64,000 bases of DNA, from the NCBI RefSeq assembly GCF_002775205.1, contig NC_036444.1:434001-498000 (forward strand), written 5' to 3'. The stretch is from Xiphophorus maculatus. Lineage: Eukaryota > Chordata > Actinopteri > Cyprinodontiformes > Poeciliidae. The notes beneath the pieces were generated by a model. The model was not told the origin of the DNA and ran no database searches. It worked only from the letters and a program-made list of their open reading frames with translations. The translations under genes were made by a program, and so were the position numbers. This document shows positions 1-64,000 of the stretch, piece by piece. Each line of letters opens with the position of its first letter. Within the stretch, counting starts at the first letter, position 1.

Positions 1-2
1 TG

Positions 3-347
3 CAATTCCCACACTTGCCAGCAAGGGAGGTCCTCCATGCACAGTTAGTGCTGTACGGGGTGAGCCAGCAGAAAATGACGAGAAAGGACTTCGCTGAGAG
101 GTGGCTCACCCCAGCCACCATCAAAGACGCCATTTGGACCTCCAGAAACTTGCTGGTGAGCAGGCGCAGGCAGATGCCCCCCGTGGCTGTGATCCGGATG
201 GCGGCAGCAAAAAGAGGAACATCAAGGGCTGCAGGTGGCGCGCCAAGGACACAGCCACCAAGAAGAATCGCCTGCGCCTCCGTGGACGAAGGAGCCGGCG
301 CTCCACGAGCAGAGGTCCAAGCAGCGGCGGCCTGGCCCTCCGGGTGA
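3..347 (+). CDS. 3' end of an unrecognised gene (partial)
   Basis: An open frame enters from the left edge and runs to a TGA at 345-347. The first 50 codons or so look like real protein, with motifs such as EVLHAQLVLYGVSQQ and DFAERWLTPATIKDAIW. From about base 150 the composition becomes Arg/Ala/Pro-rich and looks like an out-of-frame reading. A good donor (CTG|GTGAGC, intron from 154) with a possible acceptor at about 205 would remove a very short intron and open a Gln/Glu/Pro-rich frame instead, so the true C-terminus is uncertain. I do not recognise the family. In mammals USB1 and ZNF319 lie beside MMP15, but the visible residues match neither as I know them. AATAAA signals at about 579, 680 and 738 suit a short 3'UTR on this strand. 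Confidence 0.35.
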   Translation, partial: QFPHLPAREVLHAQLVLYGVSQQKMTRKDFAERWLTPATIKDAIWTSRNLLVSRRRQMPPVAVIRMAAAKRGTSRAAGGAPRTQPPRRIACASVDEGAGAPRAEVQAAAAWPSG

Positions 348-1319
348 GGCAGGAGGGAAGGAGCTTCAGGGCGGGATCCCCTCTGAGCACCAAGCGCTGT
401 CTGGAAAGACGGGACGGCTCCGGACTTGGGAGGGAGTCACCCGGTCCTGCTCAACTTTTAACACACAGAGTTTTTCTGTTTTATACTTCTTTTAGCCTAA
501 ACCGATGATTTTGTGTAAGTTTCTTGAAAAATTTCTGGATAATTGAAATAATGTAATGTTTTTAAATGTTTACAGTAACAATAAAATTTTTCGAAAGGAA
601 AAAAAAAATGATGGTCAAACTGAAGTTCAGAACCGACAGAGTAACTGGGTTGTTGGTACCGCACTGCTTTATGGAACATGAAATAAATAGAACTGGATCT
701 TTGCTGCTGTTTGTTCACATTATGACATTTATTTGGGAATAAAGAATGCAATTTTGCACATTTGGACTTTTTGTTGGACTGAGACCGGAGGAGGAACCAT
801 TAGAACCAGAACCGCCTCGGTGAAGGGATGGAGATGTCAGGTTAACGATGACTCTGTGACCAGTTGTACCTCATAAAGTGGCCGGTGAGGGTACATTTAA
901 AATCCAAACAGTTAAAGATAGACTGGGCCTTTATTATGTGATATAATGACTTGCCATACCGGGAGGAGACCTACTCTGAAATCACAGATCGACTTTATTC
1001 GGGTATTTCCGTCGTTTTTACGGAGCTTTAGATGTTGAAATAATGTGACCTGACGGTGGGAGCAGAACCTCAGATGGGTTCTGATTGGTTCTGATCTTTC
1101 GGGTCCACTTCTGCGCGGTGAAGAAAGGAACTGTTGAACTTTCCAGGATCCGGTTCCTCTGAGCTCGGTTCAGTTCGGGTATGTGAGTCCTGCTTCAGCT
1201 GATCCCAGGATTGGACCGGGCCGGAGGCTCCGAACCGTTCTGCGGTCCAACTTCAGGTCAGAACTCCAGAGTTCGGAATCCGGACGGGCTGCGGAGGAAG
1301 AGGAAGCGCTCTCTGTCTA
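348..1319. other. 3'UTR of upstream gene and mmp15 5' region
   Basis: No convincing coding sequence. The first 400 bases look like 3'UTR, AT-rich with several AATAAA hexamers (about 579, 680, 738). From about 1050 to 1319 the DNA becomes richer in GC and in the CCGGTTC/GGTTCTG words common across this locus. It probably contains the mmp15 promoter and 5'UTR. I could not identify a TATA box or other specific promoter element. Confidence 0.4.
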
Positions 1320-1766
1320 ATGGACAAAGTTCCTTCATCATCATCACATCAGCTGCGGCAAGAGAGGAAGATGAGCATCATCATCATCATGTCGGTCTGT
1401 CTGGTTCCGCTGGTCTCCTGCAGCGCAGAGACGCCTGATGAGGAAAACCTGAACCCGGAGGTAACAGCAGCAGGTTTCCACTTCCGGCCCAAAGTTCCTT
1501 ACAGTTTAATACAGAATGATCCAGTCCAGTCCGAACCGTTTCCAGTCCAGTTCCGTCCTGAAGTCATGAACATCTGGTTGATCTGCTGCTGAGGATTTTC
1601 TCCCTCAGGAGCTCCTGATCCGGTCCTCCAGGTCCGGTTCGGTTCTGAAGGCGCCCATTGCTGACTTCATTTTTCTCCTCGTCTGTCAGAGCAGGAATGT
1701 TGATGTGAACCATCTGCTGCTGGTACCGGGTCCAGTTCGGCCTGAGACCTGAAAACCTGTGTGTGT

Positions 1767-1857
<91 letters not shown>

Positions 1858-4800
1858 CTGGTAGGAGTGGCTCCGTCGTTTCGGCTACCTGTCCCGGTCC
1901 GGTCTCCAGATGTCCGGCCCGCTTTCGGCCCAGATTCTGACCAGAGCCGTCAGCGACATGCAGCGCGTCTACGGCCTGGCGCCGACCGGACGCCTGGACG
2001 CCGCCACGCTGGCGTAAGCTCTGTTACCGTGGCAACCATCTACAGGCCTTCAACCTTTTAAACATTTCTTTGTTCTGACTGCAAACTGTAACTGATTCTG
2101 TTTAATTGGGGTCCGAGCAGCAGAGAGCCGAGGAAAGCTTTGAGGTTGAAGGTACAGATGCAAAGAAAATCTGAAAAGTGTGGTGTGCTTTTATGTTCAT
2201 GAATATTAGAGGCGGCGTGTGTTTGAATAAGTGAAACTTTTCATTTTAAAGTGAGTCTGTTAGCAAATCAGCCTGCGGTGTGTATGTAAACATGTGAGCT
2301 GAGCTGTGTGTGCTGCAGGGCGATGCAGCGGCCTCGCTGCGCCCTCCCTGACAGGACGCCTGAGGCCGGGGTCGGCGGGGTCAGGACAAGGCGCTTCGCC
2401 CTGACGGCTCAGCGCTGGGATAAGGAGCGGCTCTCCTTCAGGTTGAGTCTGAAGCGAAGCCACGTTTCAGCCCAAAGGTTCTGGTTCTGATGGTTCCGGT
2501 TCTGATGACGTCTGTCCCGCTCTGCCAGCATCCTGTACCGGCGGATCCCGCCCTCGCTGGGTCTGAACCGGACCTCCGACGCAATCCGCCGGGCCTTTGG
2601 CGTGTGGAGCCGCGTGACGCCACTGTCCTTCCAGGAGCGACCTGCGGGGGGTGCTGCCGACATCCTGCTCCTCTTTGCCTCTGGTTTCCATGGAGACATG
2701 TCCCCGTTTGATGGTGAGGGCGGGTCGCTGGCCCACGCCTTCTACCCCGGGCCGGGAATGGGCGGAGATACGCACTTCGACGCCGACGAGCCGTGGACGC
2801 TGGACGCCCAGAACCAGGAAGGTCCGATTCTGGGCGGTTGCGGTTGGGCTGCCCATCCTGTAATGTTTCCATGACTACATTTTTTTTCCGTCACCTGTGC
2901 TGCAGGTATCGACCTCTTCCTGGTGGCGGTGCATGAACTAGGCCACGCTCTGGGCCTGGAGCATTCAGAGAACCCCGCCGCCATCATGGCTCCTTTCTAC
3001 CAGTGGAGCGACGCGCAAAACTTCAGCCTGCATGGCGACGACATCGCAGGGGTCCAGCGCATGTATGGTGAGACACTGCAGGCAGGGAGGAGGTCAGGAG
3101 GTCAGCGGGTCCTCCTTCAGTTAGGTCTGGATGGTTTTGCTAACGATCTGCTTGGGATTCCAAGTCCACCTCGCTGCAGCAAACAGGAAGGGCGGGACGG
3201 ACCGCTGTCAGTCTCAGACCTTATTTGGAAACGGGACCATTGCACTCCGGAAGTGTTGCCGTTGAAAGTATTGTTAACAGATTGTCTGTTAGTCTGCAGC
3301 TCAGGTGACCAAACCAGCTGAGAAGAAGAAAAGTTAAAACTCAAGTTAGAATGTTAAGTTTTAACATTTTAACTCAACAACTTCAAGTTGGGAAACCCCA
3401 AGATCACTAAGTCTTCTTAAAATATAGTCTCTGAGAACAGTTCTTAAAAATATAACCAGTGTTTTCAGCAAAGTTTAGCTGAATGTCCAGGAACGACCCG
3501 AGGAATTTAAAATGTACCAGTTTTAACAAGTTGGCCAAGGAGTGAAAACTGGAATCATTCAATTAGCTCTACATCTTTAAGAGAATGAAAAATTAATAAA
3601 AAATAATAAAGACTGTGGTATTCTGATTTAGTAATGTAATTTTATTAGTTGTGTTACCACCCCACGCCACTAGAGGCAGTATCAGGCCCGAAAAGATGCG
3701 ACTAAGGAGCAGATTTAGAAGTAAACAGAAAGCTACAGAATTTGTTAAAAACTGTGAGCTGCACTGAAGTAAATAAAAGAGAAAAGTTAAATACATGCTG
3801 AGAGTGAAAATCCTTCCTAAAGGTGAAGATATATCACAGATTTCAAAAGAAAATAAAAACAGGAGAAACGGATAATCTAGGTAATAGCGCCCCCTTCACT
3901 TCCGGAGTGCAATGTGTCCCGTTTCCAAATAAGGTCTGAGACTGACAGCGGTCCGTCCCGCCCTTCCTGTTTGCTGCAGCGAGGTCCTTCTCCGGGATTC
4001 TGTCCTGTTGCTAAAGTTTTGATCAATAAATGTTTCTTTTGTTATAAATCAGATGTGGAGTTCCTCAAGGCTCCGTCTGGAGCTGCGCCCCCTGGCTCTC
4101 ACTGTGGGTACTACAGTCTACTGCAGTGTTTCTCAAACCTTTTCAGGCTGAGGAACACAAACAGCCACAGACCAGCTAACCTGAAATCGACCCCGCAATA
4201 ACACATCTAAACATACACTGAAAAAATATAAAGCCCCGTGTCAAATATAAGAGTTTTATGAACAATTGGGTTACGCAATATATAGAGAAACTCAAAATAC
4301 ATTTTCAGTAATTACTGATCTTCATAATGACATCGTGGTTCGGCCGTTTGTAGCGGATCGACAGTCCTGATCGGGGTCAGGCTGAGGAATCCGATTCTGA
4401 CCCAGTTGGCTTCCCGTAGGCGGTTACAGACAGTCTGAGGTTTGATGCGTCTGTTGTTCAGACCAATAGTCTCATCAGCTGAGTGTCGCTGGTCTGAGCC
4501 GATCCTCAGACGGACGAGCCGACGTGGCCGTCTGGTGCTGAGCGGTCAGACGAGGATGAGGAGGATCTGCAGTCTGTTGGAAACCAACTCTTAAAGGGCC
4601 GACGGTCCGATAACGGACCATTATCAAACCGTCGGTACGGCGTCCTGCATCCAACATGCCAACGGCTCCAACATAACATCTGAGGCTTTATGACTTCTGA
4701 CATTTTGGGGCCTTTTATTGTCCAGGCCAAGGATTGTCCAGCTGTTGCTCATTTCGTCTGACCAGCCAGTGGACATGTCCCACAATGCACCGAGTAAAAC

Positions 4801-7800
4801 AACAACTCACTGAGTAACGCTCACTGACAGGAAGTTGGATTAAATATTATACACAGATCAAGAGAAATATTACTTTGGTACAATAAAATGTCAGCAATGC
4901 TCATTTACAGTTAACTCCACATGGCAACAACATCTGACATGAGGCCTTTAGATGTTTGTTCAGTATATAAGTCAACCTGCAATGAAAACATTATTCTCTT
5001 AGCTGGTGTGTTGCTGTTTGGTAAATGTGACGCAGCCATGATCAGGTCCACTTCTACCGGTTCTGAAAGTGTCTGAGCTTCCTAATGAAGTCATGGAAAT
5101 AAAAAACAAGTTGTTCTTTACTGTTATGTGCATTAATAACATTTATGTCTATTTGTGATTTAGAAGCACAATTAAAGGAAAATAGACTTGAGTTGCTTTA
5201 GCAGAAACAAAAAATCATTTTATATACAAAATTAAATATACAAATAATAAATGCATTTCTATCAATTGTATTCATTTAATTTAATCATTTTTAATTAAAT
5301 AAAAATAATAATAGCTGTCGACCTAAAAGCAGAACATCATCGATTACAAGCCATAAAAACAAAGAACAGTTCTGACCGCATAGAACCGTTCAAAGGAATC
5401 CATTCGCTAGTGAACGACAGCAGCTTCAGCTTCCTCTGCTCAGACAATATTCCTGGACCGGAACCGGATCCAGAGAAGCTAAAGACCACAGAACCACTCA
5501 GGAGTCTTCATCAGAGATCCATTAGGAACCGAGGGAGACGACAGATGACTCGGATCAGAACCGCATGTTCACGTGATTCTGAACGTGGCGACAGATTCAG
5601 AGAATTTAAGGAATCTGAGAAAATCCACACCAGCGTCCCAAACAGGAAGTGCATTTTTCCTGTTTTCCTCCTCACGCTGCTGAGGCGACCCGGTTCTGTT
5701 GGCTTGTATGATCCGACATGTTTACAGCGGGCCAGAAATAAAGGGAGCAGAAGCTGCAGGACGCCAGCTGGTCGCTTAGCAACCAGCTGCTCAGAGAGGC
5801 CGTGTGTCTGGACAGCTGCATGTTCTGCAGGCGTCCTTTTCAGTTCTGTTGGGTCGGGTTCTGTCTGTCTTTCCCTCAGGTTCTGTTTTGCTCTACAGGT
5901 CCTCCTGTAGCCTCTGATGCTCCGCCCTCTTCTCCTCCCACACATCGTGATGACATCATCATCACCACGCCCCCCTCCACACCCTCCTCACCTGATCCCA
6001 ACGACCCGACCCAAACCGACCCGGATCCCCAAGCCCAGCCGGATCCGAGCCTCAGCCCCCCTCTGGCCACGCCTACCTCTCATCTGGTTTCGCCCCTCAC
6101 CACCTGGACCGGGCCGGACCCGGACCCGGACCCGGACCCGGTCACGCCGGCGGTCAGGACAGACGGCCCGCCCAGCATCTGTGACGGAGACTTTGACACG
6201 GTGACGTTGCTGCGGGGCGAAATGTTCGTCTTCAAGGTGAGAGCTGACCCTAAAACCCGACCCGGCTTCCGGAACCTGAGCGGTAAGCTGTGGCTGTTTG
6301 CAGGGCCGCTGGTTCTGGCGGGTCCGGAGGAACCGGGTCCTGGAGAACTACCCCATGCCCATCTCCGTCTTTTGGAACGGCCTCCCTGACGACATCAATG
6401 CCGCCTACGAACGACACGACGGGAAATTTGTCTTCTTTAAAGGTAGAGACTTCCTGCTGCTTCCTTTCACCGACGCCGTAGTGGAAAGGTTTCTCAACAT
6501 GAGGAGAGGGACCCAGTGTGGCTCCGGTGTGTTGGGACTCTGAGGAGCTGAGCTGCAGGAGGAAAACACGGAGTTAGAGTTTTCTCTGCTGCATTAACCG
6601 CAGAAATGAGCAAATTAAAATTACAATAATAAATTTGCTTAATGGAAACACAGCGATTTAAAAAACTCAAGAAAAATGGGAATGGAGACGCTTTGGTCAC
6701 GAGTCACATGACCAGCAGCGGCACGTCATCACTGGCAGAAACGGGCCGGTGGGCGGGGCCCATTTATCCCTTTTTTCTGGCTGGCTGTAAGATCCTCTCT
6801 GTCCTCTGGTCCTCCAGGCGACAGGTTCTGGTTGTTCCGGGAGGCCGACGTTCTGCCCGGCTATCCTCAGCCGTTGCACCAGTACGGCCGAGGAATCCCC
6901 GTCCATCGGATCGACACCGCCATCTGGTGGGAGCCCAACGAGTTCACCTACTTCTTCAGCGGCGACAGGTACGCCCCGCGGCGCCCACAGACGCTCCTGC
7001 CGCCCTGAGTCATCAGCTGCTGCTTGTCTGCAGGTACTGGCGCTACAACGAGGAGACGCGCAGCGCCGACCGCGACTTCCCCAAACCCATCAGCAGGTGG
7101 GGCAAGATCCCGGCCTCGCCCAGGGGAGCCTTCCTCAGCGACGACGGAGGTAGTGCTTCCTGTTTGTAGCTCCGCCCTCAACCACCACAGAAGGAAGCTG
7201 GAAACCAGAACCCGTAGAGGAGCAGAGTCTGGTCAGAACGATTCTGATTGGACTCCTTCAGGTCGGTTCTGACTGCAGAGCCGGATCCGACGAACGTTTG
7301 GGACTTGAGTCTCCTGGCCGTTATTAAACCAGGACCGCTGCTGGTTGTTGTGAACAGCGCCCCCTTGTGGCCCTGCCACCATCAGCAGCTGTTCACGCCA
7401 CATTAGAAATCGAAAGGTTAATTAGAAATAATTTACTAAATGCCACAAAAACGTTTTGATGCTCGCTTGAGGTGGATGGAAACAGGTTTACTGACGTAGT
7501 CAAGTTTCCCAGTCCAGACCTCCAGCAGGAAGTTCCAACCTCTACTTCCTGTTTATTGCAGTCTTACGTAGCGTCAGCCTTTCTGTGTCACCTGGTTGAT
7601 TCGTTCCCATGCAGCAGATGAAAAGATGTTTAATTCTCTTCTTCTCTGTTTGCTTTTTTAACTGCGACATCCTGACGGCCCTGCGGCTCGTGGTTCTGAT
7701 GTTCTTCTTCTTCTTCTGCTGTCCTCCAGCCTCCACCTACATCTACAAAGGCTCCAGTTACTGGAGGTTCGACAACCGCCGGACGGAGGCGGACCGCGGC

Positions 7801-8169
7801 TACCCCCGCTCCATCCTGAAGGACTTCATGGGCTGCGTTGGAGTCCCCGACCCAGACCCGGACCCGGAAACCGAGCGGAACCCGGGGACGGAACCGGTCC
7901 GACCCCCGCAGCCGACCGAACCGGGTCGCGGGCCGGACCGGGAGCTCAGGCCCGGCAGCACAGAAGACGACCCAGACCAGGAAGTAAACGTGGTGGTGAC
8001 GGTGACCGACAGCGAGTCAAAGGTCATGACCCTGGTCATGGTGACGGCACCGCTGCTGCTCATCCTGTGCATCCTGGTTCTGGTCTACAGCATCCTCCGG
8101 ACTCTGCAGAACAAGGAGCCACCCCGGGCCCTGGTGCACTGCAAGCGCTCTCTGCAGGACTGGGTCTGA
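1320..8169 (+). CDS. mmp15: Matrix metalloproteinase 15 (MT2-MMP-like), ten exons
   Basis: Membrane-type zinc endopeptidase of the cell surface that cleaves pericellular matrix. Exons: 1320 or 1371-1460, 1865-2013, 2319-2441, 2529-2821, 2906-3067, 5899-6236, 6304-6442, 6818-6968, 7034-7149, 7730-8169. All have GT/AG borders and the phases join without a break. From ATG 1371 the product is about 666 aa, close to human MMP15; ATG 1320 is an in-frame alternative. In order: hydrophobic signal peptide, propeptide with cysteine switch PRCALPD (usual PRCGVPD), furin-type RTRR site before FALTAQRW, catalytic domain with [11 protein letters not shown] zinc site and IMAPFYQW met-turn, Pro/Asp-rich hinge with a DP repeat (exon 6), four-bladed hemopexin domain bounded by CDGDFD and FMGC, a membrane segment at about 8020-8094, and the cytoplasmic end CKRSLQDWV. 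That end matches MMP15 (CKRSLQEWV) better than MMP14, 16 or 24. Oddity: the MT-loop of the catalytic domain is missing. Whether this is the a or b paralogue cannot be told here. Confidence 0.93.
1768..1856. repeat. (TG)n microsatellite in mmp15 intron 1
   Basis: About 45 tandem TG units, ending eight bases before the acceptor of mmp15 exon 2 at 1865. The repeat therefore replaces most of the usual polypyrimidine tract. Confidence 0.95.
3168..3985. repeat. Inverted-repeat (MITE-like) element in mmp15 intron 5
   Basis: The segments 3168-3255 and 3897-3985 are near-perfect reverse complements of about 88 bp (one arm has a 1-2 base difference near the GGGACCATTG block). They enclose about 640 bp of AT-rich sequence with no coding potential. 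This is the layout of a non-autonomous DNA transposon with long terminal inverted repeats. I found no clear target-site duplication next to the arms, so the exact ends and the superfamily are unknown. Confidence 0.7.
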
Positions 8170-8549
8170 CCCAGTCCGCGGGCCGACTGGACCGCCGGTA
8201 CCACCGGTACCACCGGTACCACCGCCCCGATCCCTCACCACCACACTGTCACCCTCTGCCCTCCTTCTTCAATCTCAGATTTGTTTAAAAGTGTCGCAGC
8301 TCCTGTCTGCTCTCTGTGCCTTTGGCTGGACGATGAGGCTGCTGCTGGACGCCAGCCTCATCTGGACGCCAGTGAGCTTCGGATCAGCTCCAGGCGGATC
8401 CGGCTGCAGCAGAAATGCAGACGAAGACATTAGAGCTCAGAGATCAGAGACACTGCAACCCGACACCACGGCGTCACTGAATACCAAACTCCTTATGTTG
8501 TTTATTCAACTCAAAACTCTGATTTTATCTGACAATCAATCAGGACGTG

Positions 8550-8600
8550 GAGAAGACCAGAAGGTTCCACAGCATCATGCTGCCACCACCATGCTTTAGC
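8550..8600 (-). mobile_element. Tc1/mariner-like transposase remnant
   Basis: The stretch around CAGCATCATGCTGCCACC, read on the minus strand, encodes the GGGSxMLW motif typical of fish Tc1-like transposases. Only this short fragment is recognisable, so it is a dead remnant. Confidence 0.4.
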
Positions 8601-9509
8601 CTGGAGGTGGAGAGTTCAGGCTGTTGGATTTTGAGCTCTTGGAGCTGTTCATAGCTGGGATGTTGTCGCAGATCCGAACCTGGCTGTAAACAGAACCAGA
8701 AACTTCCAGTTCTGCTGCAGGACCTCTGGAACCTCTGAGACCAGAACCAGAACCGCTCCAGTTAGATCATGTGTTGTCCTAGGTAACAATCAACTAACTG
8801 TGTTACCTTCTGTTTTTATAATAATGCTCTACATAATACTTCCTGATTTAACACCTTTAAATTGGGCCTCTGGCTCTTTAAAAGCTCCTGCTCTTCCTGA
8901 AGCTCCGCCTCCAGGAAGTCGTCCCAACATGGCTCCTCTATTAACCTTTTAACATTTTTACCAGCGCTGCTCTGAGCAGCAGCTCAGCAGCTCCACCTGC
9001 TGTCTGCTAATTGCTGCTGGCTAGTCTGAAGGAGCTGAATGGGGAGGAGCTGCGCCTTGAAGGCGGGGCTAAGTCCACCCAGGCGTTTTGCAGCTGAATG
9101 GTTGCCATGGAGATTAAAGTATTTCTAAAACATGAAAGAGTCAGAGCAACACTGCAGGGAGAAACATGACAACTGTTGGTTTTTCATGATGCTGCCCCTT
9201 TAAGTCCCACACAGCTCTGATTTAAGGTTTCAGAATAAAGGAATATAAAAACCAAGGATCATTTTTCTTCCAACTCTGCTTCTTGAAGGTTCGTCTCATA
9301 AAGTCCCAATAAAACAGTTCAATCAGTTTGTGTCTGGATCAAGATGAGTGGAAAGTTTAAAAGGTGTGAGAGGAGAGAAATCGTTATTTTGCTATGAAGA
9401 CAAATAGCCCCTTTGGGAGCTTTTATTTTGTAGTTTTTCTGCAGCGTTAGATTGTGACAACGTTGCTGTAATCAGGTCATGTTCTGAAAGGCCTGTGGAC
9501 TCACTAGAG

Positions 9510-9723
9510 CTGGGATGTCAAACTCCAGTCCTCAAGGGCCGCTGAACTGCAACTTTTGGATGTGGCTCTGCTGCACCACCTGGACAGAATAATCAGCAAG
9601 AAGCTGGAGAACCGATCTACACCAGGAGGAGGTCATGAAGCCGTTTCATTCCAGTGTTTTGTACCTGTGGCTCATCTAAAAACTGCAGGACAGCGACTGG
9701 AGGACTGGACTTTGACACCTGTG
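9510..9723. mobile_element. hAT-type MITE, 214 bp, with 8-bp target duplication
   Basis: The ends are imperfect inverted repeats: CTGGGATGTCAAACTCCAG at the left, and the reverse complement of the right end reads CACAGGTGTCAAAGTCCAG. Both sides are flanked by the identical octamer CACTAGAG (9502-9509 and 9724-9731). An 8-bp duplication and ends of this kind are expected of hAT transposons. The interior is non-coding. Confidence 0.75.
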
Positions 9724-11944
9724 CACTAGAGGATCTGAGGTTTCACAATAAAATCACAGCTGAAAGACAAAGATGTCTTTCTGGCTTCTTTTCTGTTCCT
9801 GATTCAACTTTTCACCACAAGAGGGCGCTGCTGCTGCAGGGAAATAAATTGCAGATTTAAATGGGGAAAAATAAAGAGTTTTAAATTCAACCTGTTCAGT
9901 AGAGATCAGCTCTGCTATCAAGCCCAGTACTCTGAGCAACAACAGAATCTATGTGGAAGAAAGAACCACGTGGATTTGCTGAGTGGATCAAGTCACATCT
10001 TCATAACCATCAAAGATTTTTCCTCATTAAATCTTACAACTTTGTGCCTATAGTCTGCGATTATTATTACTTTATTTTTGTAATAAAATATCTTAGCCTG
10101 ACCCTAACATTGTATTTGCTTCACTTGCTCTGCCGCCATTTTGTTTTTTATTCCCGCCCACTTGAGAAGGACTTGGCTGACTTGTCCCTCCGTTGGTCGG
10201 CTTCTACTTCGGGCAGCCTGCTGATTATTTGGAGCAGTGCTGCCACCTGGTGACCGGAGGCTTATTTCTCAGTCAGGCGGGAATAATAAGAAAACGTGCA
10301 GAAAATGATTCGAGAAGCTTAAAGATGGAAACCAGAACGATTTGAGAGAAAACAGAGAGATGGCCCAAACCAGATGTTTTCATCTGATTCAGGAAATGCT
10401 GGAGCTCTAACATTCATTTTCTAAATCATTATTATTACTGGTACATTTAAATAAACAGACCTTTATTATATAGACATGTGACCGCTCTTTGTCCAGAAGT
10501 GAACTAGGATAGTTTTGTGAAAGCATCAAACATCATGGTGAAGGTGTGAGATGAGATGGACGTCTTTGTCCTCTGTGTCTTTGTCTTGTCCTCGTCCTGC
10601 TGCTCTTTGTGTCAGAGCTAATCAGGATTAGCCCCATCACAGATCATCTGCAGCTGCTCTCGGTTATTGATCATATTCGGCTCTCAGCTCCAGCCTGAAC
10701 CCCAGAGACGACCTCTGACCTGCGTCCGTCCCCGGCTCTCTTCCAGACGTCCCGTCAGGATGGACGCCTGTGCGGCTGTCTTTGAGCCGGGACCGGGCCG
10801 TGTCATGGCTGTGTGTCATGGCGCTGTCCTGCTCCAGCTAATCCTGAGCTGATAATGGGATCTGCCGGCGCCTCCTGTCGCTCCAGCAGGAACGCTTCCA
10901 TGGAAACAATCAGGCTGAGACGGGAACGCTGGACTGTTTCTAGACCTGACCGTCTTCCTGCTCAGGTTGTTCCAGAGGGAAGATTAAAATGTTTTCATCC
11001 TCAGACTCACCTGGAAACGAGCCGCAGATTTACCTGAAGAGTTGTTTACCTGTTGCTCAACCTGAATCCTCCTTAATCATCTCTGACATCGTCTCTCGCT
11101 TTCTCTCCTCCTCATCCTCCTTTCAGATGACCGCTGTTTGGAAACTTACTAAGTCAGATATTAGCAGCAAGAATTTGGTTTATTCAGCCTTTTATAGTAA
11201 AAAAAATACTCAGGTTCATGTTCATTCATTTGTAAATGTCATAATTGAAAACTAAATATTTAGCTAGCAGGCTAGCTTGCTAACTAGGTATTTAGTTAAT
11301 ACACTAAATATTTAGCTAGCTAATTAAATATTTAATTTGCAAGCTAAATATTTAGTTACTAACCATGACACTGATAAATGCAGGAATAACACTGTGAAAA
11401 TATGACTATGAAAGATTTCTCTAAATAACCCCTAATATCGCTGCTAATATTTTAGCATAACTTTACAGACTCCATCCTTGTCCCTCTGGGAGCTAAAGCT
11501 CAGAGCTCAGGTTAGCTACACGAATCGTCTGAAAGGATTAAATACAGCCGCCTGCAATATTGTTTTGTTTTAATAGGAACATTTTACAGACGGTGATCTG
11601 ATCGTCCTGCCAACAGACCAGGAGGAGGAAAAACTGAAGCAGCTTTAGATGCAAACAGAAACACCTTTTGTGAGTCACAGACTTCCCACATGGGTGAACT
11701 TTAAATATTTATTTAGCCAGAAAAAGGAATAATAGATTACAGCATGTTCTGTTTGATTTTAAACTCTGCAGCTTAGAGACGGGAGCCGACCCGAAGCACC
11801 TGGAGCCTGAAAAAGAATCGCAGTTGGTTATAGAACAAAACTCAAAACGACAGTTTGAGTAAAGAAAGTTAAACATGAACATCTTGTTATTGTCCAATAT
11901 GGTGCGACGGAGTTTTATTATTATTGACACTTTTGCTTTTTCAA

Positions 11945-12180
11945 AGTGCGTCGCCTCAGATCGACCTGCTGGGGGCGCCGTGAGCTCTGCTGCGGGGAGC
12001 AGCGGTTGTGGGTTTGAATCCCAGCCTGGGGCTTTCTGCATGGAGTTTGCATGTTCTCCGTTTGCCTGGTTGGGTTCTCTCTGGGTACTCCTCCTGCAGC
12101 CCAGACCAGGAATAATCTGCATTCTCACGTCTCTAACCAGTTGATCCCAGTTCAGGGCCCGTTTCCTCCCAGCTGTCTGT
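11945..12180 (+). repeat. Degenerate SINE-like repeat
   Basis: Contains a box-B-like GGTTTGAATCCCAG followed by GCATGGAGTTTGCATGTTCTCC and GGGTTCTCTCTGGGTACTCC. This word order is the same as in the copy near 20490 and is very common in fish SINEs. The ends are not defined. Confidence 0.5.
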
Positions 12181-13318
12181 AGAAACACACTCAGCTCTCA
12201 GAAGTTGAAGGAGTTTTCCATTCAGAAAGGCATCAAATGGGTTCCTGGTAGTTTGTCAGGCCACTGTAGTTTGTCCATGTTGCTCCTCTGACGTTAATAA
12301 TCTGAGGGATTGAGGCCTGACCTTCAGGTTAATCCTGTCAGCTCCCTCCAGGCTGCTGCAGAGGAAATCCCCGCAGATCTGCACCGGCTGCACCGCTCTC
12401 TGGGTCTCTGTGCGTTCGGCATGCTCAGCCTCCCGTAGAGTCGCAGGTAAGACGGCCGCTGCATCAAAAACCGTCCGCAGTTCAATCCCAGAATTTAGTT
12501 CTCTTAGGGATGAAGCGTCGCTAAGAGCTGCTGAGGAAAGGCCTGGTTCTGATCTGGTTTGGTTCTGGTTCTGATTTGGATCTGGTTTGGTTCTGGTCCA
12601 GTTTGGCTCTGGTCCGGTTCTGGCATGGTTCTAGTCCAGTTTGCATTTTGTTCTGGTTTGGTTTGGTTCAGGTTTGGTTCTCGACCAGTTTGGTTCTGGT
12701 CCAGTTCTGGTTTGGTTCTGGTTCTGGTCCGGTCACCAATCATAAACAACTGGACGAAGTGACTTCCTGTCATTTCTCTGGTTCTGTTGGACCGGCTGAT
12801 CTGCTGAGTTAATAAGAGAGCTGGAGGGTCAGTGACCTCTGACCCCGACCTGAGGCAGTGGGACTGTCTCCCCCCTGTGGAGTTTCCTGGTAGTGCAGCT
12901 TTGGCGCCGCCTGCTGGCCGTTCTGATGTTTCTGCCCTACAAGTTAAAAATATGAAAATTGTCACGTCATTTTTCTGGATGTCTCGCTAAACATAAAAAC
13001 TACGTTCTTCATTCAAACCTTGAGAGCTCTGCTGCGCAGGTGAAGGGTGTACTTTAACTAGGACACTGCAAAGATCACTTTGTGTTCAGTTAGTGATCAT
13101 GGTGTTTGGTGGCATTGGGTCAATATTGATCTAAGATGATATTTAATGGCCAATAGGTCAAGGAAATATTAAAATGTTAAATAATACAAGGTTTTGCATA
13201 AATATAGAAGAATTCAGGTTAATAAAGTCATTAAGTCACCATGAAATTTATCAGTTTCTATTTTTAAATGTTGTTTTATCAGCCTGTGTAAAGATATTTA
13301 CTGTTTTGATGTCTACCT

Positions 13319-13381
13319 TTCATTCATTCATTCATTCATTCATTCATTCATTCATTCATTCATTCATTCATTCATTCATTC
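13319..13381. repeat. (ATTC)n microsatellite
   Basis: About 15 tandem CATT units in intergenic DNA. Confidence 0.95.
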
Positions 13382-14680
13382 ACACTATGCTCAGTACTAG
13401 AACCAGTACAGCCACCAGTAGAACCAGTAGCCCTGCTGATTGGTGCGTCTGTTGCAGGATGTTCTCCTGGGTGGTGAAGGTCGTTCCTCAGCCTGCTGAA
13501 GCTCCGGCTGCTGCTGTAAGACAACACTCACTGTGCAAAAGTTTTAAACCAGGCCTGGCTGTTTTTCTGGACTGGTTCTACTGGGGCCCAGTAGAACCAG
13601 TCTGTTCCCGGACTGGTTCTACTGCAGAAACAGTTCCGAGTTCTGGAATGATTTGGATGTTTTTCAGGGTTCCTGAAGGTCTCTTTTTAAATGTTTCTAG
13701 TTTTCTCTCCTCATGTCCGTGTCGTTTGATAGCTACGCTACGCTACGCTGGAGTTCGTACAGGAAGTAGATCGCCTCAGGCAGAAGGAGGAGTCCTTTAG
13801 ATTCCTGTCCAACAAATTTCACAGCAAACAATTTATGAAGCAGAAATGAAACAACACAAACTAGTAATGGTTTAAAAATGTTACGCTGTAATCAGTTACA
13901 CTCATTTTCATGTCATAAATATTTCATGAAGTAAAACAGAGAAATGATTCCCTGATTCTACCAGGAGATGAAGCGTCTGCCAGCAGAAACCGTCACGGTG
14001 GGAGTTGGCCAAATGCAGCGAGATTAAAACGTTTGTTTTGTGATTTCTTTAATGAAAAATATGAACAAACTTACAGAGTAAATAAAAAGGAACATGAACC
14101 ATGAATCTGGGAGACGATAGAGAGCTCACAGGAAGAACGACGGGAAGATCCTGCAGGGAGTGAATGGGAACGAGAGGCTTAAATACTGAGGAGGATGAAT
14201 GTGAACAAAAGACCTGAGCTGATGAGTTAACAGGTTACAGGTGTGAGGGGAGGAGCAGGAGGCAGACCTTGCAGTGACCTTGCAGTGACCTTGCAGTGAC
14301 CCTGGCTGCCCTGTGGTCAGGTCTGATCCACCTATTTGTGAAGGCAGGTGGCGCTGCTCCTAAAGTCAGTCACAGTTCCATCCATGAGGCTCGTTTGGTT
14401 CGATTACAGGAAACCACACAAGGACTTTCTGACTTCAAGAAAAATTATTTTATTAAATTATCCTAAAGAAATAAAATCTGAAAAGGGAATAACTGAAATG
14501 AAAAACCAAATTAGATTAACGCAAAACCCATAAATAACCAAAAACAAGCAAAAGCCAAAAGTAACTAAGACATTTAAACCAAACCGAACGTTTTTCTGAG
14601 GAGGGAGAAAGAAAATCCTCCTGTGTGCAGCAGGAAAAACATCTGCAGAAGGGAAGGGGAGAGACCGCCGGGAGCCGTAG

Positions 14681-14683
<3 letters not shown>

Positions 14684-14770
<87 letters not shown>
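14684..14770. repeat. (AGTT)n microsatellite just upstream of the cngb1 start
   Basis: About 21 tandem AGTT units, ending 13 bases before the proposed cngb1 ATG at 14783. If that ATG is right, the repeat lies in the 5'UTR or core promoter. Confidence 0.9.
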
Positions 14771-14771
<1 letters not shown>

Positions 14772-14782
14772 CTGGACTGAAG

Positions 14783-17700
14783 ATGAGTGAAGTTACAGTC
14801 TGTGTCTCTCTCTCGCTCTCTCTGCTCCTGGAGGAGTCGGTGAAGAAGAATGAAGGTGAGGTCGCTCCACCTGCTGATGTAAGCTGTTCCCTGATTGGTA
14901 GAGAGAGCAACATGTTTATCATTATTTGACGCTTTGCAGCCAAGAATGCTTCAGCAACGAGCCCTGAGGAAGCCTCAGAGGACGGGTAAAGTATTCCTGC
15001 ATGGCGTGAACTTCATGCACCTCAGAGGTTTGACCTCTGACCTGTGAGGAACTTCCTCTGCAGCCAGAGCAACGGGGGAGTGATGGGCTGGCTGTCCAAC
15101 GGCTTCGTCAGCGCGCTGCCGCAGCCGCCGGGGTCACCTCTGCTCAAGGGGTCCAACGTAGACTGCAGGGTCAGTACCAGAACCAGAACCTCTCCTGGTG
15201 CCTTCGCTGGTAAAACAGCCAGGAGTCCTGTCACCTGGACATGGAGAGGTTCTGACCCGATCAGAGGATCCAAACTGATTTCCATTTCTAAAAGCTGGAA
15301 TCAGCTCTGTCTGTTTAAACTCTTTAGATGTGATTCATTTCAGCAGATATTTTAACTTTATCACATGATTTGCTTTCTGTTTTCTTCTGCTGTCCAGCCA
15401 GGAGAGGATGGAGATCGGTACAAACTACTGATCATTTAAAGCTCAATAAACTCCTGATGGTTTAACAGGTTAAATTCACGGCTGTGTCTCTGTCAGGACC
15501 GGCGTGATGGGCTGGGTCGCTCAGGGTCTGACCAAGGTTCTGCCTCAGCCGGATGAGAAGTACCGAGAAGCGGCTGAGACCCAGAACGCCGCCGAGGAGC
15601 ACACCGAGGTGAGGCTCCGCCCCCAGCCGGGAGGACATGCTGGGTCTGGAGAACCGGTTCGGACCCAGACCTGGTTCGGTACCGCCAGACATTTACATCA
15701 AGATCAGTTGACTTCTCAAAGGCCTACAGATGTGTTTGAGTTTTGTTATTTTATGTCTTTTATCTCAATATCTGAAAAGCGTCAAGAAAAGAAAACTAGT
15801 TCTTGACTCATTTTTTCATGTTTTTCTTTTCAACATAAATAAATAATAAATTAGGTTCAAAACAATAAAAATAAACATTTAATCATGAATAAATATGAAT
15901 AAATTTAAATGTACATAATAAGATTAAAGTTATCAATTCCAAATTGAACAATTATTTAGGCTAATGAAGAGAAAAAAGTTATGGACTTATATAAGAGAAG
16001 AAGAAAAAAACGGCAGTTCATTTTTCAAAGCCAAATTCTCACCAAGCTAAAACGTAAACCAGCTAAATATTTAGCTCCAATAAATATTTAGTTTTTGAAA
16101 TATACTAAATGTTTAGCTCTGATCTGGCTAATTGTTTAGTTAGCTACGGAGCTAAACATGTAGATAAGTAGATCATGAAAATAAAAGCTGATTTTGATCA
16201 GTCCTGCTGCTTGATGTCTCTGTTTCCTTTAAAACGGTTCTTCCTCTGCTTTAAGCTGAAATGTGAGGAAAAGAAACGATGAGAAAGACATGAAGCGATT
16301 CGAAAGGAGATTATAAACTAGTGATGTGTCGGTCGCGAACGATCCGGCTCTAAGAGCCGGCTCTTTGAAGTGAACGATTGGAACCGGCTCCACAATGGGA
16401 GCCGTTTTAGGATCCTATTTGGGAGCCGTTTTTTTTCTACAGTATATCGCTGTCTCTCCGCCTCCCTGTCGTTGTGCTTGTGCTCTGCAAGTGCCAGAGC
16501 CGATAGTTTTTCCCCACATCGTTTTTTTTTTTGTCCTGCGGTGCCTCGCTGTCTCTCCCCTCCTTCTCCCTCTCCTTGCGCGTTTTGCTCCTCTGCCAGC
16601 TACAGCGGAGAGTTTTTTCCCTCGGTCGGTCCACTGCCCTCATGTCAAGCGTGTGCTCCACACATCTGACCAATCACACATAGTTTTAATTAATAATGTG
16701 GCGGGAAAACACTGAAAAAAAAGTTTATCTCCACTTTTTTTGTGGAAACGGCAGGCAACTGGCCAAGCTGTATAGCGTTCGTCGGCAGGTGTTTATGTAC
16801 AGACACTCACTCAGCGGTCAAGAAGCACAGAAAGAAGGGGAGTCAGTGTGAGAACTGAATAGGTGAAAATAAATGAGTGACATAAAACGGAGCAAGATTT
16901 GGACTCATTTTAATGCTACATCAAGCTCCAGGGCAGAGTGCAGACTGAGCAAAGTCAGCATTTCCTATCTGCAGGCTCGACAAACAACCTGCACAGGCAG
17001 ACATCACACTCATCGGTATTGCTATAGCATTATTATGCAGCATTTTTACTCATCGTAAGTGCTTAACAATGTCAATAATGAAACAAAATATTATAAAATT
17101 AGGTTTAAGCTATTAATTAATTAATTATGTCAAAAATATATATGGGGAGAAGTTTGGGAGCCGAAAGAGCCGGCTCTCCACAGTAAGAAGAGCCATTAGA
17201 GCCGCATCTCGAAAAGGAGCCGAAAATCCCATCACTATTATAAAGTTCGGAAGACACAGCTTTTATTTTGATAGTCCTCTTCCTGTTATCAGCATGTGAA
17301 TTTGCATGTTAGCTAAATATTTAGCTCAGAGCTAACTACAACAATATATCTGGCTTGCTAGCTAAATATTCAGCTTCATATTAAAATTAGCATAAAGTAA
17401 TTTCTTAGTTTGCTGAAATAAATCAAAACAATTTAATAACTTTATGTTCTAATGCTTGTTGTTGTTCCAGGTGTTCGAGGCAGCGACAATGCCAGGTAAG
17501 CTTTCTAAACCCCGCCTCTTCCTGTTCAGTCAAGCAGAAATGATGCCGTTCTTCCAGATGATCGGATGTTTTATAATCCAGATTATGACCCGCTTCCTCA
17601 CATCCCCGTGGTGGAGGTGGTGTCGGAGGAGGAAGTTTCTGAAGTGGAGAGTTTGGCTCCTCAGTTCCGTCCAAAGTGAGTACAGGTCACTACAGTCAGA

Positions 17701-20700
17701 GCCGGCCCAAGGCATCAGGAAACCAAGCTACTGCAGGCCAGTGGCCCCGCCCCCAAGTCTTACTTCACATTTGTGGTTGTGTTTATCAAGAATATTTATA
17801 CTTTTACGACATTTCAACATCAAATTTAAAAGAAATAAAAATCTCCAATTTGTAAAATTCTTCAGCATTTTACATGGTTTTGATCAATTTCCTGTGATAA
17901 TTAAACAGGTTTCTGGTTCCTGACTGCCGAGTTTTTTATTTATTTATATTTATATCTGAAATGATGTAAAGTGGGACATGCTGGAGCTCAGAGTGAGATC
18001 TGCTCTGTTAGTCCAGGTAAGGTCAGGCCGGCCTGATGCCGCCGAGCCGGTGGGTCCAGAGCTGACCCGATCAGAAGCGGTGGGTCTCCTGACCCCTGAC
18101 CTCTATCTGCAGCAGCAGGTGACAGATCTTCTTCTGTCCTGCAGGGTGGTGAACTGGATAAAGCAGATAGTCCCTCAGCCAGTGATTCTGCCCTCTGGTG
18201 GCGTACCTGTGGAAGCGCCACCAAAAGTCTCTCGCTCCTCTCTAGACAAAGGTAGAGCAGCTCCAGACGCTGCGCTGCGCTGCGGATGGTTTCCGCCCTT
18301 TAATGCGACGTTCTCTGTTTCTGCCTCCAGTGCTGTCGCCTCCGCCAGAGTCTCTCAGTGGGATTTCACTGGACACCGACAGCAGAGCTGGGTGGGTTTA
18401 TTTACCGCGGCAACGACTCAGCTTCCTGTAAACTCCTGGTGACCCCGCCCAAAAAAACACACAAGGCCTCGCTGACCTGCACTGACCTTGTAGCACGCCG
18501 GGAAGCGGTGCAGGAACAACATGGCTTCCCAACTGCAGAGTCTGATCTGTTGGCTCTGAAGCAACAAATAAACCAAACGCTGAAGAGAAAACCCACCTCA
18601 GATCCCAAAGACTTCTGGGAAATATTCTGAGTGACCTGATGGTGCCCCCCACCCCCTTGTTAATGCACCAGACTTTATTTTGATATTACTCCAAACAGAG
18701 AATATATTATGTCTTAAACTTCTCAATCTTATTTCTAGTTCAGTGAATCTTATTTCTATACTAATAATCTGTAACCAGATTATTAGTATAGCATAACCTG
18801 GCTATGCTAATAATCTGGCCAGTAGTCTCATTTTACAGAGCAGCTGCAGAAAACAGAGCATCGGTGAATGGAAGCAGCTGAAAGTCTCACTTCTGAACAT
18901 ATTTCTGAACAACATGTGACAGCTTAGAGTAAACATCTTTGTAAAGTCAGAACGGAAACATGAAGTGAGAACTCAGTGACTCCCGAAGCGTCGAGCGGAG
19001 GAGGAGTCAGCCGATCCAAACGTTTCATGACTTAATCCTGTCTGCTTCCAGAGTGGTGGACTGGTTCGTGTCCGGCCTGGGTCTGAAGATGCCGCAGCTC
19101 GTAATGCCGCCCAAAGACGAAGCTGAGGTTCTTCATCATCATCATCACCATCATCATCATTTCCTTCCTCACTCAGACCATTCAGACTCACTCTGTGTTT
19201 CTTTCCTAACGCTGCGCCAGGGAGCGACTGAAGTGCTGCAGAAAGGTGAGTCCAGGTCCACTGGGTCTGCTGTAGTCAGTCAGTAGATTAGGAGACAGGC
19301 GGTCAGTAGATTAGGAAACAGGTGGTCAGTAGTTTAGGAAACAGGCGGTCAGTAGTTTAGGAAACAGGCGGTCAGTAGTTTAGGAAACAGGCGGTCAGTA
19401 TATTCGGAAACAGGCGGTCAGTAGATTAGGAAACAGGCGGTCAGTAGTTTAGGAAACAGGCGGTCAGTATATTCGGAAACAGGCAGTCAGTAGTTTAGGA
19501 AACAGGCGGTCAGTATATTCGGAAACAGGTGGTCAGTAGTTTAGGAAACAGGCGGTCAGTAGTTTAGGAAACAGGCGGTCAGTAGATTAGGAAATTGTGG
19601 ACGGACTGAAGCCAGGCGTTTCCTCAGTGTTAGCGGGCCGAGTGACTTGGTTTTCCATGTGGGGTTTGTAAAGGTCCACTTCCTGTCTGGTTCTTCCTGT
19701 TCTTCTTCTTGAGTTTTAAAGGCGCTGTTTTGGTCGGACGGCCGGAGCCTAACTCAGTCCCTCTTCTCCTTCTGTTTCAGGGGGGAAGGCGCTGCGAGCC
19801 CCTTGAACAGCAGGAGGAGACGGCTGGGACGCTCCGACCAGCACATAGAACCAGCTCACATGCTGGCAGGGCGCTGCGCTCACTGGGATCCCACTGGGAT
19901 CTCACTGGGATCTCACTGGGAGCTCACTGGGAGCTCACTGGGATCTCACTGGGACCTCACTGGGATCCCACTGGGATCTCACTGGGAGCTCACTGGGATC
20001 TCACTGGGATCTCACTGGGAGCTCACTGGGACCTCACTGGGATCTCACTGGGATCTCACTGGGAGCTCACTGGGAGCTGCTCAGCCCAGACTATTGAGGC
20101 AGCTGTTTGACTCCTCTTTCTGTCTTCTAGTTGAAGATGGAACTGGAATACGTTTAGCATCAGATTTATTTTTGCTCGCAGTTGTTTGTATTTTAAATTT
20201 GCACATTTTCTGTCCAACAGAAAAATTTAGTAATTTACTGTTTTTCTGAAATTATTGTAGATTTCTTGAACACATATATTAGTTAATATGTGTCAACTTT
20301 GACACATCTTGAATTGTTGAACGGCAGCTACGATGTGTGATGAAGCAGAATGCATTTCTCTGTATTTGTACTTCATTTATTGTAGATAAATGCATTAAAG
20401 TTTGAACCTTAAGGCGTATTCCCGGAGAATCATTTGCGTTCAGAGATGTAAGAGTTAATGTCTTATGAAGTGGGATAGGCTGCACACTGGCGCAGTTGGT
20501 AACTCTGTTGCCTTGCATCAAGAAGGTCCTGGGTTCGATTCCCGGAGTCTGCATGTTCTCCCTGTGCGTGGTGGGTTTTGTCCGGTTCTCCGGTTTCCTC
20601 CCACAGTCCAGAAACATGACTGTGAAACATCCAGAAACATTATTCCCTGTGGGAATAATTAATCGAGATTCAAATGGTCAGAATTACAATATAGGATTTT

Positions 20701-23700
20701 TATGACAAAGTTCATGAGGAACTTTTTAAAATACCAACATCTCAAGACATTACTTACAAGTTTCTCCACACATTTATATACAGTTCCACTAAATACACAT
20801 GAATGTAGAGGAAGACTGGCATTGGTCCATTATTTTAGTGATTTGACCTTTGACCTGTGGACCGAACCAGTCCTGGTTTGAAAGATCCAGAAACGATGCA
20901 GCAGGCTCACCAGCACCGTAACGTTGGACCAGAACGAAAAAATCCCGTTCATAAATTCACTGGCTGGTTATAAATGACTTTTATTAACAAAATGAGTAAA
21001 AAGATTATCAGAAACTAAGAGCCAAATAGTTCAGCCTCAGTTACTGTTTACGTTCTTGACCAGTATAACTCTGTATGCATAGTTAGACAACTTTTCTCCA
21101 ACATGCAAGAATTTATCAACAAAACAATTCAGCCTTCAATTACAACGTATTATAGAAAATTCAGTTTTTACATGTTTTTGTTCTTCTATTTGCTTCGGTT
21201 TCTTCTACTGCTTCGGTCCAAACGCAAACAGAAAAACAAACTCACTAAGCTAATGACATTCAGCTAAACTCCTGAGTAAAAATGAAAGAATAATGAAAAC
21301 TAATAAAACTGGAAAAGATGAACAAATGAGAATAAAACAAACAACAAGAAAATGGTGACTGATGTTGAAGTTCAGTGTGAAAGTTGAGAAACCAGGTTCT
21401 GATCCCTGTGGGTCGCCTTGCTCCAGAGGTCAAAGGGTCACCTGGACAGGTCGGCAGGACAACACAGAGACAGACAGGACAAACACACACACACACACAT
21501 ATTTGACATGTTGACAATGCAAGGCAGAAATGTTTTCGAAAAGTAATATTTCATTAATTAACTTAGTGAATTAAAAACCAATAACCTTTTGATTGTGTCT
21601 CTGCAGCCTGGAGGAGATTAAAGCATCAACACTGTAACACGCTTCTAACCAGACACAAAGCCTAACGTTGACCTCTGACTCCTCCTCCTGCTGCAGCTTC
21701 CTCCAAACTGAAGCCCGACATGGTTCTGGAGGACATGGAGTCGGACAACGAGGGCCAGAACCGCCCTAAAGCTGCAGGATCCCAGGGTCCAGCGGGCGAC
21801 CCGGCCCAGCAGGAGAGGGGGAGGTCCGGCTCTGCGCAGGCTCTGGGGAGATGCGCCACCCAAGTGGCCCCGCAGGACCCGGCTTCAGACAGCGGGACAA
21901 AAACATCTCAGGAAGACGCAGAGACCCAGACGGGCCGCTGGACGCCGTTCATCGAAAGCATTAAGAAGGAGGCTGAAGGCGTGGCGCTGGCCTCCATGGA
22001 GGAACGGTGAGCCGGCGCTGGTTCAGGAGGATTCCTCTGCAGCACACAGCATCCCTGTAACCCAGTGTATCTGCTGCAGCCTGCTGCTGGAGCGCATGGA
22101 GATGGCCCGCCTGGCCGAAGAGGTGGCCCGGCAGACGGCAGAGATGGCGGTGAGGCAGATGGCCAGCGAGGGAACCTCCATCAAACTCTCCCTGGAGAGC
22201 CAGGAGCTGCTGGAGGAACCAGAGGAACCGGAGGAACCGGAGGAACCGGAGGCCGAGTGAGAACGTCTTCAGGATTTCATCTGGGACCAACATTATGAGG
22301 AACCTGACTGACTGTTTTAACCTGACTGACTGTTTTAACCTGACTGACTGTTTTATCCTGACTGACTGTTTTATCCTGACTGTTTTAACCTGACTGACTG
22401 TTTTAACCTAACTGACTGTTTTATCCTGACTGACTGTTTTATTCTGACTGTTTTAACCTAACTGACTGTTTTAACCTGACTGACTGTTTTAACCTGACTG
22501 ACTGTTTTATCCTGACTGTTTTAACCTAACTGACTGTTTTAACCTGACTGACTGTTTTATCCTGACTGTTTTAACCTGACTGACTGTTTTATCCTGACTG
22601 TTTTAACCTGACTGACTGTTTTAACCTGACTGACTGTTTTATCCTGACTGTTTTAACCTGACTGACTGTTTTAACCTAACTGACTGTTTTATCCTGACTG
22701 TTTTAACCTAACTGACTGTTTTAACCTAACTGACTGTTTTATCCTGACTGACTGTTTTATCCTGACTGTTTTAACCTAACTGACTGTTTTAACCTGACTG
22801 ACTGTTTTATCCTGACTGACTGTTTTATCCTGACTGACTGTTTTAACCTGACTGACTGTTTTATCCTGACTGTTTTAACCTAACTGACTGTTTTAACCTG
22901 ACTGACTGTTTTATCCTGACTGTTTTAACCTAACTGACTGTTTTAACCTAACTGACTGTTTTATCCTGACTGACTGTTTTATCCTGACTGTTTTAACCTA
23001 ACTGACTGTTTTATCCTGACTGACTGTTTTATCCTGACTGACTGTTTTATTCTGACTGACTGTTTTAACCTAACTGACTGTTTTAACCTGACTGACTGTT
23101 TTAACCTGACTGACTGTTTTAACCTAACTGACTGTTTTAACCTGACTGACTGTTTTAACCTGACTGTTTTAACCTAACTGACTGTTTTAACCTGACTGAC
23201 TGTTTTAACCTAACTGACTGTTTTAACCTGACTGACTGTTTTAACCTGACTGACTGTTTTAACCTGACTGACTGTTTTAACCTGACTGACTGTTTTAACC
23301 TAACTGACTGTTTTAACCTGACTGACTGTTTTAACCTGACTGTTTTAACCTAACTGACTGTTTTAACCTGACTGACTGTTTTAACCTAACTGACTGTTTT
23401 AACCTGACTGACTGTTTTAACCTAACTGACTGTTTTAACCTGACTGACTGTTTTAACCTGACTGACTGTTTTAACCTAACTGACTGTTTTAACCTGACTG
23501 ACTGTTTTAACCTGACTGTTTTAACCTAACTGACTGTTTTAACCTGACTGACTGTTTTAACCTAACTGACTGTTTTAACCTGACTGACTGTTTTAACCTG
23601 ACTGACTGTTTTATCCTGACTGACTGTTTTATTCTGACTGACTGTTTTAACCTGACTGACTGTTTTAACCTGACTGACTGTTTTAACCTGACTGACTGTT

Positions 23701-24893
23701 TTAACCTGACTGACTGTTTTATCCTGACTGACTGTTTTATCCTGACTGACTGTTTTATTCTGACTGACTGTTTTAACCTGACTGACTGTTTTAACCTAAC
23801 TGACTGTTTTAACCTGACTGACTGTTTTAACCTGACTGACTGTTTTATCCTGACTGACTGTTTTATTCTGACTGACTGTTTTAACCTAACTGACTGTTTT
23901 AACCTGACTGACTGTTTTATCCTGACTGACTGTTTTATCCTGACTGACTGTTTTATTCTGACTGACTGTTTTAACCTGACTGACTGTTTTATCCTGACTG
24001 ACTGTTTTATTCTGACTGACTGTTTTAACCTGACTGACTGTTTTATCCTGACTGACTGTTTTATTCTGACTGACTGTTTTAACCTGACTGACTGTTTTCT
24101 GCTGCCAGATTGCCAGCCGCACCAGAAGAAGTCATCAAGCTGCAGCCAGATGCAGAGTGAGTATCAGCTGGTTTATTAAACGTCTCCATGGTCTCTGCTC
24201 TCTGCAGCTGCTTGTTCTGCGTTTCCTGCATCCAGAGGCTCTGGGCTCCCGCTGGGAGGCGAGAACCGAGCTGAGGTTCTACATTCTACCCAGTCACTAT
24301 GTAATGCGGCGGCTCGACGCTACGAGCTTAGCTGCACTGTAAAACGTCCTCCATTGCAAAGAGAGAAGAGTTGACCGAACGTTAATGCAATATTTGGGGG
24401 CGTGGCCAACACAGACTGAACGGTTTTGCTCAGCCGCTGCTAAAACTAAAACTCTTTCTGTTCACTGATTGGCCTGCTATCGGAGAGAAACCAAGTGAAT
24501 GAAAGGAAGCCCAGACTGAGATTTCTTTTTGAGTGGAATTGCACAGAAAAGCGACGGCCAGGATAGGATCCTGAGATATCTTCTTCTGAACTTATATTTC
24601 ATCAAGCTAGTTCGTCCTCTGTCTCATTATTCTGGTAAAAAGTCGGTAGAAAATTGGAAACATTTAGTCAAACTTAAAGTCAGACACTTAGACTTTTTCT
24701 ACAGTCTATATAAATATCTAATGTCAACTTTAAATGCCTTTTTAAGAATATTTTGTTGTTCCAATCGGCTATTAACTGATTTAGCTAGTGGTTGGTCAAG
24801 GTTTTCTCATTTACAGATGATTTCAAAATAAAACCCATTTCTTTGTGATAATTTTTTATCTTAAAGTTTACCCAAATACTAGGACAAATGAAT

Positions 24894-24925
<32 letters not shown>

Positions 24926-27008
24926 CGCCACCGCTCTGAAGCAGATTTCTCAGGAGGTCTCCCAGCAGATTTTGAAATCCCGCGAGGTTTGCCTCAGCAG
25001 CGTCATCACACCTCGCCATAGCAACCACAGCTTCCCCTAGCAACCGTCCCCCTCGCCCGCCCTCCCCTCGGTTGCCCCGGTAACGGCCGCTCCTGCAGCT
25101 GCTGTCTGGTCAACAACAGCGAACCGAGCAGGTTCTGACCCGCTCCCCGGTCCAGTTGGTGATTCTGATGCTGGGGGACATTTTGAGGAGGGAATACTAA
25201 CAGCTCCGTCGGAGGAAGTGAGTACTGAGAACCGATGATTTCCCTCCAGGCTCTAAAACTGAAACTAATCAGAGATGAAATGAGCGGTTCTTCCAGCCGG
25301 AACAAACCTAAACGGTTCCGACTGATGCCATCGGAACCGGTGGTTTTCATTATCGACTAAATACGATAGAGAATAAAATATGAGTACAATCTGACTGATG
25401 AGAATAAGAACTGAAATAAGAAAGAAAAACATCGAGGTCAACATGTCAGATATTTCATTAAGTTAAACTAAAGTCTTTATGGCTTTTGTCCTGAAAATGT
25501 TTTGAGTTTCCTTATGATCGATTGAATATAAAATAGAATCAAAAAGTTTCAAATAATCAAAAATAAGATTATAATATTTTAGCTTAATTTTAATGCCACA
25601 ATATTGTTTATTAAGTATTTCCTTTAAGTCCCAAAACAGCAGAAAAAGATGTGAAATAGTTTCTGTATCTGTTCTACAAAAAATCGGTCCAATTTATTCC
25701 TACATTCTTTTATAAATGGGTTTGTTGGATACATTCAAGGAATTATTTTGAAGTGAACTTCCTGGATCTTGCAAATACTTGAGTTCACATCAAAGACCAG
25801 GTAACAATAATAGTTGAATAATTATGAATTCAATAATAATTGAATTCATAAAGTTATGAATTCAATAAAACTGACAAGTTAGAGTCAATAAGTCAATAAT
25901 AATGTGAATATTATTTGAAGTGGTGGAGGTGAGTTTGGACTCAGAAACTGTTCTGGATTCTCGGTTCAGACGTTGGAACATTAAAAATCTGTAAAGCTGC
26001 AGTTTGTAACTTTGATAAAAAATGTCTTTTACATATTATTTCAAACCGTTTGTTAAGAGACAGATGATCTGAACCAATCGATCTCCTCCCTGAGCTGCTG
26101 CCTGAAGAAATGAACCATTCAGATGCAGGAGGCGGGGCTTATTGCTGTCAATCATTCTCATGTACTCGCTGCTCAAAGTGTTAATGACAGAAAAAAGCTT
26201 ACCGTTACAGGAAAGCCATTTATCTACTGTGACTTTTGGTCATGCTAATTAGCCTTAGCATTCATGGGAAGAGCTGTGGGAAGGAGGGGAGGCATGTGGG
26301 AAGACAGGGTGATTGACAGCGCTTAGACCCGCCTCCCAGCTTTGATTGGTTGTTTCTAGCTAGCGCTGAGAGAAGGCAGAGATTATCTGTCTCAACATGG
26401 AGACAGTTTCAAGAAATATGGAAAAAATATTTCTCAAAAAAGTTACATCCTGCAGCTTTAAAGTTGGACATCTGCTATTTTATGAGAAAAGCTTCTAGTT
26501 TTCAAATTGTTTTGGATTCGATTAAACTTTTATATTTTCAGCTATAAAAACAAGATTTGGATTCGTTTTGTTCAAAACACTTTATCCAAGTTTCATAAAT
26601 TAAATAAAAGCAAAGTCGACTTTTCAGTAAAAACCTCTGGATAAACAAAGTTCTTATTATGAAATCTTGGTTATAAAAACATGAATAATGTTTTTAATAT
26701 TTTCAATTACAACAAAATTCTGTGTAATAGTTTTAACCTGATTAAAAATAAAAAGTCTGCATCAACCAGATTTCTGCATCATTCTTGAACTGCAGTTGGG
26801 GACTCAAACAAATCAGTCCAAGGACCACAAGGGGCCCCGGGCCGCACTTTGGACCCCCCTGTGTTCCAGTATGTCCAGCTGTTCACTGAAACCTCAGTCT
26901 GCGGTTCTGTTCTGCAGAAAGGATGGGTCCGGGCTGAACGACGAGCAGAAAGCCGAGGAACCGGCAGTCCAGGTAGCAGGTAGAGACGCAGCTGAAGAGC
27001 AGCAGGAG

Positions 27009-27041
<33 letters not shown>

Positions 27042-30000
27042 AAGCAGGAAGTGTGTGCAGCAGCTGTGACAGAGCAGCCGCAGAAAGCAAACGACGCTCC
27101 GACTCCTAACACAGAAAAGGTAACGAGATTTTCTCTCCATGGTTTAGTTCATCTAACTGGGATCGCTCCTGGTTAACTGGGTTCGTTCCTGGTTAACTGG
27201 GTTCGTTCCTGGTTAACTGGGTTCGTTCCTGGCTAACTGGGATCGCTCCTGGTTAACTGGGTTCGTTCCTGGTTAACTGGGTTCGTTCCTGGTTAACTGG
27301 GTTCGTTCCTGGCTAACTGGGATCGTTCCTGGCTAACTGGGTTCGTTCCTGGCTAACTGGGTTCGTTCCTGGCTAACTGGGATCGCTCCTGGCTAACTGG
27401 GTTCGTTCCTGGTTAACTGGGATCGCTCCTGGCTAACTGGGTTCGTTCCTGGTTAACTGGGATCGCTCCTGGCTAACTGGGTTCGTTCCTGGCTAACTGG
27501 GATCGCTCCTGGCTAACTGGGATCGCTCCTGGTTAACTGGGTTCGTTCCTGGTTAACTGGGTTCGTTCCTGGTTAACTGGGATCGCTCCTGGTTAACTGG
27601 GTTCGTTCCTGGTTAACTGGGTTCGTTCCTGGCTAACTGGGATCGCTCCTGGTTAACTGGGTTCGTTCCTGGTTAACTGGGTTCGTTCCTGGTTAACTGG
27701 GTTCGTTCCTGGCTAACTGGGATCGTTCCTGGCTAACTGGGTTCGTTCCTGGCTAACTGGGTTCGTTCCTGGCTAACTGGGATCGCTCCTGGCTAACTGG
27801 GTTCGTTCCTGGTTAACTGGGATCGCTCCTGGCTAACTGGGTTCGTTCCTGGTTAACTGGGTTCGCTCCTGGCTAACTGGGTTCGTTCCTGGTTAACTGG
27901 GTTCGTTCCTGGCTAACTGGGATCGTTCCTGGCTAACTGGGTTCGTTCCTGGCTAACTGGGTTCGTTCCTGGCTAACTGGGATCGCTCCTGGCTAACTGG
28001 GTTCGTTCCTGGTTAACTGGGTTCGTTCCTGGCTAACTGGGATCGCTCCTGGCTAACTGGGATCGTTCCTGGCTAACTGGGTTCGTTCCTGGCTAACTGG
28101 GTTCGTTCCTGGTTAACTGGGTTCGTTCCTGGTTAACTGGGATCGCTCCTGGCTAACTGGGATCGTTCCTGGCTAACTGGGTTCGTTCCTGGTTAACTGG
28201 GTTCGTTCCTGGTTAACTGGGATCGTTCCTGGTTAACTGGGTTCGTTCCTGGTTAACTGGGATCGCTCCTGGCTAACTGGGATCGTTCCTGGCTAACTGG
28301 GTTCGTTCCTGGTTAACTGGGTTCGTTCCTGGCTAACTGGGATCGTTCCTGGCTAACTGGGTTCGTTCCTGGCTAACTGGGTTCGTTCCTGGCTAACTGG
28401 GATCGCTCCTGGCTAACTGGGTTCGTTCCTGGTTAACTGGGATCGCTCCTGGTTAACTGGGTTCGTTCCTGGTTAACTGGGTTCGTTCCTGGCTAACTGG
28501 GATCGCTCCTGGCTAACTGGGATCGTTCCTGGCTAACTGGGTTCGTTCCTGGCTAACTGGGTTCGTTCCTGGTTAACTGGGTTCGTTCCTGGTTAACTGG
28601 GTTCGTTCCTGGTTAACTGGGTTCGTTCCTGGCTAACTGGGATCGCTCCTGGCTAACTGGGATCGTTCCTGGTTAACTGGGATCATTCCTGGTTAACTGG
28701 GTTCGTTCCTGGTTAACTGGGATCATTCCTGGTTAACTGGGTTCGTTCCTGGTTAACTGGGTTCGTTCCTGGTTTGATTCCAAACAATGTCTAATCTAGA
28801 ACTGCTCTGATGTTTTATTTATTATTTCCACTTCCTGCAGGATGAAGATGCTTCTGGAGACGGTTGTGGAGGTAAACAGCATTTTGGTACATAGAAGATC
28901 AAGAGTAGAACCAGAACCAGAACCCAATGCTCTGCTCTGATTGGCTCTTCCTGTCTCTCTGTGCTCTGATTGGCTCTTCCTGTCTCTCTGTGCTCTGATT
29001 GGCTCTTCCTGTCTCTCTGTGCTCTGATTGGCTCTTCCTGTCTCTCTGTGCTCTGATTGGCTCTTCCTGTCTCCCTGCAGCGCCAGTCAGCTGTGATGCG
29101 TTTAAGAACTGTCTGATGCGTTTCCCGCCGACCTCTGAGTGCTTTGGCAACATCAACGCGTTCTTCAAGGAGAACGGCATCTCCCCTCCCCAGCTGCCCC
29201 ACATGCCCCGCCCCCCCACCCGGCTCTCTGACCTCACCAGCTACCTGCCCCCGCTGCCCTCTCTGCCCCCGGAGCTGCGCCACGAGTTCTCCCAGATCCG
29301 GCTGACCCGGGTCCCGCGGAGCGTCGCCCAGAGCCTCACCCAGCTGTTGCCCGGCGGGGCCGCAGGGGACCCGGAGGCCCCAGTGGGCCCCGGCCTCTCC
29401 GGCCTGGCCCACAGCCTGTCCTCCATCCCGGAGAAGCTGACCCAGCTGCCCAGCAGAACCCAGCAGAGCTTCCTGAACATCTGGAACCGCCTCAACAGCC
29501 TCATGCCACAAGATGCCTAAGAACCGGAACCAGAACAGGAAGCAGCCGGACTTAGAACTCACGCACTTCCTGCGGCACCCCCCGGTGCCCCCTCCTCATC
29601 CTCAGCCGACCTCCCCCTGTCCCTCCCCCCCCACCCTGCCCAACGTGCCGTCCTACCCCCGCCTGCCGCCCATCGCCAGCCCGCCGCGCCCGATCTCCGG
29701 CCTCGCTAACCCCGCCTTCTTCATCGAGGAAGACTCAGACGGTCCTGCAGGTGAAGCCGCCTCAGGGGTCCAGGTGTAACTGCAGCAGGTTAGGGTTGGA
29801 GGCCGGCCCGGCTCCTGCTGAAACAAACTGAGGAGCAAAGCAGCAAATCAACTGAAAACCTTTCAAAATGTCAGAAACTACAGCAGGATGTCCAAACTGG
29901 CAAATTTAAACTATTGGCAGGTCGAAAAATCCTTCAAATTAATCTGAATATCATGAAAGATCCAAAACATAAACAGGGCTGCTGCCTTATTAAAAAGAAA

Positions 30001-33000
30001 AACTATTTTTATGTCATCATTTATTCTCTATTTTGTTGGACAAACAAAATCATTTCATGGTCCACCAATGGCCCTCAGCCCACAGTTTGGACACCCTGAA
30101 GTAGAAAAACGAAGCAGAGACATTTTTCAAAAAAAGTTACAGATATTATTTCTTTTTAGTCGTTCTGTAGAGATGCAGCAGAAGTTTGGCCTTCATGATA
30201 AACTAAAGCAGCTTCAGGTCAGTTCAGGATTAACGGGATTATTAACGGGATTAAAACGCTTCCTGCAGTCGGTGCATCACATTTTAACTGAAAACTTCAA
30301 ATAAGCTTCGTTTTGATGCCGCCTGGATTAGATGAGCCTAGGAATATATTTTCAGTCTGAAATGTTTGTTTGTTTGGGTTTGTTAAAAACCCGACCAGAA
30401 CCGGGTCTGGGTCAGATGCCGACTCTCTGTATGGAACCAGAACCATGTTGGTCGGCTCAGCCTGGATGACCCGGCAGAACCGGGTCTCTGAGCTGCAGCT
30501 GCACAAATCCTTCATGTGTTCATCAGGAAGACATGAAGCAGGAGCACCTGAGTGAGATCCCTCGTTACAAAGTTCATTCATTCATTCATTCATTCATTCA
30601 TTCATTCATTCAGACTAAAAAGTGAAACTTTATATCAGCAGACAGAAATAAATTTGTTATTTTCCAACAATATTTCAGTTTCACCTGAACGTCTCTGTGG
30701 TCCAACAGAGCCGAGCCTCAGCCTCCGGCCCGCGGTGAGCGTGGAGGATGTCGACCAGGAGGGAGGAGCAGCAGGAGGAGGAAGAGGAGGAGAAAAAGGA
30801 GGAGGAGGAGGAGCAGCAGGAGGTGCAGGAGGAGGAGGCGATGAGAGCAGCAGCCTGGCCCTGGACCCAAAGCTCAGCACCCTGACGGTCCCCGTGGCCC
30901 CGGCAGGAGGCCGCCAGAGGTGAGGCGCCTGCAGACGGATTTCCCCGGGTTTGACTCGTTCAGTTCTAGATTTGAAAGAAAGCCGCTCTTCCTCTTCTGG
31001 AGTTTAACAGAGGACTTTGGATCAGTTTTTCTGATCAGTTTCATCTGTTTTCTATGCAGCTGTGCTGATAAAACGATCTGAAGCTGAATCTGGATCTTCA
31101 CTGAAACGTTGTGTTCTTTCTCTCCTCGCATGCTTGCGCTCACAGTAGAGGAGATAAAGAGTAAGGAAGCTGCATGGGAGCTCACTCTGTCAGCTGTTAG
31201 ATTTCCATCAACGTTGCATAAATTCACAGAATCGGTGAATGGAAGTGAAACGTTTTGATCCAAAAGGCGATGAGTTTATTCCAGAAAACCACCTCTAAAG
31301 GATTCTCTGATAAAAATAAAATGTGTGATTTTGGACAGAGACGTTTCATGCTATTGCCTCCTGCACTGCCCCCTGCTGTCCGTCTTCTGGCTCTGCGGTT
31401 TTGTTCTGCAGAAACAATCCAAACGTTTTGATTTCATCTGATCTAATCTGGACGAAACGATGCGCACAAGCAGCGTTGGGCCGAGTTGATGCAGAACTGA
31501 TGCTTGTTGCTGCGGCAACTTCTCTGTACGGCTTTCTGCTTCTTCCTCCTGTAAGCTCATCTTCATCATCATCAATAAAACCTGCATGGCACGCTGTGGA
31601 TCCTCTCTGTGTCTGATGCATGATCTGCTTGGTGCATGGCTCTGAGTGCTAACTCCATGTTTTCTGCCCTTACTCGACCTCTGATCCACTCTGACCTCTG
31701 ACCTTTGACCCTTGTTCGTCCACAGCGGTGGGAGGAAACGCCCGACCATCTGGACCAAGACGTAAGCCCAACAGCCACTTCCTGTGCTGTTTGTATTTGA
31801 ATTAAGTTGTGAATTAATTTAGTTAATTCATCCTGGTTGGGATTCTGTTCTCACTCAAGGTTTTTAGAAAATAAATCCTTTAAACTCAATTAATTCACAG
31901 AGGGCAGAAACTCCTAGTGAGATAGCATTGTATTGTTGCCAGTGGTCTGTATGTCCTCCAGGACCTTGTCAGTGTTGGAGCATGCAGCGACCTTTGGCCT
32001 TTCGCTATGCAGGGTTTGCTCTAAGACGTTGACGGAAGGAGGCAGATTTAATCTGTTGATGGTCCAGATTAACGCTGAGGCTAATCACTTTTTTTTTTTT
32101 ACCCCTCCAGGGCTCTAGAGTCCCTTTTTACAAAGTAGGCTGACAGGAAAGGGGGAAGGAGAGGGGGAAGACATGCAGTAAACGTCGCCAGGTCCGGGAG
32201 TCGAACCCACGACAGCCGCGTCGAGGACTTGAGGCCTCCAAATGTGGGTTGCGCTAACCGCTACGCCACGCCCAGCTAATCACATTTTCATCAAAGGCAA
32301 ACGAAACAAGCAGCTTTTTCAATTTAAAAACACTTTTTGCTGCTAAATTATTGAATAAATGTCAATCTGAGCTCAGCAGCAGATTATTTATAGTTTTTAA
32401 TCTTCATCAGATTGGACCAAAGTTCATCTTTCCAGATGATTGTGGATCTTCTTTACGAATCTCGACTGTGGAAGCTAACATTAGCGTTAGCTGCTACATG
32501 TTTAGCATTGAGATGCTATTTTAGGCTAGCTTAGCTTCTGATAGGCTAACTCCTTTTAGCACAACTTGAACAGTACAGCAGTCTTTTCCAGCACCAGATT
32601 CTTCTGCAGCAGAAATGAAGCCAGTGGGTCCATAGCAGCGGCTCCTGTTAGCTGTTAGCGGATGTAGCTGTGCTTCAGATTTATTGGCGTACTAGAAACA
32701 CAATACAAAAGTTTAGTCAGGACTTCTGTAAAAGACGCGATTAATTGTGTTGAAATCTTTAACCTAATTAATCTAATGTAATGTGTTAAAGTCCCGGCTC
32801 TAATCCAGATGTTCTGGTTCTGCTGAAACTTGACCCATGTTCTGTTTTGATGGAAGCATCACACTAGAGCTGTCAGTGTAACCAAAGAATAGAATTTAGT
32901 CGGGTTCAGATAGCAGTTTACTATCAACCAGTTTTGTTTATTACAAATTTCTGGACTGAAATACATCCAACTTCATCTCAACTCAAATCTTAGAGGGAAC

Positions 33001-36000
33001 AACATTCACTATAACAGGGTCCTTGGTAAAGGAAAAAAAAACAAAAGAAGCTGGCCAGCAAAAAAAAAAAAAGTTCATATAGAGCTCTATATTTGTACGT
33101 GTGTGTCTGGTGCATACAAATGAAAAAGGTTGCTTGACTGGGATAGGGACCCAGAATGATGATGGCAGCCGGTGTCCACAAACACGGAAAATCCAGCAGC
33201 CTCTCCTTCCTCCTCTGCAGGCACGAAGGCCCAACGTTCCTCTCACAACAATGCAGACATTACCAATCTCCAGTAATGCTCACCTAGCAGGGAAACATCA
33301 TATGAGAATCAAAGTTAGGCCATATGCAGAAGCCAGGCTGAGACTAGCATGTCTCTGCTCTGTAGCAGCTCTGAACTCTAAAGCCCGGGAATTCCCTTAG
33401 CAACTGCAGTCGGAATGCTGCCGTAAAGTAATGTCGTTCAGTTCTCTTAAAGGGACACTACCCATAAAGTAAAAGAATACAGAAAAGCAAAATAACACAG
33501 TACAAATACAGCAGGGTTACATCAGCACTTTATTTAGGAGGAATTTTCCTTCCTTAATATCAATGTAATTACGTTGCCAATAGCAACAGGCTAATCTAAG
33601 GCTGTTCCACACACTTACCTGAGCCGTGAGGTGAGGATCAGGACTCACCTGCTTTATCCTGAACGTCACCAGCAGAAACCTGCAGGTCCAGAGCGAAGAT
33701 GATGATGAAGTCAGCATACCGGTCCGAGCCTGGCCCAGTGAGTCCAGTCTGCCCAGCGCCAACGGCATGTAAGAGCATTCAACCGCCGGTTCACCCAACC
33801 ACACATCCAACCGCCTGCACATCCATCATGCAGCAGAGGTTTGGCTATGAATAACTAGAAATAATTGCTGAGAGCAGTTATCAATAAAACTAGTCATTTT
33901 AAATGACTGGGCTCCACCTGATAATCAATATCTGACAGTTGAGTCTGAGTTATCGTTTCTCAGCCTGCTAGGTTTAGGGTTTATGAAAATGAAGGCCTCA
34001 ACCGGATCAGGAGCATCAACTCATTTTCATTTTGGGCCACATTAAAAGTCTGAATGTCCTTAAAGGGACGCTTGTGCCAGAATCTATTGATAGAACCCGT
34101 TAGACTGTTAAAATATCAATAAACATCTGTTTTTCTCTTAAAATGAAAAGATATTAAACATATTTTCATACTGATCAGTCCATCCAGGTGTCATAAAGCG
34201 GTGTGTTGAGGTGGTGAGGCAGAGGCAGCGGACCCCGGTATGATGAATAATGATGATTTAATGAAGAAAACTTAGTCCAAACAATGAGCAGCAGTCACAT
34301 ACACACTGACCACGAATAGACTAAACATTGACGAGGACCCGACCAGGAACAAGGAACACAGGTGGAGTTAAATACATGGGAGGGTAATCACAGAGACGAG
34401 ACACACCTGGGAACAATCAAGGGGAGGACAGGACAACGAAGAGACTTAAGGACACAGAAAACTCTAAATAAACACAGAAAAACACAGATCCTGACAGTAC
34501 CCCCCTCTCAAGGGCGGCTACCAGACGCCCACAAAACAAAAACACAACAAGGGTGGGCGGAGGGGCGCTGGACGGGGGGCCAGAGTCCAGAAAAAACAAA
34601 AAACAACCCACCATTGTGGGCAGAAACACAGGAAGGCCAAGAGTCCAAAAACAAACAAAAAACTACCCACAGGGTGGGCGGAGGCAAAGGAGGCGGGAAC
34701 CACGGAGGTGGTCTGGCGGTGGTCTGGCGGTCGTCCACGGTGGCGGGAACCACGGAGGTGGTCCGGCGGCCGTCCGCGGCGCTGGAGGCGGGAATGATGA
34801 GTCCCGGGGGCCGCCCACAGACGGCGACGACGAGCCCCCCGAGGCAGGGTCTCTGGTGGAGCACAGAGAGTCGGGGTCTCGGTCGGAGCACAGGGGGTCT
34901 GGGTCTCGGGAGGAACGGATAGGGACTGGGTCTCAGTCGGAGCGCAGGGGGTCTCGGTCTCGGGTGGAACACTGGGGGTCTCGGTCGGAACACAGGGGGT
35001 CTCGGTCGGAACACAGGGGGTCTCAGTCGGAACACAGGGGGTCTGGGTCTCGGGAGGAACGGATAGGGACTGGGTCTCGGTCTCGGGTGGAACACTGGGG
35101 GTCTCGGTCTCGGGTGGAACACAGGGAGTCTCTGGGGGAACACAGGGAGTCTCTGGGGGAACACAGGGAGTCTCTGGGGGAACACAGGGAGTCTCTGGAG
35201 GAACACAGGGAGTCTCTGGAGGAACACAGGGGTGGGGCCTGGGAACCGGCTGCGGGGGCGAGCCGCAGCGAAGCCTTGGGACCGGCTGCGGCTCCGGAAG
35301 GCGACGAGGGGCCGGGTGCACCGGCGGCTCACGTCGCTGTCTCCGGCCAGGCAGCGGAGGTGGCGCCTCCGGAAAGCGACGAGGGGCCGGGTCTGCCGGC
35401 GGCTCACGTCGCTGTCTCCGGGCAGACAGCGGAGGTGACGGATCCGGAAGGCGACGAGGGGCCGGGTTCACCGGCGGCTCACGTCGCTGTCTCCCCCGGC
35501 GTGAGTAACGGCGGGGGCCGAATCCGGAGGGCTTTGGGGTGGTGACTGGTGGGATCAGACATTTGTTAATCGCCAGGGTGTAGTCTGAGTCCAGTCCCAT
35601 CTCCTCCAGCAGCAGCGGAGATGGCAGGATCTCTACGTCCTTGTAGAGATCTCGCTGAGCCAACTCCAACTGCTGCTGGAACCATGCCTCTTGGTCGTGC
35701 TGCTCTCTCACCATTCGGTTTGGTCGGGTCCTTCTATCATGAAGCGGTGTGTTGAGGTGGTGAGGCAGAGGCAGCGGACCCAGGTATGATGAATAATGAT
35801 GATTTAATGAAGAAAACTTAGTCCAAACAACGAGCAGCAGTCACATACACACTGACCACGAATAGACTAAACATTGACGAGGACCCGACCAGGAACAAGG
35901 AACACAGGTGGAGTTAAATACATGGGAGGGTAATCACAGAGACGAGACACACCTGGGAACAATCAAGGGGAGGACAGGACAACGAAGAGACTTAAGGACA

Positions 36001-36975
36001 CAGAAAACTCTAAATAAACACAGAAAAACACAGATCCTGACACCAGGATTTTGTGATTATTTTTGCAGTGTTAAGTTATATAATGTTAAATGTGACATTT
36101 CTTTAATCGCCCAAAGTTTCTGGTCAATTGAGACAAATCTGCAGTAAAATCAGAAAAAAAATGTGGGGTCTGTTGATTTTGCACATTCGTGAAAAACTGG
36201 AGGGATTTATTGATGTAACTTGGAGTCTAAAGGGCCACATAAAAAGCTACGGTGGGCCAGATTTGGCCCCTGGGCCTTGAGTTTAACATGTGATCTAGAT
36301 GCTACATGTGTTTGGAATAAACGCATTTTATTTATTAACCACAAGAATTCAGTTAAATACTTTATTCAACACACTTGTTAAGTCAGTGAGAAAAAAGAAG
36401 AAAGAATGATTAAACTAATAAACTATTGCATAATAAATATAACACCTAAGTTATTTCTAGGTGTTTTATCTCTGCCTAGAAACAACCTCCTACTGGACAA
36501 GGTTAGCTTCGCGCCACCAGCTAGCCTGTGCAGCGAACAGTTAGCTGCTGGTGAGTTTCTGCCGGGAAATGAGGACGAATTTAGTTCTGCAGAATTCTGA
36601 ATAAAACCGGGATCAGGAATTCAGGAATTATTCCTAAATACAGTCACAGCAACAAGGAGCAGCGAGCTTGGTGGTGTTGCTCTGCTGGGAACAACCGGAG
36701 CTAACGCCGCGCAAGGCTGGGCGAGAGTCACAGGCCATCCCTTCATCCATCTATCCATCTATCCCTCCATCCCGTGCTGGTTTTCCTCTTGTCCTCCAGG
36801 CTGAGGGAGCGCCCAGCATCCGCTGCCAGTCAGACCAGTCAGACCAGTGCTGTGGTCAGTGAGCGACTCCAGGAACTGGTCAGGATGTTCAAAGAGAGAA
36901 CGGAGAAAGCCAAAGAGAAACTGATCGACCCAGACAGCTCCGACGAAGAGAGCGTCATCACCGGTGAGTCTTCCT

Positions 36976-37061
<86 letters not shown>

Positions 37062-40000
37062 CAGACGTTCAGACATCTGGAAAGTCCTGGAAAGTCCTGG
37101 AAAGTCTGCAGGTTCCTCTGCTGCAGCATTTCAGGCCCAGCTGAACTGAGCAGTAGATTCAGAACAGGTTCGTGTTTGTTGGAGATCAGCTTTTCTCAGC
37201 TTGCCGGGTCGGATCGGATCAGATCGGGTCGGGTCGGTGGGTCCAGATTTCTGACCCTGAGCTTTTGACCCCTGGGTTTCCTGGGGTCAAAAGCCAAGAA
37301 GTCCAAATCCAGTGGGGTAGATGAGGATGGGGGGGCAGACAGATGAGCAGTGAAGGTGTTCCCCTAGGGCGGGGGGGGGCGTGCAGCAGGACGCTCCGCC
37401 CTTATTTGGTCCTTCTGGTCAGCCGGCTCCAGACGAATTTAACAGGGATGGCACCAGCTTATTCTGGGGGGGGGAATTAATCTACGTAGCAATATTAGTC
37501 GAGTAAAAGAAAAAGGTACAGCGCAGTAAAACTACTCTTATAAATACCATTTTTTCCAAAAAAGTTACTCAACTGAATGCAACAAGTACTACCCACTTTT
37601 GAACATAAACAACACCATCAGTAGCCTACAGGCTACTAGTTAACTAGCTTAAGGTCCTATACTGGTATTAGCTAGTCATCTTTTAGCTAACATTACTTGC
37701 ATCCAACAGCTTAACTCAACTCAGTCGGTTAGTTTGGGGGGAAAGTGTGCAAAGTTCTTTGCGTTTTACGGGTTTGCTTCCCTGATTCTAACACACCTGT
37801 GCAGTTCTGCACAGCAGCAGCAGGTCTTCGTCCGTAAACTCAGCGCTAGCGTCTTAGCGCTCATGTTGCGTTTAAAGGCGTTATGAGATGTTAACAACGA
37901 TTAAAAAGTTTTAACTGCTGAAAAAAGTGACAGAAGTCACAGATATGGAAGTGCGGAAGCTCCTACTGTATCAAATCGATACAAGAATAACATAAATCTG
38001 GCCACTCTGAGGTAAAATCCCCCCAATGCTCGCCATGCCGCCGGGCATTCTGATGATGATCAGGCACAGAGGTCAAAGGTCAGCAGCAGCGTCTCATATC
38101 AGACTGCAGGGAAGTTCTTGTCCACACCGAACCAGAACCAGAACCTCCACTGACTGCCATATACCTACCAATAGAACCCAGTTCTGGTCGTGTTGGTTCT
38201 GGTCGGGTCCAGTCGGTTCCAGTCAGTTCTGGTCGGTTCCGTTTCTCTGTCTGATCGTGTTTCTCTGTTGTTTCTTCCTCAGCTCCCCCTCAGCCTCCAG
38301 CCGCCCCCCAGGATGAGGAAGAGGAGGAGGAAGGCAGGTCAGAAGGTCAGTGTGTCGGCGGGGCAGGAAGCGGGTCGGAGGCGCCTGGAGGAAAGGAGAC
38401 TCGGTGGATCCGGGCCTGCTGGCCGATCCGATTCCCCGCCAGCATCGACCCTTTCACCAGTGAGAATCCCGCAGTACCTGCTGCCACCGCCTGCTTCTCC
38501 TCCTCTTCATCGTGTGCCTCTGTAATCTGTCCCCAGACATCCTGTACGTTCTGTGGATGTTCCTGGTTTCTGCAGCCTGGAACTGGAACGTGTGGCTGAT
38601 CCCCGTCCGCTGGGCGTTCCCCTACCAGACGCCCCAAAACGCCCCCTACTGGCTGCTGGCTGACTACGCCTGCGACCTCATCTACATCCTGGACATCGCC
38701 GTGTTTCAGCCGCGCCTGCAGTTCATCCGTGGAGGAGACATCGTGGTGAGGCAACCTCAGAATAATCTGAGATAATCTGGGAATAATTTGAAAATAATCT
38801 GAGATTATGTGATTACTGTGCAGTTCCATAACGAGCAATGTCTTATTTCTCTGATTCCTCATTTTGTTTTCTTGTGACAGTGTGACAAGAAGGAAATGAG
38901 AAAGAATTACATGAAAACCAAACGCTTCAAGGTAAACGGATCAGGACTAGAAGGGAAATATTCCGTGGATTTTTCCGTGAATGCTTCCTGACTCCTGATT
39001 TGTTTTGCAGTTCGACGTGGCCAGCCTCCTTCCTTTGGAGCTGCTGTACTTTAAGACGGGCATCAACCCTCTGCTGCGGTTACCTCGCCTGCTGAAGGTC
39101 GGCTGCTGAACTGAAAAGACGCGGAGATTCTCCTCTTCTCTAAACATTAGAAAGGAAGCTGAGAGGTTTCTGTTGTCTGTCGGCTTCTCTGCAGATCAAC
39201 TCGTTCTTTGAGTTTAATGAGCGACTGGAGGCCATCCTGACCAAAGCCTACATCTACAGGTCAGCCTCTGGGAAACGCTCTCAGACAGAACAAAGTACCA
39301 GCTCATTAGATGCATCACGCTGCTGTGAAGCAAAACTGGCATCAAAATTTGGTTCATCTACTTAATAATAATGATTTATTATTGATAAAGTTAGGGTCTC
39401 TTCACATGAATCGGGGCAACACCCATAAATATCTCTGTCTCTCATCAAGGCAGCAGAAAACTCCTCACAAACACAGTCACTACGTCTGGGACAATGCATG
39501 CTGGGAGATGCAGTTTGATGAGTGCGTTAGTAAAATGGAAGGCGGTTCTGTGTTTCAGGGTGATCCGAACCACAACTTATCTTCTCTACTGTCTTCACTG
39601 CAACGCCTGCCTCTACCACTGGGCGTCCTCCTACATCGGACTGGGGGCCACGCAGTGGGTCTACAACGGGGTCGGCAACAGGTCGGGGAAGGTCACACTT
39701 TGCAACCTAAATGTTGAGCTAGCTCAGAGGTCAACATGCAGTTTGGACTGGAGCTAAACAGTTAGCTTACTAACTAAATCTTTTGAGCTAAATGTTTAAA
39801 TAAGTTGGTAAACTAAATAATTAGCTTCATAAATATTTATTGACATAGCTAACTATTTAGCTCCAAATTAGTTAGCTCTTAGCAAGCTAAATACTTAGTT
39901 GACATTAAATATTTAACTGGCTTGCTAACTAAGTATTTTTGATTGGGACTAAATATTTAGTAGGTAAATGTTTAGCTTACTAATTTAATATTTAGCATAA

Positions 40001-43000
40001 AGCTAAATATTTAAACTAGATGGTAAACTAAATTTTTAGTTACATAATATTTAGTCAGTAGGCTAATGATTTAGCTCCAAACTAGTTAGCTCTGAGTTAG
40101 CTAAATACATAGTTTACAAACACAATATTTAGCTAGCTCCTCGCTACAAATTTGAGCTAAATATCTAGCTAGTAAATATTTTGCTTGCTAAATAAATATT
40201 TACTTTGAAACTATGACATTTATAAATGAATGAATGATATGGTGAAAACATGACACTGAAAAATTGCTCCCATATTTTCCTCCTTTAACAGACCAGATCA
40301 TTGCTGTTAGCTTTTGACCGTTAACTTTACAAACGGCAGCCCGTAAATATTTACTCATCCTCACCAGAGGTCCCAGCGTTTCCCGTTCTGGAAGAAGAGC
40401 GAGTGATTGTAGACTTTCTATCTTTGTTTTTTCTTACTGTATTTCACTGGGTGTTTGTGTTACTTGTTTATCTGTAAATTCGTGTTAGTTTCGTCACGTT
40501 TTAAGGGGTTTTTGTGGGTTCAGGTGTGGCCGTCAGGCCGGCGTCTTAGGACGCCATGGTGGTTGTTGGTGGTGGGTCTTTCTCCACGCTGACACGGAAG
40601 AATGGCATCAAGGTGGGTGCTGGTTCTCCGTGCAGCGTGGAGGAAGTTTGTTTGGCAGTGGGTGAGGTGATTGGGCACGGGAATATTAGGTCTGCAGCAC
40701 GAATGAATGGAGCGGTGGTGTTGTTTGTGGAGAAGGTTGAGCAGGCTCAACAGTTGGTGAAGGAGGGCGTTGCTGTGAATGGTTTGTTTTTGCAAGTGTT
40801 GCCATTAACACTGCCAGCGACTAAAGTGACTCTGTCAAATGTGCCACCGTTCATCAGCGATGACTTTTTGATTAAAGAGTTGTCAAGGCACGGTAAGGTG
40901 GTGTCACCGCTTAGAAAAGTTCCTACGGGGTGCAAATCACCTCTTCTAAAACATGGCGTCTCCCACAGAAGACAATTATTTATGATTTTAAATCGTAAAG
41001 ACGAGGAGCTAAATCTAAGATTTCATGTTAAGGTAGATGAGTTTGATCATATGTTGTTTGCCACATCTTCTAACATGAAGTGCTTTGGTTGCGGTAAAGA
41101 GGGCCACATTGTAAAGATGTGTCCCGACAGGGCCGGGCCGGCCCCGCCGGCCTCGGCGAAGCAGCAACCCGCTGCTGCTAAGCAGGTGGGGGACCCACCT
41201 AGTGAGGCTGGAGCGGCGCATTCGCCACCCCGCGGTGGCGAATGCGGAAGAGCCCGCTGCCGCTGCGGAGGAATCCGCTGCCAATGCGGAAGAGCCTGCT
41301 GAGGAAGAGCCTGCAGATGGTTTGGTTGAGGAGGTGTCGGTAGTGGACAGTGAGACGAGTGTGCGTGTGAGAAAGGACGGGGGCACGGTGGTGATGGTGA
41401 AGGTGTGGAGGGAGGACAGGAGGAGGTGAAGGACAGTGAGGAGCATTTAGTGTGTGGGGACCAGGGAGGGACAGGTGAGGTGGAGGTAGGAGGACAGAAT
41501 GAAAGGAGGAACAGTGTAGAGTCGGTTTTGGGAACTGGATTGGAGGGAGAGACAGAGGAGGTGATGGAAGTGGAGGCTTCTGCCCCGGTAAAGAGGCGAA
41601 GCAAAAGGAGGAATGTGGTGGCTGCTGTGCAGGCCAGCAGGCAGGTCAGCAAGCTGGCTGGAGAGAGGAGGGAGGTGTCGGACAGCAGCGACGCTGAGAG
41701 CTGGTTCTCTGACACCAGCGAGGCGTCAGTGACTCAAACAAGTAGTAAAGAACCAAGATACCCTGTCGAGTCTTACAGAACGTTTTTAAAACAAACTAAA
41801 GGGCTGAAAGGAGTAAAGATAGAAAGTTATTTTCCAGATCTGAGAATCTTTTACTCCTCTGCGAGACATCACATTAGGAACAACGAAGTATCGGGTTTTG
41901 AAAAGACAGAAATATTTAGATTAAAGAAAGCAATGTCAAAAGCGAGAAAACTTTTTTGAGTAAAAATGATGCACAGTGATTTTTTAGTATTTTTATTATT
42001 ATTATTTTTTATAGTCTTTTTGTGTGTTGGTTTTAGCTTCTTACCCAATATGGATTGTTTTAAAATCGCAACTTTGAATCTTAAAGGGGCGAGGGAGGCT
42101 GAGAAACGGGCTTTGATTTACCAAACACTGAACCAAAAGAAAATCGATGTTATTTATTTACAGGAAACTCATAGTGATCATTTAATTGAGACGGACTGGG
42201 GCAGAGAGTGGAGGGGGGAGGTCATTTTAAGCCACGGCGCCTCCCAGAGTGCAGGGGTGGGCTTCCTGTTCTCTAAGGCTTTCACCCCAAACTCAATAGA
42301 AGTAGAGCATGTCGTTCAAGGGAGGTGTCTTTTAGTTAAAGCAAAGTTTGATATTTTTAGTCTGGTTTTTATTAATATTTATGCTCCGACCACCAATGCA
42401 GAGAAAAAGCGTTTTTTTGAACAAATTGGGGAAAGGTTGGGTGATTGTGGGTCTGAGGATTATGTTTTTATAGGCGGGGATTTTAATTGTACAGAAAACG
42501 AGTTTTTAGATCGTAATCATGCAGAGCTGCATCCGGCGGCCCAACATGCTCTGCGGCGGCTGGTCTCGTCTCACGGCCTGGTGGACGTATGGAGGAGGAT
42601 GAACAGGCTCCAGGCAGTACACATGGTCCCACATTAAGGAAAACCGAATCTCTTTAGCTCGACTTGACCGGTTTTATTGTTTTAAACACCATTTTAACGT
42701 GTTGAAAACATGCCAGATTTTACCGGTGGCTTTTACCGATCATTCGTTGCTTTTAGGTGTTTTTAATAGAAACATTTTACCTAGGAGCGCTTACTGGCAT
42801 TTTAACTCAGCTTTAACTTATGATCAGGGTTTTAAGGAGATTTTAGGTTATTTTTGGACTGGTTTTAGGCAAAGAAAGTCCGATTTTACTTGTCTGAGAC
42901 AGTGGTGGGACCATGGGAAAGTTCAGATAAAACTGCTGAGTCAGCAGCACACCCTTAATGTCACCAGTGACATTACCGGATCTATCAGGGATCTGGAGAT

Positions 43001-46000
43001 GAACATCGTGGAATTAGAACAACTTAGTGAATCCACAGGAAGTCGAGAGTACATTGAAGCTCTCAGATCAAAAAGGCTAGTTTTAGCAAACCTGCTGGAG
43101 AATAAAGTCCAAGGCGCTTTGGTCAGGTCCCGGGTCCAGAACATCACAGAGATGGATGCTCCCTCTGGCTTTTTCTTCAGCTTGGAGAGGAAACACGGGC
43201 AGAGGAAGCAGATCCACTCTCTGCTGTCGGACACGGGGCAGCAACTGAGTGAACCAGGGCAGATCAGGAGGAGGGCTGTGGATTTTTACCGTTCTCTGTT
43301 CCACAGCGAATATGAGGAGAACGAGGAACGTTTAGAGGAGTTCTGCTGTGAACTGCCTCAGGTCTCCGAAGAGACCAGAACCGACCTGGAGCGCCCCCTG
43401 GGGCTTCAAGAACTCCACACAGCCCTCCTCAGCATGCAGGGCCAGAAGTCCCCGGGCATTGACGGGCTCACTGTGGAGTTTTACAAGGCCTACTGGGATC
43501 TTCTGGCCCAAGATTTGCTCGACGTCTACAACGAGTGTCTGCACACTGGTTCACTCCCCTTGTCCTGCTGAAGGGCGGTCATCACCCTGCTGCCCAAAAA
43601 GGGGAACTTGCAGGAGATAAAGAACTGGCGCCCTGTGTCCCTCCTCTGCACCGACTATAAGATCCTCTCCAAGGCCCTGGCCACGAGGCTGGGGAAGGCT
43701 ATGGAGCAGGTCATCCACCGGGATCAGACCTATTGCGTCCCCAGCAGGTCCATGGTAGATAATATCTACCTAATTCGGGATGTTTTGGAGGTCTCCGGTT
43801 CATTGGGTTTGAAGACTGGCTTGATTTCACTAGATCAAGAAAAGGCATTCGACCGCGTCGAACACGGCTTCCTCTGGGAAACCATGAGGAGGTTCGGGTT
43901 CAGCGAGGGTCTTATCGCCAAGATCCAGGTTCTGTACAGTGGCATTGAGAGTGTGCTGAAGATCAACGGTAGCCTGTGTGCTCCTTTTAGGGTGTGTAGA
44001 GGCGTTCGACAGGGCTGCGCGCTCTCGGGGATGCTCTACGCACTCTCCCTGGAACCCCTCCTCCGGAAAATACGCTCGAGTGTTTATGGTCTGGTTTTAC
44101 CTGGTTTTAAGGACAATATGGTTTTATCTGCCTACGCTGACGATGTTGTTGATTTTGTAAAAGATCAGCAAGACGTCACTGTTTTAACCAAGATCACTGA
44201 AAAGTTTTTTACTCTGTCCGCTGCGAGGGTGAACTGGGGAAAGAGTGCAGCCCTGGCCGTCGGCGAGTGGCCTGCAGGGCTCCCAGTTCTCCCTCAGGGT
44301 CTTTTATGGAAGAAGGACGGTTTTAAATATCTTGGTGTGTTTTTAGGCAATAAATATATTGTGAACAAGAACTGGGACGACATTGAGCAAAAAATAAAAA
44401 ATAAACTGTCAAAATGGAAGTGGCTTCACCCACAAATGTCCTACCGGGGCAGAGTGTTGGTGTTAAACAACCTTGTCGCTTCACAGCTGTGGCACAAGCT
44501 CTCTGTTTTAGACCCACCGTCTGGCTTAATTGTAAAGATTCAGTCAGAGATGGTAAACTTTTTTTGGAACAGTCTGGAACGGTGCCACAGTCAGTTTTAT
44601 TTTTACTGAGAGAGGGGGGCCAGGGCCTTGTCCACCTGGCTAGTAGAACAGCTACCGTGCGTTTACAGTTCCTGCAAAAGTTTCTTACAAGATCTCCTGT
44701 ATGGAAAGATGTGGCCAGCTGCATCCTCAGACGTGTGAATTAGACTTAAATAACAGCAGCGCAAAAGTGCTGTTTAGATACTGTGTAAAGATCCTACACA
44801 AGAGAACTCTCTGCAAAAGATCCGTCAGCGTGTGGAGCGACAGACTCGGAGGACAGAAACCTCAATGGAGGACTTTATACAAGCCTCCAATCAAAAAACG
44901 GACTGGTGATCTGCAGTGGCGGATTTTGCACGGCGCTATCGCCACAAACTCGTTTTTATCGGTCATCAGTCCTGGGGTTTTAAACGAGTGTCCATTTTGC
45001 AGTTTGTCTGAGAGTGTGTTTCATGTTTTTACAGATTGTGTACGGTTAACTAGTTTTTTTAATTTTTTAATGAGCGTTTTTAGCCTTTTTGGAATGGTTT
45101 TTACCAATTCCCTTTTTATTAACGGTGTACATCACTGTCGATCCACAAGTTTTAAATCTTGTCTTTTAAATTTTTTAATAGCCGAAGCCAAAATGGCTAT
45201 TTATATAACTCGACGAGACAAAATGCAGGCTGGACCTCAACTCGACGTGGTGGCTCTGTGGAAGGTCAATATTAAGGCCAGGTTGAGATTAGAGTTTTGT
45301 TTCTACAGAGCCACCAGGAATCTGAGGGGTTTTTTAGAACTGTGGGGTTTTCATAATGTATTGTGCACCATTTCCGATCAGGGAGACCTAAAATATAATA
45401 AGCTGCTATTGTAAATATTTATTGTGTTTTTAGTGTCCTTTGACCTGATCATGTATTGTTTTTATTGTTAAAATATTGTGCAATAAATGTTTTGTTAAAA
45501 ATAAAAAAAAAATCTTCTTCTTCTACTTCTTCTTCCCTCAGTTATATTCGCTGTTACTACTTTGCGGTGAAAACTCTGATCACCATCGGCGGTCTGCCGG
45601 ATCCCACCTCCCTGTTTGAGATCGTCTTCCAGCTCATCAACTACTTCGTTGGAGTCTTTGCCTTCTCCATCATGATTGGTCAGGTAGGTGTGGTCGCTTA
45701 GCTGCACTCCTGGTGTCAAACCAGCAACCGCTGCCTTGCTTGTGTGTCAGATGCGTGATGTTGTCGGTGCGGCCACCGCGGCTCAGACCTACTACCGCAC
45801 CTGCATGGACAACACTATCAAATACATGACATCCTACCACATACCCAAAGACGTCCAGAACCGCGTCAAGACCTGGTACAACTACACCTGGCAGTCACAA
45901 GGCATGCTGGGTAAGGAGAGCGCCACCTGTTGGTGGTTGGTGACCTGAGCTGCTGTTAATGCTTCACATCTGGATGTTTGTCTCCAGATGAACAGGAGCT

Positions 46001-47940
46001 TCTGACCCAGCTGCCAGATAAAATGCGTCTGGACATCGCTGTAGACGTCAACTACTCCATCGTGAGTAAAGTCCCTCTGTTCCAGGTGAGGAAGTGCTAA
46101 AGTCACCTGCCGGGTGTTAACCTGAGTCTGCTCATGCTGGTGTCATGGCTGCTGGTGTGAAGAACCAAAGTGTCTTCCTGCATCCCAGGGCTGTGACAGG
46201 CAGATGATCTTTGACATGCTGAAGAGTCTGCGCTCAGTCGTCTACCTGCCTGGAGATTACGTCTGCAAAAAGGTAAACCTCCCCTCTGAAAGCTAGCATG
46301 AGCCGCTAGCGTCATGCCTGACCGTGTGCTTGCTTCCTGCCCCCCCAGGGCGAAGTGGGTCGGGAGATGTACATCATCAAAGCAGGGGAGGTGCAGGTAG
46401 TTGGAGGTCCGGATGAGAGGACGGTGTTCGCTACGCTGAGAGCAGGATCCGTGTTTGGAGAGATAAGGTACAGAAAACTGCAAGGTTTCATGATACCGTA
46501 AAATCAGACATGTAGTTAGAGTGACTCAGATGGATGTTTCTGCCTAGAGTCGGACTGAAGCTGAAGACGTTCTGCCTGACCCGGTTCTGCTTGGGGAGTT
46601 GGAGCTCCTGCTCTCTGAGCAGTTATTTTATTATTTTAGTTTATATCTTTAATTCCTCTGATTCTTCATTTTCACCTGAGCTTCCTAATAAGAACAAGTG
46701 GAAAAGTGAAAAACCTTCAATAATAAGAAATAGGAAACAACCTGTAGAGAGTCAGATTAACTTGCCAGATGTGGCACAGTTCAGATTGTTTTTCGTCCAT
46801 TCGGGTTTGTGTCGTGTTACTCTGAACGCAGCCCGACAGGCAGCAAAGTCTGACAGGCAGCAAAGTCTGACAGGCAGCAAAGTCTGACAGGCTGGATGTT
46901 CCAACAAATCTCCTTCACTTCCTCCTGTTTGGACCGGCTTTCTGTGTTTCTGATGGGCCGTCATCATGATCAAGCTGTCTGGTTCTCAGTTTGCTAGCGG
47001 TGGGCGGAGTCAACCGGCGCACGGCCAACGTGATCGCTCATGGGTTTGCCAACCTGTTCATCCTGGACAAGAAAGACCTGAACGAGATCCTTGTCCACTA
47101 CCCCGAGTCCAAGAAGCTGCTGCGCAAGAAGGCCAGGTTAGCATCCAGATTATCTTCCGACGCCTGCTGCATTCCTCCTTTACCTCTTTCTGTAACACCT
47201 TTTCACCACAGGAAGATGCTTAATAAGGGAAAAAAGCCTGAACCCAAAGTGGAACCTAAGGAACCGGCTCCGGTACCGGTAGCTTCTCTCAGGCCCGAGA
47301 CGCCCAGACTGCTGCGAGCGGCTCTGGAGATGACGGAGAGGTCGTCTGGACTGAAAGGAGCTCTGGCTCGGGTCAAAGAGAGGAGCAGCAAGTCCAGCAT
47401 CTCACTGCAGGTAAACACCTCAGAGATTCAGCTGCTAGCTAGCAAGCTATCCCGTTAGGTCCATGTTTAACTGTTTCATTGGGATTTATGAAACAAGGAA
47501 CACAAAGTAGAGCAGAGCTGGGAAGTTTTACAGCCAGAGCTACGATGCATGGTTCATATTAGAGCAGATTCATGGATGAGAATGGCCTAGTCAAAGCCCA
47601 GACTTGAATTCAGCAGAGAACGTGTGAGGAAAGTTGTTTCATGAAGGTTTCAGTCTGCAGACATTCAGAGCTGCTGGAAACGAGCATGAAGCATGTTAGT
47701 GATGGACTTCCTGTCCTCCGTCTCCTCCAGCGGTCCCTCTCCGCCTCGCTGCGACCTCCGGACCCCGTCCTCAGCCCCGGACCGGACCCGGACACGTCCC
47801 TCTCTGCCAGCTCCACGACGCTTCGCTCAGCTTCTCGGAGCTGCAACCCTGCAGATTTTCCTCCTGCACAGCTGCAGCGCGGCGCTGCGGGATGGGATGA
47901 GAGTGAGGATGAGTGGGATGAAGGAGGAAGAGGGAAGTGA
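14783..47940 (+). CDS. cngb1: Rod cyclic nucleotide-gated channel subunit beta-1, with GARP region; apparent frameshift in exon 17
   Basis: Beta subunit of the cGMP-gated cation channel of rod outer segments. Exons: 14783-14855, 14940-14985, 15064-15169, 15398-15417, 15497-15608, 17471-17495, 17558-17675, 18145-18251, 18331-18391, 19052-19127, 19221-19245, 21697-22006, 22080-22256, 24109-24156, 26918-27119, 28841-28871, 29081-29750, 30709-30919 (or from 30679), 31726-31761, 36800-36963, 38283-38459, 38537-38745, 38881-38931, 39011-39097, 39195-39259, 39559-39681, 45542-45683, 45751-45910, 45988-46085, 46189-46272, 46349-46467, 46990-47136, 47212-47410, 47731-47940. The GARP part has four short repeats ([56 protein letters not shown]), then acidic EP-repeat exons. 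Next come the calmodulin-type site [20 protein letters not shown], the membrane domain ([20 protein letters not shown]), the beta-type pore [11 protein letters not shown], the C-linker and a complete cNMP-binding domain. Exon 17 is one base too long and stops at 29518. The start ATG is a choice; the ATG within VMGW (about 15080) resembles the mammalian start. Confidence 0.9.
16319..17237 (+). mobile_element. Non-autonomous hAT element with BED-finger remnant
   Basis: Lies in cngb1 intron 5. The left end reads TAGTGATGTGTCGG and the right end, reverse complemented, reads TAGTGATGGGATTTTCGG. The flanks are TTATAAAC (16311-16318) and TTATAAAG (17238-17245), an 8-bp target duplication with one difference. 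Subterminal AAGAGCCGGCTCT palindromes occur near both ends. At 16873-17058 a 61-codon frame ([10 protein letters not shown], then KVSISY) resembles the N-terminal BED zinc finger of hAT transposases. The rest of the transposase is gone, so the copy cannot move itself. Confidence 0.8.
19266..19592. repeat. 23-bp minisatellite in cngb1 intron 11
   Basis: About 14 tandem copies of a unit like GTCAGTAGTTTAGGAAACAG plus GCG. The copies vary at GTAGATTAGG and GTATATTCGG positions. The array begins about 20 bases after the exon 11 donor. Confidence 0.9.
19877..20080. repeat. 11-bp minisatellite (TCACTGGGANC) in cngb1 intron 11
   Basis: About 18 tandem units of TCACTGGGATC, TCACTGGGAGC and TCACTGGGACC. 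Because 11 is not a multiple of three, all frames stay open across it, which creates a spurious long reading frame. Confidence 0.9.
20475..20640 (+). repeat. tRNA-derived SINE fragment in cngb1 intron 11
   Basis: Has a box-A-like TGGCGCAGTTGGTAACTCTG and a box-B GGGTTCGATTCCCGG about 30 bases later. It continues into GCATGTTCTCCCTGTGCG and GGTTTCCTCCCACAGTCCAG. This is the usual order in fish tRNA-derived SINEs. No clear tail or target duplication was found. Confidence 0.6.
22300..24098. repeat. 1.8-kb minisatellite in cngb1 intron 13
   Basis: About 100 tandem copies of an 18-bp unit (CTGACTGACTGTTTTAAC). Variants are a 14-bp unit lacking one CTGA, and units with TTTTATC, TTTTATT or CCTAACTG. 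The array starts about 45 bases after the exon 13 donor and ends about 10 bases before the exon 14 acceptor, so it fills nearly the whole intron. Confidence 0.97.
24896..24925. repeat. (ATT)n microsatellite
   Basis: Short run of ATT units in cngb1 intron 14. Confidence 0.8.
27157..28774. repeat. 1.6-kb minisatellite in cngb1 intron 15
   Basis: About 80 copies of a strict 20-bp unit (AACTGGGTTCGTTCCTGGTT). Almost all variation falls at three positions: GTTCG/GATCG, GTTCC/CTCC and GGTT/GGCT. The array starts about 37 bases after the exon 15 donor and fills most of the intron. Confidence 0.97.
28927..29073. repeat. 29-bp minisatellite before cngb1 exon 17
   Basis: About five tandem copies of a unit starting CTCTGATTGGCTCTTCCTG. 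It runs up to within about 10 bases of the exon 17 acceptor and supplies the pyrimidine-rich tract. Confidence 0.9.
30573..30611. repeat. (ATTC)n microsatellite in cngb1 intron 17
   Basis: About ten tandem TTCA units, about 70-100 bases before the exon 18 acceptor. Confidence 0.9.
32089..32274 (-). mobile_element. Full-length tRNA-derived SINE, antisense to cngb1
   Basis: Read on the minus strand, the element begins GGGCGTGGCGTAGCGGTTAG (box A) and has box B GGGTTCGACTCCCGG about 60 bases further on. It ends in a run of A (a T-run on the plus strand at about 32089-32100). A duplicated GCTAATCAC flanks it at 32080-32088 and 32275-32283, as expected after target-primed insertion. It lies in cngb1 intron 19. 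Confidence 0.85.
34189..34496 (-). repeat. LTR (3' copy relative to the element)
   Basis: 308-bp terminal direct repeat, preceded by the CCAGG target duplication. It lies next to the polypurine tract and contains the AATAAACACAG block. Confidence 0.88.
34518..35714 (-). CDS. Proline-rich repeat protein of the LTR element
   Basis: One intact 398-codon frame fills almost the whole internal region. It starts 20 bases inside the 5' LTR and ends 21 bases before the 3' LTR. The first 60 residues or so are ordinary and mildly acidic ([20 protein letters not shown], then [19 protein letters not shown]). The remainder is low-complexity: Arg/Pro repeats of the type [16 protein letters not shown], followed by many copies of VPPETPC or VPTETPC. 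The position fits a gag-like product, but I see no zinc knuckle or major homology region. Overlapping frames on both strands stay open only because the repeats lack stops. I do not know its function. Confidence 0.55.
   Translation of the reverse strand: MVREQHDQEAWFQQQLELAQRDLYKDVEILPSPLLLEEMGLDSDYTLAINKCLIPPVTTPKPSGFGPRRYSRRGRQRREPPVNPAPRRLPDPSPPLSARRQRREPPADPAPRRFPEAPPPLPGRRQRREPPVHPAPRRLPEPQPVPRLRCGSPPQPVPRPHPCVPPETPCVPPETPCVPPETPCVPPETPCVPPETPCVPPETETPSVPPETETQSLSVPPETQTPCVPTETPCVPTETPCVPTETPSVPPETETPCAPTETQSLSVPPETQTPCAPTETPTLCAPPETLPRGARRRRLWAAPGTHHSRLQRRGRPPDHLRGSRHRGRPPDHRQTTSVVPASFASAHPVGSFLFVFGLLAFLCFCPQWWVVFCFFWTLAPRPAPLRPPLLCFCFVGVW
35735..36042 (-). repeat. LTR (5' copy relative to the element)
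   Basis: 308-bp partner of the repeat at 34189-34496. Its outer end TGACA is followed by the CCAGG target duplication. Its inner end reads TATCA instead of TGTCA. Confidence 0.88.
36210..36292. repeat. MITE-like fragment
   Basis: The text GGGCCACATAAAAAGCTACGG and GGGCCAGATTTGGCCCCTGG resembles the subterminal part of abundant fish hAT-type MITEs. Related scraps occur near 26810-26870, 30060-30100 and 34035-34080. No ends or duplications can be defined. Confidence 0.35.
36977..37059. repeat. (CA)n microsatellite after cngb1 exon 20
   Basis: About 41 CA units, starting 13 bases downstream of the donor of the calmodulin-site exon (36800-36963). CA-rich tracts close to donors can act as splicing enhancers through hnRNP L. 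That is known for other genes and is only a possibility here. Confidence 0.95.
40556..41959 (+). pseudogene. LINE ORF1 (nucleic-acid-binding protein), frameshifted
   Basis: Starts [17 protein letters not shown] and contains the zinc knuckle [15 protein letters not shown] at about 41081-41125, after a region that looks like a partial RNA-binding fold. The frame breaks near 41235, within a repeat of GCGGAAGAG-type units that encodes Ala/Glu-rich sequence. It is regained near 41400 and then runs to a TGA at 41957-41959. The C-terminal part is acidic, then basic ([11 protein letters not shown]), ending [11 protein letters not shown]. Two frame changes make this a pseudogene. Confidence 0.8.
42050..45414 (+). 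pseudogene. LINE ORF2 (endonuclease plus reverse transcriptase), disrupted
   Basis: The N-terminal endonuclease shows [25 protein letters not shown] and GGDFNCTEN. The reverse transcriptase shows [16 protein letters not shown], the fingers region [10 protein letters not shown], the palm [26 protein letters not shown] and the catalytic AYADDVV at about 44131-44151. The C-terminal part has a Cys/His pattern ([17 protein letters not shown]). Defects: frameshift near 42610-42640, an in-frame TGA at 43569-43571 (a probable CGA-to-TGA change, since the flanks read LSC and [11 protein letters not shown]), and frameshifts near 44578 and 44738. The start could also be the ATG at 41966. Confidence 0.85.
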
Positions 47941-49048
47941 TTGGAGGAGATGAAGAGGTGATGAAGCTCATTTCATAGTTGGGTCAGACACTCCTGGTTC
48001 TCCAGAAATGAAAGTCTGGTCTTTGTTTTGTTATTGTTTGGTACAAATTTACTAAAATAATAACTGGCCTTATAATAAGTGGAATCACTGCTGCAGCTCA
48101 ACCTGAGACACTCCTCTATTGATTTTTAACTAGAACAATATTAATATCAAAGATGTCAACATTGCATTTTATTCTGTAAAATTATCTGTGAATGTAAAAT
48201 AACTATCATCAATCTTTCTGATTATTGTCTCAATATTTTATCTACGTTTTACTTTGAATGCTTTATGCTCATTTTGTATAAATGTTTTACTCTGAATTTT
48301 AGATGAAACATATTTACTTATTATACAATAAGCTGAATGTCCTGAGATATTAAAGCATCCTGATATTGCTGCTGTCAATATGTTTATGTTTTATGTGATG
48401 TAAGAACTGTTTATTATATATATATATAGATTTCTCTCTCTATATATATCTATAATAAACAAACTGCATATAAAGTATTGCACTGACAACCAGTTTCTTT
48501 TCATTTCTGTTATTATGAGTCTTACAATGAAATAAAATAAAGTTCTCTGTGAAAAGTTCCTCAGCTAAAGTAACCCTGTACAGAAATCTACATTTAATTA
48601 CACTCAAAAATATGAAAATAGTTATTCATACGTTTCTGTATATCAGAGAAGAAGTTACACTTAGATTTTATGATAAAACGGCCTGCTATAACCTTGCCAT
48701 ATCGTGACGCCGGAGCGTCAGCTGTTGCCTAACAACGCAACCGCCAATCACAGAAGAGATTCCCTCAGCGTGGCGCGAAGCCCCGCCTCTTTGTGGTCAG
48801 CTGACCGAAGTGAGGCGAAGCAGCTTTTTGTGGAGAGTCGCTGCGGCTCCGCGGCGTTACAGGTGAAAATGAGCTTTTATTGTGATGTCAGGAGGTAAAG
48901 CTGCGCTTCATTAACGTCTCCTGAGCGGAAATCAACAGGATTTATTAAAAAATGAGAGGAGCCGCCATGTTTCCTTCTCTCTGAGGAAACTAGCTTCAGA
49001 GCTAAAGTTAGAGAGCGGAGATGATCTGGGTTTGCTAACATCGAGGCG
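47941..49048. other. cngb1 3'UTR and fbxl9 5' region
   Basis: AT-rich from 47941 to about 48690, with AATAAA at 48453 and 48531, the likely cngb1 poly(A) signals, and an AT/CT palindromic stretch at about 48413-48460. From 48700 to 49048 the DNA becomes GC-rich with many CpGs (GCGTCAGC, GTGGCGCGAAG, GCTCCGCGGCG). This is the probable promoter and 5'UTR of fbxl9. No further gene is visible. Confidence 0.5.
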
Positions 49049-52000
49049 ATGGAGGACAGCGACGGAGAAGATGTTACACCGGAGCTTCCGCTGGAGGTGA
49101 GTTCATGTTCCACTTCATTCAGCAACAGGTAACAGGTGATCGGGGTTCAGCGTCAGTTCAGAAATCATTCATTCATCCTAAATTAAAGAAATGTAACGTT
49201 TTGTAACTCATATCATCAAAGAGTCGTTGTGGATAGTGATGCTGTGTGCAGGAAGGAGCTCCAGTAGCAGTCAGTCTTCCAGCGAATCTGAATAAGCCTC
49301 TGACTGAAAGCTGCTGCTGCTGGACAGTCTCATGCTAACATGCTAACAACTCTGCATCCAGGCAGCAGAGACGACATTCCACGGCAACGTGATGACATCA
49401 TCAGCTATTAACACATCTGCTAATCCAGCTCCTTTGCTTTAGCTGCTGCCCTTTAAACCTCTAGAGACATGTTGGATATGGAGCCTCCTTTTCTACTCCT
49501 CCCGGATTTGGGGTCAAAGTTCATGTTCTATTTGAGCTTTTGAGACGCTAATCAGCTGCTCCAAGTTGTAAAACCATACCTTGTTGCCACGGTTACACAT
49601 TATGACAACTGTCCTAAAGTAAAGGAGTAAAACTCCTTCCTGCAGCTCAGCATCCAGAACCAGAGGGAAGAAAGAAAGGCATGCCCACAGCATGATGCTG
49701 CCGCCACCGTGTTTCACCACAGGATGATGTGTTCAGGAAACACGATGTTCTCAATGTTTGTTTACGTTTTTGGGACCAGAGCAGCTTCTTCTGCACCATG
49801 GCAGGAGATTCCTTCTCAGTTGTTTTATTGCTGTTGTTGCTTCCTGTCCTCCAGGACCAGGGCTCCAGGTTAGCACTGGAGCTAATTTAGCTTCCGGGTT
49901 AGCACTGGAGCTAATTTAGCTTCCTGGTTAGCGCTGGAGCTAATTTAGCTTCCAGGTTAGCGCTGGAGCTGATTTAGCTTCCAGGTTAGCACTGGAGCTA
50001 ATTTAGCTTCCGGGTTAGCACTGGAGCTAATTTAGCTTCCTGGTTAGCGCTGGAGCTGATTTAGCTTCCAGGTTAGCACTGGAGCTAATTTAGCTTCCTG
50101 GTTAGCGCTGGAGCTGATTTAGCTTCCAGGTTAGCACTGGAGCTAATTTAGCTTCCTGGTTAGCGCTGGAGCTAATTTAGCTTCCAGGTTAGCGCTGGAG
50201 CTGATTTAGCTTCCAGGTTAGCACTGGAGCTAATTTAGCTTCCTGGTTAGCGCTGGAGCTAATTTAGCTTCCAGGTTAGCGCTGGAGCTAATTTAGCTTC
50301 CAGGTTAGCGCTGGAGCTGATTTAGCTTCCTGGTCTGAAGGCGATATCAATAAATCCATCTTTCTGTCGCTTCAGGTTCTAGTTTACGTCCTGAGTTTTC
50401 TCCACTTCGCAGACAGGAAGGAAGCGTCGCTGGTGTGCCGCAGCTGGTATGCCGCCAGCCAGGACCTGCGCTTCCAGGTGACCCCGCCCCCTGCAGGTGA
50501 AGTGGGAAGCTGCGGCCTCCTCTAACCGCCGCTGTCTGTGTGCAGAAGGACGTGACCTTCAGCTTCCCGGCCTCGGCGGCGGCGCTGGCGCTGGTGGGCA
50601 ACCTGGCCCGGCGGCGGCGCTGCAGTCTGAGGATCAGCCAGCTGGACGGCTTCGGCGTCTCCAGGTCGCTGCTGCTGCAGGTAAGACCTGTTGGTCTCAC
50701 TGCCAGACGACCTCTGACCCCAGGCTGGTACAATCTACCTGCTGTTAAGATGTAAAACCTGCAGTTTGGACTGATGAGGTTAAAGTTCAATGTACTGATG
50801 ATGACATCATCATCATGGCGGCCGGAAAGGAAACCATGACAAGCGTTTTATTCCCTCAGTTAGAATAAAACTTGTGGAAACTGAAAATGGTTTGTTCCAC
50901 TGAGCTGGACGGAAGCTTTCATCAATCTAGACTGGAGTGGAAGGGCCACAACCGCTGGGCCCCCTGGCCACCACCGCTGGGCCCCCTGGTCACATGTTGG
51001 GCCCCCTGGTCACATGTTGGGCCCCCTGGTCACATGTTGGGTCCCCTGGCCACATGTTGGGCCCCCTGGCCACATGTTGGGCCCCCTGGCCACCACCGCT
51101 GGGCCCCCTGGTCACATGTTGGGCCCCCTGGTCACATGTTGGGCCCCCTGGCCACATGTTGGGCCCCCTGGCCACCACCGCTGGGCCCCCTGGTCACATG
51201 TTGGGCCCCCTGGTCACATGTTGGGTCCCCTGGCCACCACCGCTGGGCCCCCTGGCCTGCACCATCCCATAATATCCGAGTCAGCATGCTCAGCTCTGCC
51301 GCCTTCCTTTGACCTCTGACCTGTGGGCTCTGTGGAACAGTCCAATCCTCCTGTGAGTGAAGGTGTCGTTCTTCCTCGCTCCTCTTCCTCAGGTGGGCGA
51401 GTGTCTCGGCCCGCGGCTGGAGGGCCTGGCGCTGCCCGGCAGCAGCATCACGGAGGCCTCGCTGCTGGCGCTGCTGCCGCGCCTCACCGCGCTGCGCCGC
51501 CTCGACCTGCGCGGCCTGGACAGCCTCTTCATGTCCGGAGCCTTCCTGTCCAGGGAGGAGCACCGGCGGCAGGTACGGCGGCCATGTTGGAAGCCGGCTG
51601 GCCACGCCCCCGACGCCTTCTGGTGGCCTGGAAAACCAAAAAGTTCCAGCTGCTGAGCCTTATGCAGTTTAAAAAGATACAAGATCTGAATAAACTTGAT
51701 AAGATGGAGAAATTTTCTCTAAAGATGATTTTAAATGACAAATGAAGTTTCCTTCGTCTGATAACGACACGTTTATGCAAATATAAAAACATTTTACAGG
51801 AAAACTAAATGCATGAGTTAAAAAAATAAAATATTAAAGTTTCCATGTGTCGCCTCTGAGCAGCAGTTTTAATATTCATCCTAAAATCAAAGCAGGGATC
51901 CAAGTTATTGATTATGAGTTAATCTAAACTGATCGATCTGATCAATCATTAGTGATTGATAAGCGGTAAAGCCGAGGCTAAATTTTATACTTTTATACAT

Positions 52001-52923
52001 TTATGTCGAGTGTATTAAATGCAGTTTTTCTCACATTTTTGAATTCAGACGTAACAGCAACACATTAAAATATTTTATAAACATATATATGTTATTTATG
52101 TTTAACATGTTAAAATAAATGTCAATATTTCTGTTTCATTCTCTCAATCTCAGCATCAGGCTGGTTTTATCGTCTCTGCTCCATAGTTCATATTTAAATA
52201 TTCCTCTATGCTTTGAGAAATAAATTTTTCTTCTGGTTTGAAGACTTGAGGCTGTCGGCTCTGTGGCGCCCCTGCTGGCTGGAGCCCTTAACTGCAGCTC
52301 TTCATCATTTTACAGATTAAAAACTTCATAAAAATGCACAGCAGATGTTTTTGCAGTCAGAATAAATATGAATAAAGCAGCTGGAACATTTCAAACTCAT
52401 CTGAACGGTTTTCAGACTCTTGATGTTCGGGTTTCCTGTCCCGGTTCTGCTGCAGGTCCGCTCGGCTCTGAGCGGCCTGGAGGAGCTGGACCTGTCCGAT
52501 CTGCGCTACCTGTCCGACCTCACCTTCACCCGGCTGACCGGCTGCACGCCGCGCCTGCGCCGCCTGGCGCTGGCCGGCTGCCACATCGCCTTCGAGTTTG
52601 ACCCGTACGGCGGCCGGCCGACCGGCGCCGGGGAGGATTCGTCCGCCCTGCTGTCACTGCGCAACCTGCGGCGCCTGCTGGCGCAGCAGCGCGCCACGCT
52701 GCGGGAGCTGGACCTCAGCAGGACTGCCGTCACACCCGAGTCTCTGCGCGTCATCGCTCAGGTGAGCCGGGGGTCAGGCTGCAGGTCAGAGGTCAGCTCG
52801 GAAGAGGCCCAGTTCTTCAGGCCCGTTACTTACGAGGGTTCCGGTCCAGAGACTAAACTAATCCTGTTAAACTGAAGCGATCGATCCAGATGGACTAATT
52901 ACCGAACTAATCGTCAACTCATG

Positions 52924-52956
<33 letters not shown>

Positions 52957-55900
52957 CTGATGCACAGAAAAAGCTGAAATAAGAGCAGAAATGATAGAAA
53001 CCTAAAAAATAAAGATTCTCACATTAATCACCTTTAGCATCCAGATATTAGTCAGTTAATCAATAATTGTTTCATCATCCTTAATGATCGGAGTTCATTA
53101 AAGAAATTATGTTTTAGACTTTTAGGCAAAAAATGTTGAATTACAAAAACAAGTGAAATTATTTATTTGGATGTTTTTCTGTTTCTAATGTATAAAATAA
53201 GTTTAGTTTCTTCTGTAGAGGAATGTTCAGTGTTTCTTAAAGTGACGTTTATCTGTCAGGAATGCTCCAGTACGCTCACTGGAACAGAACCAGTACGCTC
53301 ACTGGAACAGAACCAGTACGCTCACTGGAACAGAACCAGTACGCTCACTGGTCAGACTGTGTTGCAGGTGGACGGTTTGGTTCTGGAGGAGCTGCGGCTG
53401 CAGGGCTGCAGGGAGCTGACGGACCGCTCCGTGGAGGTTCTGCTGCAGCAGCAGCGCAGCCTGCGGCGGCTGGACCTCAGTGGCTGCACGGAGCTCAGCG
53501 GCCGCTCGGTGCAGGCGGCGGCGCGCGGCCTGCGGGCGCTGACGCAGCTGTCCTTGTCCCGGGACTGGAGGATCACTGAGAGAGGTCAGGCAAGGTCGCC
53601 ACCCAGGAACGCCTGGTTCGGTTCTGATCCGGCCTTTATGGGTTCTGATTGGTTCTGATCAGGTCTGGCCGAGCTGCTGTCTCTGCCCTCCCTCCAGTCT
53701 CTGGATCTGTCCGAGTGTCTCCAGGTCAGCGGGGCGGAGCTTATCAGTGGCCTGACTCCGCCCAGCGCCGCCCGGGCCCGGCTCAGGGTTCTCAACCTGA
53801 GGAGCTGCACCTACCTTAGGGTCAGTGGGTCAAAGGTTCTGCTTCCTTCTGCGGGGAACCCACCAATCAGCCGCTCTCTCTGCAGGACGCAGCGGTGTTG
53901 TCGCTCTCGCAGCTCCTGGCCGACTCCCTGCTGGAGCTGGACCTGACGTCCTGCATCAACGTGACGGACCTGTCGGTGTGCGCCATCGCCACCTACCTGC
54001 AGCGGCTGCAGGTGCTGCGGTTGGGTTGGTGCAAGGAGGTCAGCGACTGGGGTCTGCTGGGCGTGGCGCAGGAGAGCCGAAGTGAGCCGCACGACGGGAT
54101 GGTGAGACCCCGCCTGCAGCCCCGCAGCAGCAGCAGCAGCAGTTCGCTGCGCCTCTGATCGCTGCTGCTGTGTGTTTCTCAGGGAGAAGGCGGCCCCAGC
54201 TTCACCCGGACGTTCGGAAACATGGGCTTCTTCCAGCCGCCCCGCATGCCGTTTGAGGAGCGCCCCAAGCTGGCGACACTGAACCAGCTGCAGCAGCTGC
54301 AGCAGCAGCAGGCCGGAGCGTCGCTGCTGCAGCTGCAGAGGCTACAGGAGCTGGACCTGTCGGCCTGCGCCAGGCTCACCGACTGCAGCATCACACAGGT
54401 GAGAGGAGAACAGGAAGGTTAGCATGAGCAGGCTAGCATGGTCACATGATCACAGGAACCCGTCTGGAGGCTAAAATGATCCAGAATCAATCGGTTTAGT
54501 TTAAACTTTAAAATCTCCAAAACAAATCGTCTGCACTCGACATTTAATCTGATTTAAAATCCCAGTGAAATGAAAAAACGGTTTCTCCAGAGTTCTGGCC
54601 AGACTGTGAGTTTTTCCTTGGAATATTCCTGTTTTCTACAAACAGTTACAAAGTTAGATCTGTGACCTATGACCTTCAGTTGGTACTTCCTGTTTCCTGT
54701 CCCAGGTGGTCCGTTTCCCGGAGCTGCAGCGTCTGTCGCTGTGCATGCTGCCGGAGCTCAGCGACGCCGGCCTGGCGGCGGTCGGCCGCAGCTGCCGCAG
54801 CCTCACCAGCCTGGCGCTCAGCCACTGTCCCGGAATCAGCGACGGCGGCGTGGCGCGGGCCGCGCCCTTCCTGCAGCGCCTGCAGCACCTGCAGCTCGCC
54901 TGCTGCAGCAACATCACCGACAGGTAGGGGCAGTCCTCCTCACGTGACCCCTGACCTCCTGCAGGCTCTGCCTCTATGGCAGGCCGGTTCCAGCTATCTG
55001 AAAATGACATCATCATTCTGAACGATGATTTCAGAGAAGAAGAAATCACGCCACCAGATTCTCTGGAGTGTTACACATCTGTAATTACATCAAATATCTA
55101 ATGTAATTATGAGAAATTAATTATGATTTTTAGATTAGGAATTTTATCGTCAGGCCCCCTAGTGCTGCCACTGAGCTGCCCAAACATCTGCCTGCAGAAT
55201 TTTGGGTTTCCTGAACAAAATATTGAGAAAATCCTTCAGAAATCTGGAAACAATTTCTTGTTTCTTCTCTTCTGACAAACATAACCGTAACAAAGTCTTG
55301 AAGAGGTAAAACCTGTCGACACATCAACCAGCTGAAAACGAAGCAATCCAAAAATCCTTTCATCTCAATTTCAAATGTTAAATAAATCTGTAACGTTTTG
55401 AAAGAGTAATTATTCCACATGTCAGTGATGTAATCCTGACCAGTCAGATTGTCAATTCAAATGCAGAAATAGAAATTATATATTGAATTCATTTGGAGAA
55501 AGTCAAAGTTCCAGTTCATCATGATTTTCCTTCAGCAGTGGAGTCTTGTGCAGTGAATATAAATGTAACATTTACCATTTATTTTTGCTCCAGTTGAATC
55601 TTATCTGTCTAAAAATACATTAACTAGTCATACTTGAGATTATGACTAGTCTGAACAAAAATTTACTTCCTTACTAGTCATAATTTATCTGAAATATGTT
55701 TCAGTAATTAGTTGCAGATGTGACGAATTAAAGCCTCCGTATGTAAATCTGATGTCATTCATACCTGTCAGAATATAAGGTCCGATGTGAACCGGTTTCA
55801 GAATGTCAAAGTCCTGAAGCTGATTTTATGCTAAACTGGCCTGCCGTACATCCTGTCGTCTGCAGGACGCTGCACCTGCTCATGCGGCACTGCGGACGCC

Positions 55901-56034
55901 TGAAGACGCTCGACGTGTCCAGATGTAAAAACATCTCCATGACGACGGTGGACCTCCTCCAATCACAGCTGCCGTTTCTGGAAAACGTCCATCACAAGCT
56001 GATTGGTGCGGCAGACCTGATGCTGACTGACTGA
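49049..56034 (+). CDS. fbxl9: F-box and leucine-rich repeat protein 9 (LRRC29-like), eleven exons
   Basis: Predicted substrate adaptor of an SCF (SKP1-CUL1-F-box) ubiquitin ligase. Exons: 49049-49096, 50376-50477, 50546-50680, 51393-51572, 52456-52761, 53368-53584, 53663-53820, 53886-54101, 54183-54398, 54706-54923, 55866-56034. The phases join exactly, giving 654 aa. The start MEDSDGEDVTPELPLE is short and acidic. Exon 2 holds the F-box core (VLVYVLSFLHFADRKEASLV, then CRSWY). The rest is a long series of cysteine-containing LRRs, for example LEELRLQGCRELTDRSVEVL, LLELDLTSCINVTDLSV, LQRLSLCMLPELSDAGLAAV and LKTLDVSRCKNISMTTVDLL. Exon 9 contains a Gln-rich insert. Adjacent elmo3 matches the LRRC29-ELMO3 neighbourhood in mammals and supports the assignment; the name itself rests on domain layout plus synteny. 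Confidence 0.82.
49514..49740 (-). mobile_element. Tc1-like transposase remnant in fbxl9 intron 1
   Basis: On the minus strand a 68-codon frame opens with MVKHGGGSIMLWACLSF, the GGGSIMLWGC motif of Tc1/mariner-type transposases of fish. The following residues (FRTVVIMCNRGNK) no longer match well. No terminal repeats are visible, so this is a fossil fragment. Confidence 0.6.
49866..50335. repeat. 29-bp minisatellite in fbxl9 intron 1
   Basis: About 16 tandem copies of a unit with GGTTAGCACTGGAGCTAATT followed by TAGCTTCC. Variation is mainly AC/GC, TAAT/TGAT and the CCGGG/CCTGG/CCAGG junction. The array ends about 40 bases before the exon 2 acceptor. Confidence 0.95.
50955..51262. repeat. 20-bp minisatellite in fbxl9 intron 3
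   Basis: Tandem GGGCCCCCTGGTCACATGTT units, interspersed with a CACCACCGCT variant, about 15 copies in total. Confidence 0.93.
52922..52957. repeat. (AATC)n microsatellite
   Basis: About nine AATC units in fbxl9 intron 5. Confidence 0.85.
53266..53352. repeat. 23-bp minisatellite before fbxl9 exon 6
   Basis: About four tandem copies of AGTACGCTCACTGGAACAGA plus ACC, ending about 16 bases before the exon 6 acceptor. Confidence 0.9.
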
Positions 56035-56564
56035 AGCTGCAACTGGAGCTTTTAGACGCACTGATGAGTTTTTATTGCTCATTTAAAACCAGAGAAGAAA
56101 TGATGTTAAGATTTATTTAAAATGATTTCTATGAATGAATGTAGAAACTCAGAGCAGCAGGATCTGCTTCGAATATTAACTTAAAGTTTATGAATTATTT
56201 TCTGATTCTGTTAATCAGATCGGTGTTTCTGTCGACCTTTGACCCAGCGGGCAGCCGGTTCTGGCCGTGACAGCTCAGGATCCCGACGCTCCTCCTGGAT
56301 CATTCCACTTCCTCCACTTCCTGTTCCGACTTGGTACTTCCTGTCAGCTCAGGAAAAACCCGGGAACTCAGTTGATCATGAATCGCTGGATAAATGAAGG
56401 AAACGTTCTGGTTCTGATCCGTCTGCAGGAATCAGCTGGAACATGGTTTCAGTTTCATTGATAAACTTTTGGTGAACAGAAGAAAATCCAGTAAAACTTT
56501 GATGCTTTTTCTACTTTGCTGTTTGTTTCTTCAGCTTTACTAATGTTCAGACTAAAAGATGAAA

Positions 56565-56570
56565 AATAAA
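56565..56570 (+). terminator. Likely fbxl9 poly(A) signal
   Basis: AATAAA 531 bases after the fbxl9 stop, followed by a T-rich stretch. Confidence 0.6.
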
Positions 56571-56591
56571 GTAGGTTTCTAATTCAAACTG

Positions 56592-56597
56592 TTTATT
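56592..56597 (-). terminator. Likely elmo3 poly(A) signal
   Basis: AATAAA on the minus strand, about 580 bases past the elmo3 stop codon. It faces the fbxl9 signal at a distance of 21 bases. Confidence 0.55.
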
Positions 56598-57178
56598 GGT
56601 GTAAATTCATAAAAAGCATTAAAGTGAAATCAGTTGAAATGAACCGACTGAACGTTTCAGTCACACGTACCGAATAACCGCCTCGCTTAGAGTCACAACA
56701 CGTCGTCAGCATCATACAGGAAAAATCTCATTCGGTACAAAATCTGTTGAAACTGAAGCAAAAAAGCTCCACAGTTTCTGAACCGCACAGAAATATAACA
56801 GTTTCATTCGCTGCGGCGCCAGAACCGTTTTCTAAAAGTCTGGAGCGTTTGGGCCGAACTGGAGCAACGCAACAATTCTTCGAATGTAAAGACACTTTAA
56901 ATGCATCGTCACACAAGCAGCCGCAATGCTGAAGCAGGAAGAGCCAGGAAAACCGGGAAAAGCAGGAAGAACCAGGAAGTACCAGGAAGTACCAGAGTCT
57001 CCTGGCAGCTGGAAACGGGTCAGCTGCTGCTTTCGGAATTAAACCTGGTTCTGCAGGAAGATCTGGATCGGTTCAACAGAACCGCCCTCAATAAAGAGCT
57101 AAAATCTGTCAGATAAGAAGAGGAGCAGGGACGGACGGGCCAGAACCCGTCCAGAACCAGAACCCGTCCAGAGATGGC

Positions 57179-60100
57179 CTACTGCTCCGTCTGGCTGAAG
57201 TCGTAGCAGAAGTTGTAGTTGCTGGGCGGTTTGGGCACGGCGGGGGCGCTGTCCGGGATGGCGACGTTCTCCAGGTCCAGGAGGCGGAGCTTAATCTCCA
57301 TGGACAGCAGGATCTCCAGCTCGCTGCGCATCGACTCGCTGCTCATGTCCCGGCCCAGCAGGACGCTCAGTCCGTCCGTCCACAGGCAGAACTGACGGGA
57401 CGGACACGTCAGGACCAGCAGGGGGTGCAGGCGGCGCAACGAGGGTCGGTCATACTCACGTCTGTCCTGGAGGGGGCGATGAAGTTCAGGCTGCACTCCT
57501 CCACATCGTAGGTGATGCTGAAGGCCAAATCCAGGACTTCCTGCAGCAGAAGAAGACGACGGCTTTAACTCACCGTCTGACAGCAGGGAAACCAGAGAAG
57601 AAGAAGCAGACTGACCTTGGTCTGCTTGCCCTTGTTCTCCTTCATGTGGGGACAGTCCTTCCCGGTCAGCAAACCTTTGATATCCGCCACGGGGACTGGA
57701 GGGACAATCAGAGGAAACATGACGCGCTGCATTCAGCACAAACTGATCAATCCAGTAAATAGGTCCAGAAGTATGGAGTGAAAATAGTGTCAAAAAGATT
57801 TGTGCGTGCGTAAAAAGATTTGTAAACCTTAAAAATAAAATACATGTTGAAAAAGTACACACAAATCACCTGGTACGCACACACAAAACTGCAGTTACAC
57901 ACAAATCCGGTTACGAGTGCACAACTATTTTTGAGACTCATTTCACGCCTCGGTGGAAGCTCCAAGATTTGTGTGTAGATGGTGCGTTTACATGCTAGTA
58001 AAAGCTGGGACATCTGAGTTTTCTTCGGAACTGTTTCTTTTTTCCATAGTTCAATACGTATTTCTCTCTTTACTTGTCTCGTGGCTTAGACATATTTTTG
58101 TGAGAGAAAAATACATACGTCATTACACCCACGTCTACTTTTTAATACTATAAGATTGTTTATATATGAATCCGCATTTGGGACCTATACAACTGTAATT
58201 ACTTGGGTAAAAAATTCAACCACTAGGTGGTGGAAGTTTATTCCGCTCTGACTGGGAAAAGCCTTCATTCAAACTGAGAGAAGAAACAAGAGAATGGCGG
58301 GTCAGCCGAGTGATCGTGTTCCTGGTCTACCGTCCGAAGTAAGTGGAAGTTAAAATTTGCACGTTTTACTGACCGTTGTAATGCGTATTTTTTAGATTAT
58401 TTCAGATTACGTTTTACGTTTCAAGTAGTTCGACCCAAAGTTCTCGCCCTTCTATGTTAGCAATAGCTCATGTCTACGTTAGCTAAGCTACTATTAGTCC
58501 TCATTAGCATCGGTACAGTTTAACACAGTATCTTCCTGGCCTATTACAGCTATGTCTACGTTTATCACCAGGCTCAGTCAATACACTGTCAATACAGTAA
58601 TTTATCATAAGTTTGACATTATTAGCACTTTTTGAGGACAATAGAAATATAATTTCACTAGATGGCTACAATTACAATTTAGTTAATGTGAAGCACAACT
58701 TAACATATTATCTGTCCAAAAATGTAAGTCATCACATGGAAGTAATGAGAAATGTGGTTTGCTCATAATGTAGTAACAGAAATATTAATATTTTAAAGAT
58801 TCAGCCGAGTTACTACACTTATATTCAGCTGCTTACAAGTGACTCAGTGTTGGATGAGGTTATATTTTCAAAATTTGAAATATTGATGATCTGCATGAAA
58901 CTAATATAAAAAACGGTGCAGATGTATATGTATGGCATAGAATACATTTGTACATTTGTTAAGAGATGTTCTACTGGTACGAAAGCAATGACCATCATAT
59001 TCCAGGAAGAAATGTAGAGAAGAGTAAATCTTAAGTGATTACAGTAAGATATAAAATATATAGGTGATAGACGAAACATAAGTCTGTAGCAGAACTAAAA
59101 AAAAATTTAAATCAAAAACTACAATTAGTGAGGAGAACTGGGATGAATCCTTCAAATAATAAAAGACGTCACCTAAGCCTACATTATTGTCGGCATCATA
59201 AAAATAGCTGAGCCTGGTGATAAACGTAGACATAGCTGTAATGGGCCAGGAAGATACTGTGTTAAACTGGACCGATGCTAATGAGGACTAATAGTAGCTT
59301 AGCTAACGTAGACATGAGCTATTGCTAACATAGAAGGGCGAGAACTTTGGGTCGAACTACTTGAAACGTAAAACGTAATCTGAAATAATCTAAAAAATAC
59401 GCATTACAACGGTCAGTAAAACGTGCAAATTTTAACTTCCACTTACTTCGGACGGTAGACCAGGAACACGATCACTCGGCTGACCCGCCATTCTCTTGTT
59501 TCTTCTCTCAGTTTGAATGAAGGCTTTTCCCAGTCAGAGCGGAATAAACTTCCACCACCTAGTGGTTGAATTTTTTACCCAAGTAATTACAGTTGTATAG
59601 GTCCCAAATGCGGATTCATATATAAACAATCTTATAGTATTAAAAAGTAGACGTGGGTGTAATGACGTATGTATTTTTCTCTCACAAAAATATGTCTAAG
59701 CCACGAGACAAGTAAAGAGAGAAATACGTATTGAACTATGGAAAAAAGAAACAGTTCCGAAGAAAACTCAGATGTCCCAGCTTTTACTAGCATGTAAACG
59801 CACCATCTACACACAAATCTTGGAGCTTCCACCGAGGCGTGAAATGAGTCTCAAAAATAGTTGTGCACTCGTAACCGGATTTGTGTGTAACTGCAGTTTT
59901 GTGTGTGCGTACCAGGTGATTTGTGTGTACTTTTTCAACATGTATTTTATTTTTAAGGTTTACAAATCTTTTTACGCACGCACAAATCTTTTTGACACTA
60001 TTTTCACTCCATACAGAAGCCTCCAATGCTGTGACATCATCATGTAGGCTGTCCCTCATTGGTTAAACAGGGAGTGTTGTAGCCTATTAAGAATTATATT

Positions 60101-63100
60101 ATTTATTATCTGCTAAATAATTAATGTTATTGATCTGAGGTTATGCTAATTGTAGAGCTATTATTTTTTTCTGAGTGGCTCCTGCTGGTTGATCTGATTG
60201 GTTGGTGAAGGAGTGAAACAGTTTTTCTACCATAAAAAATTAATGTTTATCTTTAAATTTTTGTATGAAGTCAGCTGGGAGAATATTTCTGGTATTTTTA
60301 TAGGTAAAGAAAACTTTCTGCTTTTTACTGCGAGTGCGTCGAACATCTCCTGAGAAACGAGTTTTGTTTTTTGGACCTTATGATGCGAGAGTCGCCACAG
60401 AGGCAGGAATCATCACTGACGTTTCATCAGATACGAATCATTTGGTGAGAAGTTTGGTTGTGTTTTAACTTCAGGCCGGTGTATGTAAACTTCTGGCTCG
60501 GACTGTATTTTACGTGTAGCTCTGCCAGAAACCAGCAGCTGGTGATCATCCTGACCTGCCGCCGCTCACAGCAGCAGCTGGACTCACTCTTGTCCTGCAG
60601 CGTCTCGATGGCCGGGTTCTCCGCGTCTTCCTCCACGTCGCCGTAGTGCAGCATCTTGTGATTGGGCGACAGGCGGCAGTACCACAGTTTGTCTGAGCGC
60701 AGCAGAGGAAACGATCATTAGTACTAATCTACGGAAGGCCATGAGGCGCCGCAGCAAGCTCCACCCACCCTGCCGCCGCCGGCTGCTGATCTTCCTGAAC
60801 ATGGTTCCCTGGCAGAGCCGGTTGAGTCTCTGCTGGCGGATCAACTCCAGCAGCTCCGGCTTCAGGCGCTCCTTCAGCTCTCTGCAGCACAAAACAGCTT
60901 TAACACAGTGTAGCGTTGAGGTGTGACGTGCCGGTGTGGTGCCGCGGTGTGATGCTGTGGTCTGATGCCGCTGTGTGACGCTGCAGTGTGACGCGCTGGT
61001 GTGATGCTGCGGGGACTCACAGGACGGGCGGCGCCAGCGTCTCCTCCTGGTGCAGCCGCTCCGTCTGCCGCAGCTTCAGGATCTCGCTGTAGTTCAGCGC
61101 GTTGACCTTGTTCTTGAACAGCTCCAGCGACGTGGGCTTGCTGCCCAGCGTCCGGGTGATCTGCTCCTTCACCACCTGCATCACCTGGACAGACAAACGG
61201 GCACACGATGTTCTGGAGCGGTCCAGTTAAAGTACAGACCTGCGCATAGCAAATTATTTCTGAAATTATTATTATTATTACTACTACTAATAATAATTTT
61301 ATAATAAATAATTTTATTATCTTCAGAGGAAAATCCATCTGATTTCAGAAACAAATATCTTGGTTGATTTTAAATCAATCTCCCAGGTGTATGAATAATT
61401 CTGGCCCTGAAAACCTCTTCTCTTTAAAATCTCCAGTCAGTGATGGACCGACTGGAACCGGTCCAGTCTAGACCCAGACTGGACCGGTTCCAGTCGGAGC
61501 CAATAAACCAGTAGGACGTTGCCGCTTCGCATGGCTGCGATAAACAGGAAGTAACAAACAGGAAGTAGAGTTTGGTGCCTCTGGTAAGGATCCGACCAGC
61601 AGTCAGAACTTCAGTAAATATGTTTCCATTTGAAAAGCCAGAAATCACCTCAACATAACATAATTATTTTTGAATTTTATTGTTTAAATCAAACTTTTCT
61701 AATACGAATCTTTAAATTAATAAAAAGTTGATGGAAACCAGTTTTCAGGCGTTTCCTGAACATTCGGCGAAAATATAACATCCAGATAAAAAAATCCTTT
61801 TTGGTCAGGTTCTGGTTCTGACATTTCAAATCTCTAACTATCAGCTGAACTCAGATCAGAATCAATCATCCCCAGTCTGCTCATCAGAACCCGACCCAGA
61901 ACCAGAACCTATCAGGCTGGAGCGGCCCAGTCTGATCACAGGTCAGATCTGATCTGACCTCCAGAAGGGGCGGAGTACCGGACCGGACCTGAGCGGTCTG
62001 GATCCACTGAGCAGTTCATTCCAGCTATTTCATTTTGTAAATGCTGATTTCAAATGGTTTTTTTAAATATAAAGTCTTGTTTCTATTTTTAGTTCAGTTA
62101 ATGAAATTATTTTTTCTTCTGGTTTTCACTACAATCTCTTGGTTCCAACACATTTTTCTGTTTTAGTTCATCCTGAGGGTCGGAAGTTTATTACTGATGT
62201 GTGGAAGAACTTTGTAGAGGTTCAGAACCTCTAACCCTAACCGCCGACGAACGGATGAAGGTTTCAGACGGGAATAAACTCTGAAGATCATCATTTTGTC
62301 CTTCATCTATTTTCTTCTCCAGATCTGAAGATACATAAACATGATGCTCTTCCAGCTGTGACCTCCTGCTTTATTGTGTTCCTGCTGATTCCCAGATTCT
62401 TTCTGCCCCTCTGTATGTTTCCATTTGTCCGGCCTAAAGCCGCTTTATCCTCTCACCTCCAGCTGCTGTGGTTCTGAGTCAAACCAACCTGTTCCCCTCC
62501 TGGCCTGTGGGGGCGCTGCACCAAGAACCACTGAAAGAACCGACACAAAAACCTCTGAAGACACTGAGAGCAACTTCCTTCTTCACCAGATGGAAACAAG
62601 ATGGAGGCGTCAGATTTTTCTCTTTAGTCTTTGGCTGAAGACCAGGAGCCATTTCTGCTGCTAGCGCTAGGCTAGCATATTAGCTTTGGTTGTATTTACC
62701 CAGAATGCCCTGCGCTTGTAGCTGAGTTAATTTTTTAAATTTTATTATGAACCTTTTCAAAACAATTGACATGTCTGTTATCGCTTTTGCACTGCGGCAG
62801 GCTATTTCTTTTTTATACTGCTTTTATTTTTGGTTCCTACTGTAAATATTGTTCTGGGAGGACGGTTATTAGTGTTGCACAAAGTTAGGTTCAGTGACGT
62901 AGCTGCAGCAGCCAGTCAGAAGCTGCCTAACTGAGCTGCTGGTAAGATGGTTGCTAATGCTACCTCTCACTCTCAGTAATGTTTATATTGTTAAAAATAG
63001 TTCCCACAGTTTTTGTGCTGCATAAAAATATAATGTTAACTGTGCAAGTGTTTTAAAAAACTTTGGGGTTGGTTAAAATTAAATTGTTACGCTTATAAAG

Positions 63101-64000
63101 TTTGTCTAAAGTTTTCCCTCCAAATTGTGTTTGTTGGGCCGCAGGACTGAGTGTGTGTAAAGACCCGGAGGCCGAGTGTGTGTAAAGACCCGGAGGCCGA
63201 GTGTGTGTAAAGACCCGGAGGCCGAGTGTGTGTAAAGACCCGGAGGCCGAGTGTGTCCCTCACCGTCTTGTGGGAATAAACCAACACAGATCCTGATTCC
63301 TGTGTGATCCTTTTCACAACTGTTACACGCTGTAGACCACATCCTGTTTTTGGAGCGATCTCTGGTCCACTTGGCGTTCACATTCAAACTGAACCAGAGT
63401 TCACTTCAACCAAACACTGACCAGGTTTGGAGGACCAGAGTTAGCTTAGCATTTACACCTCACCACACAAACCGGAGTTTCTAGGCAGACGGACTGGAGT
63501 TGGATATCAGGTCTGCAGCCTCTGGTGCAGCTGCGTGTCTGACCTTGTCGAAGTCTTCCTGCGTGGCGCGCATCTCCTTCCAGGTCTTGTTGAGCAGCTG
63601 GATGCAGACGCAGAACAGCTCCTCCAGCAGCCGATCCTGGCTGAAGAAGATGGGGTGGAAGCTGGAGCCCGTCTCTGAGGCTGCGGACACAACGGGCCGG
63701 AGGTTAGGACGGACAGAGCCGCAGCGGGTCGTAGCGGGTCGCAGCGCGCTGCAGCTTACGGGGGTCTCCGATACGCAGGATCTCACAGAGGATGAGTGTG
63801 AGCTGGATGCTGCTGCGGGCAAAGGGACACTCATGTTTGTCCTCCCTGCTGCTGTTCTCCAGGACGAACTGCAACACATCAGGAACAAACGCAGCAAATT
63901 ATCAGCTATGACATCATCATCTTCTTCATCATCATCATCCTCAGCGGGCCAGGCCTCACCCTGCTGTAGGCGTCCGGATAGCGAGTCGCAAAGTAAAACA
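57179..64000 (-). CDS. elmo3: Engulfment and cell motility protein 3 (C-terminal part)
   Basis: Partner of DOCK-family exchange factors in Rac activation, acting in cell migration and engulfment. Exons in coding order: 64000-63960 (cut by the window edge), 63868-63760, 63674-63544, 61184-61021, 60881-60769, 60692-60588, 57695-57616, 57540-57460, 57391-57179. Phases join and give 344 aa to a TAG at 57179-57181. Visible in order: the end of the ELMO domain ([12 protein letters not shown], then [20 protein letters not shown] and [18 protein letters not shown]), the linker helices ([17 protein letters not shown]), the PH-like domain ([52 protein letters not shown]), and a C-terminal helix followed by the proline motif [11 protein letters not shown]. 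All match ELMO proteins. Paralogue 3 is inferred from the adjacency to fbxl9/lrrc29. The N-terminal Armadillo-like part lies beyond the window. Confidence 0.9.
57772..60013. mobile_element. Giant inverted-repeat (foldback) element, 2242 bp, in an elmo3 intron
   Basis: Two 806-bp arms (57772-58577 and 59208-60013) are near-identical reverse complements. I found only a few mismatches, for example in the TCCTGGCC(T/C)ATTACAGC block. They flank a 630-bp unrelated spacer (58578-59207). The outer ends read TATGGAGTGAAAATAGTGTC. A 6-bp duplication CAGAAG flanks the element (57766-57771 and 60014-60019). No transposase is encoded; the longest frames are the same 66- and about 90-codon readings, present in both arms. 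The intron runs 57696-60587, so the element is most of it. The superfamily is unknown to me. Confidence 0.88.
63146..63258. repeat. 25-bp minisatellite in an elmo3 intron
   Basis: About four and a half tandem copies of AGTGTGTGTAAAGACCCGGA plus GGCCG, in the intron 61185-63543. The rest of that intron shows no other repeat or gene that I can recognise. Confidence 0.9.

Follow-up and report, generated by a model that had tools for sequence, protein, structure and literature searches.

A cngb1 exon of Xiphophorus maculatus with an in-frame stop is a candidate optional end of a soluble GARP-like protein

Our reading of exon 17 of a cngb1 gene of Xiphophorus maculatus, to which we give slightly more than even credence, is that it is an optional exon, located at the border of the GARP and channel parts, which ends a soluble GARP-like protein. 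When the exon is included as assembled, the protein would end after a tail of 145 residues; when it is skipped, exon 16 would be joined to exon 18 in the same phase and a full channel subunit would be made. Transcripts would use both routes, the form ending in exon 17 would be polyadenylated within intron 17, and the arrangement would have been inherited by the two cngb1 genes of this fish. We prefer this explanation because both genes have a same-phase, stop-ending, skippable exon at the same border. A coding signal found beyond the stop would be accounted for by a recent indel at about 29497-29513 (a consensus error or a private allele) in an exon formerly open over its whole length, or by the reading of this part in another isoform. 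Such an exon would be ordinary in kind, the alternative end of a known gene, and would add a new member, from a fish, to that kind; a soluble GARP of fish is not described among the CNGB1/GARP literature matches listed, as far as the excerpts of these papers go, which is not proof that none is in print.

The window, i.e. the whole stretch of 64,000 nucleotides that was analyzed, is C2:434001-498000 of an assembly of 704,300,149 bases in 101 contigs, which was the genome searched. Exons carry the numbers of an earlier sequence-only reading of this DNA, those before exon 15 are represented by a rough exon chain only, and splice sites were scored on a simple scale made for this analysis (Table 1).

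Table 1. Features of the cngb1 gene around exon 17; positions are those of the window.
Feature	Position	Strand	Remarks
Exon 15, glutamate-rich GARP segment	26918..27119	+	rough exon chain; open, in frame with exon 16
Exon 16 (phase 1 at its end)	28841..28871	+	acceptor 6.8, donor 6.6; rough chain
Exon 17 (candidate optional exon, two coding-like frames)	29081..29750	+	670 nt; splice sites, frames
Frame-0 part of exon 17	29083..29520	+	145 codons, then TAA 29518-29520; homology to the C4 gene over the first 58-59 residues
Most likely stretch of the frame change	29497..29513	+	the ten best placements (of 160) by codon-usage likelihood
ATG in frame 1	29513..29515	+	1 of 2 ATGs in the 222 frame-1 codons of the exon
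Coding-like frame-1 tail leading into exon 18	29522..29749	+	GC by codon position, open frame
AATAAA, possible poly(A) signal of the terminal-exon form (weak)	30647..30652	+	intron 17
Exon 18, entered in phase 1	30709..30919	+	acceptor 1.6, donor 10.3
Exon 19	36800..36963	+	in joined open reading
Exon 20	38283..38459	+	in joined open reading
12 further channel exons (transmembrane part, cyclic-nucleotide-binding domain, following exon)	38537..47410	+	no lesion seen

By similarity, the gene in the window is cngb1, the gene for the CNG channel beta subunit of rods and olfactory cells. CNGB1 chains were the top PDB matches of the cyclic-nucleotide-binding exon and came first for two frame-wise readings of the region; for a third, the top match was a LINE reverse transcriptase, with CNGB1 ranking highest among the channels. 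The N-terminal features of the GARP region are also present, namely a glutamate-rich stretch and W..LPQP-type repeats, a motif of our own making with four matches (at 13459, 15080, 15504 and 18146), one of which finds two similar places in the sister gene described below. Four segments gave no Pfam family at E up to 1, a result that is little informative as they include the cyclic-nucleotide-binding segment recognized in the PDB. A segment of 23 residues in exon 19 we take to be the calmodulin site.

The acceptor AG of exon 17 (29079-29080) scored 7.4 and its donor GT (29751) scored 7.7. Entered in phase 1 from exon 16, frame 0 runs to ...NSLMPQDA and the stop, as the sequence-only reading had described. 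That reading further held that the exon ends the protein, giving a product of about 658 residues; the position of the stop is borne out, the length is not confirmed since the rough 5' chain leaves the N-terminus unsettled, and the ending itself applies to transcripts that include exon 17 but is overstated, because it assumes that every transcript contains this exon. Phase 1 is the entry phase of exon 18 and likewise of exon 17 when the latter is read in its coding frame, and therefore skipping exon 17 keeps the channel frame: the joined reading 15-16-18 and onwards to 47410 has 756 codons and 0 stops, as compared with a first stop after 223 codons from exon 15 when exon 17 is included as assembled. 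The 15 exons from exon 18 to 47410, with borders chosen by us, have AG/GT borders throughout and join without a stop, in agreement with the earlier statement on the later exons, and the 15 donors scored in the window gene ranged from 4.4 to 11.3. The window gene thus has two features expected of a source of soluble GARPs, an in-frame stop after shared GARP exons and a channel frame that survives the skip. By eye, the end of exon 18 (STLTVPV) resembles that of the sister gene (STLMVPQ); an AGG tract at 30757-30838 of this exon is glycine-rich in the channel frame and glutamate-rich in another.

In mammals a single gene gives rise to the soluble GARP1 and GARP2 and to a GARP-less olfactory form (excerpts of PMC12783967, PMC3747135, PMC12549891, PMC8218941 and PMC4646965), the soluble GARPs being made from CNGB1 by alternative ends (PMC12783967, PMC3747135, in excerpt). 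GARP1, which arises by alternative processing of CNGB1, is like the predicted fish protein in combining the N-terminal GARP part with its own tail; in the mouse, after the 318 residues common to it and GARP2, it goes on for another 232, of which the final 16 are unique (excerpt of PMC12783967), and it would appear to end near the GARP/channel border. The unique tail of GARP1 therefore counts 16 residues, whereas the predicted fish tail has 145 and that of the sister gene 94. A second difference is that CNGB1, from which GARP1 derives, is not among the PDB matches of the predicted fish tail: the frame-0 protein of exon 17 had 15 matches at E up to 10 in a library that includes CNGB1 chains of 1251 and 1394 residues, CNGB1 being absent among them, and therefore mammalian full-length CNGB1 seems to lack this part. 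Searches of bacterial and archaeal genomes and of viral contigs yielded nothing related to the exon 17 protein, which is what one would expect of a gene from a fish. GARP2 is likewise a soluble GARP, made with the alternative last exon 12a, which contributes eight residues in the mouse (PMC12783967, in excerpt), but it ends after the 318 shared residues, ahead of the end of GARP1. A further parallel is the CNGB1 gene of the Papillon dog, in which a frameshift in exon 26 is predicted to leave the two GARPs intact; there, however, the lesion lies in the channel part and retinal disease was shown (excerpt of PMC3747135).

At E up to 1, a search of the genome with a channel exon gave four other places: the cngb1-like sister gene on C4 with 79% identity, two matches on C21 with 46% identity located 13 kb apart, and one weak match on C23 (E 0.04). 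The C21 pair (16916090 and 16928767) we read as cngb3-like, in line with the tandem CNGB3 genes of teleosts (PMC9803222, in excerpt). The same excerpt states that teleosts keep CNGB1 duplicates from their own genome duplication, and the genes of the window and of C4 are likely such a pair. Taking C4 630001-680000 (50 kb) as the region of the sister gene, we found in it all 13 of the 13 queried channel segments, 49-93% identical. Between its exons 16 and 18 lies an exon whose first 58-59 residues match exon 17 with 34% identity (E 8e-7 in the 50 kb; none of 3000 shuffles was as good), and in a genome-wide search at E up to 10 it was, apart from the window, the sole match (E 0.03). The C4 exon has the same entry phase as exon 17 and reaches a TGA after 94 residues; its composition stays coding-like to the end, with a third-position GC of 0.86 as far as the stop and a lower GC beyond it.

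Other properties of the C4 exon are consistent with a terminal role. From its start to about 240 nt past the stop, 4 of the 23 GT sites are in the needed phase, all scoring -3.5 or less (the count covers GT donors), and since no good in-phase GT donor is present, it is hardly an internal channel exon. The distance from the first base of the stop to the beginning of an AATAAA is 41 nt; the 5 kb scanned hold 8 AATAAA and 10 ATTAAA, so that one would fall so near by chance in about 7% of cases (15% for both hexamers), and we treat this proximity as weak evidence. In the window gene the AATAAA of intron 17 lies 1.1 kb past the frame-0 stop. When the homologous exon is skipped, 16-18-19 of the C4 gene can be read open, a reading that rests on an acceptor of exon 18 scoring -3.0, with a better AG (0.2) located 7 nt upstream and out of phase, and on exon 16 being taken in its acidic frame ending in phase 1, one of three that are open. 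The sister gene is therefore probably built in the same way, with a stop in the homologous exon and the channel frame reached via a skip. The C-terminal ends of the two exons are not alignable (60% of 5000 shuffles were as good, and 54% of 3000 in an ungapped comparison), and therefore the two stops may have separate origins.

Counting against an optional terminal exon, the tail of exon 17 looks coding and ends at a good in-phase donor (7.7) that such an exon would not need. Frame 1, which has earlier stops in the exon at 29114, 29303, 29438 and 29474, has no stop between 29477 and the donor and leads on into exon 18, as the sequence-only reading had observed. An open frame by itself is uninformative, being found in 3681 of 5000 shuffles; the GC of the tail at codon positions 1, 2 and 3, in turn, is 0.67, 0.57 and 0.83, and an excess at the third position like this one occurred in the same frame in 5 of 5000 dinucleotide shuffles, and together with an open frame, in any frame, in 1 of 5000. 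The frame-1 coding signal of the tail is more than chance. Codon-usage likelihood places the change of frame ahead of the stop: in the ten best of 160 placements frame 0 is left at 29497-29509 and frame 1 is taken up by 29513, and in the best 30 frame 0 is left at 29488-29515. These results agree with the earlier proposal of one extra base near 29510 as to the region, and do not fix a single-base position. Of the 4 codons at the end of frame 0, 3 end in A or T, versus 14 of the 141 earlier ones, and among the other four-codon stretches of exon 17 only 1 of 137 is as A/T-ending, as if frame 0 lost hold just ahead of the stop; in the C4 exon the figure is 2 of the 4 final codons. The coding tail, the C-termini that do not align and the A/T-ending last codons favor an exon that was once open and later received an indel.

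The same observations bear on the alternative that exon 17 is an always-included channel exon, misrepresented in the assembly by a small erroneous indel at about 29497-29513; we hold this alternative to be rather unlikely. It would explain the coding signal of the tail and its in-phase donor, the sharp switch of codon usage, and the continuity of composition across position 29513, with a GC of 0.67 and 0.68 on its two sides (0.41 in the following intron) and both halves proline-rich by eye. Short frameshifting indels are, moreover, the commonest error of unpolished long-read assemblies, for which two rounds of polishing were needed to reach about one error per 10 kb (excerpt of PMC8081667). 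However, the place of the frame change is not a homopolymer, no other lesion is seen in the 15 joined exons from exon 18 onwards, and the sister exon also stops, with no good in-phase GT donor.

Alternatively, an always-included exon 17 could carry the indel as a real allele, so that a null or truncated product is made and tolerated through the second cngb1 gene on C4. This gene exists, with every queried channel segment found, and a DNA search of the 101 contigs with exon 17 returned a single match, exon 17 itself, and no second copy. The downstream channel exons are free of lesions, however, so the loss would have to be recent, and the in-frame skip offers an easier way out; we regard a real allele as improbable. 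A required exon with an indel, error and allele taken together, accounts for about one third of our expectation. The three possibilities raised by the sequence-only reading are accordingly reweighted, the truncated GARP-like product being raised by the sister gene and the error and the null allele being kept in play by the coding tail.

Within the probability given to an optional exon, a smaller and in itself unlikely part goes to a second use of the exon, in which the tail is read in frame 1, either from the ATG at 29513, giving a form like CNGB1b, or via an internal acceptor at 29498. The ATG has an A at -3, lies three bases ahead of the frame-0 stop and falls at the edge of the estimated switch of codon usage. 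The acceptor joins exon 16 in phase, and a 16-17b-18 reading that uses only 29499-29750 is open for 840 codons from exon 15; its score, though, is -1.8, the thirteenth of the 39 AGs in exon 17. Mammals have the short CNGB1b, an olfactory isoform with the channel part and no GARP (excerpts of PMC12549891 and PMC8218941), which was expressed as human residues 456-1251 (PMC12549891, in excerpt); for a comparable fish form the ATG is only a candidate start, and a form started downstream would escape a lesion in exon 17. Against a second use, the sister gene has no convincing counterpart of the tail, with proline-rich matches only, and the 5 other matches to the tail in the genome have E of 0.6 or more. 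It is distinctly doubtful that one exon serves both as the end of a soluble GARP and as the start of a GARP-less channel, with the stop within eight bases of the ATG, so that whether the rod scaffold protein or the channel is made would depend on which promoter and which poly(A) site are used here.

Two further mechanisms would restore the channel frame without dispensing with exon 17. Removal of a 223-nt cryptic intron (29383-29605) would use an in-phase GT-AG pair with an acceptor of 4.9, but its donor (2.9) is below all 15 donors scored, an equally good pair was found in 17% of 300 codon-shuffled exons, and the stretch itself looks coding, all of which makes it very unlikely. Programmed +1 ribosomal frameshifting at the stop, in the manner of antizyme, would yield GARP and channel from one mRNA; the direction is indeed +1, and the RNA downstream has a slightly stronger fold than shuffled sequences (z -1.85, a value reached by 10 of 200). 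Codon usage nevertheless points to a change of frame ahead of the stop, with a one-base switch placed at the stop itself falling outside the best 30 of the 160 placements (a four-base switch beside it ranks 29th), and the skip makes such a mechanism unnecessary, so that we consider frameshifting extremely improbable.

As a cause of the frame change, a local duplication (ATGCCACAAG/ATGCCTAAG) was rejected, equal repeats being present in 14 of 48 exon neighborhoods and in 135 of 1410 codon-shuffled ones. An exact tandem repeat of period 10 at 29449-29467 was also discarded, because a stop at 29474 still interrupts frame 1.

If exon 17 ends a GARP in both cngb1 genes, soluble GARPs would be old at this locus and not mammalian only. 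The tail of the soluble GARP would be longer in fish, and the function of these proteins would become testable in the rods and cones of a fish that can be edited. The case also illustrates that a gene called broken from a single assembled exon may prove intact once exon phases are checked.

Several repeats and neighbors of the gene were recorded in the window. A gene for a matrixin-type peptidase lies to the left of cngb1 (Pfam). A region at about 23510-24176 is repetitive and open on both strands (FNLTDC and LKQSVR repeats), presumably a tandem array of short units. In the intron directly before exon 16 a unit of 20 bases forms a tandem array of about 81 copies (27153-28772), and a unit of 29 bases is present in 5 copies (28933-29077) directly before exon 17. 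The intron between 39681 and 45542 harbors a LINE-type retrotransposon (about 42062-44576) with endonuclease and reverse-transcriptase parts, and the adjoining open frames from 40550 to 45411 may belong to it. Finally, a perfect inverted repeat (57771-58577 and 59208-60014), with arms of 807 nt that are 100% complementary and 630 nt apart, could represent a recent palindrome, the ends of a mobile element or an artefact of the assembly.
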